IMG/VR virus record: IMGVR_UViG_3300040856_002179
Coordinates: 1-43,938 of that record
From: a virus
Length of the DNA: 43,938 bases
Reading direction: 5' to 3' (one strand)
Part shown: positions 1-43,938 of the stretch, one piece after another
Position numbering within the stretch: position 1 is the stretch's first letter
Layout: every line of letters begins with the position of its first letter
Program-made: the position numbers and the translations under genes
The notes under the pieces: model-generated
The model's database searches: none
Told to the model about the DNA's origin: nothing
What the model saw: the letters and a program-made list of their open reading frames with translations, nothing else

Positions 1-1400
1 TGGGTAAGGTGCCGCTTCGCAAACTTACAAGTACTTGTAAGATCCCATATTTGTACGAAGTCTTTGTCCTTTGCCTTTCTTACGCCTCTACCTATACTTT
101 GTATTACCCTAACAAAACTTTTACCAGGCTCAATGAGCACAAGATTAAAGATACGAGGTATATTGATACCAACAGCCGCAACACCATAGGTAGCAATGAC
201 CACCTGATTATCGCCCGTATTAATATCGTCATACGCATCTTTTCTATCCTTTAATTTCACATCGCCTTTAACAAACGTTGATCCTGGTATAAGTTCTTGT
301 AGCATTTCGCCTGCTGAAATTCTGTCTACAAGTATTAGAGTATTGCCTGATTGTTTTACCGTGTTTAATAATTTGCCTATATATTCAATTCTTGCTTTAT
401 TTGTTGTTAAGTATTTTAATTCTTCTTGATAATTGTTGTGTGCTACCGTATCAATAAGTTGTACAATGTTAACATGACACTGCGATAATACACCTTTATC
501 TTGTAATTCTTTTGCTGTGATTTCGCCAATAACTGGACCTAAACTTGCATGTATAGATTCAAACTCAAACTTCTCTTTAGGCACGGTGCCTGTTAGTCCC
601 CAACGTATTGGAGCATTACGTAAGTTGCGTGTAAGAAGATTCTTTAGAACTTCTGCTTTTGCTTGATGTACTTCGTCAACAATTACCGTACTAACACCTT
701 CTAAAAACTCTGCAAGGCTTAATACAGCTTCTCCGTCTTTGTGGCGCTTATCTAATATGTTAAGTGACTGCCATGTGCAGATAGTGTGTGTTTTACCTAG
801 TTGTTTTCTATCTCCAAAATATACACCAACATCTAGTCCGCAGTTGATGTAATCTTCTTCCGTTTGTTCAACTAATGATTTATTAGGTACAATAACTAAA
901 CTGCGCCCATACTTTTCACTCATGTGTGACAATGTAGCAGTTGTAATAGTTTTACCTGCACCTGTTGCAATCTGCTGTAGACTTTGAGGATTGTTTGCAA
1001 AATTGTTGATTGCTTCTACTTGGTAGTCACGTAAAATAATTTCTTCGCCTTCTGCAGGGTGTCCTTTGGGCCAGCATACACCTTGATCAGCCCAATAGCG
1101 TTCTGTAATAGTAGGAAAATTTAAATCAATAGGATGTCTGTTGTCTTCAATGTCTACAATACTTACTTTGTTTTTTTCAAGTACATCCACAATGACGTCA
1201 AGATGATTAACATAGCCTGTACCGCCAATACCAAAAAAAGCAACTTTGCCATCCCAGCGTCCAAGTTTGTACTGCGGCATATATCGTGCATACGGCACAT
1301 CGAACTTGAGAGCATTTGATAACTTTCTCCGTACATCTACATCTAGTCCTTCTAGTTTGATGTTAACTTCATCTTCTATTATAAGTTTACAGCTTGCCAA
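1..1400 (-). CDS. uvsW: UvsW-like superfamily II DNA/RNA helicase, 3' end cut by window edge
   Basis: This is a recombination and replication helicase of the T4 UvsW type, which unwinds branched DNA and R-loops and helps switch the phage to recombination-driven replication. The frame reads open from about 1400 down to base 1. It contains an N-terminal UvsW-like region (IIEDEVNIKLEGLDV), Walker A (ATGAGKT), a DEAH-family box in the form DEVHQA, the SF2 motif WGLTGT, and the C-terminal helicase motifs around VVIATYGVAAVGINIP and QSIGRGVRK. About 466 codons are inside the window; T4 UvsW has about 500, so only the C-terminal tail is missing. There is no in-frame ATG near the N-terminus. A TTG at 1400-1398 is preceded five bases upstream by GGAG, and the next in-frame codon block upstream is closed by a TGA, so TTG is the likely start. 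The start overlaps the end of the upstream gene by 14 bases. Identity is strong; the start is an inference. Confidence 0.93.
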   Translation of the reverse strand, partial: MASCKLIIEDEVNIKLEGLDVDVRRKLSNALKFDVPYARYMPQYKLGRWDGKVAFFGIGGTGYVNHLDVIVDVLEKNKVSIVDIEDNRHPIDLNFPTITERYWADQGVCWPKGHPAEGEEIILRDYQVEAINNFANNPQSLQQIATGAGKTITTATLSHMSEKYGRSLVIVPNKSLVEQTEEDYINCGLDVGVYFGDRKQLGKTHTICTWQSLNILDKRHKDGEAVLSLAEFLEGVSTVIVDEVHQAKAEVLKNLLTRNLRNAPIRWGLTGTVPKEKFEFESIHASLGPVIGEITAKELQDKGVLSQCHVNIVQLIDTVAHNNYQEELKYLTTNKARIEYIGKLLNTVKQSGNTLILVDRISAGEMLQELIPGSTFVKGDVKLKDRKDAYDDINTGDNQVVIATYGVAAVGINIPRIFNLVLIEPGKSFVRVIQSIGRGVRKAKDKDFVQIWDLTSTCKFAKRHLT

Positions 1401-2526
1401 TGTGTCTCCATGACGTTGAATGTGTACGTATCATACCAATGTGTGTATCGTGATATATTTGTAAATCACAATTAAAATTTATAAATGTTTTAACCTGTTG
1501 TGTTGCAGGTAAACTTGTTTTAGAATATACGGTCTTAGGATTAAACCCATTATCTTCTAATAATAGTTTGGGTAACTTATTCTTTTTAATATACACTACT
1601 TTTGTTGTATTGTCTACCCAATTATTTAATTTGTTGTTTTTTATAAATGGGTTTAACATATAATTTTCGTTGTCGCTAGAATCAACTCTAAACAATACAC
1701 TTTGTTCTGCATCGTTTATAACATATTTTACAGCATTATAAAACTCTTTAACTTGTTCATATTCTCTTCCTATGTCTACGCAAACTACAATTCGAAATCT
1801 GTCTAGTTGCATTAGTGCTTCAACAATACTATCTAAAGTTGTAGTAGGCTGAATCAATACTTCAACATCTTTTCTGTTAACAATAGTATCAAGTATTCCT
1901 GTGCAACTATACTTTTTATTAAAAAGTCCAAATTGTTTTTGTCTATCTACAATTTGTAACTCTGACAAATTTGCATCAATATTTGTTTCTAAATTTTTAT
2001 AAACGTTATCTGCATTTGATATAATTTCATTTATTTGTTTGTAATATTCAAGAATAGTGTTTTCAATTTCAAAATTTTGAAACGTGTCAACAATAAGTTT
2101 TATATTTTTTCCACGAGCTTGAAAATAGTGTTCATGCGAGCCTTTACTATGAGAATATTCTTTATGTGTAATAAGTGTTTTTAATTTTTCAATTTTATTA
2201 ATATCTTTTTTACTAAAAGGAAAACGTATTTTAATCCATTGCCAATCTGCTTTATAAGATTCGACAACGATATTTTCAGGATAGTCAACTATCTTAACAT
2301 ACTTACTACGATCTATCTCTCTAATAGGAAGTTGTGTAGGTATAGTGTTGTTAAAACCTTGAATGCTTGCTTCTATCATGAGCTTTGTTACCAATGCATG
2401 TTGCCTATCGGTTAATGCAATGCCTCGTGAGCATTGTTTATGTATACTTTCTAAAATTTGTTTATTCTTGTTTGTAACACCTATATTGTTAACATAATGT
2501 GCTAAAAAATCTTCAACATACTGCAT
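1387..2526 (-). CDS. Conserved phage protein of unknown function, next to UvsW
   Basis: A 379-aa soluble protein directly upstream of uvsW and overlapping it by 14 bases, so the two are probably co-translated. I cannot name it with certainty. The N-terminal region (about residues 20-50, GIALTDRQHALVTKLM) and the segment around 95-165 (WIKIRFPFSKKDI, a short linker, then HYFQARGKNIKLIVDTF) resemble the accessory regions that precede the motor in some SNF2/HARP-type helicases. The C-terminal half has RFRIVVCVDIGREYEQ and VVYIKKNKLPKLLL but no Walker A or DEAD box. It could be a helicase partner or a degenerate helicase. That is an inference from local resemblance and position only. A pair of overlapping sigma70-like promoters lies just upstream of the ATG. 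Confidence 0.75.
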   Translation of the reverse strand: MQYVEDFLAHYVNNIGVTNKNKQILESIHKQCSRGIALTDRQHALVTKLMIEASIQGFNNTIPTQLPIREIDRSKYVKIVDYPENIVVESYKADWQWIKIRFPFSKKDINKIEKLKTLITHKEYSHSKGSHEHYFQARGKNIKLIVDTFQNFEIENTILEYYKQINEIISNADNVYKNLETNIDANLSELQIVDRQKQFGLFNKKYSCTGILDTIVNRKDVEVLIQPTTTLDSIVEALMQLDRFRIVVCVDIGREYEQVKEFYNAVKYVINDAEQSVLFRVDSSDNENYMLNPFIKNNKLNNWVDNTTKVVYIKKNKLPKLLLEDNGFNPKTVYSKTSLPATQQVKTFINFNCDLQIYHDTHIGMIRTHSTSWRHIGKL

Positions 2527-2532
2527 AGTATT

Positions 2533-2570
2533 AATATAGCAAATTATAGCTTAGATGTCAATCTTTTCAA
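2533..2570 (-). promoter_or_regulatory. Two overlapping sigma70-like promoters ahead of the 379-aa gene and uvsW
   Basis: On the minus strand, TTGAAA (2570-2565), a 16-base spacer and a perfect TATAAT (2548-2543) form one candidate. TTGACA (2561-2556), a 17-base spacer and TATATT (2538-2533) form a second. Both overlap the last codons of the upstream gene (stop at 2546-2544) and point at the ATG at 2526. The second would start transcription almost exactly at the ATG. Confidence 0.55.
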
Positions 2571-3389
2571 TGGCATACCTTGAGATATCTCTTCAACGGT
2601 ATATTCAGTCCAGGCATAATCGTTTAGCCATTGTGTTCTATCTGGTGTTTGTGGATACTCTATTAAATTCAAATCATGTCCTGCTACATCATAAGCAAGA
2701 CTACTAGGACCAACAATAGCAGGAACCCCGTTGATGATACTATGTATACCAGGATTACTGCTCCAGCTAATAGTACAAAATACATTATCAAAGCCAATAT
2801 CAAAATCGTCATAACTGCCCTCTATATGTTTTGGTTCTTGTCTTTCTACATAGCGCAACCCACGTTCTATGTGTTCTAATCTACAACGTGGATGTGGTCT
2901 AAATATAATAGTCCTGTCTGTGTGTTTGCGTATTGTATCATATGTTTCTAAAAACCAATTGCTCATGCGAGGCATATCTCGCCATTGTAAACTTTTATCA
3001 TGTTGCCCACATATTAAGATATACTCACCATCTTTGCGCCACGGTTTTACTTCCAGTCCCAAGTCACGACTACGTACACCATCCATACCGCTAGGACCAA
3101 AATAAGCGTCCCTATTAATTCCATTTAATCCTACCTTCCAAGTTGTTCCTCTTTGTATTCCGCCCACTTCTAATACAATAACCTTTTTACCTGTTTTTGT
3201 ATAATAGTCCCAAATAGGTTTATTACCAGTCATGCGTCCGTTGAACAACACGCTCCATATTACAGCAACATCGGCATGCATATCACTATATGTAATAGTA
3301 TGTCCAGCTTCTCTTAAACTATTTTCAAATGCTTCAAAAACAGGCTTGCTGTTTAATGCACCATATTCTTTGAATAAACTAAATCTCAT
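2544..3389 (-). CDS. Kdo-transferase/capsule-synthesis-like glycosyltransferase (paralogue A)
   Basis: A 281-aa protein with the C-terminal half of a GT-B-like transferase of the capsule polysaccharide/Kdo-transferase type. Visible motifs are DTIRKHTDRTIIFRPHPR (about residues 155-172), FCTISWSSNPGIHSIINGVPAIVGPSS (about 208-235) and EYPQTPDRTQWLNDYAWTEY near the C-terminus. The same motif series recurs in the genes at 4844-5779, 5766-7484 (C-terminal part) and 10015-10947, so this is one of four paralogues in the window. The N-terminal half (MRFSLFKEYG, AVIWSVLFNGR) is Rossmann-like and probably forms the other lobe. No signal peptide or membrane segment is seen, so it should act in the cytoplasm. 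The acceptor is unknown. A late-type promoter motif GTTAAATA lies at 3415-3408 on this strand. Confidence 0.72.
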   Translation of the reverse strand: MRFSLFKEYGALNSKPVFEAFENSLREAGHTITYSDMHADVAVIWSVLFNGRMTGNKPIWDYYTKTGKKVIVLEVGGIQRGTTWKVGLNGINRDAYFGPSGMDGVRSRDLGLEVKPWRKDGEYILICGQHDKSLQWRDMPRMSNWFLETYDTIRKHTDRTIIFRPHPRCRLEHIERGLRYVERQEPKHIEGSYDDFDIGFDNVFCTISWSSNPGIHSIINGVPAIVGPSSLAYDVAGHDLNLIEYPQTPDRTQWLNDYAWTEYTVEEISQGMPLKRLTSKL

Positions 3390-3390
3390 G

Positions 3391-3415
3391 TGTAAATACC
3401 TATAACGTATTTAAC
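3391..3415. promoter_or_regulatory. Divergent late-promoter-like inverted pair
   Basis: TGTAAATAC on the plus strand (3391-3399) and GTTAAATAC on the minus strand (3415-3407) form an imperfect inverted repeat between two divergent genes starting at 3389 (-) and 3427 (+). Both resemble the T4 late -10 element TATAAATA. The plus-strand gene also has AAGGA eight bases before its ATG. Confidence 0.45.
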
Positions 3416-3426
3416 AAGGATTAATA

Positions 3427-4248
3427 ATGTCAGACGTAACCGTGGTTTCAACATTTCATAAACCTGTATTAGATTTGTACGGTCAAAGATTTGTAGATAG
3501 TTTTAGTAAAAATGTAGATCCAAAAATTCAATTATTATTATATGCAGAAGATTGTGATCCTAAAACAAATGATAAAAGAATTACAATATTAAATCAAAAA
3601 GCAGAATTACCTAAACTGGTTGCGTTTAAAGAACGTTGGAAAAATGTTCCTAAAGCCAACGGTAAGTGTCCTCCTGAAATAAAAGCAAGGCGTCCAAGAG
3701 ATTGGCACAAAGAGTTTAAATGGGACGCTATAAGATTTGCAAACAAAACATATGCTGTGTTTGATGCAGCAGTGCGTTGTAATACAAAATGGATAGTATG
3801 GTTAGACGCTGACTCTTACATACATAGTGAATTTTCATACAACAATTTTAAAAGATTTTTGCCTGATCGTGCTTGGATGAGTTACTTAGGCAGAGGCAAA
3901 AAATGGCCAGAGTGTGGATTCTATGGTATAAATTTAGAAACAAAAGCAGGTAAAGCATTTCTTAAAAAGTTTGAAAATGTATACGAAGATGCTGAAAATG
4001 GTATTTTTAAAATGGAAGAATGGCACGATAGTTTTGTGTTTGAAGAAGTAAGAATAAAAATACAAGAAAAGTTTTCTGATGTTCCTTATCATAATATCAG
4101 TGGTGACTTGATAAACGGCGAAGGACATCCTATGATTAATAGCGACTTGGGGAAATATTTAGATCATTTAAAGGGCGACAGAAAAAGCGAAGGTAAAAGT
4201 AGGCAAAGAGATTTAATAGTAGAACGCACAGAAAATTATTGGAAATAG
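3427..4248 (+). CDS. GT-A-type glycosyltransferase-like protein
   Basis: A 273-aa protein that begins as a nucleotide-sugar transferase does (DVTVVSTFHKPVLDLYG) and contains a DXD-type metal/nucleotide-sugar site in IVWLDADSYIHSEF at about residues 122-135. It ends with a basic, Lys/Arg-rich tail (KSEGKSRQRD). The fold assignment rests on the N-terminal strand, the hydrophobic strand leading into LDAD, and neighbours that are also sugar enzymes. It is the first of only two plus-strand genes in an otherwise minus-strand island, and its end overlaps the convergent sulfotransferase gene by 13 bases. AAGGA lies at a normal distance from the ATG. Donor and acceptor are unknown. Confidence 0.7.
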   Translation: MSDVTVVSTFHKPVLDLYGQRFVDSFSKNVDPKIQLLLYAEDCDPKTNDKRITILNQKAELPKLVAFKERWKNVPKANGKCPPEIKARRPRDWHKEFKWDAIRFANKTYAVFDAAVRCNTKWIVWLDADSYIHSEFSYNNFKRFLPDRAWMSYLGRGKKWPECGFYGINLETKAGKAFLKKFENVYEDAENGIFKMEEWHDSFVFEEVRIKIQEKFSDVPYHNISGDLINGEGHPMINSDLGKYLDHLKGDRKSEGKSRQRDLIVERTENYWK

Positions 4249-4847
4249 TTTCCGTAATATGTATAATCGTCGCTATAAAAATCTTTTATAAATCTTTTTT
4301 GTTTTTTTGAAATTTTTATTATAGGTAAATTTTTTTTATTACTTGATTTACTTTTTATATCTATAATCTCTGTATCAGTAACATTTTCTATAAATGTTTT
4401 AAATCCTGTGTTTATCTCATTTGTTTTAAAAATATGATCGTAATAAGTTGGATCATTTTTTAAAATTAAAGTTTGCGGAAAAGAATGTCTTTCTAAGTCT
4501 GTATATTTACTTCGTAAATATTCAAAATTGTTTATAAAATCTTGCCAATTAGTAACTTCGTTTTTTATACCGCTTCTGTTTTTTATATGCACTCTGTCTA
4601 AATAACAACTTATAAGTCTTTGAATTGGATTTCTCACTATTGCAACTTTGTAATCTATATTATCAACTAATGCTTTTGAATGATTTTTCCACCACTTATT
4701 ATTTTTAATTAATTCATGTTTTGCTTTATATGTTAAATGTTTATTAAAATAAGTATATCCAATAATACTTACTGCACTAGTAGTGCCGCATTTTCTACTT
4801 ACTGCTAAATGTAAAACCTTATCATTTGGCAATACAATTAATGTCAT
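4236..4847 (-). CDS. Sulfotransferase family protein (Sulfotransfer_2-like)
   Basis: A 203-aa protein with the two PAPS-binding signatures of sulfotransferases: a 5'-phosphosulfate loop VSRKCGTTSAVSII (residues about 16-29) and the 3'-phosphate motif YKVAIVRNPIQRLISCYLDRV (about 78-98). It would transfer sulfate from PAPS to a sugar or other hydroxyl or amine group. The start at 4847 is chosen because its ATG overlaps the stop of the upstream gene (ATGA at 4847-4844), a typical translational coupling; a start 30 bases further upstream is possible but would lie inside that gene. It follows a Kdo-transferase-like paralogue, which suggests that the sugar handled by the island may be sulfated. 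The reaction is family knowledge and the substrate is not known. Confidence 0.78.
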   Translation of the reverse strand: MTLIVLPNDKVLHLAVSRKCGTTSAVSIIGYTYFNKHLTYKAKHELIKNNKWWKNHSKALVDNIDYKVAIVRNPIQRLISCYLDRVHIKNRSGIKNEVTNWQDFINNFEYLRSKYTDLERHSFPQTLILKNDPTYYDHIFKTNEINTGFKTFIENVTDTEIIDIKSKSSNKKNLPIIKISKKQKRFIKDFYSDDYTYYGNYFQ

Positions 4848-5779
4848 TTGCAGTAATCTCTCATATGAGCCCAACACGATCCGTTTTGCAGTTCAACAAA
4901 ATTCCAATGGAACATACTAATTCTTTCTAACCACTGCTCTCTATTAAATTCATTTGGTGTTTCTATATTTTTAAAATGATCGTTTGATACTTCTGCACAT
5001 TGACTTTTGTTTGGATCTGTAATAAATGCATGATACCCTTGTATAATAGGTCCTACTATGCTACTGCTATTGTGATTTACTACTGCCCATGCTTTGTGTA
5101 AATCTGCTTCTAAAGGTCGACCAAAGTCACTTAATTTAACATTTGGTAAGTTTTTAATTCTATTGTATCTATGAGATAGATAACGTACAGCCTTTTTATC
5201 CCCAGGGTGCGGTCTTACAATAATAGGTCTATCGCTGTACTTTCTAATTTTCCTAACGGTATCTATTACCCAATCTTGAATATCGTATGTACCCATACTC
5301 CAGCCGCCGTTGCGTTGTAAACATAAAACTATGTTTCTACCCTTTTTTTGATAGTCTTGTAACTTAATTCCTGTATGGGCACTAATTTGTTTCCATCTTT
5401 TTGGATCTGGTTTGTCATCACAATAATTTCCTACATTAGGAAAAACTCCATTAATACTATACCTTAAATAATGATATGGAGTATTTGCTCTGTTAGCATA
5501 TAAAAATAAATTACTATCAGCTGTAATTACAAAACGATTTTTAGCAATTTGTGTATCTATTACTTTTTGCCTTAATTGTAAATGAGCACCTCCCTTGCCT
5601 CGTTGATGCTGCCATCCTTGTATAATTGCTACATCGCAATCCTGTAAATCGTATCCGTTGTATGCTACTCCGTTGTCTCCTTGTTTTTGAACACCTTGTA
5701 CAAAATTTGTTAGTATAGCATTTTTTTCATAACTGCTATTTTGTTCAGGAACAACTCTTTGATAACTAACTACCTTCAT
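4844..5779 (-). CDS. Kdo-transferase/capsule-synthesis-like glycosyltransferase (paralogue B)
   Basis: A 311-aa paralogue of the gene at 2544-3389. The shared series is seen as VIDTVRKIRKYSDRPIIVRPHPGDKK, then AWAVVNHNSSSIVGPIIQGYHAFI and finally NIETPNEFNREQWLERISMFHW. The Asn-Ser-Ser loop followed by a glycine-containing helix is typical of the nucleotide-sugar lobe of Kdo/capsule transferases. The N-terminal lobe (VVSYQRVVPEQNSSY, DLQDCDVAIIQGWQHQRGK) differs from the other copies, as expected if acceptors differ. The start overlaps the end of the upstream two-domain gene by 14 bases, and the stop is shared with the downstream sulfotransferase start. No membrane segments are seen. Confidence 0.72.
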   Translation of the reverse strand: MKVVSYQRVVPEQNSSYEKNAILTNFVQGVQKQGDNGVAYNGYDLQDCDVAIIQGWQHQRGKGGAHLQLRQKVIDTQIAKNRFVITADSNLFLYANRANTPYHYLRYSINGVFPNVGNYCDDKPDPKRWKQISAHTGIKLQDYQKKGRNIVLCLQRNGGWSMGTYDIQDWVIDTVRKIRKYSDRPIIVRPHPGDKKAVRYLSHRYNRIKNLPNVKLSDFGRPLEADLHKAWAVVNHNSSSIVGPIIQGYHAFITDPNKSQCAEVSNDHFKNIETPNEFNREQWLERISMFHWNFVELQNGSCWAHMRDYCK

Positions 5780-7484
5780 TCAATATACCAAACGCAGTAC
5801 CGTCCATCATTTCTTTTTTTGTAAATTGGCAATAAGAAAGATGTCGCATAAATGCATCCATTTCGTCTTTTGTAGGAATATTTAAGTTTTCTACTTCAGA
5901 TAATTTATCATTACACAAAACACTTGCAGCATTCGGTCCTAATGCTATAGCAGGTTTTCCTAGCATTAGTGCTTCAGTTGCTGCTATACTATTGTAAGTT
6001 ATCATGCAATGCACATCGTCTGCTAATGCTTGTGCCATAGTTTGGTCTGTGACTCTGTTTATACGCTTTGGTTTCATCCGTATTTCAATAGGCCTATCTG
6101 TGTATTTTTTCAATTCTTTGGTAACCATACGTACCCATTCTTCTGGAGTAGGTTGATCCCATAAGAACATTACTTTTTCACTAGGAGGACAAATTAAAAT
6201 TTTTCTACCTTCTGTAAACTTTCTAAATTTATAACCTATACGTCTAAGTCTGTCACCAGGACGATTAATAATAGGTCCTAAATTTTGTAAGTTATTTTTT
6301 GTTATTCTATGCCAACCTTTAGATTTACTTTTGTCATTACCCCAATAACCTGTATCAATACAATAGTATGTTCTGCCTGTATCCCAGCAATGTTGAAATG
6401 CTAATCTTGCTTTTTTACCTACACCTCTAATTACCAACGGCATATCGGAATTTTGCTCACTTTCCCAATCACTAAGTTTACCATCTGATCCAATTGCAAA
6501 TGCTTCTAAGTATTCATCGTATACATAATCACGTGTTTCGTAATTTAAGTCGTCGTTAAAAATTGCAGCAACTCTATGTGTTTTAGTATCTTGGAACTTG
6601 TTCATCATAACCATATCTGCTATCTCCGTTTTGTAATATTTTTGATGTGGGTCTATATTAATTTTTATCAAGTCATCAATTAATTTTTTTTTTGAATCCG
6701 AAACAGATAACTGACTAGTTGTTACAGGACGTATTTCTCTTTCTATATTATCTTTCTCGTTTTTTTGAATCTTATCTTGTAATATTTTTCTTTCGATATC
6801 CAACCATTCTTTATTGTACTCGCAATTATAGTGTTCTGGAAACCAAGGACCACCTTCTGTATAATGTAAGGCACTAGGCACGCCGTCTTTGGGTTCTTCA
6901 TACCAACCTACAAGCCAATTCCATTCATGACTGAGTTTACCAATTTCATGATCTTGTAGCCAACTAAATCTATGAAAGTATGCACCAGTTTTGTATTCAT
7001 CATTAACAAGTTCTGGGGTTAATTTTAGATTACTAGGATGTCCACAATTAATTAACATCATGCTTGACCAGTTTTTTCTAGGATAGTTAAGTTGTTGTTT
7101 ACCATCCATTTTTATACCTTCTTTAGGAGTGTAGTCGTGTTGAGCACACATTAAAGCATACTTGTCATTTCTTTGATCAAACAGGTTTTTAACATCGTCT
7201 AAAAATACAAAGTCGCAATCTATAAACAATGCCCATCCTTTATAACCCATCATACGAGGAACTAAGAATCTTGTAAATGTAAATTCTGTACTAGCCAGTG
7301 CATCAATAGGTCTATTGTACAACCCGGCAGTGCGTAATGCTTTTTGCTTTAATGGAACTACGTTTACAGGTACGGTGGCAGTTTCTCTTATACTCTTTTT
7401 ACAAACTTGATATGCAATGTCTTCTCTGCTATCCCAACCTACATAAATTTTTAGTTCTTCTTCAATCTCGTCGCTCAATGTCAT
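5766..7484 (-). CDS. Two-domain glycosyltransferase: GT-A domain fused to Kdo-transferase-like domain (paralogue C)
   Basis: A 572-aa fusion. The N-terminal part (about residues 8-240) is a GT-A glycosyltransferase: it opens with LKIYVGWDSREDIAYQVC, carries a DXD site in ALFIDCDFVFLDDV at about 106-119, and has a conserved-looking HYTEGGPWF near 208-216. A charged linker (about 240-275) follows. The C-terminal part (about 275-572) is the Kdo-transferase-like unit also seen in three neighbouring genes (KKYTDRPIEIRMKPKR, MITYNSIAATEALMLGKPAIALGP, LSYCQFTKKEM). In this copy the usual RPHP motif reads RMKP, so the His is lost, which may affect catalysis. Such two-headed enzymes usually add two sugars in succession; that role is inferred. 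It overlaps the upstream cytidylyltransferase gene by 23 bases. Confidence 0.75.
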   Translation of the reverse strand: MTLSDEIEEELKIYVGWDSREDIAYQVCKKSIRETATVPVNVVPLKQKALRTAGLYNRPIDALASTEFTFTRFLVPRMMGYKGWALFIDCDFVFLDDVKNLFDQRNDKYALMCAQHDYTPKEGIKMDGKQQLNYPRKNWSSMMLINCGHPSNLKLTPELVNDEYKTGAYFHRFSWLQDHEIGKLSHEWNWLVGWYEEPKDGVPSALHYTEGGPWFPEHYNCEYNKEWLDIERKILQDKIQKNEKDNIEREIRPVTTSQLSVSDSKKKLIDDLIKINIDPHQKYYKTEIADMVMMNKFQDTKTHRVAAIFNDDLNYETRDYVYDEYLEAFAIGSDGKLSDWESEQNSDMPLVIRGVGKKARLAFQHCWDTGRTYYCIDTGYWGNDKSKSKGWHRITKNNLQNLGPIINRPGDRLRRIGYKFRKFTEGRKILICPPSEKVMFLWDQPTPEEWVRMVTKELKKYTDRPIEIRMKPKRINRVTDQTMAQALADDVHCMITYNSIAATEALMLGKPAIALGPNAASVLCNDKLSEVENLNIPTKDEMDAFMRHLSYCQFTKKEMMDGTAFGILNEGS

Positions 7485-8217
7485 TCTCCGTTAATTCTTT
7501 ACCCATCCAAACTTCTATTACTTTGGCATCTTTGTTATCTAGATTGACTGCTTTATGCCACCAGCCGGTTGGTATATCTATGCTATCGCCAGGCACCAAT
7601 AATGTACTGGTTTTTCTACCTTGCTTATCTTCAAGGAACATATTTATAACACCATCAACTACATGCCAGTGTTCACTGCGTTTAAAATGTCTTTGATCAC
7701 TCAATGCTTTACCTTGATAAAATGTAAGTTCTTTTACTTGCCATTCTCCGTTACGATCAAGTACTTTATATTCACCCCATTCACGCTGTGTCACAGGCTT
7801 ATCCCAATTTTTTAATATCCAACTGCTTGAATTTTTCTTATCTTCGCCTCCAACTCCAAACACAAACTCAACATCATTGTATATCATTTCTGGAATGTTG
7901 TCTTTGGTTCTATCACCACCGTTGGCAAAAATAACTTTTGTTTGACTGCCTACCGTAGACAGCACTTGAAATATTGCTCCGCAGGCTGTGTTGTCGTTGT
8001 CGTTAAATCCTATAACTTCATCAACACAATCTAATTCTTTTATTATTGCACAACGTTCTGCAAATGGCATAAATGGCCTACCTTTTTTACGTGTAAGCCA
8101 ATCATCACTATTAACACCTACTACAAGGTGATCACCTAATTCTTTTGCTGCTTTGAAATATGCGATATGACCGCTGTGTAATGGGTCAAATCCACCTGTA
8201 ACTATTACAACTTTCAT
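7462..8217 (-). CDS. Cytidylyltransferase-like domain fused to a mannose-isomerase-type cupin
   Basis: A 251-aa fusion. Residues 1 to about 130 are a nucleotidyltransferase of the glycerol-3-phosphate/ADP-heptose cytidylyltransferase type: TGGFDPLHSGHIAYF contains the HxGH signature, and GVNSDDWLTRKKGRPFMPFAER contains the typical substrate segment. Residues about 143-245 form a cupin of the phosphomannose isomerase type II kind (EYKVLDRNGEWQVKELTF, HFKRSEHWHVVDG, LVPGDSIDIPTGWWHKAVN), with His residues that could bind metal. The protein would activate a small phosphorylated sugar or polyol as a CDP/NDP derivative; the cupin may isomerise or epimerise it. The gene sits directly upstream of the two-domain glycosyltransferase, which suggests that it supplies the donor. 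A late-promoter motif CATAAATA lies only four bases before the ATG. Confidence 0.85.
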   Translation of the reverse strand: MKVVIVTGGFDPLHSGHIAYFKAAKELGDHLVVGVNSDDWLTRKKGRPFMPFAERCAIIKELDCVDEVIGFNDNDNTACGAIFQVLSTVGSQTKVIFANGGDRTKDNIPEMIYNDVEFVFGVGGEDKKNSSSWILKNWDKPVTQREWGEYKVLDRNGEWQVKELTFYQGKALSDQRHFKRSEHWHVVDGVINMFLEDKQGRKTSTLLVPGDSIDIPTGWWHKAVNLDNKDAKVIEVWMGKELTENDIERRD

Positions 8218-8221
8218 ATGG

Positions 8222-8229
8222 TATTTATG
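8222..8229 (-). promoter_or_regulatory. Late-promoter motif CATAAATA four bases from the start codon
   Basis: On the minus strand CATAAATACCAT leads straight into the ATG at 8217. No ribosome binding site is visible between motif and start. In T4-type late promoters the transcript begins about six bases past this element, so the mRNA would be leaderless or nearly so. Confidence 0.5.
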
Positions 8230-8240
8230 TACGCATATAA

Positions 8241-8792
8241 CTACACAAACTCAATTTCGGCTTTAATATGTTTATTGTATTTTTCGATTATGTTTATAAT
8301 TTTTACATTCTCGTGTGTCGTTTTTTTACGCAAATCAAAAATAATTTTTGTATTTTTGTTTGAATGTTTTAAGATTAAATCTTTGTATGTATTGGCAGGA
8401 TAATGAAAGCCGCAACTTAAACCACTATAGATTAAATCAAATTTAATTTTTTTAGGAATTTGTATATTGTTTGCATCAACAAACGTATAAGACATTTTTC
8501 GCTCATTGTAAGATTCAATAAGTGTATCTACTTTATTATAAAATTTAAATGATTCTGCAGGACCAAAGTTTATTTCTCTTTTCCTATCTTGTGTGTGAGA
8601 AAAATCACCGTCTAATAACCAAAGCTCAGTTCCAAATTCTTTTTGAAAATATTCACTTTCTCTTGCGTATCCGCAACCTATATCTAAAATTCTGTTGGGA
8701 GGATTATCTAAATAATTTTTTGTAGTTTCAAAAATAGTACGCTTGCTTTCTATGTGTACATTACTATCCCATTTTTCTAACCATTTATTCAT
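8241..8792 (-). CDS. Class I SAM-dependent methyltransferase
   Basis: A 183-aa protein with SAM-binding motif I in NRILDIGCGYARESEYF (about residues 32-48), the acidic end of strand 2 in LWLLDGD, and a post-I region FDLIYSGLSCGFHYP that marks the active-site side. The downstream FDLRKK strand completes the Rossmann fold. The start at 8792 is preferred because it gives the ATGA overlap with the upstream methyltransferase gene. Substrate is unknown; in this setting a sugar or lipid-linked sugar is the simplest guess. It is shorter than most full-length methyltransferases but the core is intact. Confidence 0.75.
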   Translation of the reverse strand: MNKWLEKWDSNVHIESKRTIFETTKNYLDNPPNRILDIGCGYARESEYFQKEFGTELWLLDGDFSHTQDRKREINFGPAESFKFYNKVDTLIESYNERKMSYTFVDANNIQIPKKIKFDLIYSGLSCGFHYPANTYKDLILKHSNKNTKIIFDLRKKTTHENVKIINIIEKYNKHIKAEIEFV

Positions 8793-9436
8793 TGTACAAC
8801 CTTTATTGCGCATTGTTGATGATTGTTATGAGATAAAACAATAAATTTACGATTATAAATTTCTATCCATTCTTTTAATGCTTTGTATTCACCTTCTTGC
8901 CAGTTATCATATTCTACTATGCCCCAAGGATAAAAATCATCAAAAACAATCACGGTACCTTCTTTTATATACGTATTTAATTCTTTTAACACATATATCG
9001 AACTACTATACAAATCGCAATCAACATGTAATAATTTTATATTCTTTATATTTTGTTGTTTAATAAAAATAGGTAATGTTTGGTCAAACCATCCTTTATG
9101 TAATCTAACATTTTCTTTTACGTTTGGTAAAGTACCATTGCGATCAAACGCTTCGCCTTTGATAACTTTATTTCCTAAATCCCAATCTTCTGGTAATCCT
9201 TTAAAACTATCAAAGCCATGCACTATATCTTTATTAAAATGTTTTGCAATTACATTTATTGTATTTCCTTGGAACACGCCAAACTCTAATATATGTCCGT
9301 TATTATTTGCATACTTAAAAGTATGTTCTAAATGATGTAAACGATTTTTTAATCTTTTACCTGCCTTAAATTTTTCTAAATAAATACTTTCATGAAAACA
9401 AGAAATATTATAGTTGTGTTTTCCAATTACTTTCAT
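8789..9436 (-). CDS. TylF/macrocin O-methyltransferase-like protein
   Basis: A 215-aa methyltransferase of the TylF or Methyltransf_24 type. Motif I is ILEFGVFQGNTINVIA, followed by HGFDSFKGLPEDW, and the metal-binding part is LLHVDCDLYSSSIYVL with VIVFDDFYPWG. Members of this family methylate hydroxyls on sugars or similar groups and use a divalent metal bound by the Asp residues. The true start is taken at 9436 (MKVIGKHNYN), because a divergent gene begins at 9453 and a perfect late-promoter octamer TATAAATA (9448-9441) lies four bases upstream; the longer reading frame would run through the neighbour. It ends in an ATGA overlap with the next methyltransferase. Confidence 0.8.
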   Translation of the reverse strand: MKVIGKHNYNISCFHESIYLEKFKAGKRLKNRLHHLEHTFKYANNNGHILEFGVFQGNTINVIAKHFNKDIVHGFDSFKGLPEDWDLGNKVIKGEAFDRNGTLPNVKENVRLHKGWFDQTLPIFIKQQNIKNIKLLHVDCDLYSSSIYVLKELNTYIKEGTVIVFDDFYPWGIVEYDNWQEGEYKALKEWIEIYNRKFIVLSHNNHQQCAIKVVQ

Positions 9437-9440
9437 ACGG

Positions 9441-9452
9441 TATTTATAAATT
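9441..9452. promoter_or_regulatory. Bidirectional late-promoter palindrome
   Basis: Minus strand reads TATAAATA (9448-9441), the exact T4 late consensus, four bases before the ATG at 9436. Plus strand reads TATAAATT (9445-9452) directly abutting the ATG at 9453. The core ATTTATAAAT is a perfect palindrome serving two divergent genes only 16 bases apart. Confidence 0.6.
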
Positions 9453-10043
9453 ATGATAATCTCACACAAGCATAAATTTATTTTTTTAAAAACAAGGAAA
9501 ACAGCAGGTTCTAGTTTTGAAAATTTTATGTATCCTAAATTAGGTTTAGATGACATATGCACAGGATCACCTAGAGATGGCACTCCTCGTATAAATCATC
9601 CTACAGAAGATGGTCATGTTAGTTGGAAATATTTTCATATAAATTACAATGAAGAATTTAACAACTATTTTACATTTTGCGTAGAAAGAAATCCTTGGGA
9701 TAAAGTAGTTAGTTATTATTACTGGTACAAAAAAATTAAACCACACAAAGTTAGACACGGGTTTGAGGAATTTGTTTTAAACGAAAAGTTCTCTCAACAA
9801 AATGATTGGAAAAAATACGCAGACTCTACAGGTATAAAAGTTGATAAAGTTTTACGTTATGAATCTTTACACAAAGAGTTGCAAACTATTCCTATTCCAT
9901 ACGCAAGTGAAATGCTAACAACTCATGTAAAAAGTGATACTAGGAAGAACAGAAGTTACCGTCCTTTATACAATACCGAAACAAAAAATACCGTTGCAAG
10001 AGTATTTAAAGATGTTATAAACCAGTTCGGCTATGAATTTTAG
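9453..10043 (+). CDS. Sulfotransferase family protein, second copy
   Basis: A 196-aa protein with a 5'-PAPS loop FIFLKTRKTAGSSFENF (residues about 8-24) and a 3'-phosphate motif YFTFCVERNPWDKVVSYYYWY (about 71-91). The KTAGSS form is typical of the Sulfotransfer_2 group that includes carbohydrate sulfotransferases. It differs clearly in sequence from the copy at 4236-4847, so it is not a recent duplication. It is on the plus strand, divergent from the TylF-like methyltransferase, and its 3' end overlaps the convergent Kdo-transferase-like gene by 29 bases. No ribosome binding site is visible before the ATG. Confidence 0.78.
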   Translation: MIISHKHKFIFLKTRKTAGSSFENFMYPKLGLDDICTGSPRDGTPRINHPTEDGHVSWKYFHINYNEEFNNYFTFCVERNPWDKVVSYYYWYKKIKPHKVRHGFEEFVLNEKFSQQNDWKKYADSTGIKVDKVLRYESLHKELQTIPIPYASEMLTTHVKSDTRKNRSYRPLYNTETKNTVARVFKDVINQFGYEF

Positions 10044-10947
10044 CTTTGTTATACAGAGGCAGTAAATGTTTTATAGGTAAGCCTCTAGCAATTTCATCTT
10101 CTCTCCATTGACAATATGCAAGATTATATAGCCACTGGTCTCTATCAAACGTATTTGGTGTATCTATATTTTTTAAATCTTTATTACTACATTCCCAAGC
10201 CATACTGCTTGGACATAAACTAAATGTAGGAATACCTTCGCATACACTTTCTGTAAGTGCATTGCTATTAAAGCCTACAACAGCAAATGCATCATCAAAG
10301 TCTCTTTGTAACCCATTACCGCCTTCGAGCAGTTTACTATCTTTATTATTTTCGCTTATTGTAACACCGTCTAAATTTACTTTGTTTAATATGTCAAGTT
10401 GAACATCTTGACGCAATGGGTGTAATCTAATTTTAATAGGCTTGCTAGTGTATTTGCGAATGTCTCTTAAAACACTTTGTAAAAATATTTCATAAGTACC
10501 ATACTTTTTTAATAAATTTTTTAAACTACTATCGCCAGGTCTTTGTAATATTAATAATACATATTTTCCAGTTTTACGCCATGGCTTAATTTCTATGCTT
10601 TGCATAGCTTTTACTTCATTCCATCGATCCGGCGGACATTTATGATTATTATACCAGCCTTCATCTCTAAAGTAACTAAACCAACTAAATCTATGATATG
10701 CATTTTTGCTAGGCGGTTGATGCATATTTTTCCTAAAAACAGCAGACTCAACAACTATATAAGGTTTTTTACTATCTAATATAAATTGGTAATGAGGTTT
10801 AAACTTTTTTCTTTTTTGTTCAATAATATTGTTTTGAAAAAATATATCAGCTTTGTATAGTCTACGTTTATCTGCAAATGAAACTAATTCTACTTGTGGA
10901 GGTAAAGGATGGTTTCTATACGCTTCTGCTATTGCTACTATGTCCAT
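10015..10947 (-). CDS. Kdo-transferase/capsule-synthesis-like glycosyltransferase (paralogue D)
   Basis: A 310-aa paralogue of the genes at 2544 and 4844. Visible parts are QSIEIKPWRKTGKYVLLILQR, DIRKYTSKPIKIRLHPLR, AFAVVGFNSNALTESVCEGIPTF and NIDTPNTFDRDQWLYNLAYCQW, ending in GLPIKHLL, which matches GMPLKRL in copy A. It shares the K/R-x-G-x-Y entry strand with copy A and the NIxTPNxF segment with copy B, so it links the set. It overlaps the upstream glycosyltransferase by 32 bases, suggesting coupled translation. Confidence 0.72.
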   Translation of the reverse strand: MDIVAIAEAYRNHPLPPQVELVSFADKRRLYKADIFFQNNIIEQKRKKFKPHYQFILDSKKPYIVVESAVFRKNMHQPPSKNAYHRFSWFSYFRDEGWYNNHKCPPDRWNEVKAMQSIEIKPWRKTGKYVLLILQRPGDSSLKNLLKKYGTYEIFLQSVLRDIRKYTSKPIKIRLHPLRQDVQLDILNKVNLDGVTISENNKDSKLLEGGNGLQRDFDDAFAVVGFNSNALTESVCEGIPTFSLCPSSMAWECSNKDLKNIDTPNTFDRDQWLYNLAYCQWREDEIARGLPIKHLLPLYNKAKIHSRTGL

Positions 10948-11578
10948 CTACATATCCTAAAAACTTACTTAAATATTTTTCAGTTTCTTTTTGCTCGCCT
11001 TTTAGTGTTAAAAAGATACTATCTGTTTTGTTTTTTCCAATAGCCATCCAGCTTCGTGGTAAAGGCTTAAACAAATGTTTTTCGCCTAATTTTGCCAATA
11101 CTTTTTGATCTCTGCCAAACTTCCAATTATCAATTTTTTCTTCTAACAATCCGTCGGCAAAATCGATATGTAAGTTGTTTTTTGGAAATGTAACAAAACC
11201 TGCTAACCATCTTGGCTCTTTATGATGTTGTAATACATGATTATTTCTAAATAAACTTTTACATGTATACATATCAATTTCTCTTGTGCATATAGTATCG
11301 GCATCAAGGGTAAAAACTAAATCTTCTTTTTTGAATTTATTTGCAACCGCGAGGAATCTTACTGCTTGTAAATATCCAATTTTACTATCGTCATTTGCAA
11401 AGTCTCTTTCTTCTTGAGTATAGTCTACAAATCGTAACGGTGTGTATTTTTCAGGATTTACTATATGACAATGAAGTTTAGCCCAGGGATTTTTTAAGTA
11501 TATACTTGTTAATAGGCGTTCACCCCAATCAACATAATACTTGTGATCAACGCCTATTAATATATTATAATGTTGCAT
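10916..11578 (-). CDS. GT-A-type glycosyltransferase-like protein
   Basis: A 220-aa protein that starts MQHYNILIGVDHKYY and carries a DXD motif in DLVFTLDADTICTREID at about residues 90-106. The later RWLAGFVTFP and GRDQKVLAKL segments suit a nucleotide-diphospho-sugar transferase. The start at 11578 is favoured over a further upstream ATG because it overlaps the uvsY stop by only 14 bases. It joins the sugar island directly to the recombination operon, so it is probably transcribed together with uvsX-uvsY. Donor and acceptor are unknown. Confidence 0.68.
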   Translation of the reverse strand: MQHYNILIGVDHKYYVDWGERLLTSIYLKNPWAKLHCHIVNPEKYTPLRFVDYTQEERDFANDDSKIGYLQAVRFLAVANKFKKEDLVFTLDADTICTREIDMYTCKSLFRNNHVLQHHKEPRWLAGFVTFPKNNLHIDFADGLLEEKIDNWKFGRDQKVLAKLGEKHLFKPLPRSWMAIGKNKTDSIFLTLKGEQKETEKYLSKFLGYVDGHSSNSRSV

Positions 11579-12020
11579 CTTCCATTCCTGCAACACGTAA
11601 TTTAACAATATTTGTAATTTGCCATTGTTTCTGATCAAGTGCTTTTAACACGCCTAACCATTTGTTTCTTATTAATGCAAATTCGTTTATAATTTTTTCG
11701 TAATCAACAACATCTTGTTCACCGTCGACATATTTTTCTACATCACGACTACTCAATGCACGTTGATAATTTTCTAAATATTTTTTAAAAAACGAGCTAC
11801 GCAGTCTACGTAGCTCTATATTTAAATATTCGAGTATTGCTTCAATTTCTTGAAGCTGATTGAAACGATGTTCAACAATGCCTGGCATTTGCGCAGATTG
11901 CTTTTCTACATTACCATGTAACTTACACTCTTGTTTTGCTTCTAAAAGTTCAGTTTCAAAGTATTGTATTGCCGCAGGTATTTCGTTAATGTTACGGCTA
12001 ACTCTGCTATACCAACCCAT
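11565..12020 (-). CDS. uvsY: UvsY recombination mediator
   Basis: A 151-aa protein with the features of UvsY, which loads UvsX onto gp32-coated single-stranded DNA. It is mostly helical and charged (YFETELLEAKQECKL, LNIELRRLRSSFFKKYLENYQRAL) and is close to the T4 length of 137 aa. The end segment (LRVAGMEDATL) matches the conserved tail of marine T4-like UvsY as I know it. The start at 12020 makes a TAATG overlap with the small gene upstream; an in-frame ATG 12 bases earlier is an alternative. The order uvsX, small gene, uvsY supports the call. Confidence 0.82.
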   Translation of the reverse strand: MGWYSRVSRNINEIPAAIQYFETELLEAKQECKLHGNVEKQSAQMPGIVEHRFNQLQEIEAILEYLNIELRRLRSSFFKKYLENYQRALSSRDVEKYVDGEQDVVDYEKIINEFALIRNKWLGVLKALDQKQWQITNIVKLRVAGMEDATL

Positions 12021-12253
12021 TAATCGTCCCAATCCTCCTCGTCTTCATAGAATACTTCGCTTTCATCTTCAAGATAATATTGAATTGCTGTGTCTAAGTC
12101 TTTGTCAGTGCCTAATGATTCCTTAAATGTAATATCATCAACACCGTAATCTGCTAACATATCAACAAACCTTTCGGCTGCTGTTTCAACGTGTTTTTTA
12201 TCTAAATAGTTTTTAAAAGTATTCCACACGTCGGCAATGACTTCTTCATTCAT
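12020..12253 (-). CDS. Small acidic protein between uvsX and uvsY, conserved hypothetical
   Basis: A 77-aa protein starting MNEEVIADVWNTFKNYLDKK and ending in a strongly acidic tail (EDEEDWDD). It is helical by appearance and has the segment YGVDDITFKESLGTDKDLD. Proteins of this type occur beside uvsX in other marine T4-like phages, but no function is known to me. The ATG at 12253 overlaps the uvsX stop, and its stop overlaps the uvsY start, so the three genes form a tightly coupled operon. The acidic tail recalls proteins that compete for ssDNA-binding partners; that is only a guess. Confidence 0.78.
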   Translation of the reverse strand: MNEEVIADVWNTFKNYLDKKHVETAAERFVDMLADYGVDDITFKESLGTDKDLDTAIQYYLEDESEVFYEDEEDWDD

Positions 12254-13340
12254 TCTCTGTGAACTCCTCGTCTTGATCAATCACAACTTCTTCGTCGGTT
12301 GCGTTAGCGATATTTACCATTTGTTCTTCTTTTGCCGGTAAATCGGCCATGATCATTTCGAGTAGTTCACCTGTCCAATTCTTACGATATTCTAATGTTT
12401 CTTCTCCGTTACTATCAATATACTTGTAACGATTGCCTTGTTTTTCAAGTAAGCCTTTTGCTTCTAGCAAATCAAACATACCTGAATACGGATCCATACC
12501 AGTTTCATATGGAATTTTTACTTGTACTGCTTCAAACGGTTTTGCGTAACGTGTTTTCATAACCTTACACGCTGCACGAATACCATGTACTTGTGAAGTT
12601 TTGTTACCATCGGCATCTTCTTTGAGTTTTAGTTTCTTCATGGCAACAACCATTGAACTAGCATACACAAAGCCCGAACCACCTGAGATCTTGTCATCTG
12701 GATCAAACATATCCTGTGATGCGTAAGTGTGGTTAGTAACACACATACCTACATTGTATGAACCAAACATGTTAACGCAGTTAGTAACAAGTGCTTTTAG
12801 CGCCTTAGCCTTACGACCCATGTCACCTTTCATATCACCTGCTTCAAACTGATTTACTTCGGTTGGCGACATAAGCATACCTAATGAGTCTACTACAAAC
12901 AATACCTTAGGACGATCTTCTTCATTCATTGAACGATAGTCGTCCATAAATGTTGAGATAGTTTTAGCAACATCATCAATCATTGCCATGTTAAGTTTAA
13001 GCAATTTGTCGTCAGTAGTTTCTACACCTAGTGCTTGCAACCACGATTCGTCAAGAGCGTTTTCGCTGTCAATAAGAACAACAAAAATACCTTGTTCTTG
13101 TGCTGACTTTACAATATTGCCAGACACAATGTAAGACTTGCCTGCACCTGATTCGCCTGCAAACACGCTTACTTTACCAAGTGGAATACCCTTACGGAAA
13201 TCACCACTTAGTAGATAGTTAAGTGCAAAGTTGCCAGTTGAGATCCAATCTTGCGGATCATTAAAACCTGCACTCATACCTTTAATTGATTTTGTTAATG
13301 AGTTTCGAAACTTTGAGGGATCGAATGCCTTAGTAGCCAT
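12246..13340 (-). CDS. uvsX: UvsX RecA-like recombinase
   Basis: A 364-aa strand-exchange protein. Walker A is GESGAGKS (residues 62-69), Walker B is VLFVVDSLG, and the ssDNA-binding loop region around MSPTEVNQFEAGDMKGDMGRKAK is present. A DDKISGGSGF motif follows, as in T4 UvsX. The C-terminus is acidic (DEEVVIDQDEEFTENE), as is common for RecA proteins, where the tail modulates DNA access. The length is close to the T4 protein (about 390 aa). GGAG lies before the ATG. It is transcribed with uvsY and the small gene between them, downstream of gene 32. Confidence 0.96.
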   Translation of the reverse strand: MATKAFDPSKFRNSLTKSIKGMSAGFNDPQDWISTGNFALNYLLSGDFRKGIPLGKVSVFAGESGAGKSYIVSGNIVKSAQEQGIFVVLIDSENALDESWLQALGVETTDDKLLKLNMAMIDDVAKTISTFMDDYRSMNEEDRPKVLFVVDSLGMLMSPTEVNQFEAGDMKGDMGRKAKALKALVTNCVNMFGSYNVGMCVTNHTYASQDMFDPDDKISGGSGFVYASSMVVAMKKLKLKEDADGNKTSQVHGIRAACKVMKTRYAKPFEAVQVKIPYETGMDPYSGMFDLLEAKGLLEKQGNRYKYIDSNGEETLEYRKNWTGELLEMIMADLPAKEEQMVNIANATDEEVVIDQDEEFTENE

Positions 13341-13363
13341 GTATATCTCCTATTTTAAAAGCC

Positions 13364-13404
13364 GGGTAATAGAATACCCTTGCATATTGTAAAAGCAAGG
13401 ATAT
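13364..13404 (-). promoter_or_regulatory. Two mutually exclusive hairpins between gene 32 and uvsX
   Basis: On the minus-strand transcript, a first stem pairs bases 13404-13395 with 13383-13374 (CCTTGC/GCAAGG core, 10 bp with one mismatch). A second stem pairs 13379-13375 with 13368-13364 (GGGTA/TACCC). The two share bases 13375-13379, so only one can form at a time. The uvsX Shine-Dalgarno region (AGGAG) follows about 15 bases later. No run of U follows, so this looks less like a classical terminator than like a folding choice or RNA processing site. Confidence 0.35.
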
Positions 13405-13419
13405 TCGTTTGCGTGTCTA

Positions 13420-14433
13420 TTATTGACCTTGACGTGCTCTGATCATTGCGAGAATGTCTTGTGCGCCGCCTGCATTTTCTGCTGGTGCTGCTTCTGCTGC
13501 CGGTGCTGGAGTAGGTTGTGCTGCTGGAGCAGGTGCTGGATCTTGCCAACCGGTATCATTTACTGCTTCTGCTACAGGAGTTGTAGTTGGAGCAGCCGCA
13601 GGCTGCGGTGTAGATACCTGTGTGTTTGGATCACCAGTACGTGCTGCCATGCCTGCTGGACGGAAGTAATTGCTCCAACGATCTGGATCATATGCTTCTC
13701 CGTCTACACTTGCTTCAAACATTTCGCTAAGAACTTTAAGTTCAACTTCGCCTGGCTTTTTAGGAAGGAAATCGTTAAGATTAAACAAGCCGTGTGTGTT
13801 CACTGCTGCCATCTCTGCATCACCTAGTGGACGCTCTCTACGTGCCCAATTACTTGCGCCGTAATCTGCATATCCACCTTTTGAACCTTTAGCAAGACGG
13901 AAGTCTACACCAGCTGTATAATCAGTTGGTAGTTCTTCCATATCTGGGTCCATTAGTGCTGCTTTGATAAGTTGGAAGATTTGTGGACCAATAATGAATC
14001 GACGAATCGGATTCTCTGGCTGTGAATCTTCTTTTAATGGATCATCTACAACAAAACCTTGGAAAATATATGAACGCTTTTTCCAATACTTACGACCCAT
14101 ATCTTCTAAACTTGGATCTTTAAACCAACCACGCACCTCTTGTAGGATTGGGCATGATTCACCATACATTTCCATACATGGAACTTGTACTTGTACTGGA
14201 CGTGAATCAGTTTCGCCTTTTACACCAGCAAATGGAAGTTTGATCATCAAACGTTCTTTCCAAAAGAAAGTGTTTGAATCGTCGCCATCAGGCAAAAAGC
14301 GTAGCGTTGCTTGCTCGCCTTCTTTCATATTACAAAATGGGTAAATTGCGTTATCGCCACCGCCGCTAGTATTGCCGCTTGTACGATTTTCTTGTTCTTT
14401 GAGCTTTGCTCTAATTTCTGCTAATGATGCCAT
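13420..14433 (-). CDS. 32: gp32 single-stranded DNA-binding protein
   Basis: A 337-aa ssDNA-binding protein that coats DNA during replication and recombination and partners with UvsX and UvsY. The N-terminal MASLAEIRAKLKEQE is the basic protein-protein cooperativity segment. The OB-fold core follows (ATLRFLPDGDDSNTFFWKERLMIKLPF, then RKYWKKRSYIFQGFVVDDP). A Pro/Ala-rich linker of about 60 residues precedes a short helix DILAMIRARQ, the usual tail of marine T4-like gp32. The T4 zinc site is incomplete: CMEMYGESCPIL keeps two Cys but the position of the last T4 Cys is Leu. An AAGGAGG Shine-Dalgarno lies eight bases before the ATG. The upstream gap holds a sigma70-like promoter and a late motif. 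Confidence 0.95.
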   Translation of the reverse strand: MASLAEIRAKLKEQENRTSGNTSGGGDNAIYPFCNMKEGEQATLRFLPDGDDSNTFFWKERLMIKLPFAGVKGETDSRPVQVQVPCMEMYGESCPILQEVRGWFKDPSLEDMGRKYWKKRSYIFQGFVVDDPLKEDSQPENPIRRFIIGPQIFQLIKAALMDPDMEELPTDYTAGVDFRLAKGSKGGYADYGASNWARRERPLGDAEMAAVNTHGLFNLNDFLPKKPGEVELKVLSEMFEASVDGEAYDPDRWSNYFRPAGMAARTGDPNTQVSTPQPAAAPTTTPVAEAVNDTGWQDPAPAPAAQPTPAPAAEAAPAENAGGAQDILAMIRARQGQ

Positions 14434-14494
14434 AGTTATGCCTCCTTATATTGCCTATGTTCTATGTGCCTTTAATGTGTAGCACATGTTTATA

Positions 14495-14523
14495 ATACTA
14501 CACAATATTATTTATCTTGTCAA
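14495..14523 (-). promoter_or_regulatory. Overlapping sigma70-like and late promoters for gene 32
   Basis: On the minus strand a perfect -35 TTGACA (14523-14518) is followed after 17 bases by TAGTAT (14500-14495). Inside that spacer lies GATAAATA (14516-14509), a late-promoter motif. The leader to the gene 32 ATG at 14433 is then about 55-70 bases, longer than for most genes here. This gives gene 32 both early and late transcription, as known for T4 gene 32. Confidence 0.5.
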
Positions 14524-14550
14524 CAAGTTTTTTATTTATTTTTCAGATAC

Positions 14551-14919
14551 TTACGCTGTTGCCTTGTAGTCATTCCACGCTTTTTTAAATTGTCTAAATG
14601 ATAAATTTGGAAATGCTTTTTTAACACCTTTAAAAGCAATTTTGCTTCCAGATATAACAACTTTCATGCCTACTAGTATTGCAATAAATTCTGCTACTGC
14701 TCTAACTGCTTTTTCGCCAAATCTTTGCATAAGCTCATCTATTTCTATCCAGCCATCTTTGTAGGCTGCATATACACTTCTAAGTTCTTTATATATTTGA
14801 TATATTTCATAGGCTGTCCAAGCAGCCAATCCACCTTTTACCAGCATACCCAATGCTGGTATCAAAGCAGGAAAGAATTCGTTCAACTGCTGATTTTCTT
14901 GAATTTCAGCAAAACGCAT
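14551..14919 (-). CDS. Small membrane-associated or virion protein, unknown
   Basis: A 122-aa protein with a short polar N-terminus (MRFAEIQENQQLNEFF), a hydrophobic segment at about residues 17-40 (ALIPALGMLVKGGLAAWTAYEIY) and a second one near 78-95 (AVAEFIAILVGMKVVIS), then a basic C-terminus. The N-terminal style resembles that of other putative structural proteins in this block, such as the 184-aa protein at 20136. It begins two bases after the stop of the 709-aa-class gene. Function unknown; membrane insertion during DNA entry is one possibility. Confidence 0.65.
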   Translation of the reverse strand: MRFAEIQENQQLNEFFPALIPALGMLVKGGLAAWTAYEIYQIYKELRSVYAAYKDGWIEIDELMQRFGEKAVRAVAEFIAILVGMKVVISGSKIAFKGVKKAFPNLSFRQFKKAWNDYKATA

Positions 14920-14921
14920 TT

Positions 14922-17033
14922 TTACATTCCTGCTAAATTTTTAATACGGTCTAAGTCTTCTGTTGATTCGCCCATTCTTCTTGCATTGTATGCTAAATCG
15001 TCAATTTGTAACATAACACCGTATAATGGATCAATTGCTTGGGAAGAATATGCTTTTTCACCGCCTGTTTCAGCTCTTTTGTACATACCCCTAACTTGGA
15101 ACATATCATCTAGTGCTGTTTTCAATCCTGGAGGAGTAGCAGCGTGAGTAAAGTTATTTGTAATGTTTCTCAAATACTCGCCTACATTATAAGTTAGATT
15201 AATGTAATCATTTTGGAAACGTGCATCTTTACCCATTTGCGCACCGCCGCCTGTAGTACCATCTATTTTTGCTCTTTTTCTTAAATGACCTAATACTGCT
15301 TCTGCATCGTCTAAGTCATAGATGTAACTAAAATATCCAGCTTTAGCACCCTTTTCTGTACCAGTTTTTCTAATGTCGCCAAACTTTCTAATAGCAGAAC
15401 CTATTCTACCTTCTTCTACATCTGCCTCTCTGTATCCCATTACTTCTGCGACCTTTGCGTCGATACGTTCTATGAACTCTTGTGCGGGCCTTACATATTG
15501 TTCTCCGTATTCTTTTTCTACCCTAGTAAGCACGGCTGTTGGGCCTTTTGGAAATTGACCATTTTCTCTGTCAAAATAACTTAGGATAAATTCGCCTAAT
15601 GGAATTTTTTTATCTTTTTCTAGTGTAATTTTGTCGCCATCTGGTCCGTCAATTTCATCGCCTTTTTCCTTGCCGTTCATCTTTGCCATGCGTACTGCTT
15701 TTGCGTATGCATTGCCTTCGTCAGTTTCTTCATCTTCATTAATTTGAGCTGCAAACTGACCTAGTAATTTATCTATAACACTTTCCATTGCTGCTGGCTC
15801 TATCATGTATTTGAATCTCAACATTCTTAATGTAGATGTATCATTGCCATCTATGTAAGCGCCTAGATTATCTAAATGTCGCTGTGCTTCTTTATCGCCG
15901 CCTTCGGCTGCCTTTTGTAATGCTTTACCTAATGGAGTATTTTTTGCTCCAAGAGTTTTATATGCAGCATAACCGCCTGCTGCTGCTAAACCTACTAGTG
16001 CTAAAACTAGAGGAAGTGCTTCGTCTAATTTTTGTGTTTCACCTAATAAATCATCTGCTGTAAGTTCTGTTGCTTTTGTATTTTCGCCTATTAACTTATA
16101 GATGTAAGGAAATACATCTTGTAATTCTTCATTGAATTGTTTTACGGTTAATTGATCGATCCAATTTTCTGCAATATCATCTGGAACATCAACTTTATCT
16201 TCTGCTACAAAGTTTTCAAATGTGTCTTTGTAAAATGATTCTTTTTGTAAATTTAAAATACGTTTTTTAATTTCAGTTACACGTTCGTTTACAATATCCA
16301 TATGACCTGCTAAACTTTCTGCCATAACACTGCTACGATTCATATAAGTTTTGAACTTGCGGAGACTTGAAAGTTCTTCACTTAAACCTGTAATGTGTTT
16401 ACCAAAGTCGTCGTAAGGATTTCCACCTTCACTTACGTGTATTGCCATTGCTCTAGCACCACCTAAATGTTTGTAAGGATATTTAAATTTTTCGCCTTCA
16501 GAATTTTCAATGTAAATAGCACCAATTTTTTTAGTTCTGTTTTCATCTTCGTCTAAAGTACCTGTATGTTTAATTGAAAGTTTTGCATTTCCAATTTTTT
16601 GGAAACTAGTTTTATTAGTTCCGTACATTTTTGATTCTGCCATTGTTTTTTCTCCGCTACGATTTTTGGCAAGATATTCATAATCTCTACGTTGTAAATT
16701 GTTTTTATTAATATCTCTTACTTCAAAATTTAAAAGCCTTTTCTTAGAAAATTGTCTAATATCACGTAAAAAATTATACCAATTATCTTTTATAGATTCT
16801 TCAGCACCTTCTGCGAAGCCTTTGCTGTACATTACAACAATTCCATCTTCTTCATCAAGGCTAACACTTACTTTGCCAACGTTTTCGTCGTTTTCGCTAT
16901 ATGTAAAATCAAAATAACGAGCCTGCTTAGGTTCATTGATTACTTCGCCGTTTTCGTCACCGATAGTTATCTCGGTGAAACGACTTCTAAGTTGATTAAA
17001 TAAATCAGATGCTATAATTTCTAAATTCTTCAT
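14922..17033 (-). CDS. Large putative virion protein of unknown function
   Basis: A 703-aa protein between gp17 and the small hydrophobic gene. The N-terminal third is rich in charged residues. There is one hydrophobic, glycine-rich stretch near residues 345-368 (ALPLVLALVGLAAAGGYAAYKTLG), then a helical, charged C-terminal half. No enzyme motif is seen. Size, position and the membrane-like segment suggest an internal or ejected virion protein, but this is inference. The start is put at 17033 (MKNLEIIASDLF), because a GATAAATA late motif lies at 17049-17042 and overlaps the gp17 stop; an ATG 18 bases further upstream would fall at the motif. Confidence 0.7.
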   Translation of the reverse strand: MKNLEIIASDLFNQLRSRFTEITIGDENGEVINEPKQARYFDFTYSENDENVGKVSVSLDEEDGIVVMYSKGFAEGAEESIKDNWYNFLRDIRQFSKKRLLNFEVRDINKNNLQRRDYEYLAKNRSGEKTMAESKMYGTNKTSFQKIGNAKLSIKHTGTLDEDENRTKKIGAIYIENSEGEKFKYPYKHLGGARAMAIHVSEGGNPYDDFGKHITGLSEELSSLRKFKTYMNRSSVMAESLAGHMDIVNERVTEIKKRILNLQKESFYKDTFENFVAEDKVDVPDDIAENWIDQLTVKQFNEELQDVFPYIYKLIGENTKATELTADDLLGETQKLDEALPLVLALVGLAAAGGYAAYKTLGAKNTPLGKALQKAAEGGDKEAQRHLDNLGAYIDGNDTSTLRMLRFKYMIEPAAMESVIDKLLGQFAAQINEDEETDEGNAYAKAVRMAKMNGKEKGDEIDGPDGDKITLEKDKKIPLGEFILSYFDRENGQFPKGPTAVLTRVEKEYGEQYVRPAQEFIERIDAKVAEVMGYREADVEEGRIGSAIRKFGDIRKTGTEKGAKAGYFSYIYDLDDAEAVLGHLRKRAKIDGTTGGGAQMGKDARFQNDYINLTYNVGEYLRNITNNFTHAATPPGLKTALDDMFQVRGMYKRAETGGEKAYSSQAIDPLYGVMLQIDDLAYNARRMGESTEDLDRIKNLAGM

Positions 17034-17047
17034 ATTAATATTATTTA

Positions 17048-18631
17048 TCAATAATTGCTACTTACGAATATAGGCATGGGCATTTCGTAATCGTCTTCTG
17101 GATCAATTTGGCTAAATGTATTGTAAACATTAGTATCCCAATCTTTCATAACCGTCATCATTCTTAAAGTTAATATAAGACTACTTACTAAATCATCGTT
17201 ATGTCCAGGCTTTGCTTGATAACTTGACCCTGTGGCAACAAATGCTTTTAATTCACTTACTAATGGTTTACTCCTAATAAAAAGTTTATCATTTTCAATC
17301 ATAGTTTTTAGTCTAGCGCAACTAGTAACTTTACTGCTATGTGTTGTATTAAACCCTTTTCTAAACTTACGCACATGCCCTTTGCGTATTGGTTCACTGA
17401 TAAACAAACCTGGAATATTTTCTTCGCCAAAATCTTGTATAACAAGCAATGCTGCTTCGCCAATGCCGTTGTTTTCTACACTCCAGTAAATGTTTTCACC
17501 ATCTGTATTACAACATTCTTTTATGTAACTACATATATCTCTTAACACTCTAATTTGACCAGGAATTGCAGTAGTATTGTGTTGCCATTCTGCAACTTGC
17601 TCGTATGAAGGTATTTCTATAACTTGAATAGCCGCATAGTCGCCGCCTGTACCCATGCTAGGATCTAACCCAACTATATAACTTTTGTCACCTGTTGGCT
17701 TTTTATAGAATCGTGTTTGACCCATATTTAATATAGGATTTATACCTTCCATTGCAGCAAGTTTAATGCTGTGAATAAGTGTTTCATCAAAGATTAAAAA
17801 TTCGCATCCGTACTCACGTCTAAACATTTCTTCGCCAATACGACCGATTTCGTTTTTCATCCATTCATCGTCTCTATCAGGATGTTCACTCCAATGTGCT
17901 TTAAATGCGTGGAAACCGTTAATGCCTACTTCTTGCTCGTTGCCATGTTCGTCAAACTTTTGTTCTGCTTGTTTCCAAATTGTAGCAAACGTATCTTCGT
18001 CTGAGTTAGGTGTACTTGTAATAATAGCGCGACCACCTGTTGCTAGAGTAGGCGAAATTGATGTCCAAAATTCTTCCGCAATGTTCGGCTGCACAAATGC
18101 AAACTCGTCGCAGTATAATAATGAAATAGACAAACCACGTCCAGTAGTACCTGTTGTTGTTTGACTTATTATACGTGAACCATTTTCAAATTCAATACTG
18201 CCCTTATTATAACTTGTAACTCCTGCCCTAATATGGTCAGGACACAATTCATATACATATCTAATACGTTGCATAATCTCTTGCGCACCTGTGTACTTGT
18301 GTGCAGCAATAAGTATAGTTTGATCTGGATTAAACATAGCATACCAGGCAAGATAGATACTTGCACAAGTAGTTTTGCCTGTTTGTCTTGGCATCATGTT
18401 AATGTTAAAGCGATAGTTATGATAGCTATGCATTAATCCCAATTGATATTCAAAAGGATCAAATATCAGTTTACCTTTTACTGGATGTTGAATATGAGCA
18501 AAATGTTTTGCAAAATACAAGTATCCTAAATCAGGATCCATACATTGTAATAGATCTTGTACTTGTTGTTCTGTAAATGTTTCTTGTTGATTGGCTTTTT
18601 TTGTTAATACGCCGTCTAAACTCTTTGACAT
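17048..18631 (-). CDS. 17: gp17 terminase large subunit
   Basis: A 527-aa packaging motor and nuclease. The ATPase part has the adenine-binding Q motif region (FEYQLGLM), Walker A RQTGKTT at residues 82-88, Walker B LLYCDEFAF with the catalytic Glu at 176, and the coupling motif STPNS. The C-terminal RNase H-like nuclease shows Asp in GLDPSMGTGGDY (about 323), Glu in SVENNGIGE (386) and the DD pair in GHNDDLVSS (479-480). All acidic residues for cleavage are present. The length is somewhat shorter than T4 gp17 (610 aa). It begins five bases after a GATAAGTA late-like motif that overlaps the preceding stop. Confidence 0.97.
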   Translation of the reverse strand: MSKSLDGVLTKKANQQETFTEQQVQDLLQCMDPDLGYLYFAKHFAHIQHPVKGKLIFDPFEYQLGLMHSYHNYRFNINMMPRQTGKTTCASIYLAWYAMFNPDQTILIAAHKYTGAQEIMQRIRYVYELCPDHIRAGVTSYNKGSIEFENGSRIISQTTTGTTGRGLSISLLYCDEFAFVQPNIAEEFWTSISPTLATGGRAIITSTPNSDEDTFATIWKQAEQKFDEHGNEQEVGINGFHAFKAHWSEHPDRDDEWMKNEIGRIGEEMFRREYGCEFLIFDETLIHSIKLAAMEGINPILNMGQTRFYKKPTGDKSYIVGLDPSMGTGGDYAAIQVIEIPSYEQVAEWQHNTTAIPGQIRVLRDICSYIKECCNTDGENIYWSVENNGIGEAALLVIQDFGEENIPGLFISEPIRKGHVRKFRKGFNTTHSSKVTSCARLKTMIENDKLFIRSKPLVSELKAFVATGSSYQAKPGHNDDLVSSLILTLRMMTVMKDWDTNVYNTFSQIDPEDDYEMPMPIFVSSNY

Positions 18632-18635
18632 AATA

Positions 18636-19217
18636 TTACTTATCCTGTTTTTTTATTTGTCGTTTAAATTCTTTTTTTAATTCGGTGTAATTTGATACTA
18701 CTTTTCTTTTGCTTAAAGGAAATTTTTCAACAAAATTTCTTATACCCGAATTTCCTATACTATTATATTTAAATTTTTGTGCAAACAATTCTGAAGTCAT
18801 ATCTTCTTGATCAATTTGAATAATTTCTCTCCAAGGAAATTGTTTTGTAACTGACATAATAACTTCATCGTAATATATAATATTTTTATATTTTTTCCAA
18901 ACATTTTCAAAAGGTATTGTAATAGGTTTGTTTAGTTGCAAATCTTTATAAACATTCCATTGATTTGTTTTTTCTGCAATACACCTACTTAATGCTTGTT
19001 CAAATTTATTTTTCCTTGTGCAATATACCAACACCCAGTTTTTTATATGTGTCGGTGTCCAAAAATAGTGATCATGGACAGCCCAATTTTCTGTATTTTT
19101 TAAAATAAATGTATCTGCGCCGTGTGTGAATTTTAATTTACAATTTTGATTCTGTCCAAGCCATTGCATTACTGCTTGAGATCCACAACGTCCTGCACCT
19201 TTTACAAGATAATTCAT
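18636..19217 (-). CDS. Divergent sulfotransferase-like protein
   Basis: A 193-aa protein that begins MNYLVKGAGRCGSQAVMQWL. The GAGRCGSQ segment is in the place and form of the 5'-PAPS loop of sulfotransferases, and WVLVYCTRKNKFEQALSRC is placed like the 3'-phosphate motif. The C-terminus is Lys-rich. This makes it the third sulfotransferase-like protein in the window, though more divergent than the other two. It sits between two packaging/virion genes, downstream of a strong terminator. The ATG at 19217 is preferred over a TTG 15 bases upstream, and a CTAAGTA motif lies four bases before it. Catalytic activity is uncertain. Confidence 0.55.
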   Translation of the reverse strand: MNYLVKGAGRCGSQAVMQWLGQNQNCKLKFTHGADTFILKNTENWAVHDHYFWTPTHIKNWVLVYCTRKNKFEQALSRCIAEKTNQWNVYKDLQLNKPITIPFENVWKKYKNIIYYDEVIMSVTKQFPWREIIQIDQEDMTSELFAQKFKYNSIGNSGIRNFVEKFPLSKRKVVSNYTELKKEFKRQIKKQDK

Positions 19218-19230
19218 AACGTACTTAGTC

Positions 19231-19257
19231 AAAAAAATAGCGTCCTAAGACGCTATT
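19231..19257 (-). terminator. Intrinsic terminator
   Basis: Minus-strand hairpin with a 9-bp stem AATAGCGTC/GACGCTATT (19257-19236), a four-base loop, and a run of seven T immediately after (19237-19231). It ends the transcript of the gene at 19276-20139 just before the sulfotransferase-like gene. Confidence 0.85.
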
Positions 19258-19275
19258 GAGTTCTGGGGGGAGTTT

Positions 19276-20139
19276 TTATTTCTTCAAATATTCTTTTATT
19301 TTTGCTTCTAAGTTTTCGGCTGTCATTGGATTGTCACCGCCGTCAACTGCTGGATACGCTTTTTTCTTTTTGTGTAAGTCGTTTCCTGCTGGAATACTTG
19401 CACTTACATCGTTTGCATATTCTTCGTCTGGCTCTGTACTAGCATCTTTGAAATCACCGTCTAGTTCTTCCTCTTCTGCTGAAATCATACGTATCATGTC
19501 ACCCATTTCTGGTTCATTTGATTTAGCACCACAGCCGCCTAATGGCTGACTTGGTCCGTGCATTTTACCACAGATTGGACAAGGCTTAGGACCAGGATTA
19601 ATATCATCTGCATCGACTGCTTTTGCATTATCTGCGCCAGCAAGTTGCATTAGTCTTACTAAATCTTCAACATCAAATGATACAGCTTCGTTTGTTACAT
19701 CTTTATTTGACATATTTTCTCCTTCTGTTGGTGACGGAGATCTTGCTGGATCATCATCTCCTGCTGCGGCAAATTGAGCTATTCTTGCTCTAGTTTCTGG
19801 ACCTACTATACCATCAACTTTTATATTTGAATTTTGCTGAAATGTACGCACCGCACGTTCTGTAGCTGGTCCAAATATACCGTCTACTTGACGCATTCCT
19901 AATTCTTGTTGTAGTTGTCTAACACCTTCACCTCTGCTACCACGTCTCATTGTTTGATTATAATCATCACCTTGTGGTGCTTGTGCTGCCGGGGCTGCTC
20001 CGTCTCCTGTTGCGGCATCGGATACTGCTTGTTGAGCTGCCTGTTGAGCTTTGTTTCTTTCTAAACCCATACCAACTAATGCACCCATTAATGCTGCAAC
20101 TAGTGGAGCCATTTCGTTTAATTGTTCTTTATTGCTCAT
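19276..20139 (-). CDS. Putative virion protein with peptidoglycan-binding domain
   Basis: A 287-aa protein. Residues about 65-120 form a PG_binding_1-like repeat: RRGSRGEGVRQLQQELGM, then VDGIFGPATERAVRTFQQ and VDGIVGPETRARI. The N-terminus has a hydrophobic glycine-rich helix (MAPLVAALMGALVGMGLE). In the second half CPICGKMHG and GGCG look like a small zinc ribbon. The C-terminus is Lys-rich. The domain binds murein, so the protein may help the tail cross the cell wall, or be an internal head protein. No lytic catalytic domain is seen. It overlaps the upstream gene through ATGA and is followed by an intrinsic terminator. Confidence 0.75.
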   Translation of the reverse strand: MSNKEQLNEMAPLVAALMGALVGMGLERNKAQQAAQQAVSDAATGDGAAPAAQAPQGDDYNQTMRRGSRGEGVRQLQQELGMRQVDGIFGPATERAVRTFQQNSNIKVDGIVGPETRARIAQFAAAGDDDPARSPSPTEGENMSNKDVTNEAVSFDVEDLVRLMQLAGADNAKAVDADDINPGPKPCPICGKMHGPSQPLGGCGAKSNEPEMGDMIRMISAEEEELDGDFKDASTEPDEEYANDVSASIPAGNDLHKKKKAYPAVDGGDNPMTAENLEAKIKEYLKK

Positions 20140-20690
20140 GATAATACCGCCTTACTATTTTCATTATCCCCAATGTCTTTGCTTTCTCCTACTGGAGCAT
20201 CGCCAATATAATTGTTAGATCTTTCTTTGCGAGCCGATTCTAACGCTTTAAGTAAATCCATAACTTTTGCAGTGCCTACTTGATCTTGAGCACTTTCGCC
20301 GCCCATATCTTCAACGGTGAGTTTTGCAGTGTACTCTGTTTCGTCTTTTTCTTGTTGATATAGCTCTTGAGGTTCGTTAGGATTACGAACAATGACATGA
20401 CTTTGACTAATGTTACAACATTGTCCTACGTACTCTTGTAAAACTTGACTTGTAGTAGGATAATGTAAATCAACTTCATAATATGTTACGTCTACATTTT
20501 CTAATTGTGGAAAGTCTAAAGGACGTTCCTGTATAGGTGTTTTTTTACCAGGAGTCATATTTTTAACTCCAAACTTTTTTAATGAGGTCTCTAATGCACC
20601 TTCAAATCCTTCTGGAAGGTCTCCAGCAACACCGATTTTGAAACTATACACTTTTTCTGACTCTACTAAGTATTCTGCAAATGTTTTCAT
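20136..20690 (-). CDS. Putative virion or packaging-associated protein, unknown
   Basis: A 184-aa protein beginning MKTFAEYLVESEKVYSFKIG. The first ten residues resemble the N-terminal segments of prohead core proteins in marine T4-like phages (MKTF-xE-x-(L/I)-x-E), and LVE fits the LxE type of sequence cut by the prohead protease, which is an inference. The rest shows a ferredoxin-like alternation (VDVTYYEVDLHYP, SHVIVRNPNEP). No catalytic motif is seen. It lies between gp16 and the peptidoglycan-binding protein. A GATAAATA late motif (20721-20714) overlaps the gp16 stop and drives this gene. Confidence 0.65.
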   Translation of the reverse strand: MKTFAEYLVESEKVYSFKIGVAGDLPEGFEGALETSLKKFGVKNMTPGKKTPIQERPLDFPQLENVDVTYYEVDLHYPTTSQVLQEYVGQCCNISQSHVIVRNPNEPQELYQQEKDETEYTAKLTVEDMGGESAQDQVGTAKVMDLLKALESARKERSNNYIGDAPVGESKDIGDNENSKAVLS

Positions 20691-20712
20691 TGTTATTTCC
20701 TAAACTATAATA

Positions 20713-21192
20713 CTATTTATCTTTATCCATTCCTTTTAGACGCTCAAGTAAACTATTTCTATCAGTAACAACGTACCCTTCGCCTTCTATCATTCCATCA
20801 GGTGGAGATCCAGAATCCTTATCCATTTTTTCTTTTTTAAGTTGTAATTCAACCATTTTCAATTTCTTATCTAGTTTAGCAACTTTGGCATCTAAGTTTG
20901 TTTTTAGCATTGTGCCTGCAACTTCAAACACACGACCGCTATATCTGCTTTCAACATTCATACCTAAATCCATTAGATCTTCGTATGCTTGCATTGCTTT
21001 GTCAGCAACTTCGTTTAGTTCTTTATCTGCTAAATCTCCCAAGCCTTTTACAGCAGGTAGTGCAGAATTAATTTTATCTAGTTCTGCTATGTCTCTAAAT
21101 GTATCTTCATTATTAGGAACATTCTCAATAGGCTTTTCTTTTGTTTCTTTGTTATCAGGTAGATTAAGCAAATCTTCTAGTTTTTTTGTCAT
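20713..21192 (-). CDS. 16: gp16 terminase small subunit
   Basis: A 159-aa protein matching the small terminase of marine T4-like phages. The N-terminus is MTKKLEDLLNLPD, followed by an acidic linker, then a helical core with ALPAVKGLGDLADKELNEVADKAMQAYEDLM and SRYSGRVFEVAGTMLKTNLDAK, and a coiled-coil-like segment rich in Lys (KLDKKLKMVELQLKKEK). The small terminase recognises DNA and stimulates gp17. Length is near that of T4 gp16 (164 aa). Unlike in T4 it is not adjacent to gp17; three genes lie between. A late motif GATAAATA is at 21226-21219. Confidence 0.82.
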   Translation of the reverse strand: MTKKLEDLLNLPDNKETKEKPIENVPNNEDTFRDIAELDKINSALPAVKGLGDLADKELNEVADKAMQAYEDLMDLGMNVESRYSGRVFEVAGTMLKTNLDAKVAKLDKKLKMVELQLKKEKMDKDSGSPPDGMIEGEGYVVTDRNSLLERLKGMDKDK

Positions 21193-21225
21193 AATAATAG
21201 TCCATTAAATACTAGTATTATTTAT

Positions 21226-22299
21226 CTACTCCCAGCACCACGGTAAAACTCTTTTACTATCTGTGCCTCTTGTTTGATCTAAATCGGAAAGATATTTCTT
21301 CATTTTTTCATTTCCGTCTTTGTTAAATTTATATTTTTTTATTAAATCTGCGATAAATGGATGTTTACGCTTTGTTTTTTTTACACTATAAATTACACTA
21401 GGTTTTAAACTATTAATATGTAAAAAACTAGGGTGTACTAATGTATTTAAACCTGGGTTATATTTCCTAATTACTTCAGATACATTAGGAAAATTTAACG
21501 CCATAATTGTTAGATTATAACATATGTTTAAATTACAACGTTTAATTAATTTTGCTTGTTGTTTTTTAACTTTCCAATTAGTTGGATATCTAATATATTC
21601 GTCTACTTTGCCTATTCCGTCAATACTTGTTATCATTGTAGGAACTACATTAAATTTTTTTAATAAATCTCTCCATTTATCTGTATAGCTTATACCATTG
21701 GTGTTAAATGTTAAAAATGTATTCCTTCTATTCCAACTAAATTCACTAAGATAATTTACAAATTCAAAAACTTGTTTATCATACAAGGGTTCGCCGCCGG
21801 CAAAATAAATTCTGTATGCATTGTTGGGTGCGTGTTTTCTTACATAATCCCAATCAAATTTAGGTTTATTTCTCATATTTTGTATTATGTCTATACCACC
21901 TCTGTGTTTTTGGAATATCTCAATATCTTCATACCATTTACTGCTACAATGAGGTTGACACATTACACACTTTAAATTACATAAATTACCAAAACGTAAA
22001 TCCCAATTTTGATATTGACCTATTTGGTGTTCTTGAGGTAAATTTACAGATAGTCGTTTTGAGTCAATGCCTAATTTTTCGTTGTGCCAACAAATTTCAC
22101 AACCTTTATGTTTTATTCCTTTAGCAAAATCATCTTTAATTTTGTCCATAAAAAAATGATCGTGTATTTTATCTGGTGAATCTACACTATAAAATTCATC
22201 TACATGTTCATATTGACAACAAGGTAAAACTCTATATCCTTCTACGGTATGATCCATGTACATACCGTTATTTAAATACCAACAATTTAATGAGGTCAT
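21226..22299 (-). CDS. Radical SAM enzyme with extra N-terminal cysteine cluster
   Basis: A 357-aa protein with the radical SAM signature CNLKCVMC (Cys 107, 111, 114; CX3CX2C), which binds a 4Fe-4S cluster, and the SAM-binding GGEP at about 168-171 in YFAGGEPLYD. Upstream of the core are Cys 27, 28, 67 and 70 (PCCQYE and GCEICWHNE), which could hold a second cluster as in SPASM/twitch proteins, though here on the N-terminal side. The C-terminus ends PWCWE. The substrate is unknown; relatives modify peptides or sugars. Its ATG overlaps the gp4 stop, so it is co-translated with head-completion and packaging genes. It may modify a virion protein; that is inference. Confidence 0.88.
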   Translation of the reverse strand: MTSLNCWYLNNGMYMDHTVEGYRVLPCCQYEHVDEFYSVDSPDKIHDHFFMDKIKDDFAKGIKHKGCEICWHNEKLGIDSKRLSVNLPQEHQIGQYQNWDLRFGNLCNLKCVMCQPHCSSKWYEDIEIFQKHRGGIDIIQNMRNKPKFDWDYVRKHAPNNAYRIYFAGGEPLYDKQVFEFVNYLSEFSWNRRNTFLTFNTNGISYTDKWRDLLKKFNVVPTMITSIDGIGKVDEYIRYPTNWKVKKQQAKLIKRCNLNICYNLTIMALNFPNVSEVIRKYNPGLNTLVHPSFLHINSLKPSVIYSVKKTKRKHPFIADLIKKYKFNKDGNEKMKKYLSDLDQTRGTDSKRVLPWCWE

Positions 22300-22733
22300 T
22301 TTCTGTTTCCTTTATGAAAAATATCACCCTCATTAATAACTCTAAATTTTATACCTTGCTGTTTACACCATGCATTTGCTGCTGCCCATTTAGCTTGATT
22401 TAAAACATAATGAGCTTGATTGTTTTTGTTACGTCCTAAATTTTCCTTGAATGTCTGATTAGCCGGTTTTATTTCGATTAACTCTACATTTTGTTTACCT
22501 TTTTTATCTTCGTAAACAATAAAAAAATCAGGTACGTAAATTGTATATTTTCCTGTAAAAGGATTTCTATAAGGAATTTTTACTGCTTCACTTGCCCATT
22601 TACTTACATTTTCATTCATATCGCAAAAACGCATAAAAGCAAATTCCCAACTGCTTCTATATGTAGGATTACGTCCTCCTACATATTTTTCAGGATTTTT
22701 TAATGTATATTTTCCTTGTGCATATTTTGCCAT
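22296..22733 (-). CDS. 4: gp4-like head-completion protein, PD-(D/E)XK nuclease fold
   Basis: A 145-aa protein of the T4 gp4 (50/65) type, needed to complete heads after packaging. The nuclease core is visible as VPDFFIVYEDKKGKQNVELIEIKP, which gives the D and ExK of a PD-(D/E)XK site, with an upstream RSSWEFAFMRFC that supplies the family's Glu. T4 gp4 has about 150 residues, so the protein is full length. The start at 22733 gives a TGATG overlap with the preceding gene. It is followed by the radical SAM gene through an ATGA overlap. Confidence 0.85.
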   Translation of the reverse strand: MAKYAQGKYTLKNPEKYVGGRNPTYRSSWEFAFMRFCDMNENVSKWASEAVKIPYRNPFTGKYTIYVPDFFIVYEDKKGKQNVELIEIKPANQTFKENLGRNKNNQAHYVLNQAKWAAANAWCKQQGIKFRVINEGDIFHKGNRK

Positions 22734-23089
22734 CAATATATAATATTACGAGACTCAATTGTATTTTGTTCAAGAGATCTTTTAATTCCTAAAAGACTTA
22801 AATTACTTCTATTGCTGTTCATAATTTTTGCTACAATGGTACTTAATTGAATTTCCTCGATTCCTTTTAATGTGTCTAGTAACTGATAGATATCTACTTT
22901 ATCTTTTTTTGCTTGTTGTAATAAAATACTTGCAATGTTAATAGCACTACCGCTATCAAAATTTCTATTTACAAAAAATCCAATAGTTGCATCTACTTCG
23001 TTTGCATTATAATTTATATCTTTACTATTATAATTGTCAAAAAACTTTTTTACTAAATCTTTCTTTTTAATATTTTCTATTCCACTCAT
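22733..23089 (-). CDS. Conserved small phage protein, unknown
   Basis: A 118-aa, mainly helical protein (VDATIGFFVNRNFDSGSAINIASILLQQAKKDKVDIYQLLDTLKG). Similar proteins are familiar from marine T4-like phages beside gp4 and tail genes but have no assigned role that I know. The last part (SLLGIKRSLEQNTIESRNI) may be an arm. It is coupled to its neighbours on both sides by ATGA/TGATG overlaps, which suggests a role in tail or head completion. Confidence 0.78.
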   Translation of the reverse strand: MSGIENIKKKDLVKKFFDNYNSKDINYNANEVDATIGFFVNRNFDSGSAINIASILLQQAKKDKVDIYQLLDTLKGIEEIQLSTIVAKIMNSNRSNLSLLGIKRSLEQNTIESRNIIY

Positions 23090-24369
23090 AGTGCGTTTAG
23101 TACCTTTTGATTATATACATTTTTTGCAGATCTACTCAAACTATCCCATTGAGCTTTTTGGCTGTTAAAATCTCCTGAGAATCCTTTTTCTAATAATTCA
23201 TCTCTATAAACGGTAGCAAATGATGTATCGTCTAATAATTGTTGATTAGACAATAACTGCACATATCTTTGTGCCCTATTTGCATTAGAATTTTCTATTA
23301 GTGTATTCCTATATACATCTGCATTCACGTTTCCTGCATTTCCGCCTGTAGTTGGAAAACTATTATTTGTTACTCCAAATACTAAACTACTTAGTATTTC
23401 ATTTATCAAACTATTTCCTTGTGGATCACTTGATATACTTTCTATATTAGGTAATCCTAACCTGTCTGTAATTTGAAATCTATTGTTTAAGAAAAAGAAG
23501 TTTGTATCGACGCTCTCATTATTGAAAATAACACTCCAAGTTAAATCTAAACCATTAGTCGGAGCAACATTTCCTAAAGGACTAGGTTGTTTATCATAGT
23601 GTGCAATATTTGCAAATCCTGATGGTCTGTCTTCTCGTGTATCGTTGCGTCCATATATTACAGACTCGTATTGAACACGCATAGTGTTTTTCATAAAGTC
23701 ATTAGCACCGTATTCAACTCTATCATGATTAAATGTTTGTATCATAGGATTTAATAATGTTATAGATGTATGTTTCCTTTTAGTATCAATTGTATGTAAC
23801 TGATTTATTGTTATACTATTGAAAAATGGTACACTAGGCGTTTTATTGCCTTTATCTAAACCGTATCTATAATTAAATGATGCAGGAATGTTCCTTACTG
23901 GTGTATTTCTAAAAGCAGCAGGATTATTATTAGAACTACCATCGGAGTTTAATCTTGTATATTCTCCATCTTGATAATAATACCTAAAATATGCTTCCCA
24001 TAACAAAGTTGTTAAACCGGCCATATCGTCATGAAATACTATTTCTACAGGTTCGTAATTAATTCTAGTTTGTACAATTTTTTTCCTATTGTACATATTT
24101 AAAGTTTCTGTATCTAATGTAAAATTAGGTAATTGTGCAGATTCGACTAATAGATTAAATTCGGTTGTTTTTAAATAATCTTGTAAGTTATATTGTGCTA
24201 ATGCTTGTGGATTAATACTAAAGTTAACATGAAAAAGAAATTTAAACTTTGGTGCTAATCTATGATTATTTCGTAGAAATGTAGCACTTGCGTGAGCAAA
24301 GTCACCTAAGTTGCCTTTTACTTTACCTAGTGAAGATAAATTATCAAAATATTCGTTCTGCCATGCCAT
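23086..24369 (-). CDS. Tail-tube-like baseplate protein (gp48/gp54 type)
   Basis: A 427-aa protein whose first 150 residues resemble the tail-tube fold: APKFKFLFHVNFSINPQAL, then LLVESAQLPNFTLDTETLNMYNRKKIVQT and YEPVEIVFHDDMAGLTTLLWEAY. The tube protein at 24436 shows the related pattern (YRFRVTLENFGV, RPTLSFETMPLDIYNSKVYL, TVTLSLRDD). It is longer than gp19 and has an extra C-terminal region rich in Asn and Gln. In T4 gp48 and gp54 are tube-like proteins that start the tube on the baseplate, so I infer that kind of role. The exact equivalent is uncertain. Its promoter motif GATAAATA lies four bases before the ATG, right after a terminator hairpin. Confidence 0.65.
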   Translation of the reverse strand: MAWQNEYFDNLSSLGKVKGNLGDFAHASATFLRNNHRLAPKFKFLFHVNFSINPQALAQYNLQDYLKTTEFNLLVESAQLPNFTLDTETLNMYNRKKIVQTRINYEPVEIVFHDDMAGLTTLLWEAYFRYYYQDGEYTRLNSDGSSNNNPAAFRNTPVRNIPASFNYRYGLDKGNKTPSVPFFNSITINQLHTIDTKRKHTSITLLNPMIQTFNHDRVEYGANDFMKNTMRVQYESVIYGRNDTREDRPSGFANIAHYDKQPSPLGNVAPTNGLDLTWSVIFNNESVDTNFFFLNNRFQITDRLGLPNIESISSDPQGNSLINEILSSLVFGVTNNSFPTTGGNAGNVNADVYRNTLIENSNANRAQRYVQLLSNQQLLDDTSFATVYRDELLEKGFSGDFNSQKAQWDSLSRSAKNVYNQKVLNAL

Positions 24370-24373
24370 ATTA

Positions 24374-24415
24374 TATTTATCATAAAAAAAGGAGCACTAA
24401 AAAATGCTCCTTTTT
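24374..24415 (-). terminator. Terminator hairpin followed by late promoter
   Basis: On the minus strand AAAGGAGCA (from about 24415) pairs with TGCTCCTTT (to about 24385) and is followed by a T run, ending gp19 transcription. The inverted arrangement also gives a T run on the plus strand. GATAAATA (24381-24374) follows at once and ends four bases before the next ATG at 24369. Confidence 0.75.
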
Positions 24416-24435
24416 AGTCAATCTCATATTAAGTT

Positions 24436-25059
24436 TTACGAGCCGCCACCTGTAGTAGATGTGCTTACGTTTCTTGCTACGGTTGAGCTACCAACGCCTT
24501 CGCCTAACTGAATTGCGTTGTCGTATTGTATTGTTAATGCAACCGTTACTGCATCATTGTTTGCGTAGTTTAGTGTACCGTAATCTACGTTTGTTAAGAA
24601 GCAGCCATATAGTTCCCAAGTTTCAAGAACTCCTACTTCGTTTTGTCCATTACCACCATCTAGTATTTCAATTTTTTGTGTAAATTTATAATCTAAACCT
24701 GATGCTGCACTTGATTGCTCAAAGAAATCAAATTGCTTCTGTAATTGTTCGCCAACTAGTTTTTGTACTTTACCTGTAACATCGTCACGTAACGATAATG
24801 TTACGGTATCCCAAGTGTGTTTACCAGCAAGGTAAACTTTTGAGTTATAAATGTCTAGTGGCATTGTTTCAAAACTAAGTGTAGGTCTTGTTGCTTCTAC
24901 AACTTGTTTTGTTAATTCATTTGTTTCTGCTGAAACACCAAAGTTTTCTAGTGTGACACGGAAACGATATTGTAGTTTTGGCATTAGCAATGTTTGGTTG
25001 CTTGCGCTACTATCGCTTGCTAATGGCACTGAAATCTTTGTTAATGTTGAGATTGACAT
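24436..25059 (-). CDS. 19: gp19 tail tube protein
   Basis: A 207-aa major tail tube subunit. The fold is visible as MPKLQYRFRVTLENFGVS, VVEATRPTLSFETMPLDIYNSKVYLAGK, TWDTVTLSLRDDV and WELYGCFLTNVDYGTLNYANNDAVTVALTIQYDNA. T4 gp19 has 163 residues; the extra length lies at the N-terminus and in the Ser/Thr/Gly-rich C-terminus. It lies directly downstream of the sheath gene as in other T4-like phages. A GATAAATA late motif (25090-25083) and an AGGAG site precede the ATG, which fits high late expression. Confidence 0.93.
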   Translation of the reverse strand: MSISTLTKISVPLASDSSASNQTLLMPKLQYRFRVTLENFGVSAETNELTKQVVEATRPTLSFETMPLDIYNSKVYLAGKHTWDTVTLSLRDDVTGKVQKLVGEQLQKQFDFFEQSSAASGLDYKFTQKIEILDGGNGQNEVGVLETWELYGCFLTNVDYGTLNYANNDAVTVALTIQYDNAIQLGEGVGSSTVARNVSTSTTGGGS

Positions 25060-25082
25060 ATATGTTCTCCTTAATACACAAG

Positions 25083-25090
25083 TATTTATC
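25083..25090 (-). promoter_or_regulatory. Late promoter for the tail tube gene
   Basis: GATAAATA followed by C on the minus strand, 23 bases before the gp19 ATG and with AAGGAG in between. This spacing allows a normal short leader with a ribosome site. Confidence 0.65.
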
Positions 25091-25096
25091 TATTTA

Positions 25097-25116
25097 GGGT
25101 CGACTTTTGCCGACCC
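25097..25116 (-). terminator. Stem-loop after the sheath gene
   Basis: GGGTCG (25097-25102) and CGACCC (25111-25116) form a 6-bp GC-rich stem eight bases after the gp18 stop on the minus strand. The base run after it on the minus strand is TAAATAG, not a T run; the T run is on the plus side. It may mark an RNA end or protect the sheath mRNA, and sits directly upstream of the tube promoter. Confidence 0.5.
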
Positions 25117-25123
25117 CAATTTT

Positions 25124-28100
25124 TTAAAGACCTGCAATCTCTCCTGTGTTTTTAATACGTAGCGGAATGTAAATAAATTCAATTGCTTTTACTGGTTCGA
25201 TTGCAATATCTACATATAGCTCGTTTCTATCAATTCTTGCAGGAGTGTTGTTTGTTTCGTCACATACAACTAAGAAGTCATAAAGTGCTCTAAGTCCAAC
25301 AAGTTCAATCATTAGTGTTTCCACTGCTTGTTTGATTTCATCACGTGTAATTTTATCATTTGGTTCAAATAGATATGGTTTTGCAAGTTTTGAAAGTTGA
25401 CTACGTAGATATACAACTAGTCTTGCAACGTTAACTCTATCCAATGCACTTGCATTCCTTGCACGAGTTTTTTGTCCAAAGATTACCAATCCTGCACCGT
25501 TTAGGAATGTAATTGGGTTAACATTGTTAGTGTAAAGAATGTCTCTTTGTCCTTCGTTTAGTGCAGTTGAAACAAATTCACCTTCGCTATTGATGTATCC
25601 AACACTTGAAGCGTTAGTTACACCACCACGTCTTGTACCTGCTGGTGCAAACCATGGATAAGCAACTTGGTCATTAAGTGCAAATGTGCGTAGTACCATG
25701 TGTGAAGCTGGAACAACAACATTGTTTCCTAAGTTATCACTTGTGTAACCACTTGGATAATATACACCCATGTATTCGTCTCTGCTTACTAAACCGTCAT
25801 CGTTGTCTTCTACAGCAACATTAACATTTGATGCCCAATTGCCTAAGCTAGTTGCATCTGGTGTTAAACGCATTGGCGAATCACCTACAACAAATGCTGT
25901 TAAGCCTCTGTCAAAGTTTAGAGTGATCATTTCACCAATTAATTCTGGATAACCTGGGCAAGCAATTAAGTTAAATGTGCGTGTCTCGTCATCACGGATA
26001 TCTTGGTTAGCTGACACTAGTGCTTGTAGTGAATTAATTACAACTTTACGTTGTGCATTACGTCCAAAGCTACCTGAGCCATCTGCATTATTTGTTGAAG
26101 CAGTTACCCAACGGTGTGGATAGTATGCTGCCATACTTGCATCGCCATAACGCTCGTTGTCCGCGGTTACATCTACGTAGTTACGCTCAAAACGCTTTAC
26201 GTTAAATCCGCTTCTACGTGTGTTCCATAGTAGCATACCTTTTGGATATAGTGCCGGATCCGGTGCGTCAAAGTCTACAAAGTCACTTACTAATAGATCT
26301 ACTATATCTGCTGCATCGCTATCAGAACCTGCATCGCTCCAGCGAGCATCTGCAAATAGTATACCATTTTCAGTTGTTTGATCTGATGTATCAATTGCTA
26401 CCCATGATCCTAATACTGCATTGTACATGTAAATTCCTGGATAGTTGTCAATATCTGCTGTGCTAATCCAAATATCACCTGTTACTAAGTTGCCGCCATC
26501 TGAACGATCACCGTTTTCTGGTTCTGTCGCACTAACAATAGGACCTTCTGGATCAGGTGCTAATGTACTATCTGCATTGTAATATTGTGAATCAGTATGT
26601 AGTATGCCGACCCATTTAGTACCGTTGTGTACCATTATATCTACTTCGTCAACTACACTGCTGTACCATAGTGCGCCATCAGCTGCTAATGCAGTTGGTG
26701 CATTAGCACTTGCTGTATAAACTAGTGGTTGCCATAATGTTGCTACCCAGGTACCTGCACCTGATGTACCAGGCTGATCATATAAGTTAAGTGTTCCTGT
26801 GCTATCTGTTACATCATATGGACTATAACCAATTAAGTTAAGTGCTCCGTCTGTATCATCGATACGTATATCGCCGCCGACTCTGTGTGTAATTACAAGT
26901 CTGTTTTGACTATCATAACTTGCTGATACATTTACTAAACCTGCTGCGTTAATTGCACTTGCAATTGTGGCTGCATCTGCACTACTCCTTGCGGCAGTGA
27001 ATGTTACCGTTGCTGCTGATGTCATTGCTTCTTGACCGACAATTGTTTCTGATAGTGTAAATGAATAACTTTGACTATTAGTAAGTTGTGTAGAAACTTT
27101 GTTACTTGTTACACTTGTAGTACCTGCTGCACGTCTAACAAATGGTCTAAATTGCCCTAGTGGATCTGTATCTTCGGCAGCATTACTTTGAATATAAACT
27201 GCTCCTGCACTTAGGTTTGCGCCGCCACCTGAACGATCTAAGTTGTATAATGCACTATTGTTAGTTGCATACACAGGTGCATCAACTGCTCCCCAAAGAG
27301 CTGTATCTGCATTAAACTGCTTAACTTTCCAATCTGCACCTGCATTTGGAGAAGTAGTTTTAAGCCAAATACTACCAGTTGGGCGAGGGTTTGTATCTCC
27401 TGACTTATAAGCAGGAACATCAGTGTGTTTGCTTATTTGTACTTTAGGAGCATAATAGAAGCCTTCTGTAATACCTGCTGTTGAAAGCGGTTGATTAACA
27501 CCATCTACTACTTGAATAACATCGCTAACAGATCCGTCATTTAGAAGTACTATTTTATTGTCTCTAATTTCAGCACTAACTCCAGTTCCTGACATTGCTG
27601 TATTAATGTCTGCAACTACTTGTGCAAGTGTAGCTGAACCTGTACTAAAGGTAATTTCAGTACTTTCTGCACTTGCGCTTGTTGGGTTAATTACGAAAGT
27701 ACTACCGATTGTAAATGATGTGTTACTTACGGTGTTTGTTCCTGTAACGGTTGGAACAGCGCCTGTCCAATCTTCGCTACCGACAATTACCCATGTATTG
27801 TCGTTTGTTTTATAATATAATTTAATTGTTGATGTTGTTGCAACAATTGCATATTCACCTTTTGCACCAATACCTGTGTTAGGTGCGCTTGTTGCATCTC
27901 CGCTATCTGCTAGTTCAGAAACACTAGTGATAATGCGTGGTGTTTTTGCAACAAATGTTTGTCCTGTTTCTGTTGTTACGGCTGAACTATCCCATTCAAA
28001 AATACCATATTTTGAAAGTTGTGTGTCTAACCACCATGTGCCATCATCTGGATCAGCAGTTGTAGCAGTTGAGCTTGCATTCAGTGCTCCTAGATCTGCA

Positions 28101-28438
28101 TCTGCTCTTACAACATATGCACTATTGCTTACGCCTAAGAAACTATAAGCAGCTTGAAGTCCGTATTCGTTTTGCTCGCCACCTTGTACTACATTTCCGT
28201 TTACATCAGTAATAAATTTTGGATCTCCAAAAGTTTCTACTAAGTCACGTTGTGATGTAATAAGGTAAACTTTACCTGCGTTTTCTGCTAATGTACCTGG
28301 TGCTATACCAGTGCCGCTACCATTTAGTTTATTTTGTTCAGTAGCAACAAAAATTATTGGTGTTGTGCCTGGTTCAGCTGGAGTGTAAAAACTCTCGTCA
28401 ATTACCGAAACCTGTACACCTGGTGATGTTAATGCCAT
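25124..28438 (-). CDS. 18: gp18 contractile tail sheath protein
   Basis: A 1104-aa sheath subunit. The N-terminus MALTSPGVQVSVIDESFY and the TTPIIFVATEQNK strand are typical of T4-like sheaths, as are the C-terminal RVNVARLVVYLRSQLSKLAKPYLFEPND and EFIYIPLRIKNTGEIAGL. T4 gp18 has 659 residues, so this one carries about 450 extra. The insertion spans roughly residues 125-690 and is rich in Thr, Ser, Asp and Gly, with several similar TGxIWxxT blocks, consistent with protruding surface domains. An AGGAG site precedes the ATG, and a GCTAAATA late-like motif lies at 28481-28474. Confidence 0.95.
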   Translation of the reverse strand: MALTSPGVQVSVIDESFYTPAEPGTTPIIFVATEQNKLNGSGTGIAPGTLAENAGKVYLITSQRDLVETFGDPKFITDVNGNVVQGGEQNEYGLQAAYSFLGVSNSAYVVRADADLGALNASSTATTADPDDGTWWLDTQLSKYGIFEWDSSAVTTETGQTFVAKTPRIITSVSELADSGDATSAPNTGIGAKGEYAIVATTSTIKLYYKTNDNTWVIVGSEDWTGAVPTVTGTNTVSNTSFTIGSTFVINPTSASAESTEITFSTGSATLAQVVADINTAMSGTGVSAEIRDNKIVLLNDGSVSDVIQVVDGVNQPLSTAGITEGFYYAPKVQISKHTDVPAYKSGDTNPRPTGSIWLKTTSPNAGADWKVKQFNADTALWGAVDAPVYATNNSALYNLDRSGGGANLSAGAVYIQSNAAEDTDPLGQFRPFVRRAAGTTSVTSNKVSTQLTNSQSYSFTLSETIVGQEAMTSAATVTFTAARSSADAATIASAINAAGLVNVSASYDSQNRLVITHRVGGDIRIDDTDGALNLIGYSPYDVTDSTGTLNLYDQPGTSGAGTWVATLWQPLVYTASANAPTALAADGALWYSSVVDEVDIMVHNGTKWVGILHTDSQYYNADSTLAPDPEGPIVSATEPENGDRSDGGNLVTGDIWISTADIDNYPGIYMYNAVLGSWVAIDTSDQTTENGILFADARWSDAGSDSDAADIVDLLVSDFVDFDAPDPALYPKGMLLWNTRRSGFNVKRFERNYVDVTADNERYGDASMAAYYPHRWVTASTNNADGSGSFGRNAQRKVVINSLQALVSANQDIRDDETRTFNLIACPGYPELIGEMITLNFDRGLTAFVVGDSPMRLTPDATSLGNWASNVNVAVEDNDDGLVSRDEYMGVYYPSGYTSDNLGNNVVVPASHMVLRTFALNDQVAYPWFAPAGTRRGGVTNASSVGYINSEGEFVSTALNEGQRDILYTNNVNPITFLNGAGLVIFGQKTRARNASALDRVNVARLVVYLRSQLSKLAKPYLFEPNDKITRDEIKQAVETLMIELVGLRALYDFLVVCDETNNTPARIDRNELYVDIAIEPVKAIEFIYIPLRIKNTGEIAGL

Positions 28439-28473
28439 TTTTATTTTCTCCTATGGATAGTACTTCCTACTAT

Positions 28474-28481
28474 TATTTAGC
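28474..28481 (-). promoter_or_regulatory. Late-promoter-like motif for the sheath gene
   Basis: GCTAAATA on the minus strand, 35 bases before the gp18 ATG and next to a perfect 10-base palindrome GCTGATCAGC (28480-28489). It departs from the usual GATAAATA at one base. Confidence 0.45.
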
Positions 28482-28519
28482 TGATCAGCGGAGAAAATAG
28501 GGGTTTTGAAGGAGAAAAA

Positions 28520-29026
28520 CTATCTTATAATGATTTCTTCAACAACTTCGTCAACAGCAAGATACAATTCGTCTAAAGAACCGTTATTATCTATTACAAA
28601 ATCTGCAATGTGTTCTGCAAGGCTCATACTATCTTTAGATTCAAGAGGCAGGTGTTTGCTTCTATCTACCCATATTACAAAATCAAAAACATTTTGTTTT
28701 GCCATTTCAAAATATTCTAATTTGTTACGCAGACCACAATATATAGAGTGTTCAGAAAAAATTGCTTTACCTAATCTAGCAGGATCGTCTTTATTATATT
28801 CACATATAGCATTATACCATTCGGCACGATGGTTATGCCTGTCGTTATAACACTCTTCTTCGTCTTTATATCCGTACTTGTCTTTTAACATTTCAAATAT
28901 AAAAAGTTTACTACAAAATTTACTACTACTTTCAAATGTAAAATTATACTTGTCTCGTAGGTATTCACAAACGGTATCTTTACCATGCCTACCGTGACCA
29001 ATTACAAGTAATTTAGGTAATTCCAT
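28520..29026 (-). CDS. 1: Deoxynucleoside monophosphate kinase (gp1-like)
   Basis: A 168-aa P-loop kinase. The N-terminal loop is VIGHGRHGKDTVCEYL (Walker A-type GHGRHGKDT at residues 10-18), followed by a nucleotide-binding region (RHNHRAEWYNAICEYN) and a strand VFDFVIWVDRS. T4 gp1 phosphorylates dTMP, dGMP and hydroxymethyl-dCMP for DNA synthesis; the length here (T4: 241) is shorter, as is common in marine relatives. It sits alone between the neck and the sheath genes but has its own consensus sigma70-type promoter, so it can be expressed early although its neighbours are late genes. Confidence 0.72.
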   Translation of the reverse strand: MELPKLLVIGHGRHGKDTVCEYLRDKYNFTFESSSKFCSKLFIFEMLKDKYGYKDEEECYNDRHNHRAEWYNAICEYNKDDPARLGKAIFSEHSIYCGLRNKLEYFEMAKQNVFDFVIWVDRSKHLPLESKDSMSLAEHIADFVIDNNGSLDELYLAVDEVVEEIIIR

Positions 29027-29046
29027 TACAACCTCTTTTTATTTTT

Positions 29047-29075
29047 ATAATACAATAATATAAAAAGATTGTCAA
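29047..29075 (-). promoter_or_regulatory. Consensus-like sigma70 promoter for the dNMP kinase
   Basis: Minus strand: TTGACA (29075-29070), 17 bases, TATTAT (29052-29047). It overlaps the stop codon of the gp13-like gene (TGA at 29074-29072). The leader is about 15 bases and holds AGAGG before the ATG at 29026. Confidence 0.7.
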
Positions 29076-29830
29076 CCTATTAAGAAACCGTAACCTATTC
29101 CGCCTGCTACTGCTAAATCTAAATCTTTATCTAGTTTTTCTATCTCTTGCTGGGCTTCAGATTTAAGTGTATCACCATTAAGTGTAGTGCCGCCACCAGG
29201 TCCTGCAATGGTTGAAAATTTACTACGTGCTTCGCCTAACATGTATTTGCAGTTAGCCAATGTGTAATCTTTGATCCATTGATTGGCTTTGTAATCTTTT
29301 AGCAACTCAAAATCTGGACGGTAGTTATAGCACCATAACAACACTTCTTCGTTGGCTCTCGGACGTTGTAAAAGCGTAAACTTTTTATTACTTGTATTCC
29401 AAGTAAATTCTAGAAAACTACCAAACATACGTCCAACAAGTTCTTGCTGTTGTGCAAAGAAATCATATGTTGCAAGACCGCCAATTCCGCTACCTGCTAA
29501 CAAATATGTATTTGTATATGCTAAGTTAAATGGTTCAAATAAACTACCACCGTCTGCACTGCCGCCTAATCTACTACCTACACTACGTCTAAACACCTTA
29601 CGAACTTCTATTATTTCGTTTGGTAATGTATATTCGTTAGTGTCTTCTTGGATAGTAAATGTAATATAACTTTCTTCAACGCTGTTTTCACTACGCTGTC
29701 TGTATTTGTTAAAACTTTTTTTCAATGCAGTTTCATAATGAATAGGATCAAGTTCTACATCGATCATGCCTCCGCCGAGGAATGTGTTTACATAATCATA
29801 AATTTCTTGGTATGCAGTTGCGTTGCTCAT
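29072..29830 (-). CDS. 13: gp13-like neck protein
   Basis: A 252-aa protein with features I associate with the neck/head-tail joining protein gp13 of marine T4-like phages: the N-terminus AYQEIYDYVNTFLGGGMIDVELDPIHYETALKKSFNKY, then EYTLPNEIIEVRKVFRRSVGS, ATYDFFAQQQELVGRMFGSFL and the C-terminal helical part with TLNGDTLKSEAQQEIEKL. It probably forms the connector between portal and tail. It lies back to back with gp14, its usual partner, instead of in the same direction. GGAG lies before the ATG. Assignment to gp13 rather than another neck protein is moderate. Confidence 0.68.
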   Translation of the reverse strand: MSNATAYQEIYDYVNTFLGGGMIDVELDPIHYETALKKSFNKYRQRSENSVEESYITFTIQEDTNEYTLPNEIIEVRKVFRRSVGSRLGGSADGGSLFEPFNLAYTNTYLLAGSGIGGLATYDFFAQQQELVGRMFGSFLEFTWNTSNKKFTLLQRPRANEEVLLWCYNYRPDFELLKDYKANQWIKDYTLANCKYMLGEARSKFSTIAGPGGGTTLNGDTLKSEAQQEIEKLDKDLDLAVAGGIGYGFLIG

Positions 29831-29846
29831 AGTTAGTCTCCAAAAG

Positions 29847-29862
29847 TATTTATCGATAAATA
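29847..29862. promoter_or_regulatory. Perfect palindromic divergent late promoter
   Basis: TATTTATCGATAAATA is a 16-base perfect palindrome. Each half is a GATAAATA late motif: minus strand (29854-29847) drives the gp13-like gene at 29830, plus strand (29855-29862) drives gp14 at 29868. The two -10 elements abut at the centre. Confidence 0.7.
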
Positions 29863-29867
29863 TGTGT

Positions 29868-31022
29868 ATGCCAAAGTTAAGTTTATATAGACCACAAAAA
29901 TCAAAAGACTACAATTTCTTAGATAACACAATCTACGAAATGTTTACGGTTGGTGGCACTGATTTAAATATACACAAATATTTAGGTCCAAAGAATCCAA
30001 GTGATTCTGATTCAACACCTGAACAACCTCAGTATGACGCTGTAAAAGAAACAAATATTCAAGATTTATTATTTTTAGAAAATAGAGACAGAAAATATGA
30101 TGAAAGCATTTATACTATTAGAGGACATTATACGGTACAAGACTTAGATTTTAATTTAAGTCAATTTGGATTGTTTTTAACCAACGACACTATTTTTGTA
30201 ACAATGCATATTAATAGTAGTGTAAAAACTTTAGGCAGAAAAATAATGAGTGGAGATGTTATTGAATTTCCTCATTTGATAGACGAATATGCAGCAAACG
30301 ATTTTGAAGTTGCATTAAAAAGATTTTATGTAGTAGAAGATGTTACTAGAGCAAGTGAAGGGTTTAGTCAAACTTGGTATCCACACCTATATCGCATAAA
30401 ACTAAAACAAATATACGACGGACAAGAATACAAAGATATATTAGACTTACCAGCTGTGGAAAACAGCGATACAACACTAAGAGACATTTTAAGTACATAC
30501 GAAATAGAAATGCAAATAAACAATGCAGTAATTGCACAAGGCGAAGAATATGCTGCAAAAAGCGGCTATGCAACAGAACATTTTTATACGGTAACAACAG
30601 ACGATAAAGGCAACGTTCAAATTGTTTCAGTTGACGTAGATACTATTACTACCGATAGTGCGTTTGATGTAAACTTAATTTTAGAAACACCTCCACGTAC
30701 TGGTTATACAGGATACTTAATAGGAGATGGTATTCCTCCTAATGGACACCCGTTCGGTGTAGGAAGTAGTTTTCCATCTGAACCTGTTGAAAATGATTAT
30801 TTTTTAAGAACAGATTTATCTCCTAATAGATTGTTTAGATACACAGGTCAAGTATGGAAGAAAGTAGAAGACAATGTAAGAGCCGATCTTACACAAACAG
30901 ATACAAAAAATACATTACTTGGAACGTTTATTAACAATACAAATAAGAATACAATTATGGGAGCTGAAGTTACAGAACGTCAAGCTATCAGTACCGTATT
31001 AAAAGCTAAGGCAGATAACTAA
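29868..31022 (+). CDS. 14: gp14 neck protein
   Basis: A 384-aa neck protein. The N-terminus MPKLSLYRPQKSKDYNFLDNTIYEMFTVGGTDLNIHKYLGPK matches marine T4-like gp14, as do ENRDRKYDESIY and QFGLFLTNDTIFVTMHIN. gp14 forms the upper collar ring with gp13 and binds the tail. T4 gp14 has 256 residues; the extra part lies in the second half. Start chosen at 29868 because of the family N-terminus; the ATG at 29862 overlaps the promoter. The promoter motif ends only five bases before the start, with no ribosome site. The TAATG overlap couples it to gp15. Confidence 0.85.
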   Translation: MPKLSLYRPQKSKDYNFLDNTIYEMFTVGGTDLNIHKYLGPKNPSDSDSTPEQPQYDAVKETNIQDLLFLENRDRKYDESIYTIRGHYTVQDLDFNLSQFGLFLTNDTIFVTMHINSSVKTLGRKIMSGDVIEFPHLIDEYAANDFEVALKRFYVVEDVTRASEGFSQTWYPHLYRIKLKQIYDGQEYKDILDLPAVENSDTTLRDILSTYEIEMQINNAVIAQGEEYAAKSGYATEHFYTVTTDDKGNVQIVSVDVDTITTDSAFDVNLILETPPRTGYTGYLIGDGIPPNGHPFGVGSSFPSEPVENDYFLRTDLSPNRLFRYTGQVWKKVEDNVRADLTQTDTKNTLLGTFINNTNKNTIMGAEVTERQAISTVLKAKADN

Positions 31023-32767
31023 TGCAACATTTTTATGATGGACAAATACGTAGATATGTGACACAAATTGTACGTGCGTTAAGTAAATTTTCTTACAAAG
31101 ATGGAGACGGGGATTTAAAGGAAATTCCTGTGATGTATGGCGACTTGACTAGACAAGTTGCAAATATTATGCGTGACAATAGTGAAAACAAGTTACCTAG
31201 TGCTCCAAGAATGGCGGTATATATTACTGCATTAGATCCAGACAGAACTAGAACAAGTGATTTTAGTTTTATTAGCAAAGCAAATATTAGAGAAAAAGAG
31301 TTTGACGAGAGTACAAATAGTTATGTTGCTAGTCAAGCAAAAGGATATACGGTTGAAAGATTGCATCCTATTCCTTATCAGTTAACCGTTAATGTTGATG
31401 TTTGGAGCACCAACACTGATCAAAAATTGCAAATCTTAGAACAAATTTTTATGTTGTTTAATCCTAGTTTAGAATTCCAAACAACAGACAACTATTTAGA
31501 CTGGACTAGTTTAACTATATTAAATTTAGAAAGTACAACTTGGAGTAGTAGAAGTATACCTGCTGGAACAGAAAGTGAAATAGATGTTAGTACACTTACA
31601 TTTACAACACCTATTTGGATTTCACCTCCTACAAAAGTAAAGAAACTTGGTATTATTTCAGATATTATTACAGGCATATATAATTTAGATCAAGGTACAA
31701 TAGAGTTAGACGGCTTTACACCAGAAAATGGAAACGCAAGTCTTGGATCAAATAGTGGAACTATATTAGGTAATCTAAGCAATCCATTAATGACTTCGTA
31801 CAGAAACTTTGATATAAATGTGTCAAACAACACTGCTCAACTTGTAGTTAATCGTATATTTGGAATAGGCGATATATCTTGGTACAATGTTTTTGAAGCA
31901 GAACTTCCTGCACAATTCCAAGCAAACATAAGTCAAATAGAATTAAATAGAGAAGATTTACCTATACCTGTATTAGGTACTTTTAATATAAACGATGCTG
32001 ATAAAAATACACTTAACATAACATGGATAGAAGATACTTTGCCTACAGATACTTCAATTGAAGGCCCTGCAAGGAATTCTAACATGTATACAAGTGTAGA
32101 TAGAATAATAAATCCACAAACATTTAATCCTACATCGTCAAAGGTACCAGGACTTAGATACTTGCTAACAGCACCTATTGGTTCAAAATACGAAAAAAGA
32201 TTTACTGCTACAACAAGCACTAACATAATACAAACTGGATTAGACTATTATGTTGATAACTTAGACCCAGGCAGTTTTGCATCAGGTGCAGCGTTTCCTG
32301 TATCTCCATCAATAGGAGATTTCTTTAAACTTACAACAGACAACAAAGTTTATGTTTACGACAATGGATGGAACGACATTGAATCAGTCACTGACGCATA
32401 TGTTAGTGTTAATAATGAAGAAGTTACCTTTACAATCGAAAACAGAGGTGGTGAATATTTCATAATACTAGATGAAGATTACGTAACCGATGACGTTGTA
32501 TATTATGAATTAAATTTAAACAACGACGGTCCTGATGCATGGAAAAGTAACGCAGGTAATGATTTCTTAGCTGATAGTAACGACATAATCGAATGGGACG
32601 GTTCTAAGTGGAATGTTATATTTAATGCAGATAACGCATCAGGAAGTACATATACTACCAACTTACACGATGCTGTTCAATATGTGTATACACCAACAAT
32701 AAGAAATTACTGGTACAAGTCTATAGACGGACATTATCCAAAATCAACTTGGAGAATTGTTTTATAA
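31022..32767 (+). CDS. 15: gp15 tail completion/sheath-stabilising protein, enlarged
   Basis: A 581-aa protein. The first 210 residues match gp15 of marine T4-like phages (MQHFYDGQIRRYVTQIVRALSKFSYKDGDG, SAPRMAVYITALDPDRTRTSDFSFI, LHPIPYQLTVNVDVWSTNTDQKLQILEQIFMLFNP, TPIWISPPTKVKKLGII). gp15 caps the tail tube and sheath and joins tail to head. T4 gp15 has 272 residues, so there is a large C-terminal extension here of about 330 residues rich in Asp, Asn and Thr. The last part contains fibre-like short blocks (GDFFKLTTDNKVYVYDNGWNDIE). It is translated from the gp14 mRNA through a TAATG overlap. Confidence 0.85.
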   Translation: MQHFYDGQIRRYVTQIVRALSKFSYKDGDGDLKEIPVMYGDLTRQVANIMRDNSENKLPSAPRMAVYITALDPDRTRTSDFSFISKANIREKEFDESTNSYVASQAKGYTVERLHPIPYQLTVNVDVWSTNTDQKLQILEQIFMLFNPSLEFQTTDNYLDWTSLTILNLESTTWSSRSIPAGTESEIDVSTLTFTTPIWISPPTKVKKLGIISDIITGIYNLDQGTIELDGFTPENGNASLGSNSGTILGNLSNPLMTSYRNFDINVSNNTAQLVVNRIFGIGDISWYNVFEAELPAQFQANISQIELNREDLPIPVLGTFNINDADKNTLNITWIEDTLPTDTSIEGPARNSNMYTSVDRIINPQTFNPTSSKVPGLRYLLTAPIGSKYEKRFTATTSTNIIQTGLDYYVDNLDPGSFASGAAFPVSPSIGDFFKLTTDNKVYVYDNGWNDIESVTDAYVSVNNEEVTFTIENRGGEYFIILDEDYVTDDVVYYELNLNNDGPDAWKSNAGNDFLADSNDIIEWDGSKWNVIFNADNASGSTYTTNLHDAVQYVYTPTIRNYWYKSIDGHYPKSTWRIVL

Positions 32768-32774
32768 CTAAGTA
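32767..32774 (+). promoter_or_regulatory. Late-like motif ACTAAGTA next to the Nudix start
   Basis: ACTAAGTA overlaps the end of gp15 and ends five bases before the ATG at 32780. It belongs with TAAGTA-type motifs at 18637-18644 and 19222-19228, a variant of the TAAATA core. Confidence 0.35.
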
Positions 32775-32779
32775 TTTTT

Positions 32780-33223
32780 ATGAATAAAATTATTTGTAGT
32801 GGTGCTTTATTTTATAGTTTAAAAACAAAAAAATTCTTATTATTACACCGTACTAAATCGAGACAAAATAATGTATGGGGACTAGTAGGTGGAAAAAATG
32901 AAGGTTGTGAAACTCCTTGGGAAGGGTTACAACGTGAAGTAAAAGAAGAAATTGGTAAATCTCATAAAATTATAAAAACTATTCCATTAGAAACGTTTAT
33001 AAGCAGCGACGAAGTTTTTAATTTTCACACATACTTGTGCGTAGTAGAAAATGAATTTTTACCAATTTTAAATAGTGAACACGATGGGTATGCTTGGGTA
33101 AATTTAAATTCCTGGCCTAAACCATTACATCAAGGATTAATGAAAACTCTACGTAACAAAGATAATCAGCAAAAACTTAAAACTTTAATAGATTTGTTAG
33201 ATGTCATTGATATAGTAAATTAA
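32780..33223 (+). CDS. Nudix hydrolase
   Basis: A 147-aa protein with a complete Nudix box: GKNEGCE, then seven residues, then REVKEEIGK (residues about 38-60), matching GX5EX7REUXEEXGU. Nudix enzymes hydrolyse nucleoside diphosphates linked to another group, such as damaged dNTPs, NDP-sugars, NAD or capped RNA. The substrate here cannot be told. T4 encodes a Nudix protein (NudE) but similarity to it cannot be judged by eye. The gene follows gp15 and ends in a 20-base overlap with the convergent 666-aa glycosyltransferase-like gene. Its nearness to sugar enzymes makes NDP-sugars a possible substrate. Confidence 0.88.
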   Translation: MNKIICSGALFYSLKTKKFLLLHRTKSRQNNVWGLVGGKNEGCETPWEGLQREVKEEIGKSHKIIKTIPLETFISSDEVFNFHTYLCVVENEFLPILNSEHDGYAWVNLNSWPKPLHQGLMKTLRNKDNQQKLKTLIDLLDVIDIVN

Positions 33224-35204
33224 ATTGTTCTTGTAGCCACTCAAAATCATTTATTTTACGCAAATCATCAGGAGATTGTGCATACTTTTCACCGTATTTT
33301 CTGCCGTGAATAGCACCTGCTATCGCTGCATCACCAAACGGTTTGTCTTTACCTCTTGTACACCATGCATCTAGTCTGAATTCAGTTTCATCGTCTTTTT
33401 GTCTGTGTATTGTTTTACTAGCAAGTTTTGCACATTCTCTAAACGCACTACGCCATGTGCTAAATTCGTCTGTATTAAATGCAGTTGTATTACTCATGCT
33501 TTCAATACCTTTGAATTTGTTACTAATACTTGTTGTCATATCTGGCTTTGTTATATCCATGTCAAGTGTTAATTTTCTTGGTAATAACTTAACACCACCA
33601 TAACCATAAACTAGATTATTAATTGGATTATAACTTCTCCAAACATGTACCGTATTTTTACCATCTATATCATAATGTGCAATCTGATAATCAAAATTAA
33701 AATCATCAAGAATTTGTGCATCGCCATCAACTACCCAAAACATTTCTGTAGTACAAATTTTAGCTGCCATAATATGTGCTTGATGAATGCCTTTTATACC
33801 ATGCACACGTCTTGCCTTAGGAAACCGTTCTTTTAGTTTTTCGTAATTTTCATCTGCGTTTGGTTCGTTATAACTAATAAACACTATATCATATTTAGAA
33901 GGAATACTTGCTATTTCGTTATGCTCTTTCTTATTTGCAAAAAATCTGTATTCAAATTCTTTCCGTGTAATATGTTGAGATTTTGGTACAAGTGCTAAAC
34001 CATCATAAAATTTACCATTTTTCCAAACATGTGCAATATTACGATCAAATGTTTCGTGATGGCTTATGTAATAATCAAAGTTGAAATCTTCGACAATATT
34101 TGTTCCAGGATAAATCATCCAAAACATATCTGTCTTACAATTTTGTAATGCATCAAGATAATGCTTGTATTCTTTTACATGCCATTTGTTAAAACTTTTA
34201 GGATATCCTGCAACAATATCTAATTCTTTTTTATTAACATAAAATCTGTGTTCAATTTCTTTTTGTGTTACTTTTACATTTTTAGGCATTAACACAATGC
34301 CATCTGTGTACTCTCCGTTTTTAAATACATGTACTACATCGCTATCTTTTTTCTCAACATGATAATTAAAAGCAAAATCAAAATTAGGTGTTACATCGCT
34401 TGGAACACTCCAAAACATATTTGTTTTACAAATCTCAAGTGCGTTTAAATAATCATTATAATTATTAATAGTGTGAATTTCATACGGTTCAGGATCACTG
34501 GCTATAATTTTAATTTGTTTCTTTTTTGCATAAAATCTATAATCAAGTTCTTTTTGATTAAAATAATAATCCTTTGGAATTAAAGCAACACCGTCAAAGC
34601 AATCACCTTTACCATTTGCAAACACATGTACATTGTCTAAACTCCAATCATCTGGTGAATAATTAAATTGGAATGTTTCACGTAAAGCAATGTCATCATA
34701 AATTACCCAAAACATGTCTGTACTTGACATTTGCTGGGCATGTATTTCATTATCTGCTTGTAATAAATTTTTAAATTTTAACTTGAGATTGTAATATTTA
34801 ATTCGATTTTCGCCAATATAAAAAATATCAAATTTACTTTTACCTTTGTATGGATCATAAATTGATGCCACATAATCGTGTTGCTTTATATCATATGTTC
34901 CTGCTTTAGTTGGAATTAGTTGTACAGACTCCCAACTTTTAACTTTACCGCTTGCTTTATATGTTTCTTTAAATTGATGTATTTTTAACTCAGAATTAGG
35001 AGCAGGTTTCATATGAATTGGAAACTTGGATTCTAATTTAACACCTGGATCAACTAGCCATACATAATCACTATGTCCTTCCCAGTCTTCTATTTCTTGT
35101 TTATAGTTAACAATAGGATAATGATTAAAAATATTGTTTTTTATTACCGTATTATTAGAAAATAAACTATTTGTTTCTATTCCAAATTTATCAAATACAT
35201 TCAT
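33204..35204 (-). CDS. Tandem-repeat glycosyltransferase-like protein
   Basis: A 666-aa protein made of at least four repeats. The repeat opens with (C/S)xT(D/N/E)MFW at residues about 162, 261, 358 and 486, followed by a DxxF(N/D/Q)F(D/N)Y block, a VHVxxNG(K/E) block and a final DGxxLxPK. A more degenerate copy starts near residue 47 (DYVWLVDPG). Only the last copy keeps an acidic VVDGDAQI in the DXD position and the fuller NNLVYGYGGVKLLPR. Residues 438-475 (YDIVFISYNEPNADENYEKL, RFPKARRVHG) look like the first part of a GT-A domain. The C-terminal 110 residues (FNTDEFSTWRSAFRECAKLA) are different. I infer a glycosyltransferase whose single active copy is preceded by inactive repeats. It is coupled to the GT2 gene through ATGA. 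Confidence 0.75.
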   Translation of the reverse strand: MNVFDKFGIETNSLFSNNTVIKNNIFNHYPIVNYKQEIEDWEGHSDYVWLVDPGVKLESKFPIHMKPAPNSELKIHQFKETYKASGKVKSWESVQLIPTKAGTYDIKQHDYVASIYDPYKGKSKFDIFYIGENRIKYYNLKLKFKNLLQADNEIHAQQMSSTDMFWVIYDDIALRETFQFNYSPDDWSLDNVHVFANGKGDCFDGVALIPKDYYFNQKELDYRFYAKKKQIKIIASDPEPYEIHTINNYNDYLNALEICKTNMFWSVPSDVTPNFDFAFNYHVEKKDSDVVHVFKNGEYTDGIVLMPKNVKVTQKEIEHRFYVNKKELDIVAGYPKSFNKWHVKEYKHYLDALQNCKTDMFWMIYPGTNIVEDFNFDYYISHHETFDRNIAHVWKNGKFYDGLALVPKSQHITRKEFEYRFFANKKEHNEIASIPSKYDIVFISYNEPNADENYEKLKERFPKARRVHGIKGIHQAHIMAAKICTTEMFWVVDGDAQILDDFNFDYQIAHYDIDGKNTVHVWRSYNPINNLVYGYGGVKLLPRKLTLDMDITKPDMTTSISNKFKGIESMSNTTAFNTDEFSTWRSAFRECAKLASKTIHRQKDDETEFRLDAWCTRGKDKPFGDAAIAGAIHGRKYGEKYAQSPDDLRKINDFEWLQEQFNLLYQ
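33575..35075 (-). repeat. Protein-level tandem repeats in the 666-aa gene
   Basis: Four clear and one weak copies of a unit of about 97-128 residues, judged from the spacing of the MFW motif (99, 97 and 128 residues apart) and the recurring VHV and LxPK blocks. DNA identity between copies looks low, so the duplications are old. Confidence 0.75.
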
Positions 35205-35797
35205 GTTATAAATCCAAACGCTTTTGTTCCAAGGTGCGCTACATTTTTACTTACATCAACATCAACAAATATTTCATAATTGTGATCGTTTGCTAATTTA
35301 CAAAACCAGATATCTTCACCACTAAACGTATTGTCTTCTTCGTTGTATGTGTGATTATAATAAGGTTTTGGTAAGTTTACATATACATCTTTTTTCACTA
35401 GCATACAACCCATTCCTACTGCCCAAACTTTGTGTAATCCAAATTCAGCAGTTAGTCTAAGATTGATATTTTCTTCGTTTACAAATGCTACATTTTTGTA
35501 AGGTTTGTATCTAGTGCTGTAAGTACATGCAGTAATATCTTTATTGTGTACAGCTAGTCTTTCAAATATTGTAGCTGGTATATGCATGTCAGAATCTAAC
35601 CAAAGCAGATAGTCTGCATCAGTTTCTAAAACTTCATCTACAATTGCATTTCTACTTTGCGCAATTACACTACCTAACACAATGTGTATAGAAAAATCTA
35701 CATTGTTTTTTGTAAGATTAGATGTAATTAATGCTAGAGATCGAGCAAATGCTGTGTGTACTTGATCTCTAGCAGGAATGCATAGAGCAACTTTCAT
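35201..35797 (-). CDS. GT2-type glycosyltransferase
   Basis: A 198-aa glycosyltransferase of the GT-A fold. MKVALCIPARDQVHTAF is the first strand and nucleotide loop, ADYLLWLDSDMHIPATIFERL holds the DXD motif (DSD at about 68-70), and the later FSGEDIWFCKLANDHNYEIFVDVDV supplies the ED catalytic-base region followed by a strand with HLG. Length is that of a single domain with no membrane anchor. It lies between the 133-aa gene and the tandem-repeat protein, which it overlaps by four bases, so the two probably act on the same acceptor. Confidence 0.85.
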   Translation of the reverse strand: MKVALCIPARDQVHTAFARSLALITSNLTKNNVDFSIHIVLGSVIAQSRNAIVDEVLETDADYLLWLDSDMHIPATIFERLAVHNKDITACTYSTRYKPYKNVAFVNEENINLRLTAEFGLHKVWAVGMGCMLVKKDVYVNLPKPYYNHTYNEEDNTFSGEDIWFCKLANDHNYEIFVDVDVSKNVAHLGTKAFGFIT

Positions 35798-35800
35798 GTT

Positions 35801-36202
35801 TTACAAATTAGGCACTGCTTCTGAGTTTAATTCTTGTTCTGCCGAAACGGTTGCTTCGTTTATTTCACGTGCAACGGTTGTACAAACTTTTACTGCTTCT
35901 GCAAAATCAGCAGCAGGTAAACAATGCATTGCAGTCATATTATCAGGTTGTACTTTACCAATAGTAATTAAGTCTGACGCTGCTGCGTGTCCAAATGCAT
36001 GAATCCATTGCATTCTATCTTCGTCTTCAAACCGTGCTAATACAGCATCTTCTGTATCGCCGTTGCAAATTGTTTCTTTGATTGCTGTTACATGAGCTGT
36101 TTCTTCGTCAGTCCATGATTCAGCATTTAATGCCATTAGTTTTCTGCTAGGTGTATACAGGCCTGCAAGAAAAATATTTTCAATTTCGTATTTACTACGC
36201 AT
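35801..36202 (-). CDS. Small protein of unknown function
   Basis: A 133-aa, largely helical and acidic protein (TDEETAHVTAIKETICNG, DTEDAVLARFEDEDRMQWIHAFGHAAASDLITIG). I recognise no family. Two Cys and several His are present without a clear metal pattern. It has a good AGGAG site seven bases before the ATG and follows a 57-aa gene within one transcript. The stop is three bases before the GT2 start. Confidence 0.65.
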   Translation of the reverse strand: MRSKYEIENIFLAGLYTPSRKLMALNAESWTDEETAHVTAIKETICNGDTEDAVLARFEDEDRMQWIHAFGHAAASDLITIGKVQPDNMTAMHCLPAADFAEAVKVCTTVAREINEATVSAEQELNSEAVPNL

Positions 36203-36213
36203 AGTTGCTCCTA

Positions 36214-36387
36214 TTATGTTGCTGGGAAATAATATCCGCCAAATGAGGCACTTAAACTAATACTACCCGATGTGATACCAATAAATGCACCAAGTGTACC
36301 TCTTAAGTCAATAGGAGTAGTACTGCTTCCAAAATAGTTGCGTACTTGGCTCATTGTTATTTGGGATCCTGTTGCGGGTAATGCCAT
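36214..36387 (-). CDS. 57-aa putative structural protein
   Basis: A short complete frame translating to MALPATGSQITMSQVRNYFG, then SSTTPIDLRGTLGAFIGITS, then GSISLSASFGGYYFPAT. The start MALP-x-GSQI-x-MSQV is a pattern common at the start of small tail or fibre proteins in marine phages, and the Gly/Ser-rich second half with aromatic end fits a fibre tip or virion decoration. GAAGG lies eight bases before the ATG. It is the first gene after the perfect sigma70 promoter and before the 133-aa gene, 12 bases apart. Function is inferred from composition only. Confidence 0.7.
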   Translation of the reverse strand: MALPATGSQITMSQVRNYFGSSTTPIDLRGTLGAFIGITSGSISLSASFGGYYFPAT

Positions 36388-36409
36388 TTATCGTACCTTC
36401 ATTTTAAAC

Positions 36410-36438
36410 ATTATATAGGTTTATTTACTCTTTGTCAA
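36410..36438 (-). promoter_or_regulatory. Perfect consensus sigma70 promoter
   Basis: Minus strand: TTGACA (36438-36433), a 17-base spacer, TATAAT (36415-36410). Both hexamers and the spacer are ideal. It drives the 57-aa gene (ATG at 36387) and probably the 133-aa, GT2 and tandem-repeat genes. Confidence 0.85.
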
Positions 36439-36440
36439 GT

Positions 36441-36466
36441 GGAGTAAGCAAAAAAATGCTTACTCC
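36441..36466 (-). terminator. Stem-loop at the end of the fibre gene
   Basis: A perfect 10-bp stem GGAGTAAGCA/TGCTTACTCC with a six-base loop. The fibre stop codon (36462-36460) lies inside the stem. On the minus strand the bases after it are ACTTGACA, without a T run, so termination in that direction is uncertain; the T run is on the plus strand. The sigma70 promoter starts two bases later. Confidence 0.5.
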
Positions 36467-39400
36467 TTTTTCTCTATTAATTTATTAACAAGTTCTTTTA
36501 ACTCGTCAATTTGTTTTGCTTGTGCTTCTATTTTTGCATCAGCTTCTTTTAATGCTTCAACAAGCACTGCACCTAGTTTATCATATTTTACGGTTTTGTA
36601 ATCATGATCACCGCCGAGTGGTGCTTTTTCTATCAGTTCAGGCAATACAGCTTCAACTTCTTGAGCACTTACACCAATTTGCATACGATCGTTTTCATAA
36701 CCTAATGATGTAGCTAATTCATTTTGTGTGAATCTATAACCATTTAGTTTGTTAACAATATCTAAAGCACCGTCTACTTTACCATGGAAGTCTTTTAGAC
36801 GTTCATCTGAATAGTAAGCAGTAACTTCTCCTTGTGCTCTTACAGCACTATTAGTGTAAATAATACCAGAATGTATTGTACCGCCGTTCCAAACTTGATC
36901 TAGGTCAACTTGTGCAGCAACATTTGTCAATGCAGCGAAGTTTCCTAAGCCGCCAGGATCAGTGCCGTCTGCAATCCAGTTCTTCATTGTCCAACCACCG
37001 CTTTGGTAGTTGTCGCCTGATAAATATGCGGTTACAGAGTTTGTGCCTTCATCTAAGTAAACTTGAAGTAAAGCACCATCATATGTGCTGCCTTCTTTGA
37101 TACGGATATATCTAATAGGCGATCCGCTGTACTTACCACAACTTAAGACGTTGATACCATTACCAGCACCGTAGTGGTGCGTTGCATAAAAGTCCACAGA
37201 TTGGTGTCTACCACTTGCAGTGTCTCTTATTCCAAATCTAGCACTTGCTCTGTTACCAGAGTTAACAGCAATTGTATACCAACCTGCAGCTCTGTTTGAA
37301 CTACTTGTACCTGTTACACTATTTCCATCTATTCTGGCAAATGCTGTGCTGTCTAAACCATCTAGTGTTCCTGCGTTCGTAGCAAAGTTAGCATTTGTTG
37401 CATTTGTTGCATTAGTAGCACTATCTGCAAATCCTGCTGAAATCTTCTGCCAACTGCCGAAACTGCCAGCTTCTTCATAACGTATTGCAATATATGGTGT
37501 TGTAACATTACGTCCAAATGCCATTTGAGCACTATAGTTATTGTAGTTGGAACCTATGCTGTAACGTGCATGATAGTATTGTGTTGCACCATTTAAACCT
37601 GGACCGTTTGCGGTACCTTGTACAAAGTGACCACCAAATAATGCAGTATTGTTAAATGTGTTAAAGTCAGTATAAGTACCATGAGAGAAATCATGTCCCC
37701 ATGACATTTCACTAGCCTGTTGTCCGTCAACGGTATCAGCATCTAGTCCTGATCCTGCTCCATCGTTACCTTGGTGCCAAACAACGTTACTTCCGACTTT
37801 ATAACCAAACGGTGAGTTAACCCCTGTATCGTCTAAAATTTGGAAGTGAATTTTATTACCATCTTCTGGTTCATAGAAGTCAAGACCTTCAGGTGTTGCT
37901 TTAATTGCCATATCAATACCGGCATCACTTGTTCCATTAAAGTGAATTTCTGGAGTAGCACTTTGTAAAGTTAAAATACCGCCAGTGAATGTATCAGCAG
38001 CGTCACTACGTAAGAATTGAGAGCTATCTAAAGTATCAAGTGTTGTAGCATCGACGTTAGTTAACCCACTACCGTTACCAGTAAATGTGCTTGTACCAAT
38101 GTTAATGTTACCAAATGTTGTAGTAATTTCACCTGCTGCAAGAGCACCAGTACCAGTTAAGTTGCTGTATGTACCATCAATACGTGCGTTAGGAACCGTA
38201 CCTTGTGACAAGTTACTTGCATTTAGGTTTGTGATGCCGCCGCCTGCGCCGTTAAATCCGCCACTATAGATGGCACCTTGTACACCTAAACCACCGTTAA
38301 TTTTAACTGCACCAGTAGTTGTACTTGTACTTGCTGTTGTGTTAGTAAATGTTTTCACACCAGCCATTGATTGTGTGCCACCTAGACGTGCACCGGCAAC
38401 CGTACCGCTTGACAAGTTACTCGCACTCAATGTTGTTAGTCCACTACCATTACCGGTAAATGTACTTGTGCCAATATCAATGTTACCAAAGCCACTTGTG
38501 ATACTACCGCTGTTTAATGCACCAGTGCCTGTGATACTTCCTTGGTGTTGTGTTACACTTGAAGCACTGATTGCAGCATCCTCTATAACACTACTTGATA
38601 CTGATTTAACTTGGTTAGCATTAATATTTGTAATACCAGATCCATTACCTGAGAATATACTTGTACCAATGTTAATATTGCCAAAACCACTTGTAATACT
38701 ACCCGAATTTAAAGCACCAGTTCCTGTAATACTTGCTTGGTGTTGTGTAACACCACTTGCTTGAATACGTGCATCTGGTATGGTACCACTTGTTAAGTTT
38801 GCAGCACTCATATCACCTATAAAGTTGTCTGCACGTATATCTTTTGCAACATACAAACCACCTGACATTTTTACTGCTGCACTACCTGCTGCAAATGTTG
38901 CACCTGTTGCGTTTGTAGCATCTGTAAATGTTACAAGATTATTAGCAGCAAGAGTAGTAAATGCACCAGTGCTTGGTGTAGTTGAACCAATTGGAACATT
39001 ATCAATTGCACTAATTGTAAGAACACCGTCTACATTTAAGTTACCATCAATATCTGCATTGTTTCTAATTCTTGTAGTGCCTGTAGTAGCACCCATTTCT
39101 AATAATGTTGCAGCCTGTGCAAATGCAACGGTTGTAGCATTATCTTTTATTAAGTTAAATGTACCTGTTTCGTCGGTGTTAATTTGTGTGCCGTTAACAT
39201 TTAGATTACCTGCTAATGTTGTGGTAGCATTTCTAATTGTAGTTGTACCAGTTGTAGCACCAATAGTAATACCTGTACCTGCTCCTCCAAAGTTAATTGT
39301 AGTTGGTGTAGCATTAGCAATATTTACGGTTGCATCACTAAATGTTAAATCGCCGCCGTCTATATTAATATCACCATCAACATCTAAATTATTTCTTATT

Positions 39401-42400
39401 GTTGTAGTTCCGCTTGTTGCACCCATTGTTAACGCTGTAGCAGCACCAAATGCATTTACGGTTGTTGCATTAGTATTAAATGCCGAGAACGTTGTACTGC
39501 CGGTTGTAACACTTGTTGTAAAGTTTGGACTCGTTCCAAACACTGCAACACCTGTACCAGTTTCATCACTTAGTACTCCAGCTAATTGAGCACTTGTAGT
39601 TGAAGCAAACTGACTCAACGGATTACCAATAATTGCAAGTGTACCGCTTGTTGGCAAGAACAAGCTAGTATTACCAGTAGTCGCAAGTGTTAATGTATGT
39701 GCTCCACTATGTGTAAAGTTACCACCTAGTGTAATAGTTTTGGTACCATTATTAACACCTGTACCACCATAAGTAGGTGATATAATACTACCTTGCCATG
39801 TACCTGTTCCAATTGTTCCTACCGCAGTCAAACTTGAACTTAAAACCGTAGAACCTAATGTTGTACTATTTAGAACACTTGTATCATTAATAAAAAATGC
39901 ATTTCCACTAGTTAAGTTTAGATCTTCGTTTAGATCCATTCTATCAGTAGTGCTATCATATTGGAATGTTACACCAGCACCATCAATTGTAAGTCCAGCG
40001 CCGTTTGCTGCTGCTGCACTTGCTGCGCCACTTGCAACAACAATGTTTTTGTCATCAACGGTTAGTGTTGTGCTATTAATAGTTGTTGTATCGCCATTTA
40101 CGGTTAAATCACCAGTAACAACAAGATCATGTCCGATAGTGGTTGTACCACCGCCGTCTCCGCCAGTACCCATGTTAATTGTTGTGGCTGCACCAAATGC
40201 ATTAATCGTTGTTGCATTGGTGTTAATAATGTTAAATGTTCCTGTAATATCAGTTGAAAGAACATCGCCTTTAACACCAAAATCGCCATCAACATCTAAG
40301 TTGTTTCTAACGGTTGTTGTACCAGTAGCAGCACCTATGTCAACGGTTGTTGCAGCACCACCAAAGTTAATTGTTGTAGCAGTATCGTCAAGTAGTCCAA
40401 CGGTTGTTTCTGTTGTGCTAATTGTGTTGTTTACTTCTACTTCGCCTGTAAATGCTGCTTTACCACTAGTGTCAATTGTTAATCTAGTAGTTTGAGTATG
40501 TTGAATATCTCCTGATGTTCCTAATTCACCAGTTTTAATTACAACATCACCACCTGTTCCGTTACCTGTACCAGTACCACCTTGAATTGTTACTGAACCA
40601 CCACCTATGTTATTTCCAATGCCGCTTTCACCTCTAATTGTTGCATCTGCAGGTGCAGCACTGGTAACAGCACTACCTAAAGAAATGTTGTTATTTCTAA
40701 GTAACATACTATTTTCTTTTACAATAGTACCAATTTGTGTTTGAGGAGGGTTTGCAGTAACGTTTGCATCAGTTCTTACGGTAAACGATGTTGCATTTTC
40801 TGTAGCACCACTTACTGGCCATGTACCATCTAAGTTAGTAATACTACTTCCAGAAATAGAAACATTGTCTCCTGCTCTAATGCCAAGTGTTAATGGAGTG
40901 TATGTAAACGTTATAGTTGTACCAGATAGAACACTACCTGTAAGTGCATTACTCAAGAACACACCAGTATCAGTAACACCGGAAACCGTTGTATTTGAAG
41001 GAATACTTGCACTACCTGTAACAATCATACCAAATTTAATATTTGATGTGTTGCTAAATGTTAGAGAATTTTCTGTGTTGTTTGCTACTGAATTTGTGTT
41101 AACATTTACGCTGTTTAGATTAACAACAACGTCTTGTGTAATGTTAGCTTCATATGTGTTAACAAACGTAGCAATACTTCTACCAGTGCTATTTTTACCA
41201 ATTTTAACATTTTCTGCATCTGCGCCTAATTCTAGTGCAGTAACATTATCGTTATAAACTTGACCAATACCATCACTTGATGAGCTTAATTTTGCTGATC
41301 CAACGTCAAGACCTTCTGCAAGGTCAAGTGCTGTACCCCATTCAGGTGTAGAACCATTTGACTTTAAGAATGTATCTGCTTGACCAATTGATAATGTATT
41401 CAAACTACCTGTTGATTGTGCATAAAGTATGTCGCCAACTGCATATGTACTAATAGCTGTACCGCCTTTATTTACAGGAACAAGACTTGTAAGGTTTGCA
41501 GGATTTAAGAAATAAGCACTATCTAGTCCATCTAGTGTACCTGCATCAACAATGCCATCTTTAATAAACACCTGTCCGCTACCGTCGGTAGCAACATCAA
41601 ATTGTGTTTGTAAGAATCTACTTGTACCTAGTGTTGAGAAAGTACCTAGTGGATCATAGTCTGTATTAACAATACCGATACTTACTGGATCACCATAAAA
41701 TTCACCACTAATACTTGAACCTGTAAGTGTAATTGGGTTATCAGTTGTTGTTGCTTTTTTAAGTTTTTGTACAACTACCGAATAACTACTATCACCTCTT
41801 AAGAATGTATCGCTGTTTGGAGTACCTGCTGCACCAAGTCTACTTGGAGAAATTGTACCTGAAATAATGTTTTCAGCATCAATGTTTGTAGCAGCAAGTG
41901 TGTTCCAGTTGTTTTTTAATCTACTTGAAGTATTAACAACAGAATTAACTTGAACATTGTTTGGAATAATGTCAGCACTACCTACACCAACACCATCTAT
42001 ATCCTGTGCGTTAGTGACAAGCCCGTTAATACTGCTTAATGCATCTGAACGTAATGCGTGTAGTGTAAACGAGTTAGTTGTTACACTACCTAAAAAGAAT
42101 CGGCTGCCGCTATTAATTGCTTCACTATCAACACTGAATAGTTCATTAGCAGTTGACCCATCATCTATGGTTTCAATACGTATTGCGTCACCTGTTGTAT
42201 AACCATGATTTTCAACAATAATACTATTGTCTGTTACGTTAACGGTGTATCTAGTGATGTTGTGATTGTTGTTAGCAGGAGTGGTTAAAAATTCAACTTG
42301 GTTTAACAAACTAAAGTCTTCATAAAGTTCAATTATTCCAGCTGTAATTCTTTTTGCATAATAAACACTACCGTTTAACAAACCGCCTATTGCAACATTT

Positions 42401-43938
42401 CCTAATGTGTTGTAAGTTACCGGATCACCGTTTGATAAGTCATGATTTGGAATTTCAATTCTTGAATCGGTATAGTTAACATTACCACCACCAGCTGTAG
42501 TACCGGCTAAGAAGTTGTGTGTAATAATATCGTCCAAGTTTATAGTTCGTTTACTACCGATTGCAGTATTATCTTCAACAAAGTCAATACTTGATGCACT
42601 AGCAACAAACAATTCACCTCCTAGGATATTTACATATGCACGTTTTTCAATAACGGTTGCTTCAATACTAAATCCGCTACCAGTACCTCCGACATCACCT
42701 GCGGAGACGCCAAGTGTATCACCAACGGTATAACCAGTACCGCCTCGTGTAATGTCAACGTCAGTTACAGCACCTGCTGTTACGGTTATGTTTGCTTTTG
42801 CACCTGTACCAGTGCCGCCTGTTAAATCTACACTTTCATAAACTTGTGTACCGTCTGTGGGTGTGTACAAACTACCACCTACAATACCAGCATTGTCAAC
42901 GTTTACAAGTATACCGTACCTAACTTCTGTAACTGCACCTTGAGCCGATCCGTCAGCACTAGTAACAATAGTTCTAGCTGTACCGGTTACACTTTGACTT
43001 GCTAATGTTGGATCAGCAGGATCAGGGTTGGCATATGTAAATGTGGTTGTTGTAGGTACAGATAAAACTTTGGTATTTTCGTTAAAAGTTTGATCATCTG
43101 TAATTAATACTTGAACGTCATTACCAACTTGAAGATTATGTGCTCCGCTTGTAGTTGCAGTTGCAATATCACTATTTCTTTCAACATCTGTGATTGTTGC
43201 ACTTGTAAATGTATAATCATCATTTACATCTAGTGTTAAGTACTGACTGCTATTACTACTTCTCAAGAAGAAGTTATCAATGATTTCTGTGCTAACACCT
43301 TTTGATGTAACGTTAACCCCTGAGTCAACACCGTTTACATAGAGATTACCTGCACTTACTTCCCACGGATCGCCTGTGCTATCGTCGTTGTCATCCCATG
43401 CACCTCCAATGGTTGCAACAAGAATGTTAGTGCTTGTTGTAAAGTCACCTTTTGCATAACCAATTGCATCTGTAACACCAGGCTGTGTAATAGTATCACC
43501 ATCTTCAGCTGTAATAGTCCCACTCAAGTTAAGTTCAACTTGCTCATAGTTTTCTGTAGCAATGTCACCAGCTTTCAAGTCAGTTGCTGGAATATCATCT
43601 ACTTGCTCTAAACGAGACAGATAACCTTCTGTGTTTGTGTTAGTGAACTGACGTGTTGCTGGAATCAAGTCAGGATTAAGCTGACCGTTAACGTTCAATT
43701 GAACAATAGCACCTGGAACAGCCGCAGTTGAAACTGATTTATCAACAAAGCCACCTAGTCTGTTACTAATAAAAGAACGTACAGCTAACTGAGTAGATAA
43801 TCTTCCGTTGCTTGCACCACCAATTTCGTCATCACCTAAGTTAACGTCTGTTGAAATTTCTTCAATAGCAACATCTGATAAACTCAGTCTCAAAGCATCA
43901 AGTTCATCCACCTGAACTTTGTTTCTAAATGTAATGTT
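36460..43938 (-). CDS. Giant tail-fibre protein with S74 self-cleaving chaperone, 5' end cut by window edge
   Basis: At least 2492 codons; the frame stays open to the window edge, with nine further codons upstream of an internal GTG at 43911, so the true start is outside. The N-terminal part seen (VRSFISNRLGGFVDKSVSTA, VQLNVNGQLNPDLIPATRQF) is a virion-attachment style region. The middle is a long Thr/Gly/Asn-rich shaft with many short repeats. The last 116 residues are a peptidase S74 intramolecular chaperone: SDERLKDFHGKVDGALDIV, GVSAQEVEAVLPELIE, VKYDKLGAVLVEALKEAD and a coiled-coil end. S and K of SDxRLK form the known Ser-Lys dyad, so the chaperone would cut itself off before that Ser (codon at 36810-36808) after folding a trimeric fibre. 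Confidence 0.9.
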   Translation of the reverse strand, partial: NITFRNKVQVDELDALRLSLSDVAIEEISTDVNLGDDEIGGASNGRLSTQLAVRSFISNRLGGFVDKSVSTAAVPGAIVQLNVNGQLNPDLIPATRQFTNTNTEGYLSRLEQVDDIPATDLKAGDIATENYEQVELNLSGTITAEDGDTITQPGVTDAIGYAKGDFTTSTNILVATIGGAWDDNDDSTGDPWEVSAGNLYVNGVDSGVNVTSKGVSTEIIDNFFLRSSNSSQYLTLDVNDDYTFTSATITDVERNSDIATATTSGAHNLQVGNDVQVLITDDQTFNENTKVLSVPTTTTFTYANPDPADPTLASQSVTGTARTIVTSADGSAQGAVTEVRYGILVNVDNAGIVGGSLYTPTDGTQVYESVDLTGGTGTGAKANITVTAGAVTDVDITRGGTGYTVGDTLGVSAGDVGGTGSGFSIEATVIEKRAYVNILGGELFVASASSIDFVEDNTAIGSKRTINLDDIITHNFLAGTTAGGGNVNYTDSRIEIPNHDLSNGDPVTYNTLGNVAIGGLLNGSVYYAKRITAGIIELYEDFSLLNQVEFLTTPANNNHNITRYTVNVTDNSIIVENHGYTTGDAIRIETIDDGSTANELFSVDSEAINSGSRFFLGSVTTNSFTLHALRSDALSSINGLVTNAQDIDGVGVGSADIIPNNVQVNSVVNTSSRLKNNWNTLAATNIDAENIISGTISPSRLGAAGTPNSDTFLRGDSSYSVVVQKLKKATTTDNPITLTGSSISGEFYGDPVSIGIVNTDYDPLGTFSTLGTSRFLQTQFDVATDGSGQVFIKDGIVDAGTLDGLDSAYFLNPANLTSLVPVNKGGTAISTYAVGDILYAQSTGSLNTLSIGQADTFLKSNGSTPEWGTALDLAEGLDVGSAKLSSSSDGIGQVYNDNVTALELGADAENVKIGKNSTGRSIATFVNTYEANITQDVVVNLNSVNVNTNSVANNTENSLTFSNTSNIKFGMIVTGSASIPSNTTVSGVTDTGVFLSNALTGSVLSGTTITFTYTPLTLGIRAGDNVSISGSSITNLDGTWPVSGATENATSFTVRTDANVTANPPQTQIGTIVKENSMLLRNNNISLGSAVTSAAPADATIRGESGIGNNIGGGSVTIQGGTGTGNGTGGDVVIKTGELGTSGDIQHTQTTRLTIDTSGKAAFTGEVEVNNTISTTETTVGLLDDTATTINFGGAATTVDIGAATGTTTVRNNLDVDGDFGVKGDVLSTDITGTFNIINTNATTINAFGAATTINMGTGGDGGGTTTIGHDLVVTGDLTVNGDTTTINSTTLTVDDKNIVVASGAASAAAANGAGLTIDGAGVTFQYDSTTDRMDLNEDLNLTSGNAFFINDTSVLNSTTLGSTVLSSSLTAVGTIGTGTWQGSIISPTYGGTGVNNGTKTITLGGNFTHSGAHTLTLATTGNTSLFLPTSGTLAIIGNPLSQFASTTSAQLAGVLSDETGTGVAVFGTSPNFTTSVTTGSTTFSAFNTNATTVNAFGAATALTMGATSGTTTIRNNLDVDGDINIDGGDLTFSDATVNIANATPTTINFGGAGTGITIGATTGTTTIRNATTTLAGNLNVNGTQINTDETGTFNLIKDNATTVAFAQAATLLEMGATTGTTRIRNNADIDGNLNVDGVLTISAIDNVPIGSTTPSTGAFTTLAANNLVTFTDATNATGATFAAGSAAVKMSGGLYVAKDIRADNFIGDMSAANLTSGTIPDARIQASGVTQHQASITGTGALNSGSITSGFGNINIGTSIFSGNGSGITNINANQVKSVSSSVIEDAAISASSVTQHQGSITGTGALNSGSITSGFGNIDIGTSTFTGNGSGLTTLSASNLSSGTVAGARLGGTQSMAGVKTFTNTTASTSTTTGAVKINGGLGVQGAIYSGGFNGAGGGITNLNASNLSQGTVPNARIDGTYSNLTGTGALAAGEITTTFGNINIGTSTFTGNGSGLTNVDATTLDTLDSSQFLRSDAADTFTGGILTLQSATPEIHFNGTSDAGIDMAIKATPEGLDFYEPEDGNKIHFQILDDTGVNSPFGYKVGSNVVWHQGNDGAGSGLDADTVDGQQASEMSWGHDFSHGTYTDFNTFNNTALFGGHFVQGTANGPGLNGATQYYHARYSIGSNYNNYSAQMAFGRNVTTPYIAIRYEEAGSFGSWQKISAGFADSATNATNATNANFATNAGTLDGLDSTAFARIDGNSVTGTSSSNRAAGWYTIAVNSGNRASARFGIRDTASGRHQSVDFYATHHYGAGNGINVLSCGKYSGSPIRYIRIKEGSTYDGALLQVYLDEGTNSVTAYLSGDNYQSGGWTMKNWIADGTDPGGLGNFAALTNVAAQVDLDQVWNGGTIHSGIIYTNSAVRAQGEVTAYYSDERLKDFHGKVDGALDIVNKLNGYRFTQNELATSLGYENDRMQIGVSAQEVEAVLPELIEKAPLGGDHDYKTVKYDKLGAVLVEALKEADAKIEAQAKQIDELKELVNKLIEKKE
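36463..36810 (-). other. S74 chaperone domain, released by self-cleavage
   Basis: Encodes 116 residues from the Ser of SDERLK to the end. In characterised S74 proteins cleavage takes place just before this Ser. The chaperone ends in a helix (AQAKQIDELKELVNKLIEKKE) suited to trimeric coiled-coil assembly. Confidence 0.75.
38035..38740 (-). repeat. Three repeats in the fibre shaft (GTGAL...GNGSG units)
   Basis: Three copies of a unit with GTGALxxGxITxxFGNI(N/D)IGTS and F(T/S)GNGSG(L/I)T, at about 38035-38160, 38380-38540 and 38560-38735. The DNA copies are visibly similar, which implies more recent duplication than in the 666-aa gene. Confidence 0.7.
39020..40420 (-). repeat. Shaft repeats with GATTGTTTIRNN-LDVDGD pattern
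   Basis: At least five copies of a block of the form (T)TIN(F/A)xGAAT-xxxIGA(T)TGTTT(I/V)RNN followed by (L/A)D(V/I)DG(D/N) and (T)GTFN(I/L)I. The corresponding DNA repeats lie near 39050-39120, 39230-39300, 39375-39480, 40120-40240 and 40290-40400. Such units typically build a beta-rich trimeric fibre. Confidence 0.7.

Follow-up and report, generated by a model that had tools for sequence, protein, structure and literature searches.

The island at positions 2544–11578 of the window (the whole 43,938-nucleotide stretch of IMG/VR virus record IMGVR_UViG_3300040856_002179 that we analyzed) is not a one-off but belongs to a sizable group of T4-like marine phages that remain uncultured. Its products probably furnish the virion (or the dying host) with a sulfated sugar coat that varies from phage to phage, and we consider the chances about even that the island is a late-expressed, exchangeable "glycotype" locus decorating a virion protein. 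It consists of a conserved core and an exchangeable block, encodes only soluble enzymes, and has a late-type promoter motif before the first core gene.

The preliminary description had reported ten genes inserted between uvsY and uvsW. All open reading frames were present in the window, but the island contains 11 genes, one of which (5766–7484, minus strand) encodes a 572-residue fusion of a GT-A domain and a Kdo-transferase-like domain. Both borders were identified, with uvsX as a neighbor gene in the profile search: uvsY on the left (11565–12032, minus; phrog_231, 4.5e-18) and, on the right, a uvsW truncated by the window end (3–1400, minus), which was recognized by its helicase sequence and recurs as a border in relatives. 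An extra gene (1387–2526, minus), however, stands between the island and uvsW, and the order K1, this gene, uvsW is conserved. Its 379-residue product is fast-evolving and has a weakly helicase-like C-terminal lobe; no confident fold match was obtained (best Foldseek E value, 2e-3; best VIA Z score, 9.8 over 143 residues). The described co-directional overlaps of 4 to 32 bases were reproduced when ATG starts were used, including those at 9436 for MT2 (alternative, GTG 9583) and 4847 for ST1 (alternative, GTG 4877).

We retrieved 44 related contigs by uvsX alone and found these transferases downstream of uvsY in 41 of them. The core has a fixed order (nucleotidyltransferase-cupin, GT-A, K3, K2, GA1, K1), with a variable stretch between uvsY and the core, and all K-profile matches in the large phage contigs searched fell within the uvsY–uvsW locus. 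The proposal that these genes form one pathway was to be abandoned if relatives carried them singly and in unrelated places; since dozens of relatives carry the ordered block at this very place, this objection fails within the clade and the proposal gains support. Divergence is much more rapid in the island than in the genes bordering it: among relatives with uvsX identity of at least 90%, median identities were 95% for uvsX, 88% for uvsY, and 94% for uvsW, as against 58% for GA3+K3, 60% for K2, and 28% for K4. The variable blocks also include genes for radical SAM proteins, aminotransferases, and 2OG-oxygenases. In three unrelated phage groups, homologs of GA3, the K proteins, and GA1 lie beside tail-fiber, capsid/stabilization, or terminase/portal genes.

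The Kdo-like domains of K1 (2544–3389, minus), K2 (4844–5779, minus), K3 (in the 5766–7484 fusion), and K4 (10015–10947, minus) formed one superfamily in profiles built in this analysis. None of the four had a significant match in Pfam or NCBIfam, and for K1, K2, K4, GA1, and the 379-residue protein, searches of PDB sequence profiles were empty as well. The fold of K2 was resolved only through its predicted structure (pLDDT 94.9, pTM 0.90). Foldseek matched this model to KpsC (E = 1e-7), with 24 of the top 25 matches belonging to the KpsC/WbbB/KrkA group, and VIA listed β-Kdo transferases as the first 15 of 50 entries (Z about 12 to 14.1, the best over 242 residues; next entry, 10.5), indicating that the model has the modified GT-B fold common to KpsC, WbbB, and KrkA. 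K1, K3, and K4 were assigned to this fold only via profile similarity to K2. The label "Kdo-transferase-like" is thus upheld by fold, whereas the full catalytic motif is found only in K4.

K4 retains QxxxD with its nucleophilic Asp in all nine sequences (QRPGD in the window). Motif alignments revealed Gly at the nucleophile position in K2 (QxxxG, 45/45), Ser in K1 (QxxxS, 35/35), and PxxxK in K3 (20/20), which has neither the Gln and Asp nor the His of the HP pair; because QxxxD is replaced, K1, K2, and K3 were not classed as retaining β-Kdo transferases. The (K/R)xHP CMP-binding motif was present in K1 (35/35; RPHP in the window), K2 (45/45; RxHP), and K4 (8/9; RLHP), and absent from K3, where RxK and P stand instead in 18 of 20 sequences (RxKP in the window). 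From these motifs, K4 may belong to the retaining β-Kdo transferases (GT99/GT107/GT140), and Kdo-transferase-type activity is expected for it only. Compared with KpsC (GT107), WbbB (GT99), and KrkA (GT140), the island proteins share the whole-chain fold (K2), RxHP (K1, K2, and K4), and QxxxD (K4 and one bacterial relative) but only about 10–13% identity, and they are stand-alone or GT-A-fused, whereas the known enzymes are encoded in capsule operons. Bacterial relatives of the K proteins adjoin glycosyltransferase genes, and one also adjoins a sulfotransferase gene. We tentatively propose, at rather less than even confidence, that K1–K3 are unassigned glycosyltransferase families that retain the KpsC/WbbB fold, with the nucleophile swapped for an invariant Gly, Ser, or Lys and another mechanism or donor, and that, jointly with K4, they give the virions of an uncultured marine phage clade a phage-specific coat that is sulfated and acidic. 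KdsA/KdsB-type genes adjoin a GA3 homolog in Synechococcus phage S-SCSM2R; we dropped them as evidence of Kdo use because the two other neighbors in that phage were unmatched by the K profiles and the island has no CMP-Kdo synthetase.

CTcup (7462–8217, minus), the head of the conserved core, was described earlier as a cytidylyltransferase-cupin. Pfam profiles confirmed a fusion of a HIGH-type nucleotidyltransferase (CTP_transf_like, 1.8e-16) with a type II phosphomannose-isomerase-like cupin (MannoseP_isomer, 1.4e-19; motif QRHFKRSEHW). Its membership of the HIGH-type superfamily is clear from these profile matches, but "cytidylyltransferase" is too specific: the label is unsettled because heptose-1-phosphate adenylyltransferase is the best family match. 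CTcup scored below the curated cut-offs for both heptose-1-phosphate adenylyltransferase (RfaE domain II; TIGR02199, 72.8 bits against an equivalog cut-off of 181.5) and glycerol-3-phosphate cytidylyltransferase (TIGR01518, 45.3 against 165.4). As a marker of bacterial glycan loci CTcup was rejected, since SAR11 and SAR86 copies lie mostly beside polA, gyrA, or metK/ahcY.

The GT-A half of the fusion, GA3, matched phrog_28018 (6e-51); GA3 and K3 are separate genes in many relatives. GA1 (3427–4248, plus) and GA2 (10916–11578, minus) had no significant Pfam or NCBIfam family match. GA1, a GT-A-like core transferase frequently encoded on the opposite strand, forms a 35-sequence family with a conserved DADS/DADT motif; it had no match in 299 Pseudomonadota genomes, a search without a positive control that shows little. 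GA2, a putative GT-A-type glycosyltransferase of the variable part with a DxD motif in LDADT and an alternative upstream TTG start at 11638, has homologs directly after uvsY in loci L088, L089, L113, L151, and L159. Both proposed PAPS-type sulfotransferases, ST1 (4236–4847, minus; 1.7e-12) and ST2 (9453–10043, plus; 2.5e-6, and phrog_3347, 2.7e-10), exceeded the Pfam Sulfotransfer_2 cut-off and carry the 3′-phosphate motif RNPxxxxxSxY (RNPIQRLISCY and RNPWDKVVSYY, respectively); the 5′ PAPS motif reads KTAGSS in ST2, and ST1 reads RKCGTTS. The two methyltransferases fared unequally: the reading frame 8789–9583 matched TylF/Methyltransf_24 (MT2, TylF-like O-methyltransferase, 8789–9436, minus; TylF 2.7e-14, phrog_6608 3e-36), but MT1 (8241–8813, minus) matched Methyltransf_25/23 only weakly (E about 0.002, below cut-off). 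Several island families resemble surface-polysaccharide enzymes, which counts against a virion target.

In the literature on cultured relatives, ATAAATA is described as the likely late promoter; it is reported upstream of structural genes in CBB and GAP32, two of the closest cultured phages by uvsX. We counted ATAAATA within 40 nt of gene starts across relatives. Of 66 distinct relatives, 33 had it before CTcup, as against 2.8 expected, so that half of the CTcup genes lack it. It preceded virion-type genes almost invariably (gp13-like, 43/43; 24436, 31/32; 20136, 31/31; vs709, 32/35; 23086, 26/28). Conversely, it was absent before uvsX (0/93), uvsY (0/96), gp32 (0/70), and uvsW (0/30), a total of 0/289. 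Among the island genes in the window, ATAAATA or TATAAATA was seen directly only before CTcup (ATAAATA, 8222–8228, minus) and MT2 (TATAAATA, 9441–9448, minus); K2, GA3+K3, and GA1 had no ATAAATA directly upstream. Over the window alone TATAAATA falls below the chance expectation (2 occurrences, 8.4 expected); only the cross-relative comparison is informative. The spacer between the divergent GA1 and K1 genes (3390–3426) contains TAAATAC in both directions and is a possible two-way late promoter. Judging from the motif, the core seems to be expressed late, along with the genes for building the particle.

Not one of the 1,091 genes in 140 such islands encodes a protein with two or more predicted membrane helices, whereas the predictor, applied to the O-antigen polymerase and flippase of K-12, found 5 and 7 helices, respectively. 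The islands thus show no visible flippase, polymerase, or exporter, and the 140 loci lack the membrane components of a Wzx/Wzy or ABC-exported surface polysaccharide locus. Lipid A-core is also accessible to soluble enzymes working in the cytosol, a point against a virion target.

We envisage that the cupin half of CTcup would isomerize a sugar phosphate and the HIGH half would activate it with a nucleotide, after which the GT-A enzymes and K1–K4 would work in the cytosol to assemble a short acidic glycan, K4, K2, and K1 probably using CMP-linked acids such as host CMP-Kdo. The sulfotransferases, using host PAPS, and the methyltransferases would decorate this glycan. A structural protein of the phage would be the most likely acceptor, since the core is apparently transcribed alongside virion genes and the locus offers no means of flipping, polymerizing, or exporting a glycan linked to a lipid. 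When close relatives swap variable genes, the glycan would change, and with it what the particle displays to hosts, antagonists, and adsorbing surfaces.

Related loci are known. The "LPS clusters" of cyanophages (P-SSM2) and other jumbo phages (Iyer et al. 2021, PMC7824862) likewise combine phage-borne glycosyltransferases with a HIGH nucleotidyltransferase and a cupin and vary between relatives, but the island differs in its place, fixed core order, sulfotransferases, and late-type motif; the functions proposed for both are predictions. The pelagimyophage host recognition cluster (Zaragoza-Solas et al. 2020, PMC7029224), in which an rfaE-like gene was noted, also has hypervariable glycosyltransferases in marine T4-like phages; it is located in the structural region, with VrlC and gp14 on either side, unlike the island between uvsY and uvsW. 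The cultured Pelagibacter phage Mosig EXVC030M (MT647606, 125.7–130.7 kb) has GA1, GA3, two K-type proteins, a sulfotransferase, and two methyltransferases in a row, but this cassette is sited by RuvC and ribonucleotide reductase without the late motif, and no nucleotidyltransferase-cupin was found there. This placement of the same families also counts against a virion target. Homologs of GA3 and the K proteins are found as well in the cultured Caulobacter phages CcrSC and CcrColossus. Mycobacteriophages and giant algal viruses provide precedents for virion glycosylation by soluble virus-encoded transferases (for mycobacteriophages, as cited in PMC12619734; chlorovirus A075L acts on the capsid-protein glycan, PMC11571054), and Tetraselmis virus 1 encodes K2 fold relatives. 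Those systems otherwise use other enzyme families, and there the glycan was seen on virion proteins, whereas for the island a virion glycan is a prediction.

The preliminary description left open whether virion, phage DNA, or host envelope is the target. The late-promoter motif in the block and the homologs beside virion genes elsewhere lead us to favor the virion, with the host envelope possible and DNA disfavored. The enzymes might instead alter the lipid A-core or capsule of the infected host, and so exclude rival phages or keep progeny from sticking to debris; this is a substantial possibility, albeit one to which we give less than even weight. It is the published reading of the pelagimyophage (PMC7029224) and cyanophage (PMC7824862) glycosyltransferase clusters, and it agrees both with KpsC, WbbB, and KrkA making capsule or O-antigen and with the glycosyltransferase genes adjoining bacterial K relatives. 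Classical exclusion, however, should be early, whereas the core has a late-type motif that the surrounding early/middle genes do not; since the genes look late, such a role could be that of keeping progeny off debris. Polytopic membrane proteins of any kind, flippases, polymerases, and exporters included, were also absent from the 140 loci.

A secreted or intracellular small molecule, such as a secondary metabolite or signaling nucleotide-sugar, would fit the radical SAM, aminotransferase, and 2OG-oxygenase genes of the variable blocks and was proposed by Iyer et al. for a second cyanophage cluster (PMC7824862), but we consider it very unlikely as the product, given a core of several glycosyltransferases of a polysaccharide-building fold in fixed order. 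Hypermodification of phage DNA bases with sugars is more improbable still. Glycosylation of DNA by phage-encoded transferases has precedents, T4 being the established case, but the T4 base-modification genes are early, unlike genes with a late motif, and we know of no precedent for sulfation of a base glycan. Moreover, no thymidylate synthase/dCMP hydroxymethylase homolog was found in seven large clade contigs (several of them fragments) and a misbinned 335-kb phage contig, and Pfam searches revealed none of the known DNA glucosyltransferase families.

By a long-standing reading, phage "LPS clusters" are tools for changing the host surface, and we found no direct tests of this for marine phages. 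The promoter pattern helps to separate these hypotheses, since the first gene of the core bears the mark of the particle genes, which its early neighbors lack. The nucleophile replacement conserved in three sister clades offers a natural series for the enzymology of these unusual transferases. If virions do bear a variable sulfated glycan, the locus would constitute a serotype-like system in marine phages, with consequences for adsorption, host range, and grazing.

The 43.9-kb IMG/VR virus record represents a T4-like myophage with recognisable uvsX, uvsY, gp32, terminase and tail sheath stabiliser genes, and in uvsX it is closest, among cultured phages, to jumbo phages, for example Atu_ph07, Phosso, CBB and GAP32 (61–65% identity). 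Eleven genes (2544–11578) lie between uvsY (11565–12032) and uvsW (3–1400). The GT-A-type transferase gene GA1 and the sulfotransferase gene ST2 (9453–10043) are on the plus strand and the other nine on the minus strand; a 379-aa gene (1387–2526, minus strand) comes next, and then uvsW. Their kinds agree with the preliminary description of an island for sugar activation, transfer, sulfation and methylation, and the co-directional overlaps of 4 to 32 bases were recovered when ATG starts were used. Outside the island, a 198-aa protein (18636–19232, minus strand), present in hardly any relative, is a possible third sulfotransferase, with a weak Stf0 match (E 0.054).

Relatives were fetched with three proteins; as an unbiased test, we used only the uvsX-fetched contigs with 4 kb or more of downstream sequence. 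These 44 contigs come from the 80 closest uvsX relatives and include some near-duplicates. All 44 carried uvsY, 41 at least one transferase family and 34 CTcup, the nucleotidyltransferase–cupin fusion gene (7462–8217, minus strand). As far as each contig extends, the predominant order was CTcup–GA3–K3–K2–GA1–K1–379-aa gene–uvsW, K denoting Kdo-transferase-like domains. The island is thus a conserved locus, as the synteny search suggested in the preliminary description now shows; cultured Rak2-like phages gave no match to the K1, K2 or GA1 queries. Some phages encode GA3 and K3 as one fused gene and others as two separate ones, which supports their joint action. Complete islands (n = 39) comprised 7 to 15 genes over 7.0 to 12.6 kb, and varied in the uvsY–CTcup interval and at times also between K2 and GA1, with genes for methyltransferases (FkbM and others), sugar epimerases/dehydratases, sulfotransferases, 2OG oxygenases, radical SAM proteins, and pyruvyl and GT25/GT2 transferases. 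All K-profile matches in the large phage contigs searched fell within this one locus. Two contigs binned with a Candidatus Neomarinimicrobiota MAG, PBPT01000082.1 (153 kb) and PBPT01000016.1 (335 kb), hold a complete island between uvsY and uvsW; they are misbinned jumbo phage and hint at the genome size of phages in the clade.

The island changes fast while its flanks are conserved. Among 31 contigs with uvsX at least 90% identical to that of the window, median identities were 95% for uvsX, 88% for uvsY, 83% for gp32 and 94% for uvsW; they were 78% for CTcup, 73% for GA1 and K1, 60% for K2, 58% for GA3+K3, 47–55% for methyltransferases, 31–42% for sulfotransferases and 28% for K4, and GA2 was not found in these contigs at the threshold used. 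The 379-aa gene also evolves fast (median 41% where uvsW has 94%); the C-terminal lobe of its product weakly resembles a superfamily 1/2 helicase domain, and the protein may be either a UvsW relative that has degenerated or a fold of unrelated origin.

K1–K4 form one superfamily, and the top fold matches of the K2 model (pLDDT 94.9, pTM 0.90) are KpsC, KrkA and WbbB, in which Kdo becomes covalently attached to the Asp of QxxxD and (K/R)xHP is the CMP-binding motif (PMC12887879, PMC9587256). K4 retains both motifs (QxxxD in 9/9, RxHP in 8/9). K2 has QxxxG (45/45) and K1 QxxxS (35/35), both with RxHP intact, and K3 has PxxxK and RxK(P) at the motif positions, a comparison that assumes a structurally equivalent alignment column on the basis of the Gln invariant in K1, K2 and K4. 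Because the replacements are invariant in each clade, decay is unlikely, and K1, K2 and K3 likely use a mechanism or donor other than that of the KpsC/WbbB type. One K3-type and one K4-type relative occurred in 2 of 299 Pseudomonadota genomes, the K4-type one adjoining a sulfotransferase gene and a glycosyltransferase gene. In Synechococcus phage S-SCSM2R (locus L006, 8007–11532), a GA3 homologue has genes annotated as KdsB and KdsA close by, which might let the phage supply its own CMP-Kdo.

For CTcup, a HIGH-type nucleotidyltransferase joined to a cupin, the proposed activating role is a fair reading, but the label cytidylyltransferase is narrower than the matches: the best NCBI family was heptose-1-P adenylyltransferase, under the family cut-off, and the best PDB profiles were ethanolamine-P and glycerol-3-P cytidylyltransferases. 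The cupin half carries QxHxxRxEHW in 29 of 43 sequences and reads as phosphomannose-isomerase-like, in line with its Pfam match. Relatives are common in SAR11 and SAR86 (~43–54% identity), in the contigs examined mostly as a single gene in a stable place beside polA, gyrA or metK/ahcY, and phage and bacterial clades interleave in the tree, suggesting exchange between phages and these bacteria. Four contigs filed as Rhodobacteraceae or Bacteroidetes have CTcup before a distantly related terL homologue, and in three of the four a gene pair of ~345 and ~412 aa precedes CTcup; the two proteins compared, from one contig, had no NCBIfam match. These contigs represent another, distinct phage group using CTcup.

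ATAAATA is a probable late promoter in CBB and GAP32 (PMC5259590), and a motif of this type is reported as NATAAATA in cyanophages (PMC2984593). When start sites were deduplicated and the 40 nt before each were scored, ATAAATA almost always preceded virion-type genes (43/43, 31/32, 31/31, 32/35 and 26/28), preceded CTcup in 33 of 66 cases (2.8 expected), and was absent before uvsX, uvsY, gp32 and uvsW (0/289); a Fisher test on these counts does not allow for relatedness among the phages. GA3+K3 and K2, downstream of CTcup with overlaps, are therefore probably on its transcript. The spacer between the divergent GA1 and K1 (3390–3426) contains a palindromic TAAATAC...GTATTTA that recurs in relatives, possibly a two-way late promoter. 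Over the whole window, TATAAATA occurs only twice where chance would give 8.4 occurrences, as though it were avoided away from promoters. Within 8218–8228, and at this place in relatives, the late-promoter motif ends only ~4–5 bases before the CTcup start codon, as it does for some virion genes; if T4 spacing holds, their late messages would be leaderless or almost so.

Among 1,091 genes of 140 islands, a simple hydropathy method predicted no membrane helix in 1,085 genes, a single helix in 6 and two or more in none, and it returned five helices for the K-12 O-antigen polymerase and seven for the flippase. The island thus appears, from its predicted proteins, to be without membrane machinery. 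In unrelated phages, GA3, K and GA1 homologues lie beside tail fibres, between capsid and stabilisation protein genes, or before terminase and portal genes, with Mosig an exception. Together with the late-type motif, these features favour virion-protein glycosylation among the three targets originally proposed: late-expressed soluble enzymes would build a glycan on a virion protein, a reading to which we give about an even chance. The main rival is late remodelling of the host envelope; modification of phage DNA is unlikely. For the virion reading, a candidate acceptor is the 709-aa virion-type structural protein (phrog_13484; 14922–17051, minus strand), which is encoded close to the island and changes fast (late motif in 32/35 relatives, median identity 52% among close relatives).

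Phage surface-sugar clusters are already known in cyanophages, pelagimyophages and jumbo phages (PMC7824862, PMC7029224); we found no description of this uvsY–uvsW locus in the open-access papers searched. New in this case are where the locus lies, a core of fixed order, evidence for a promoter of late type, genes for sulfation and the replaced nucleophiles. A conserved frame holding exchanged glycan genes would resemble serotype loci.
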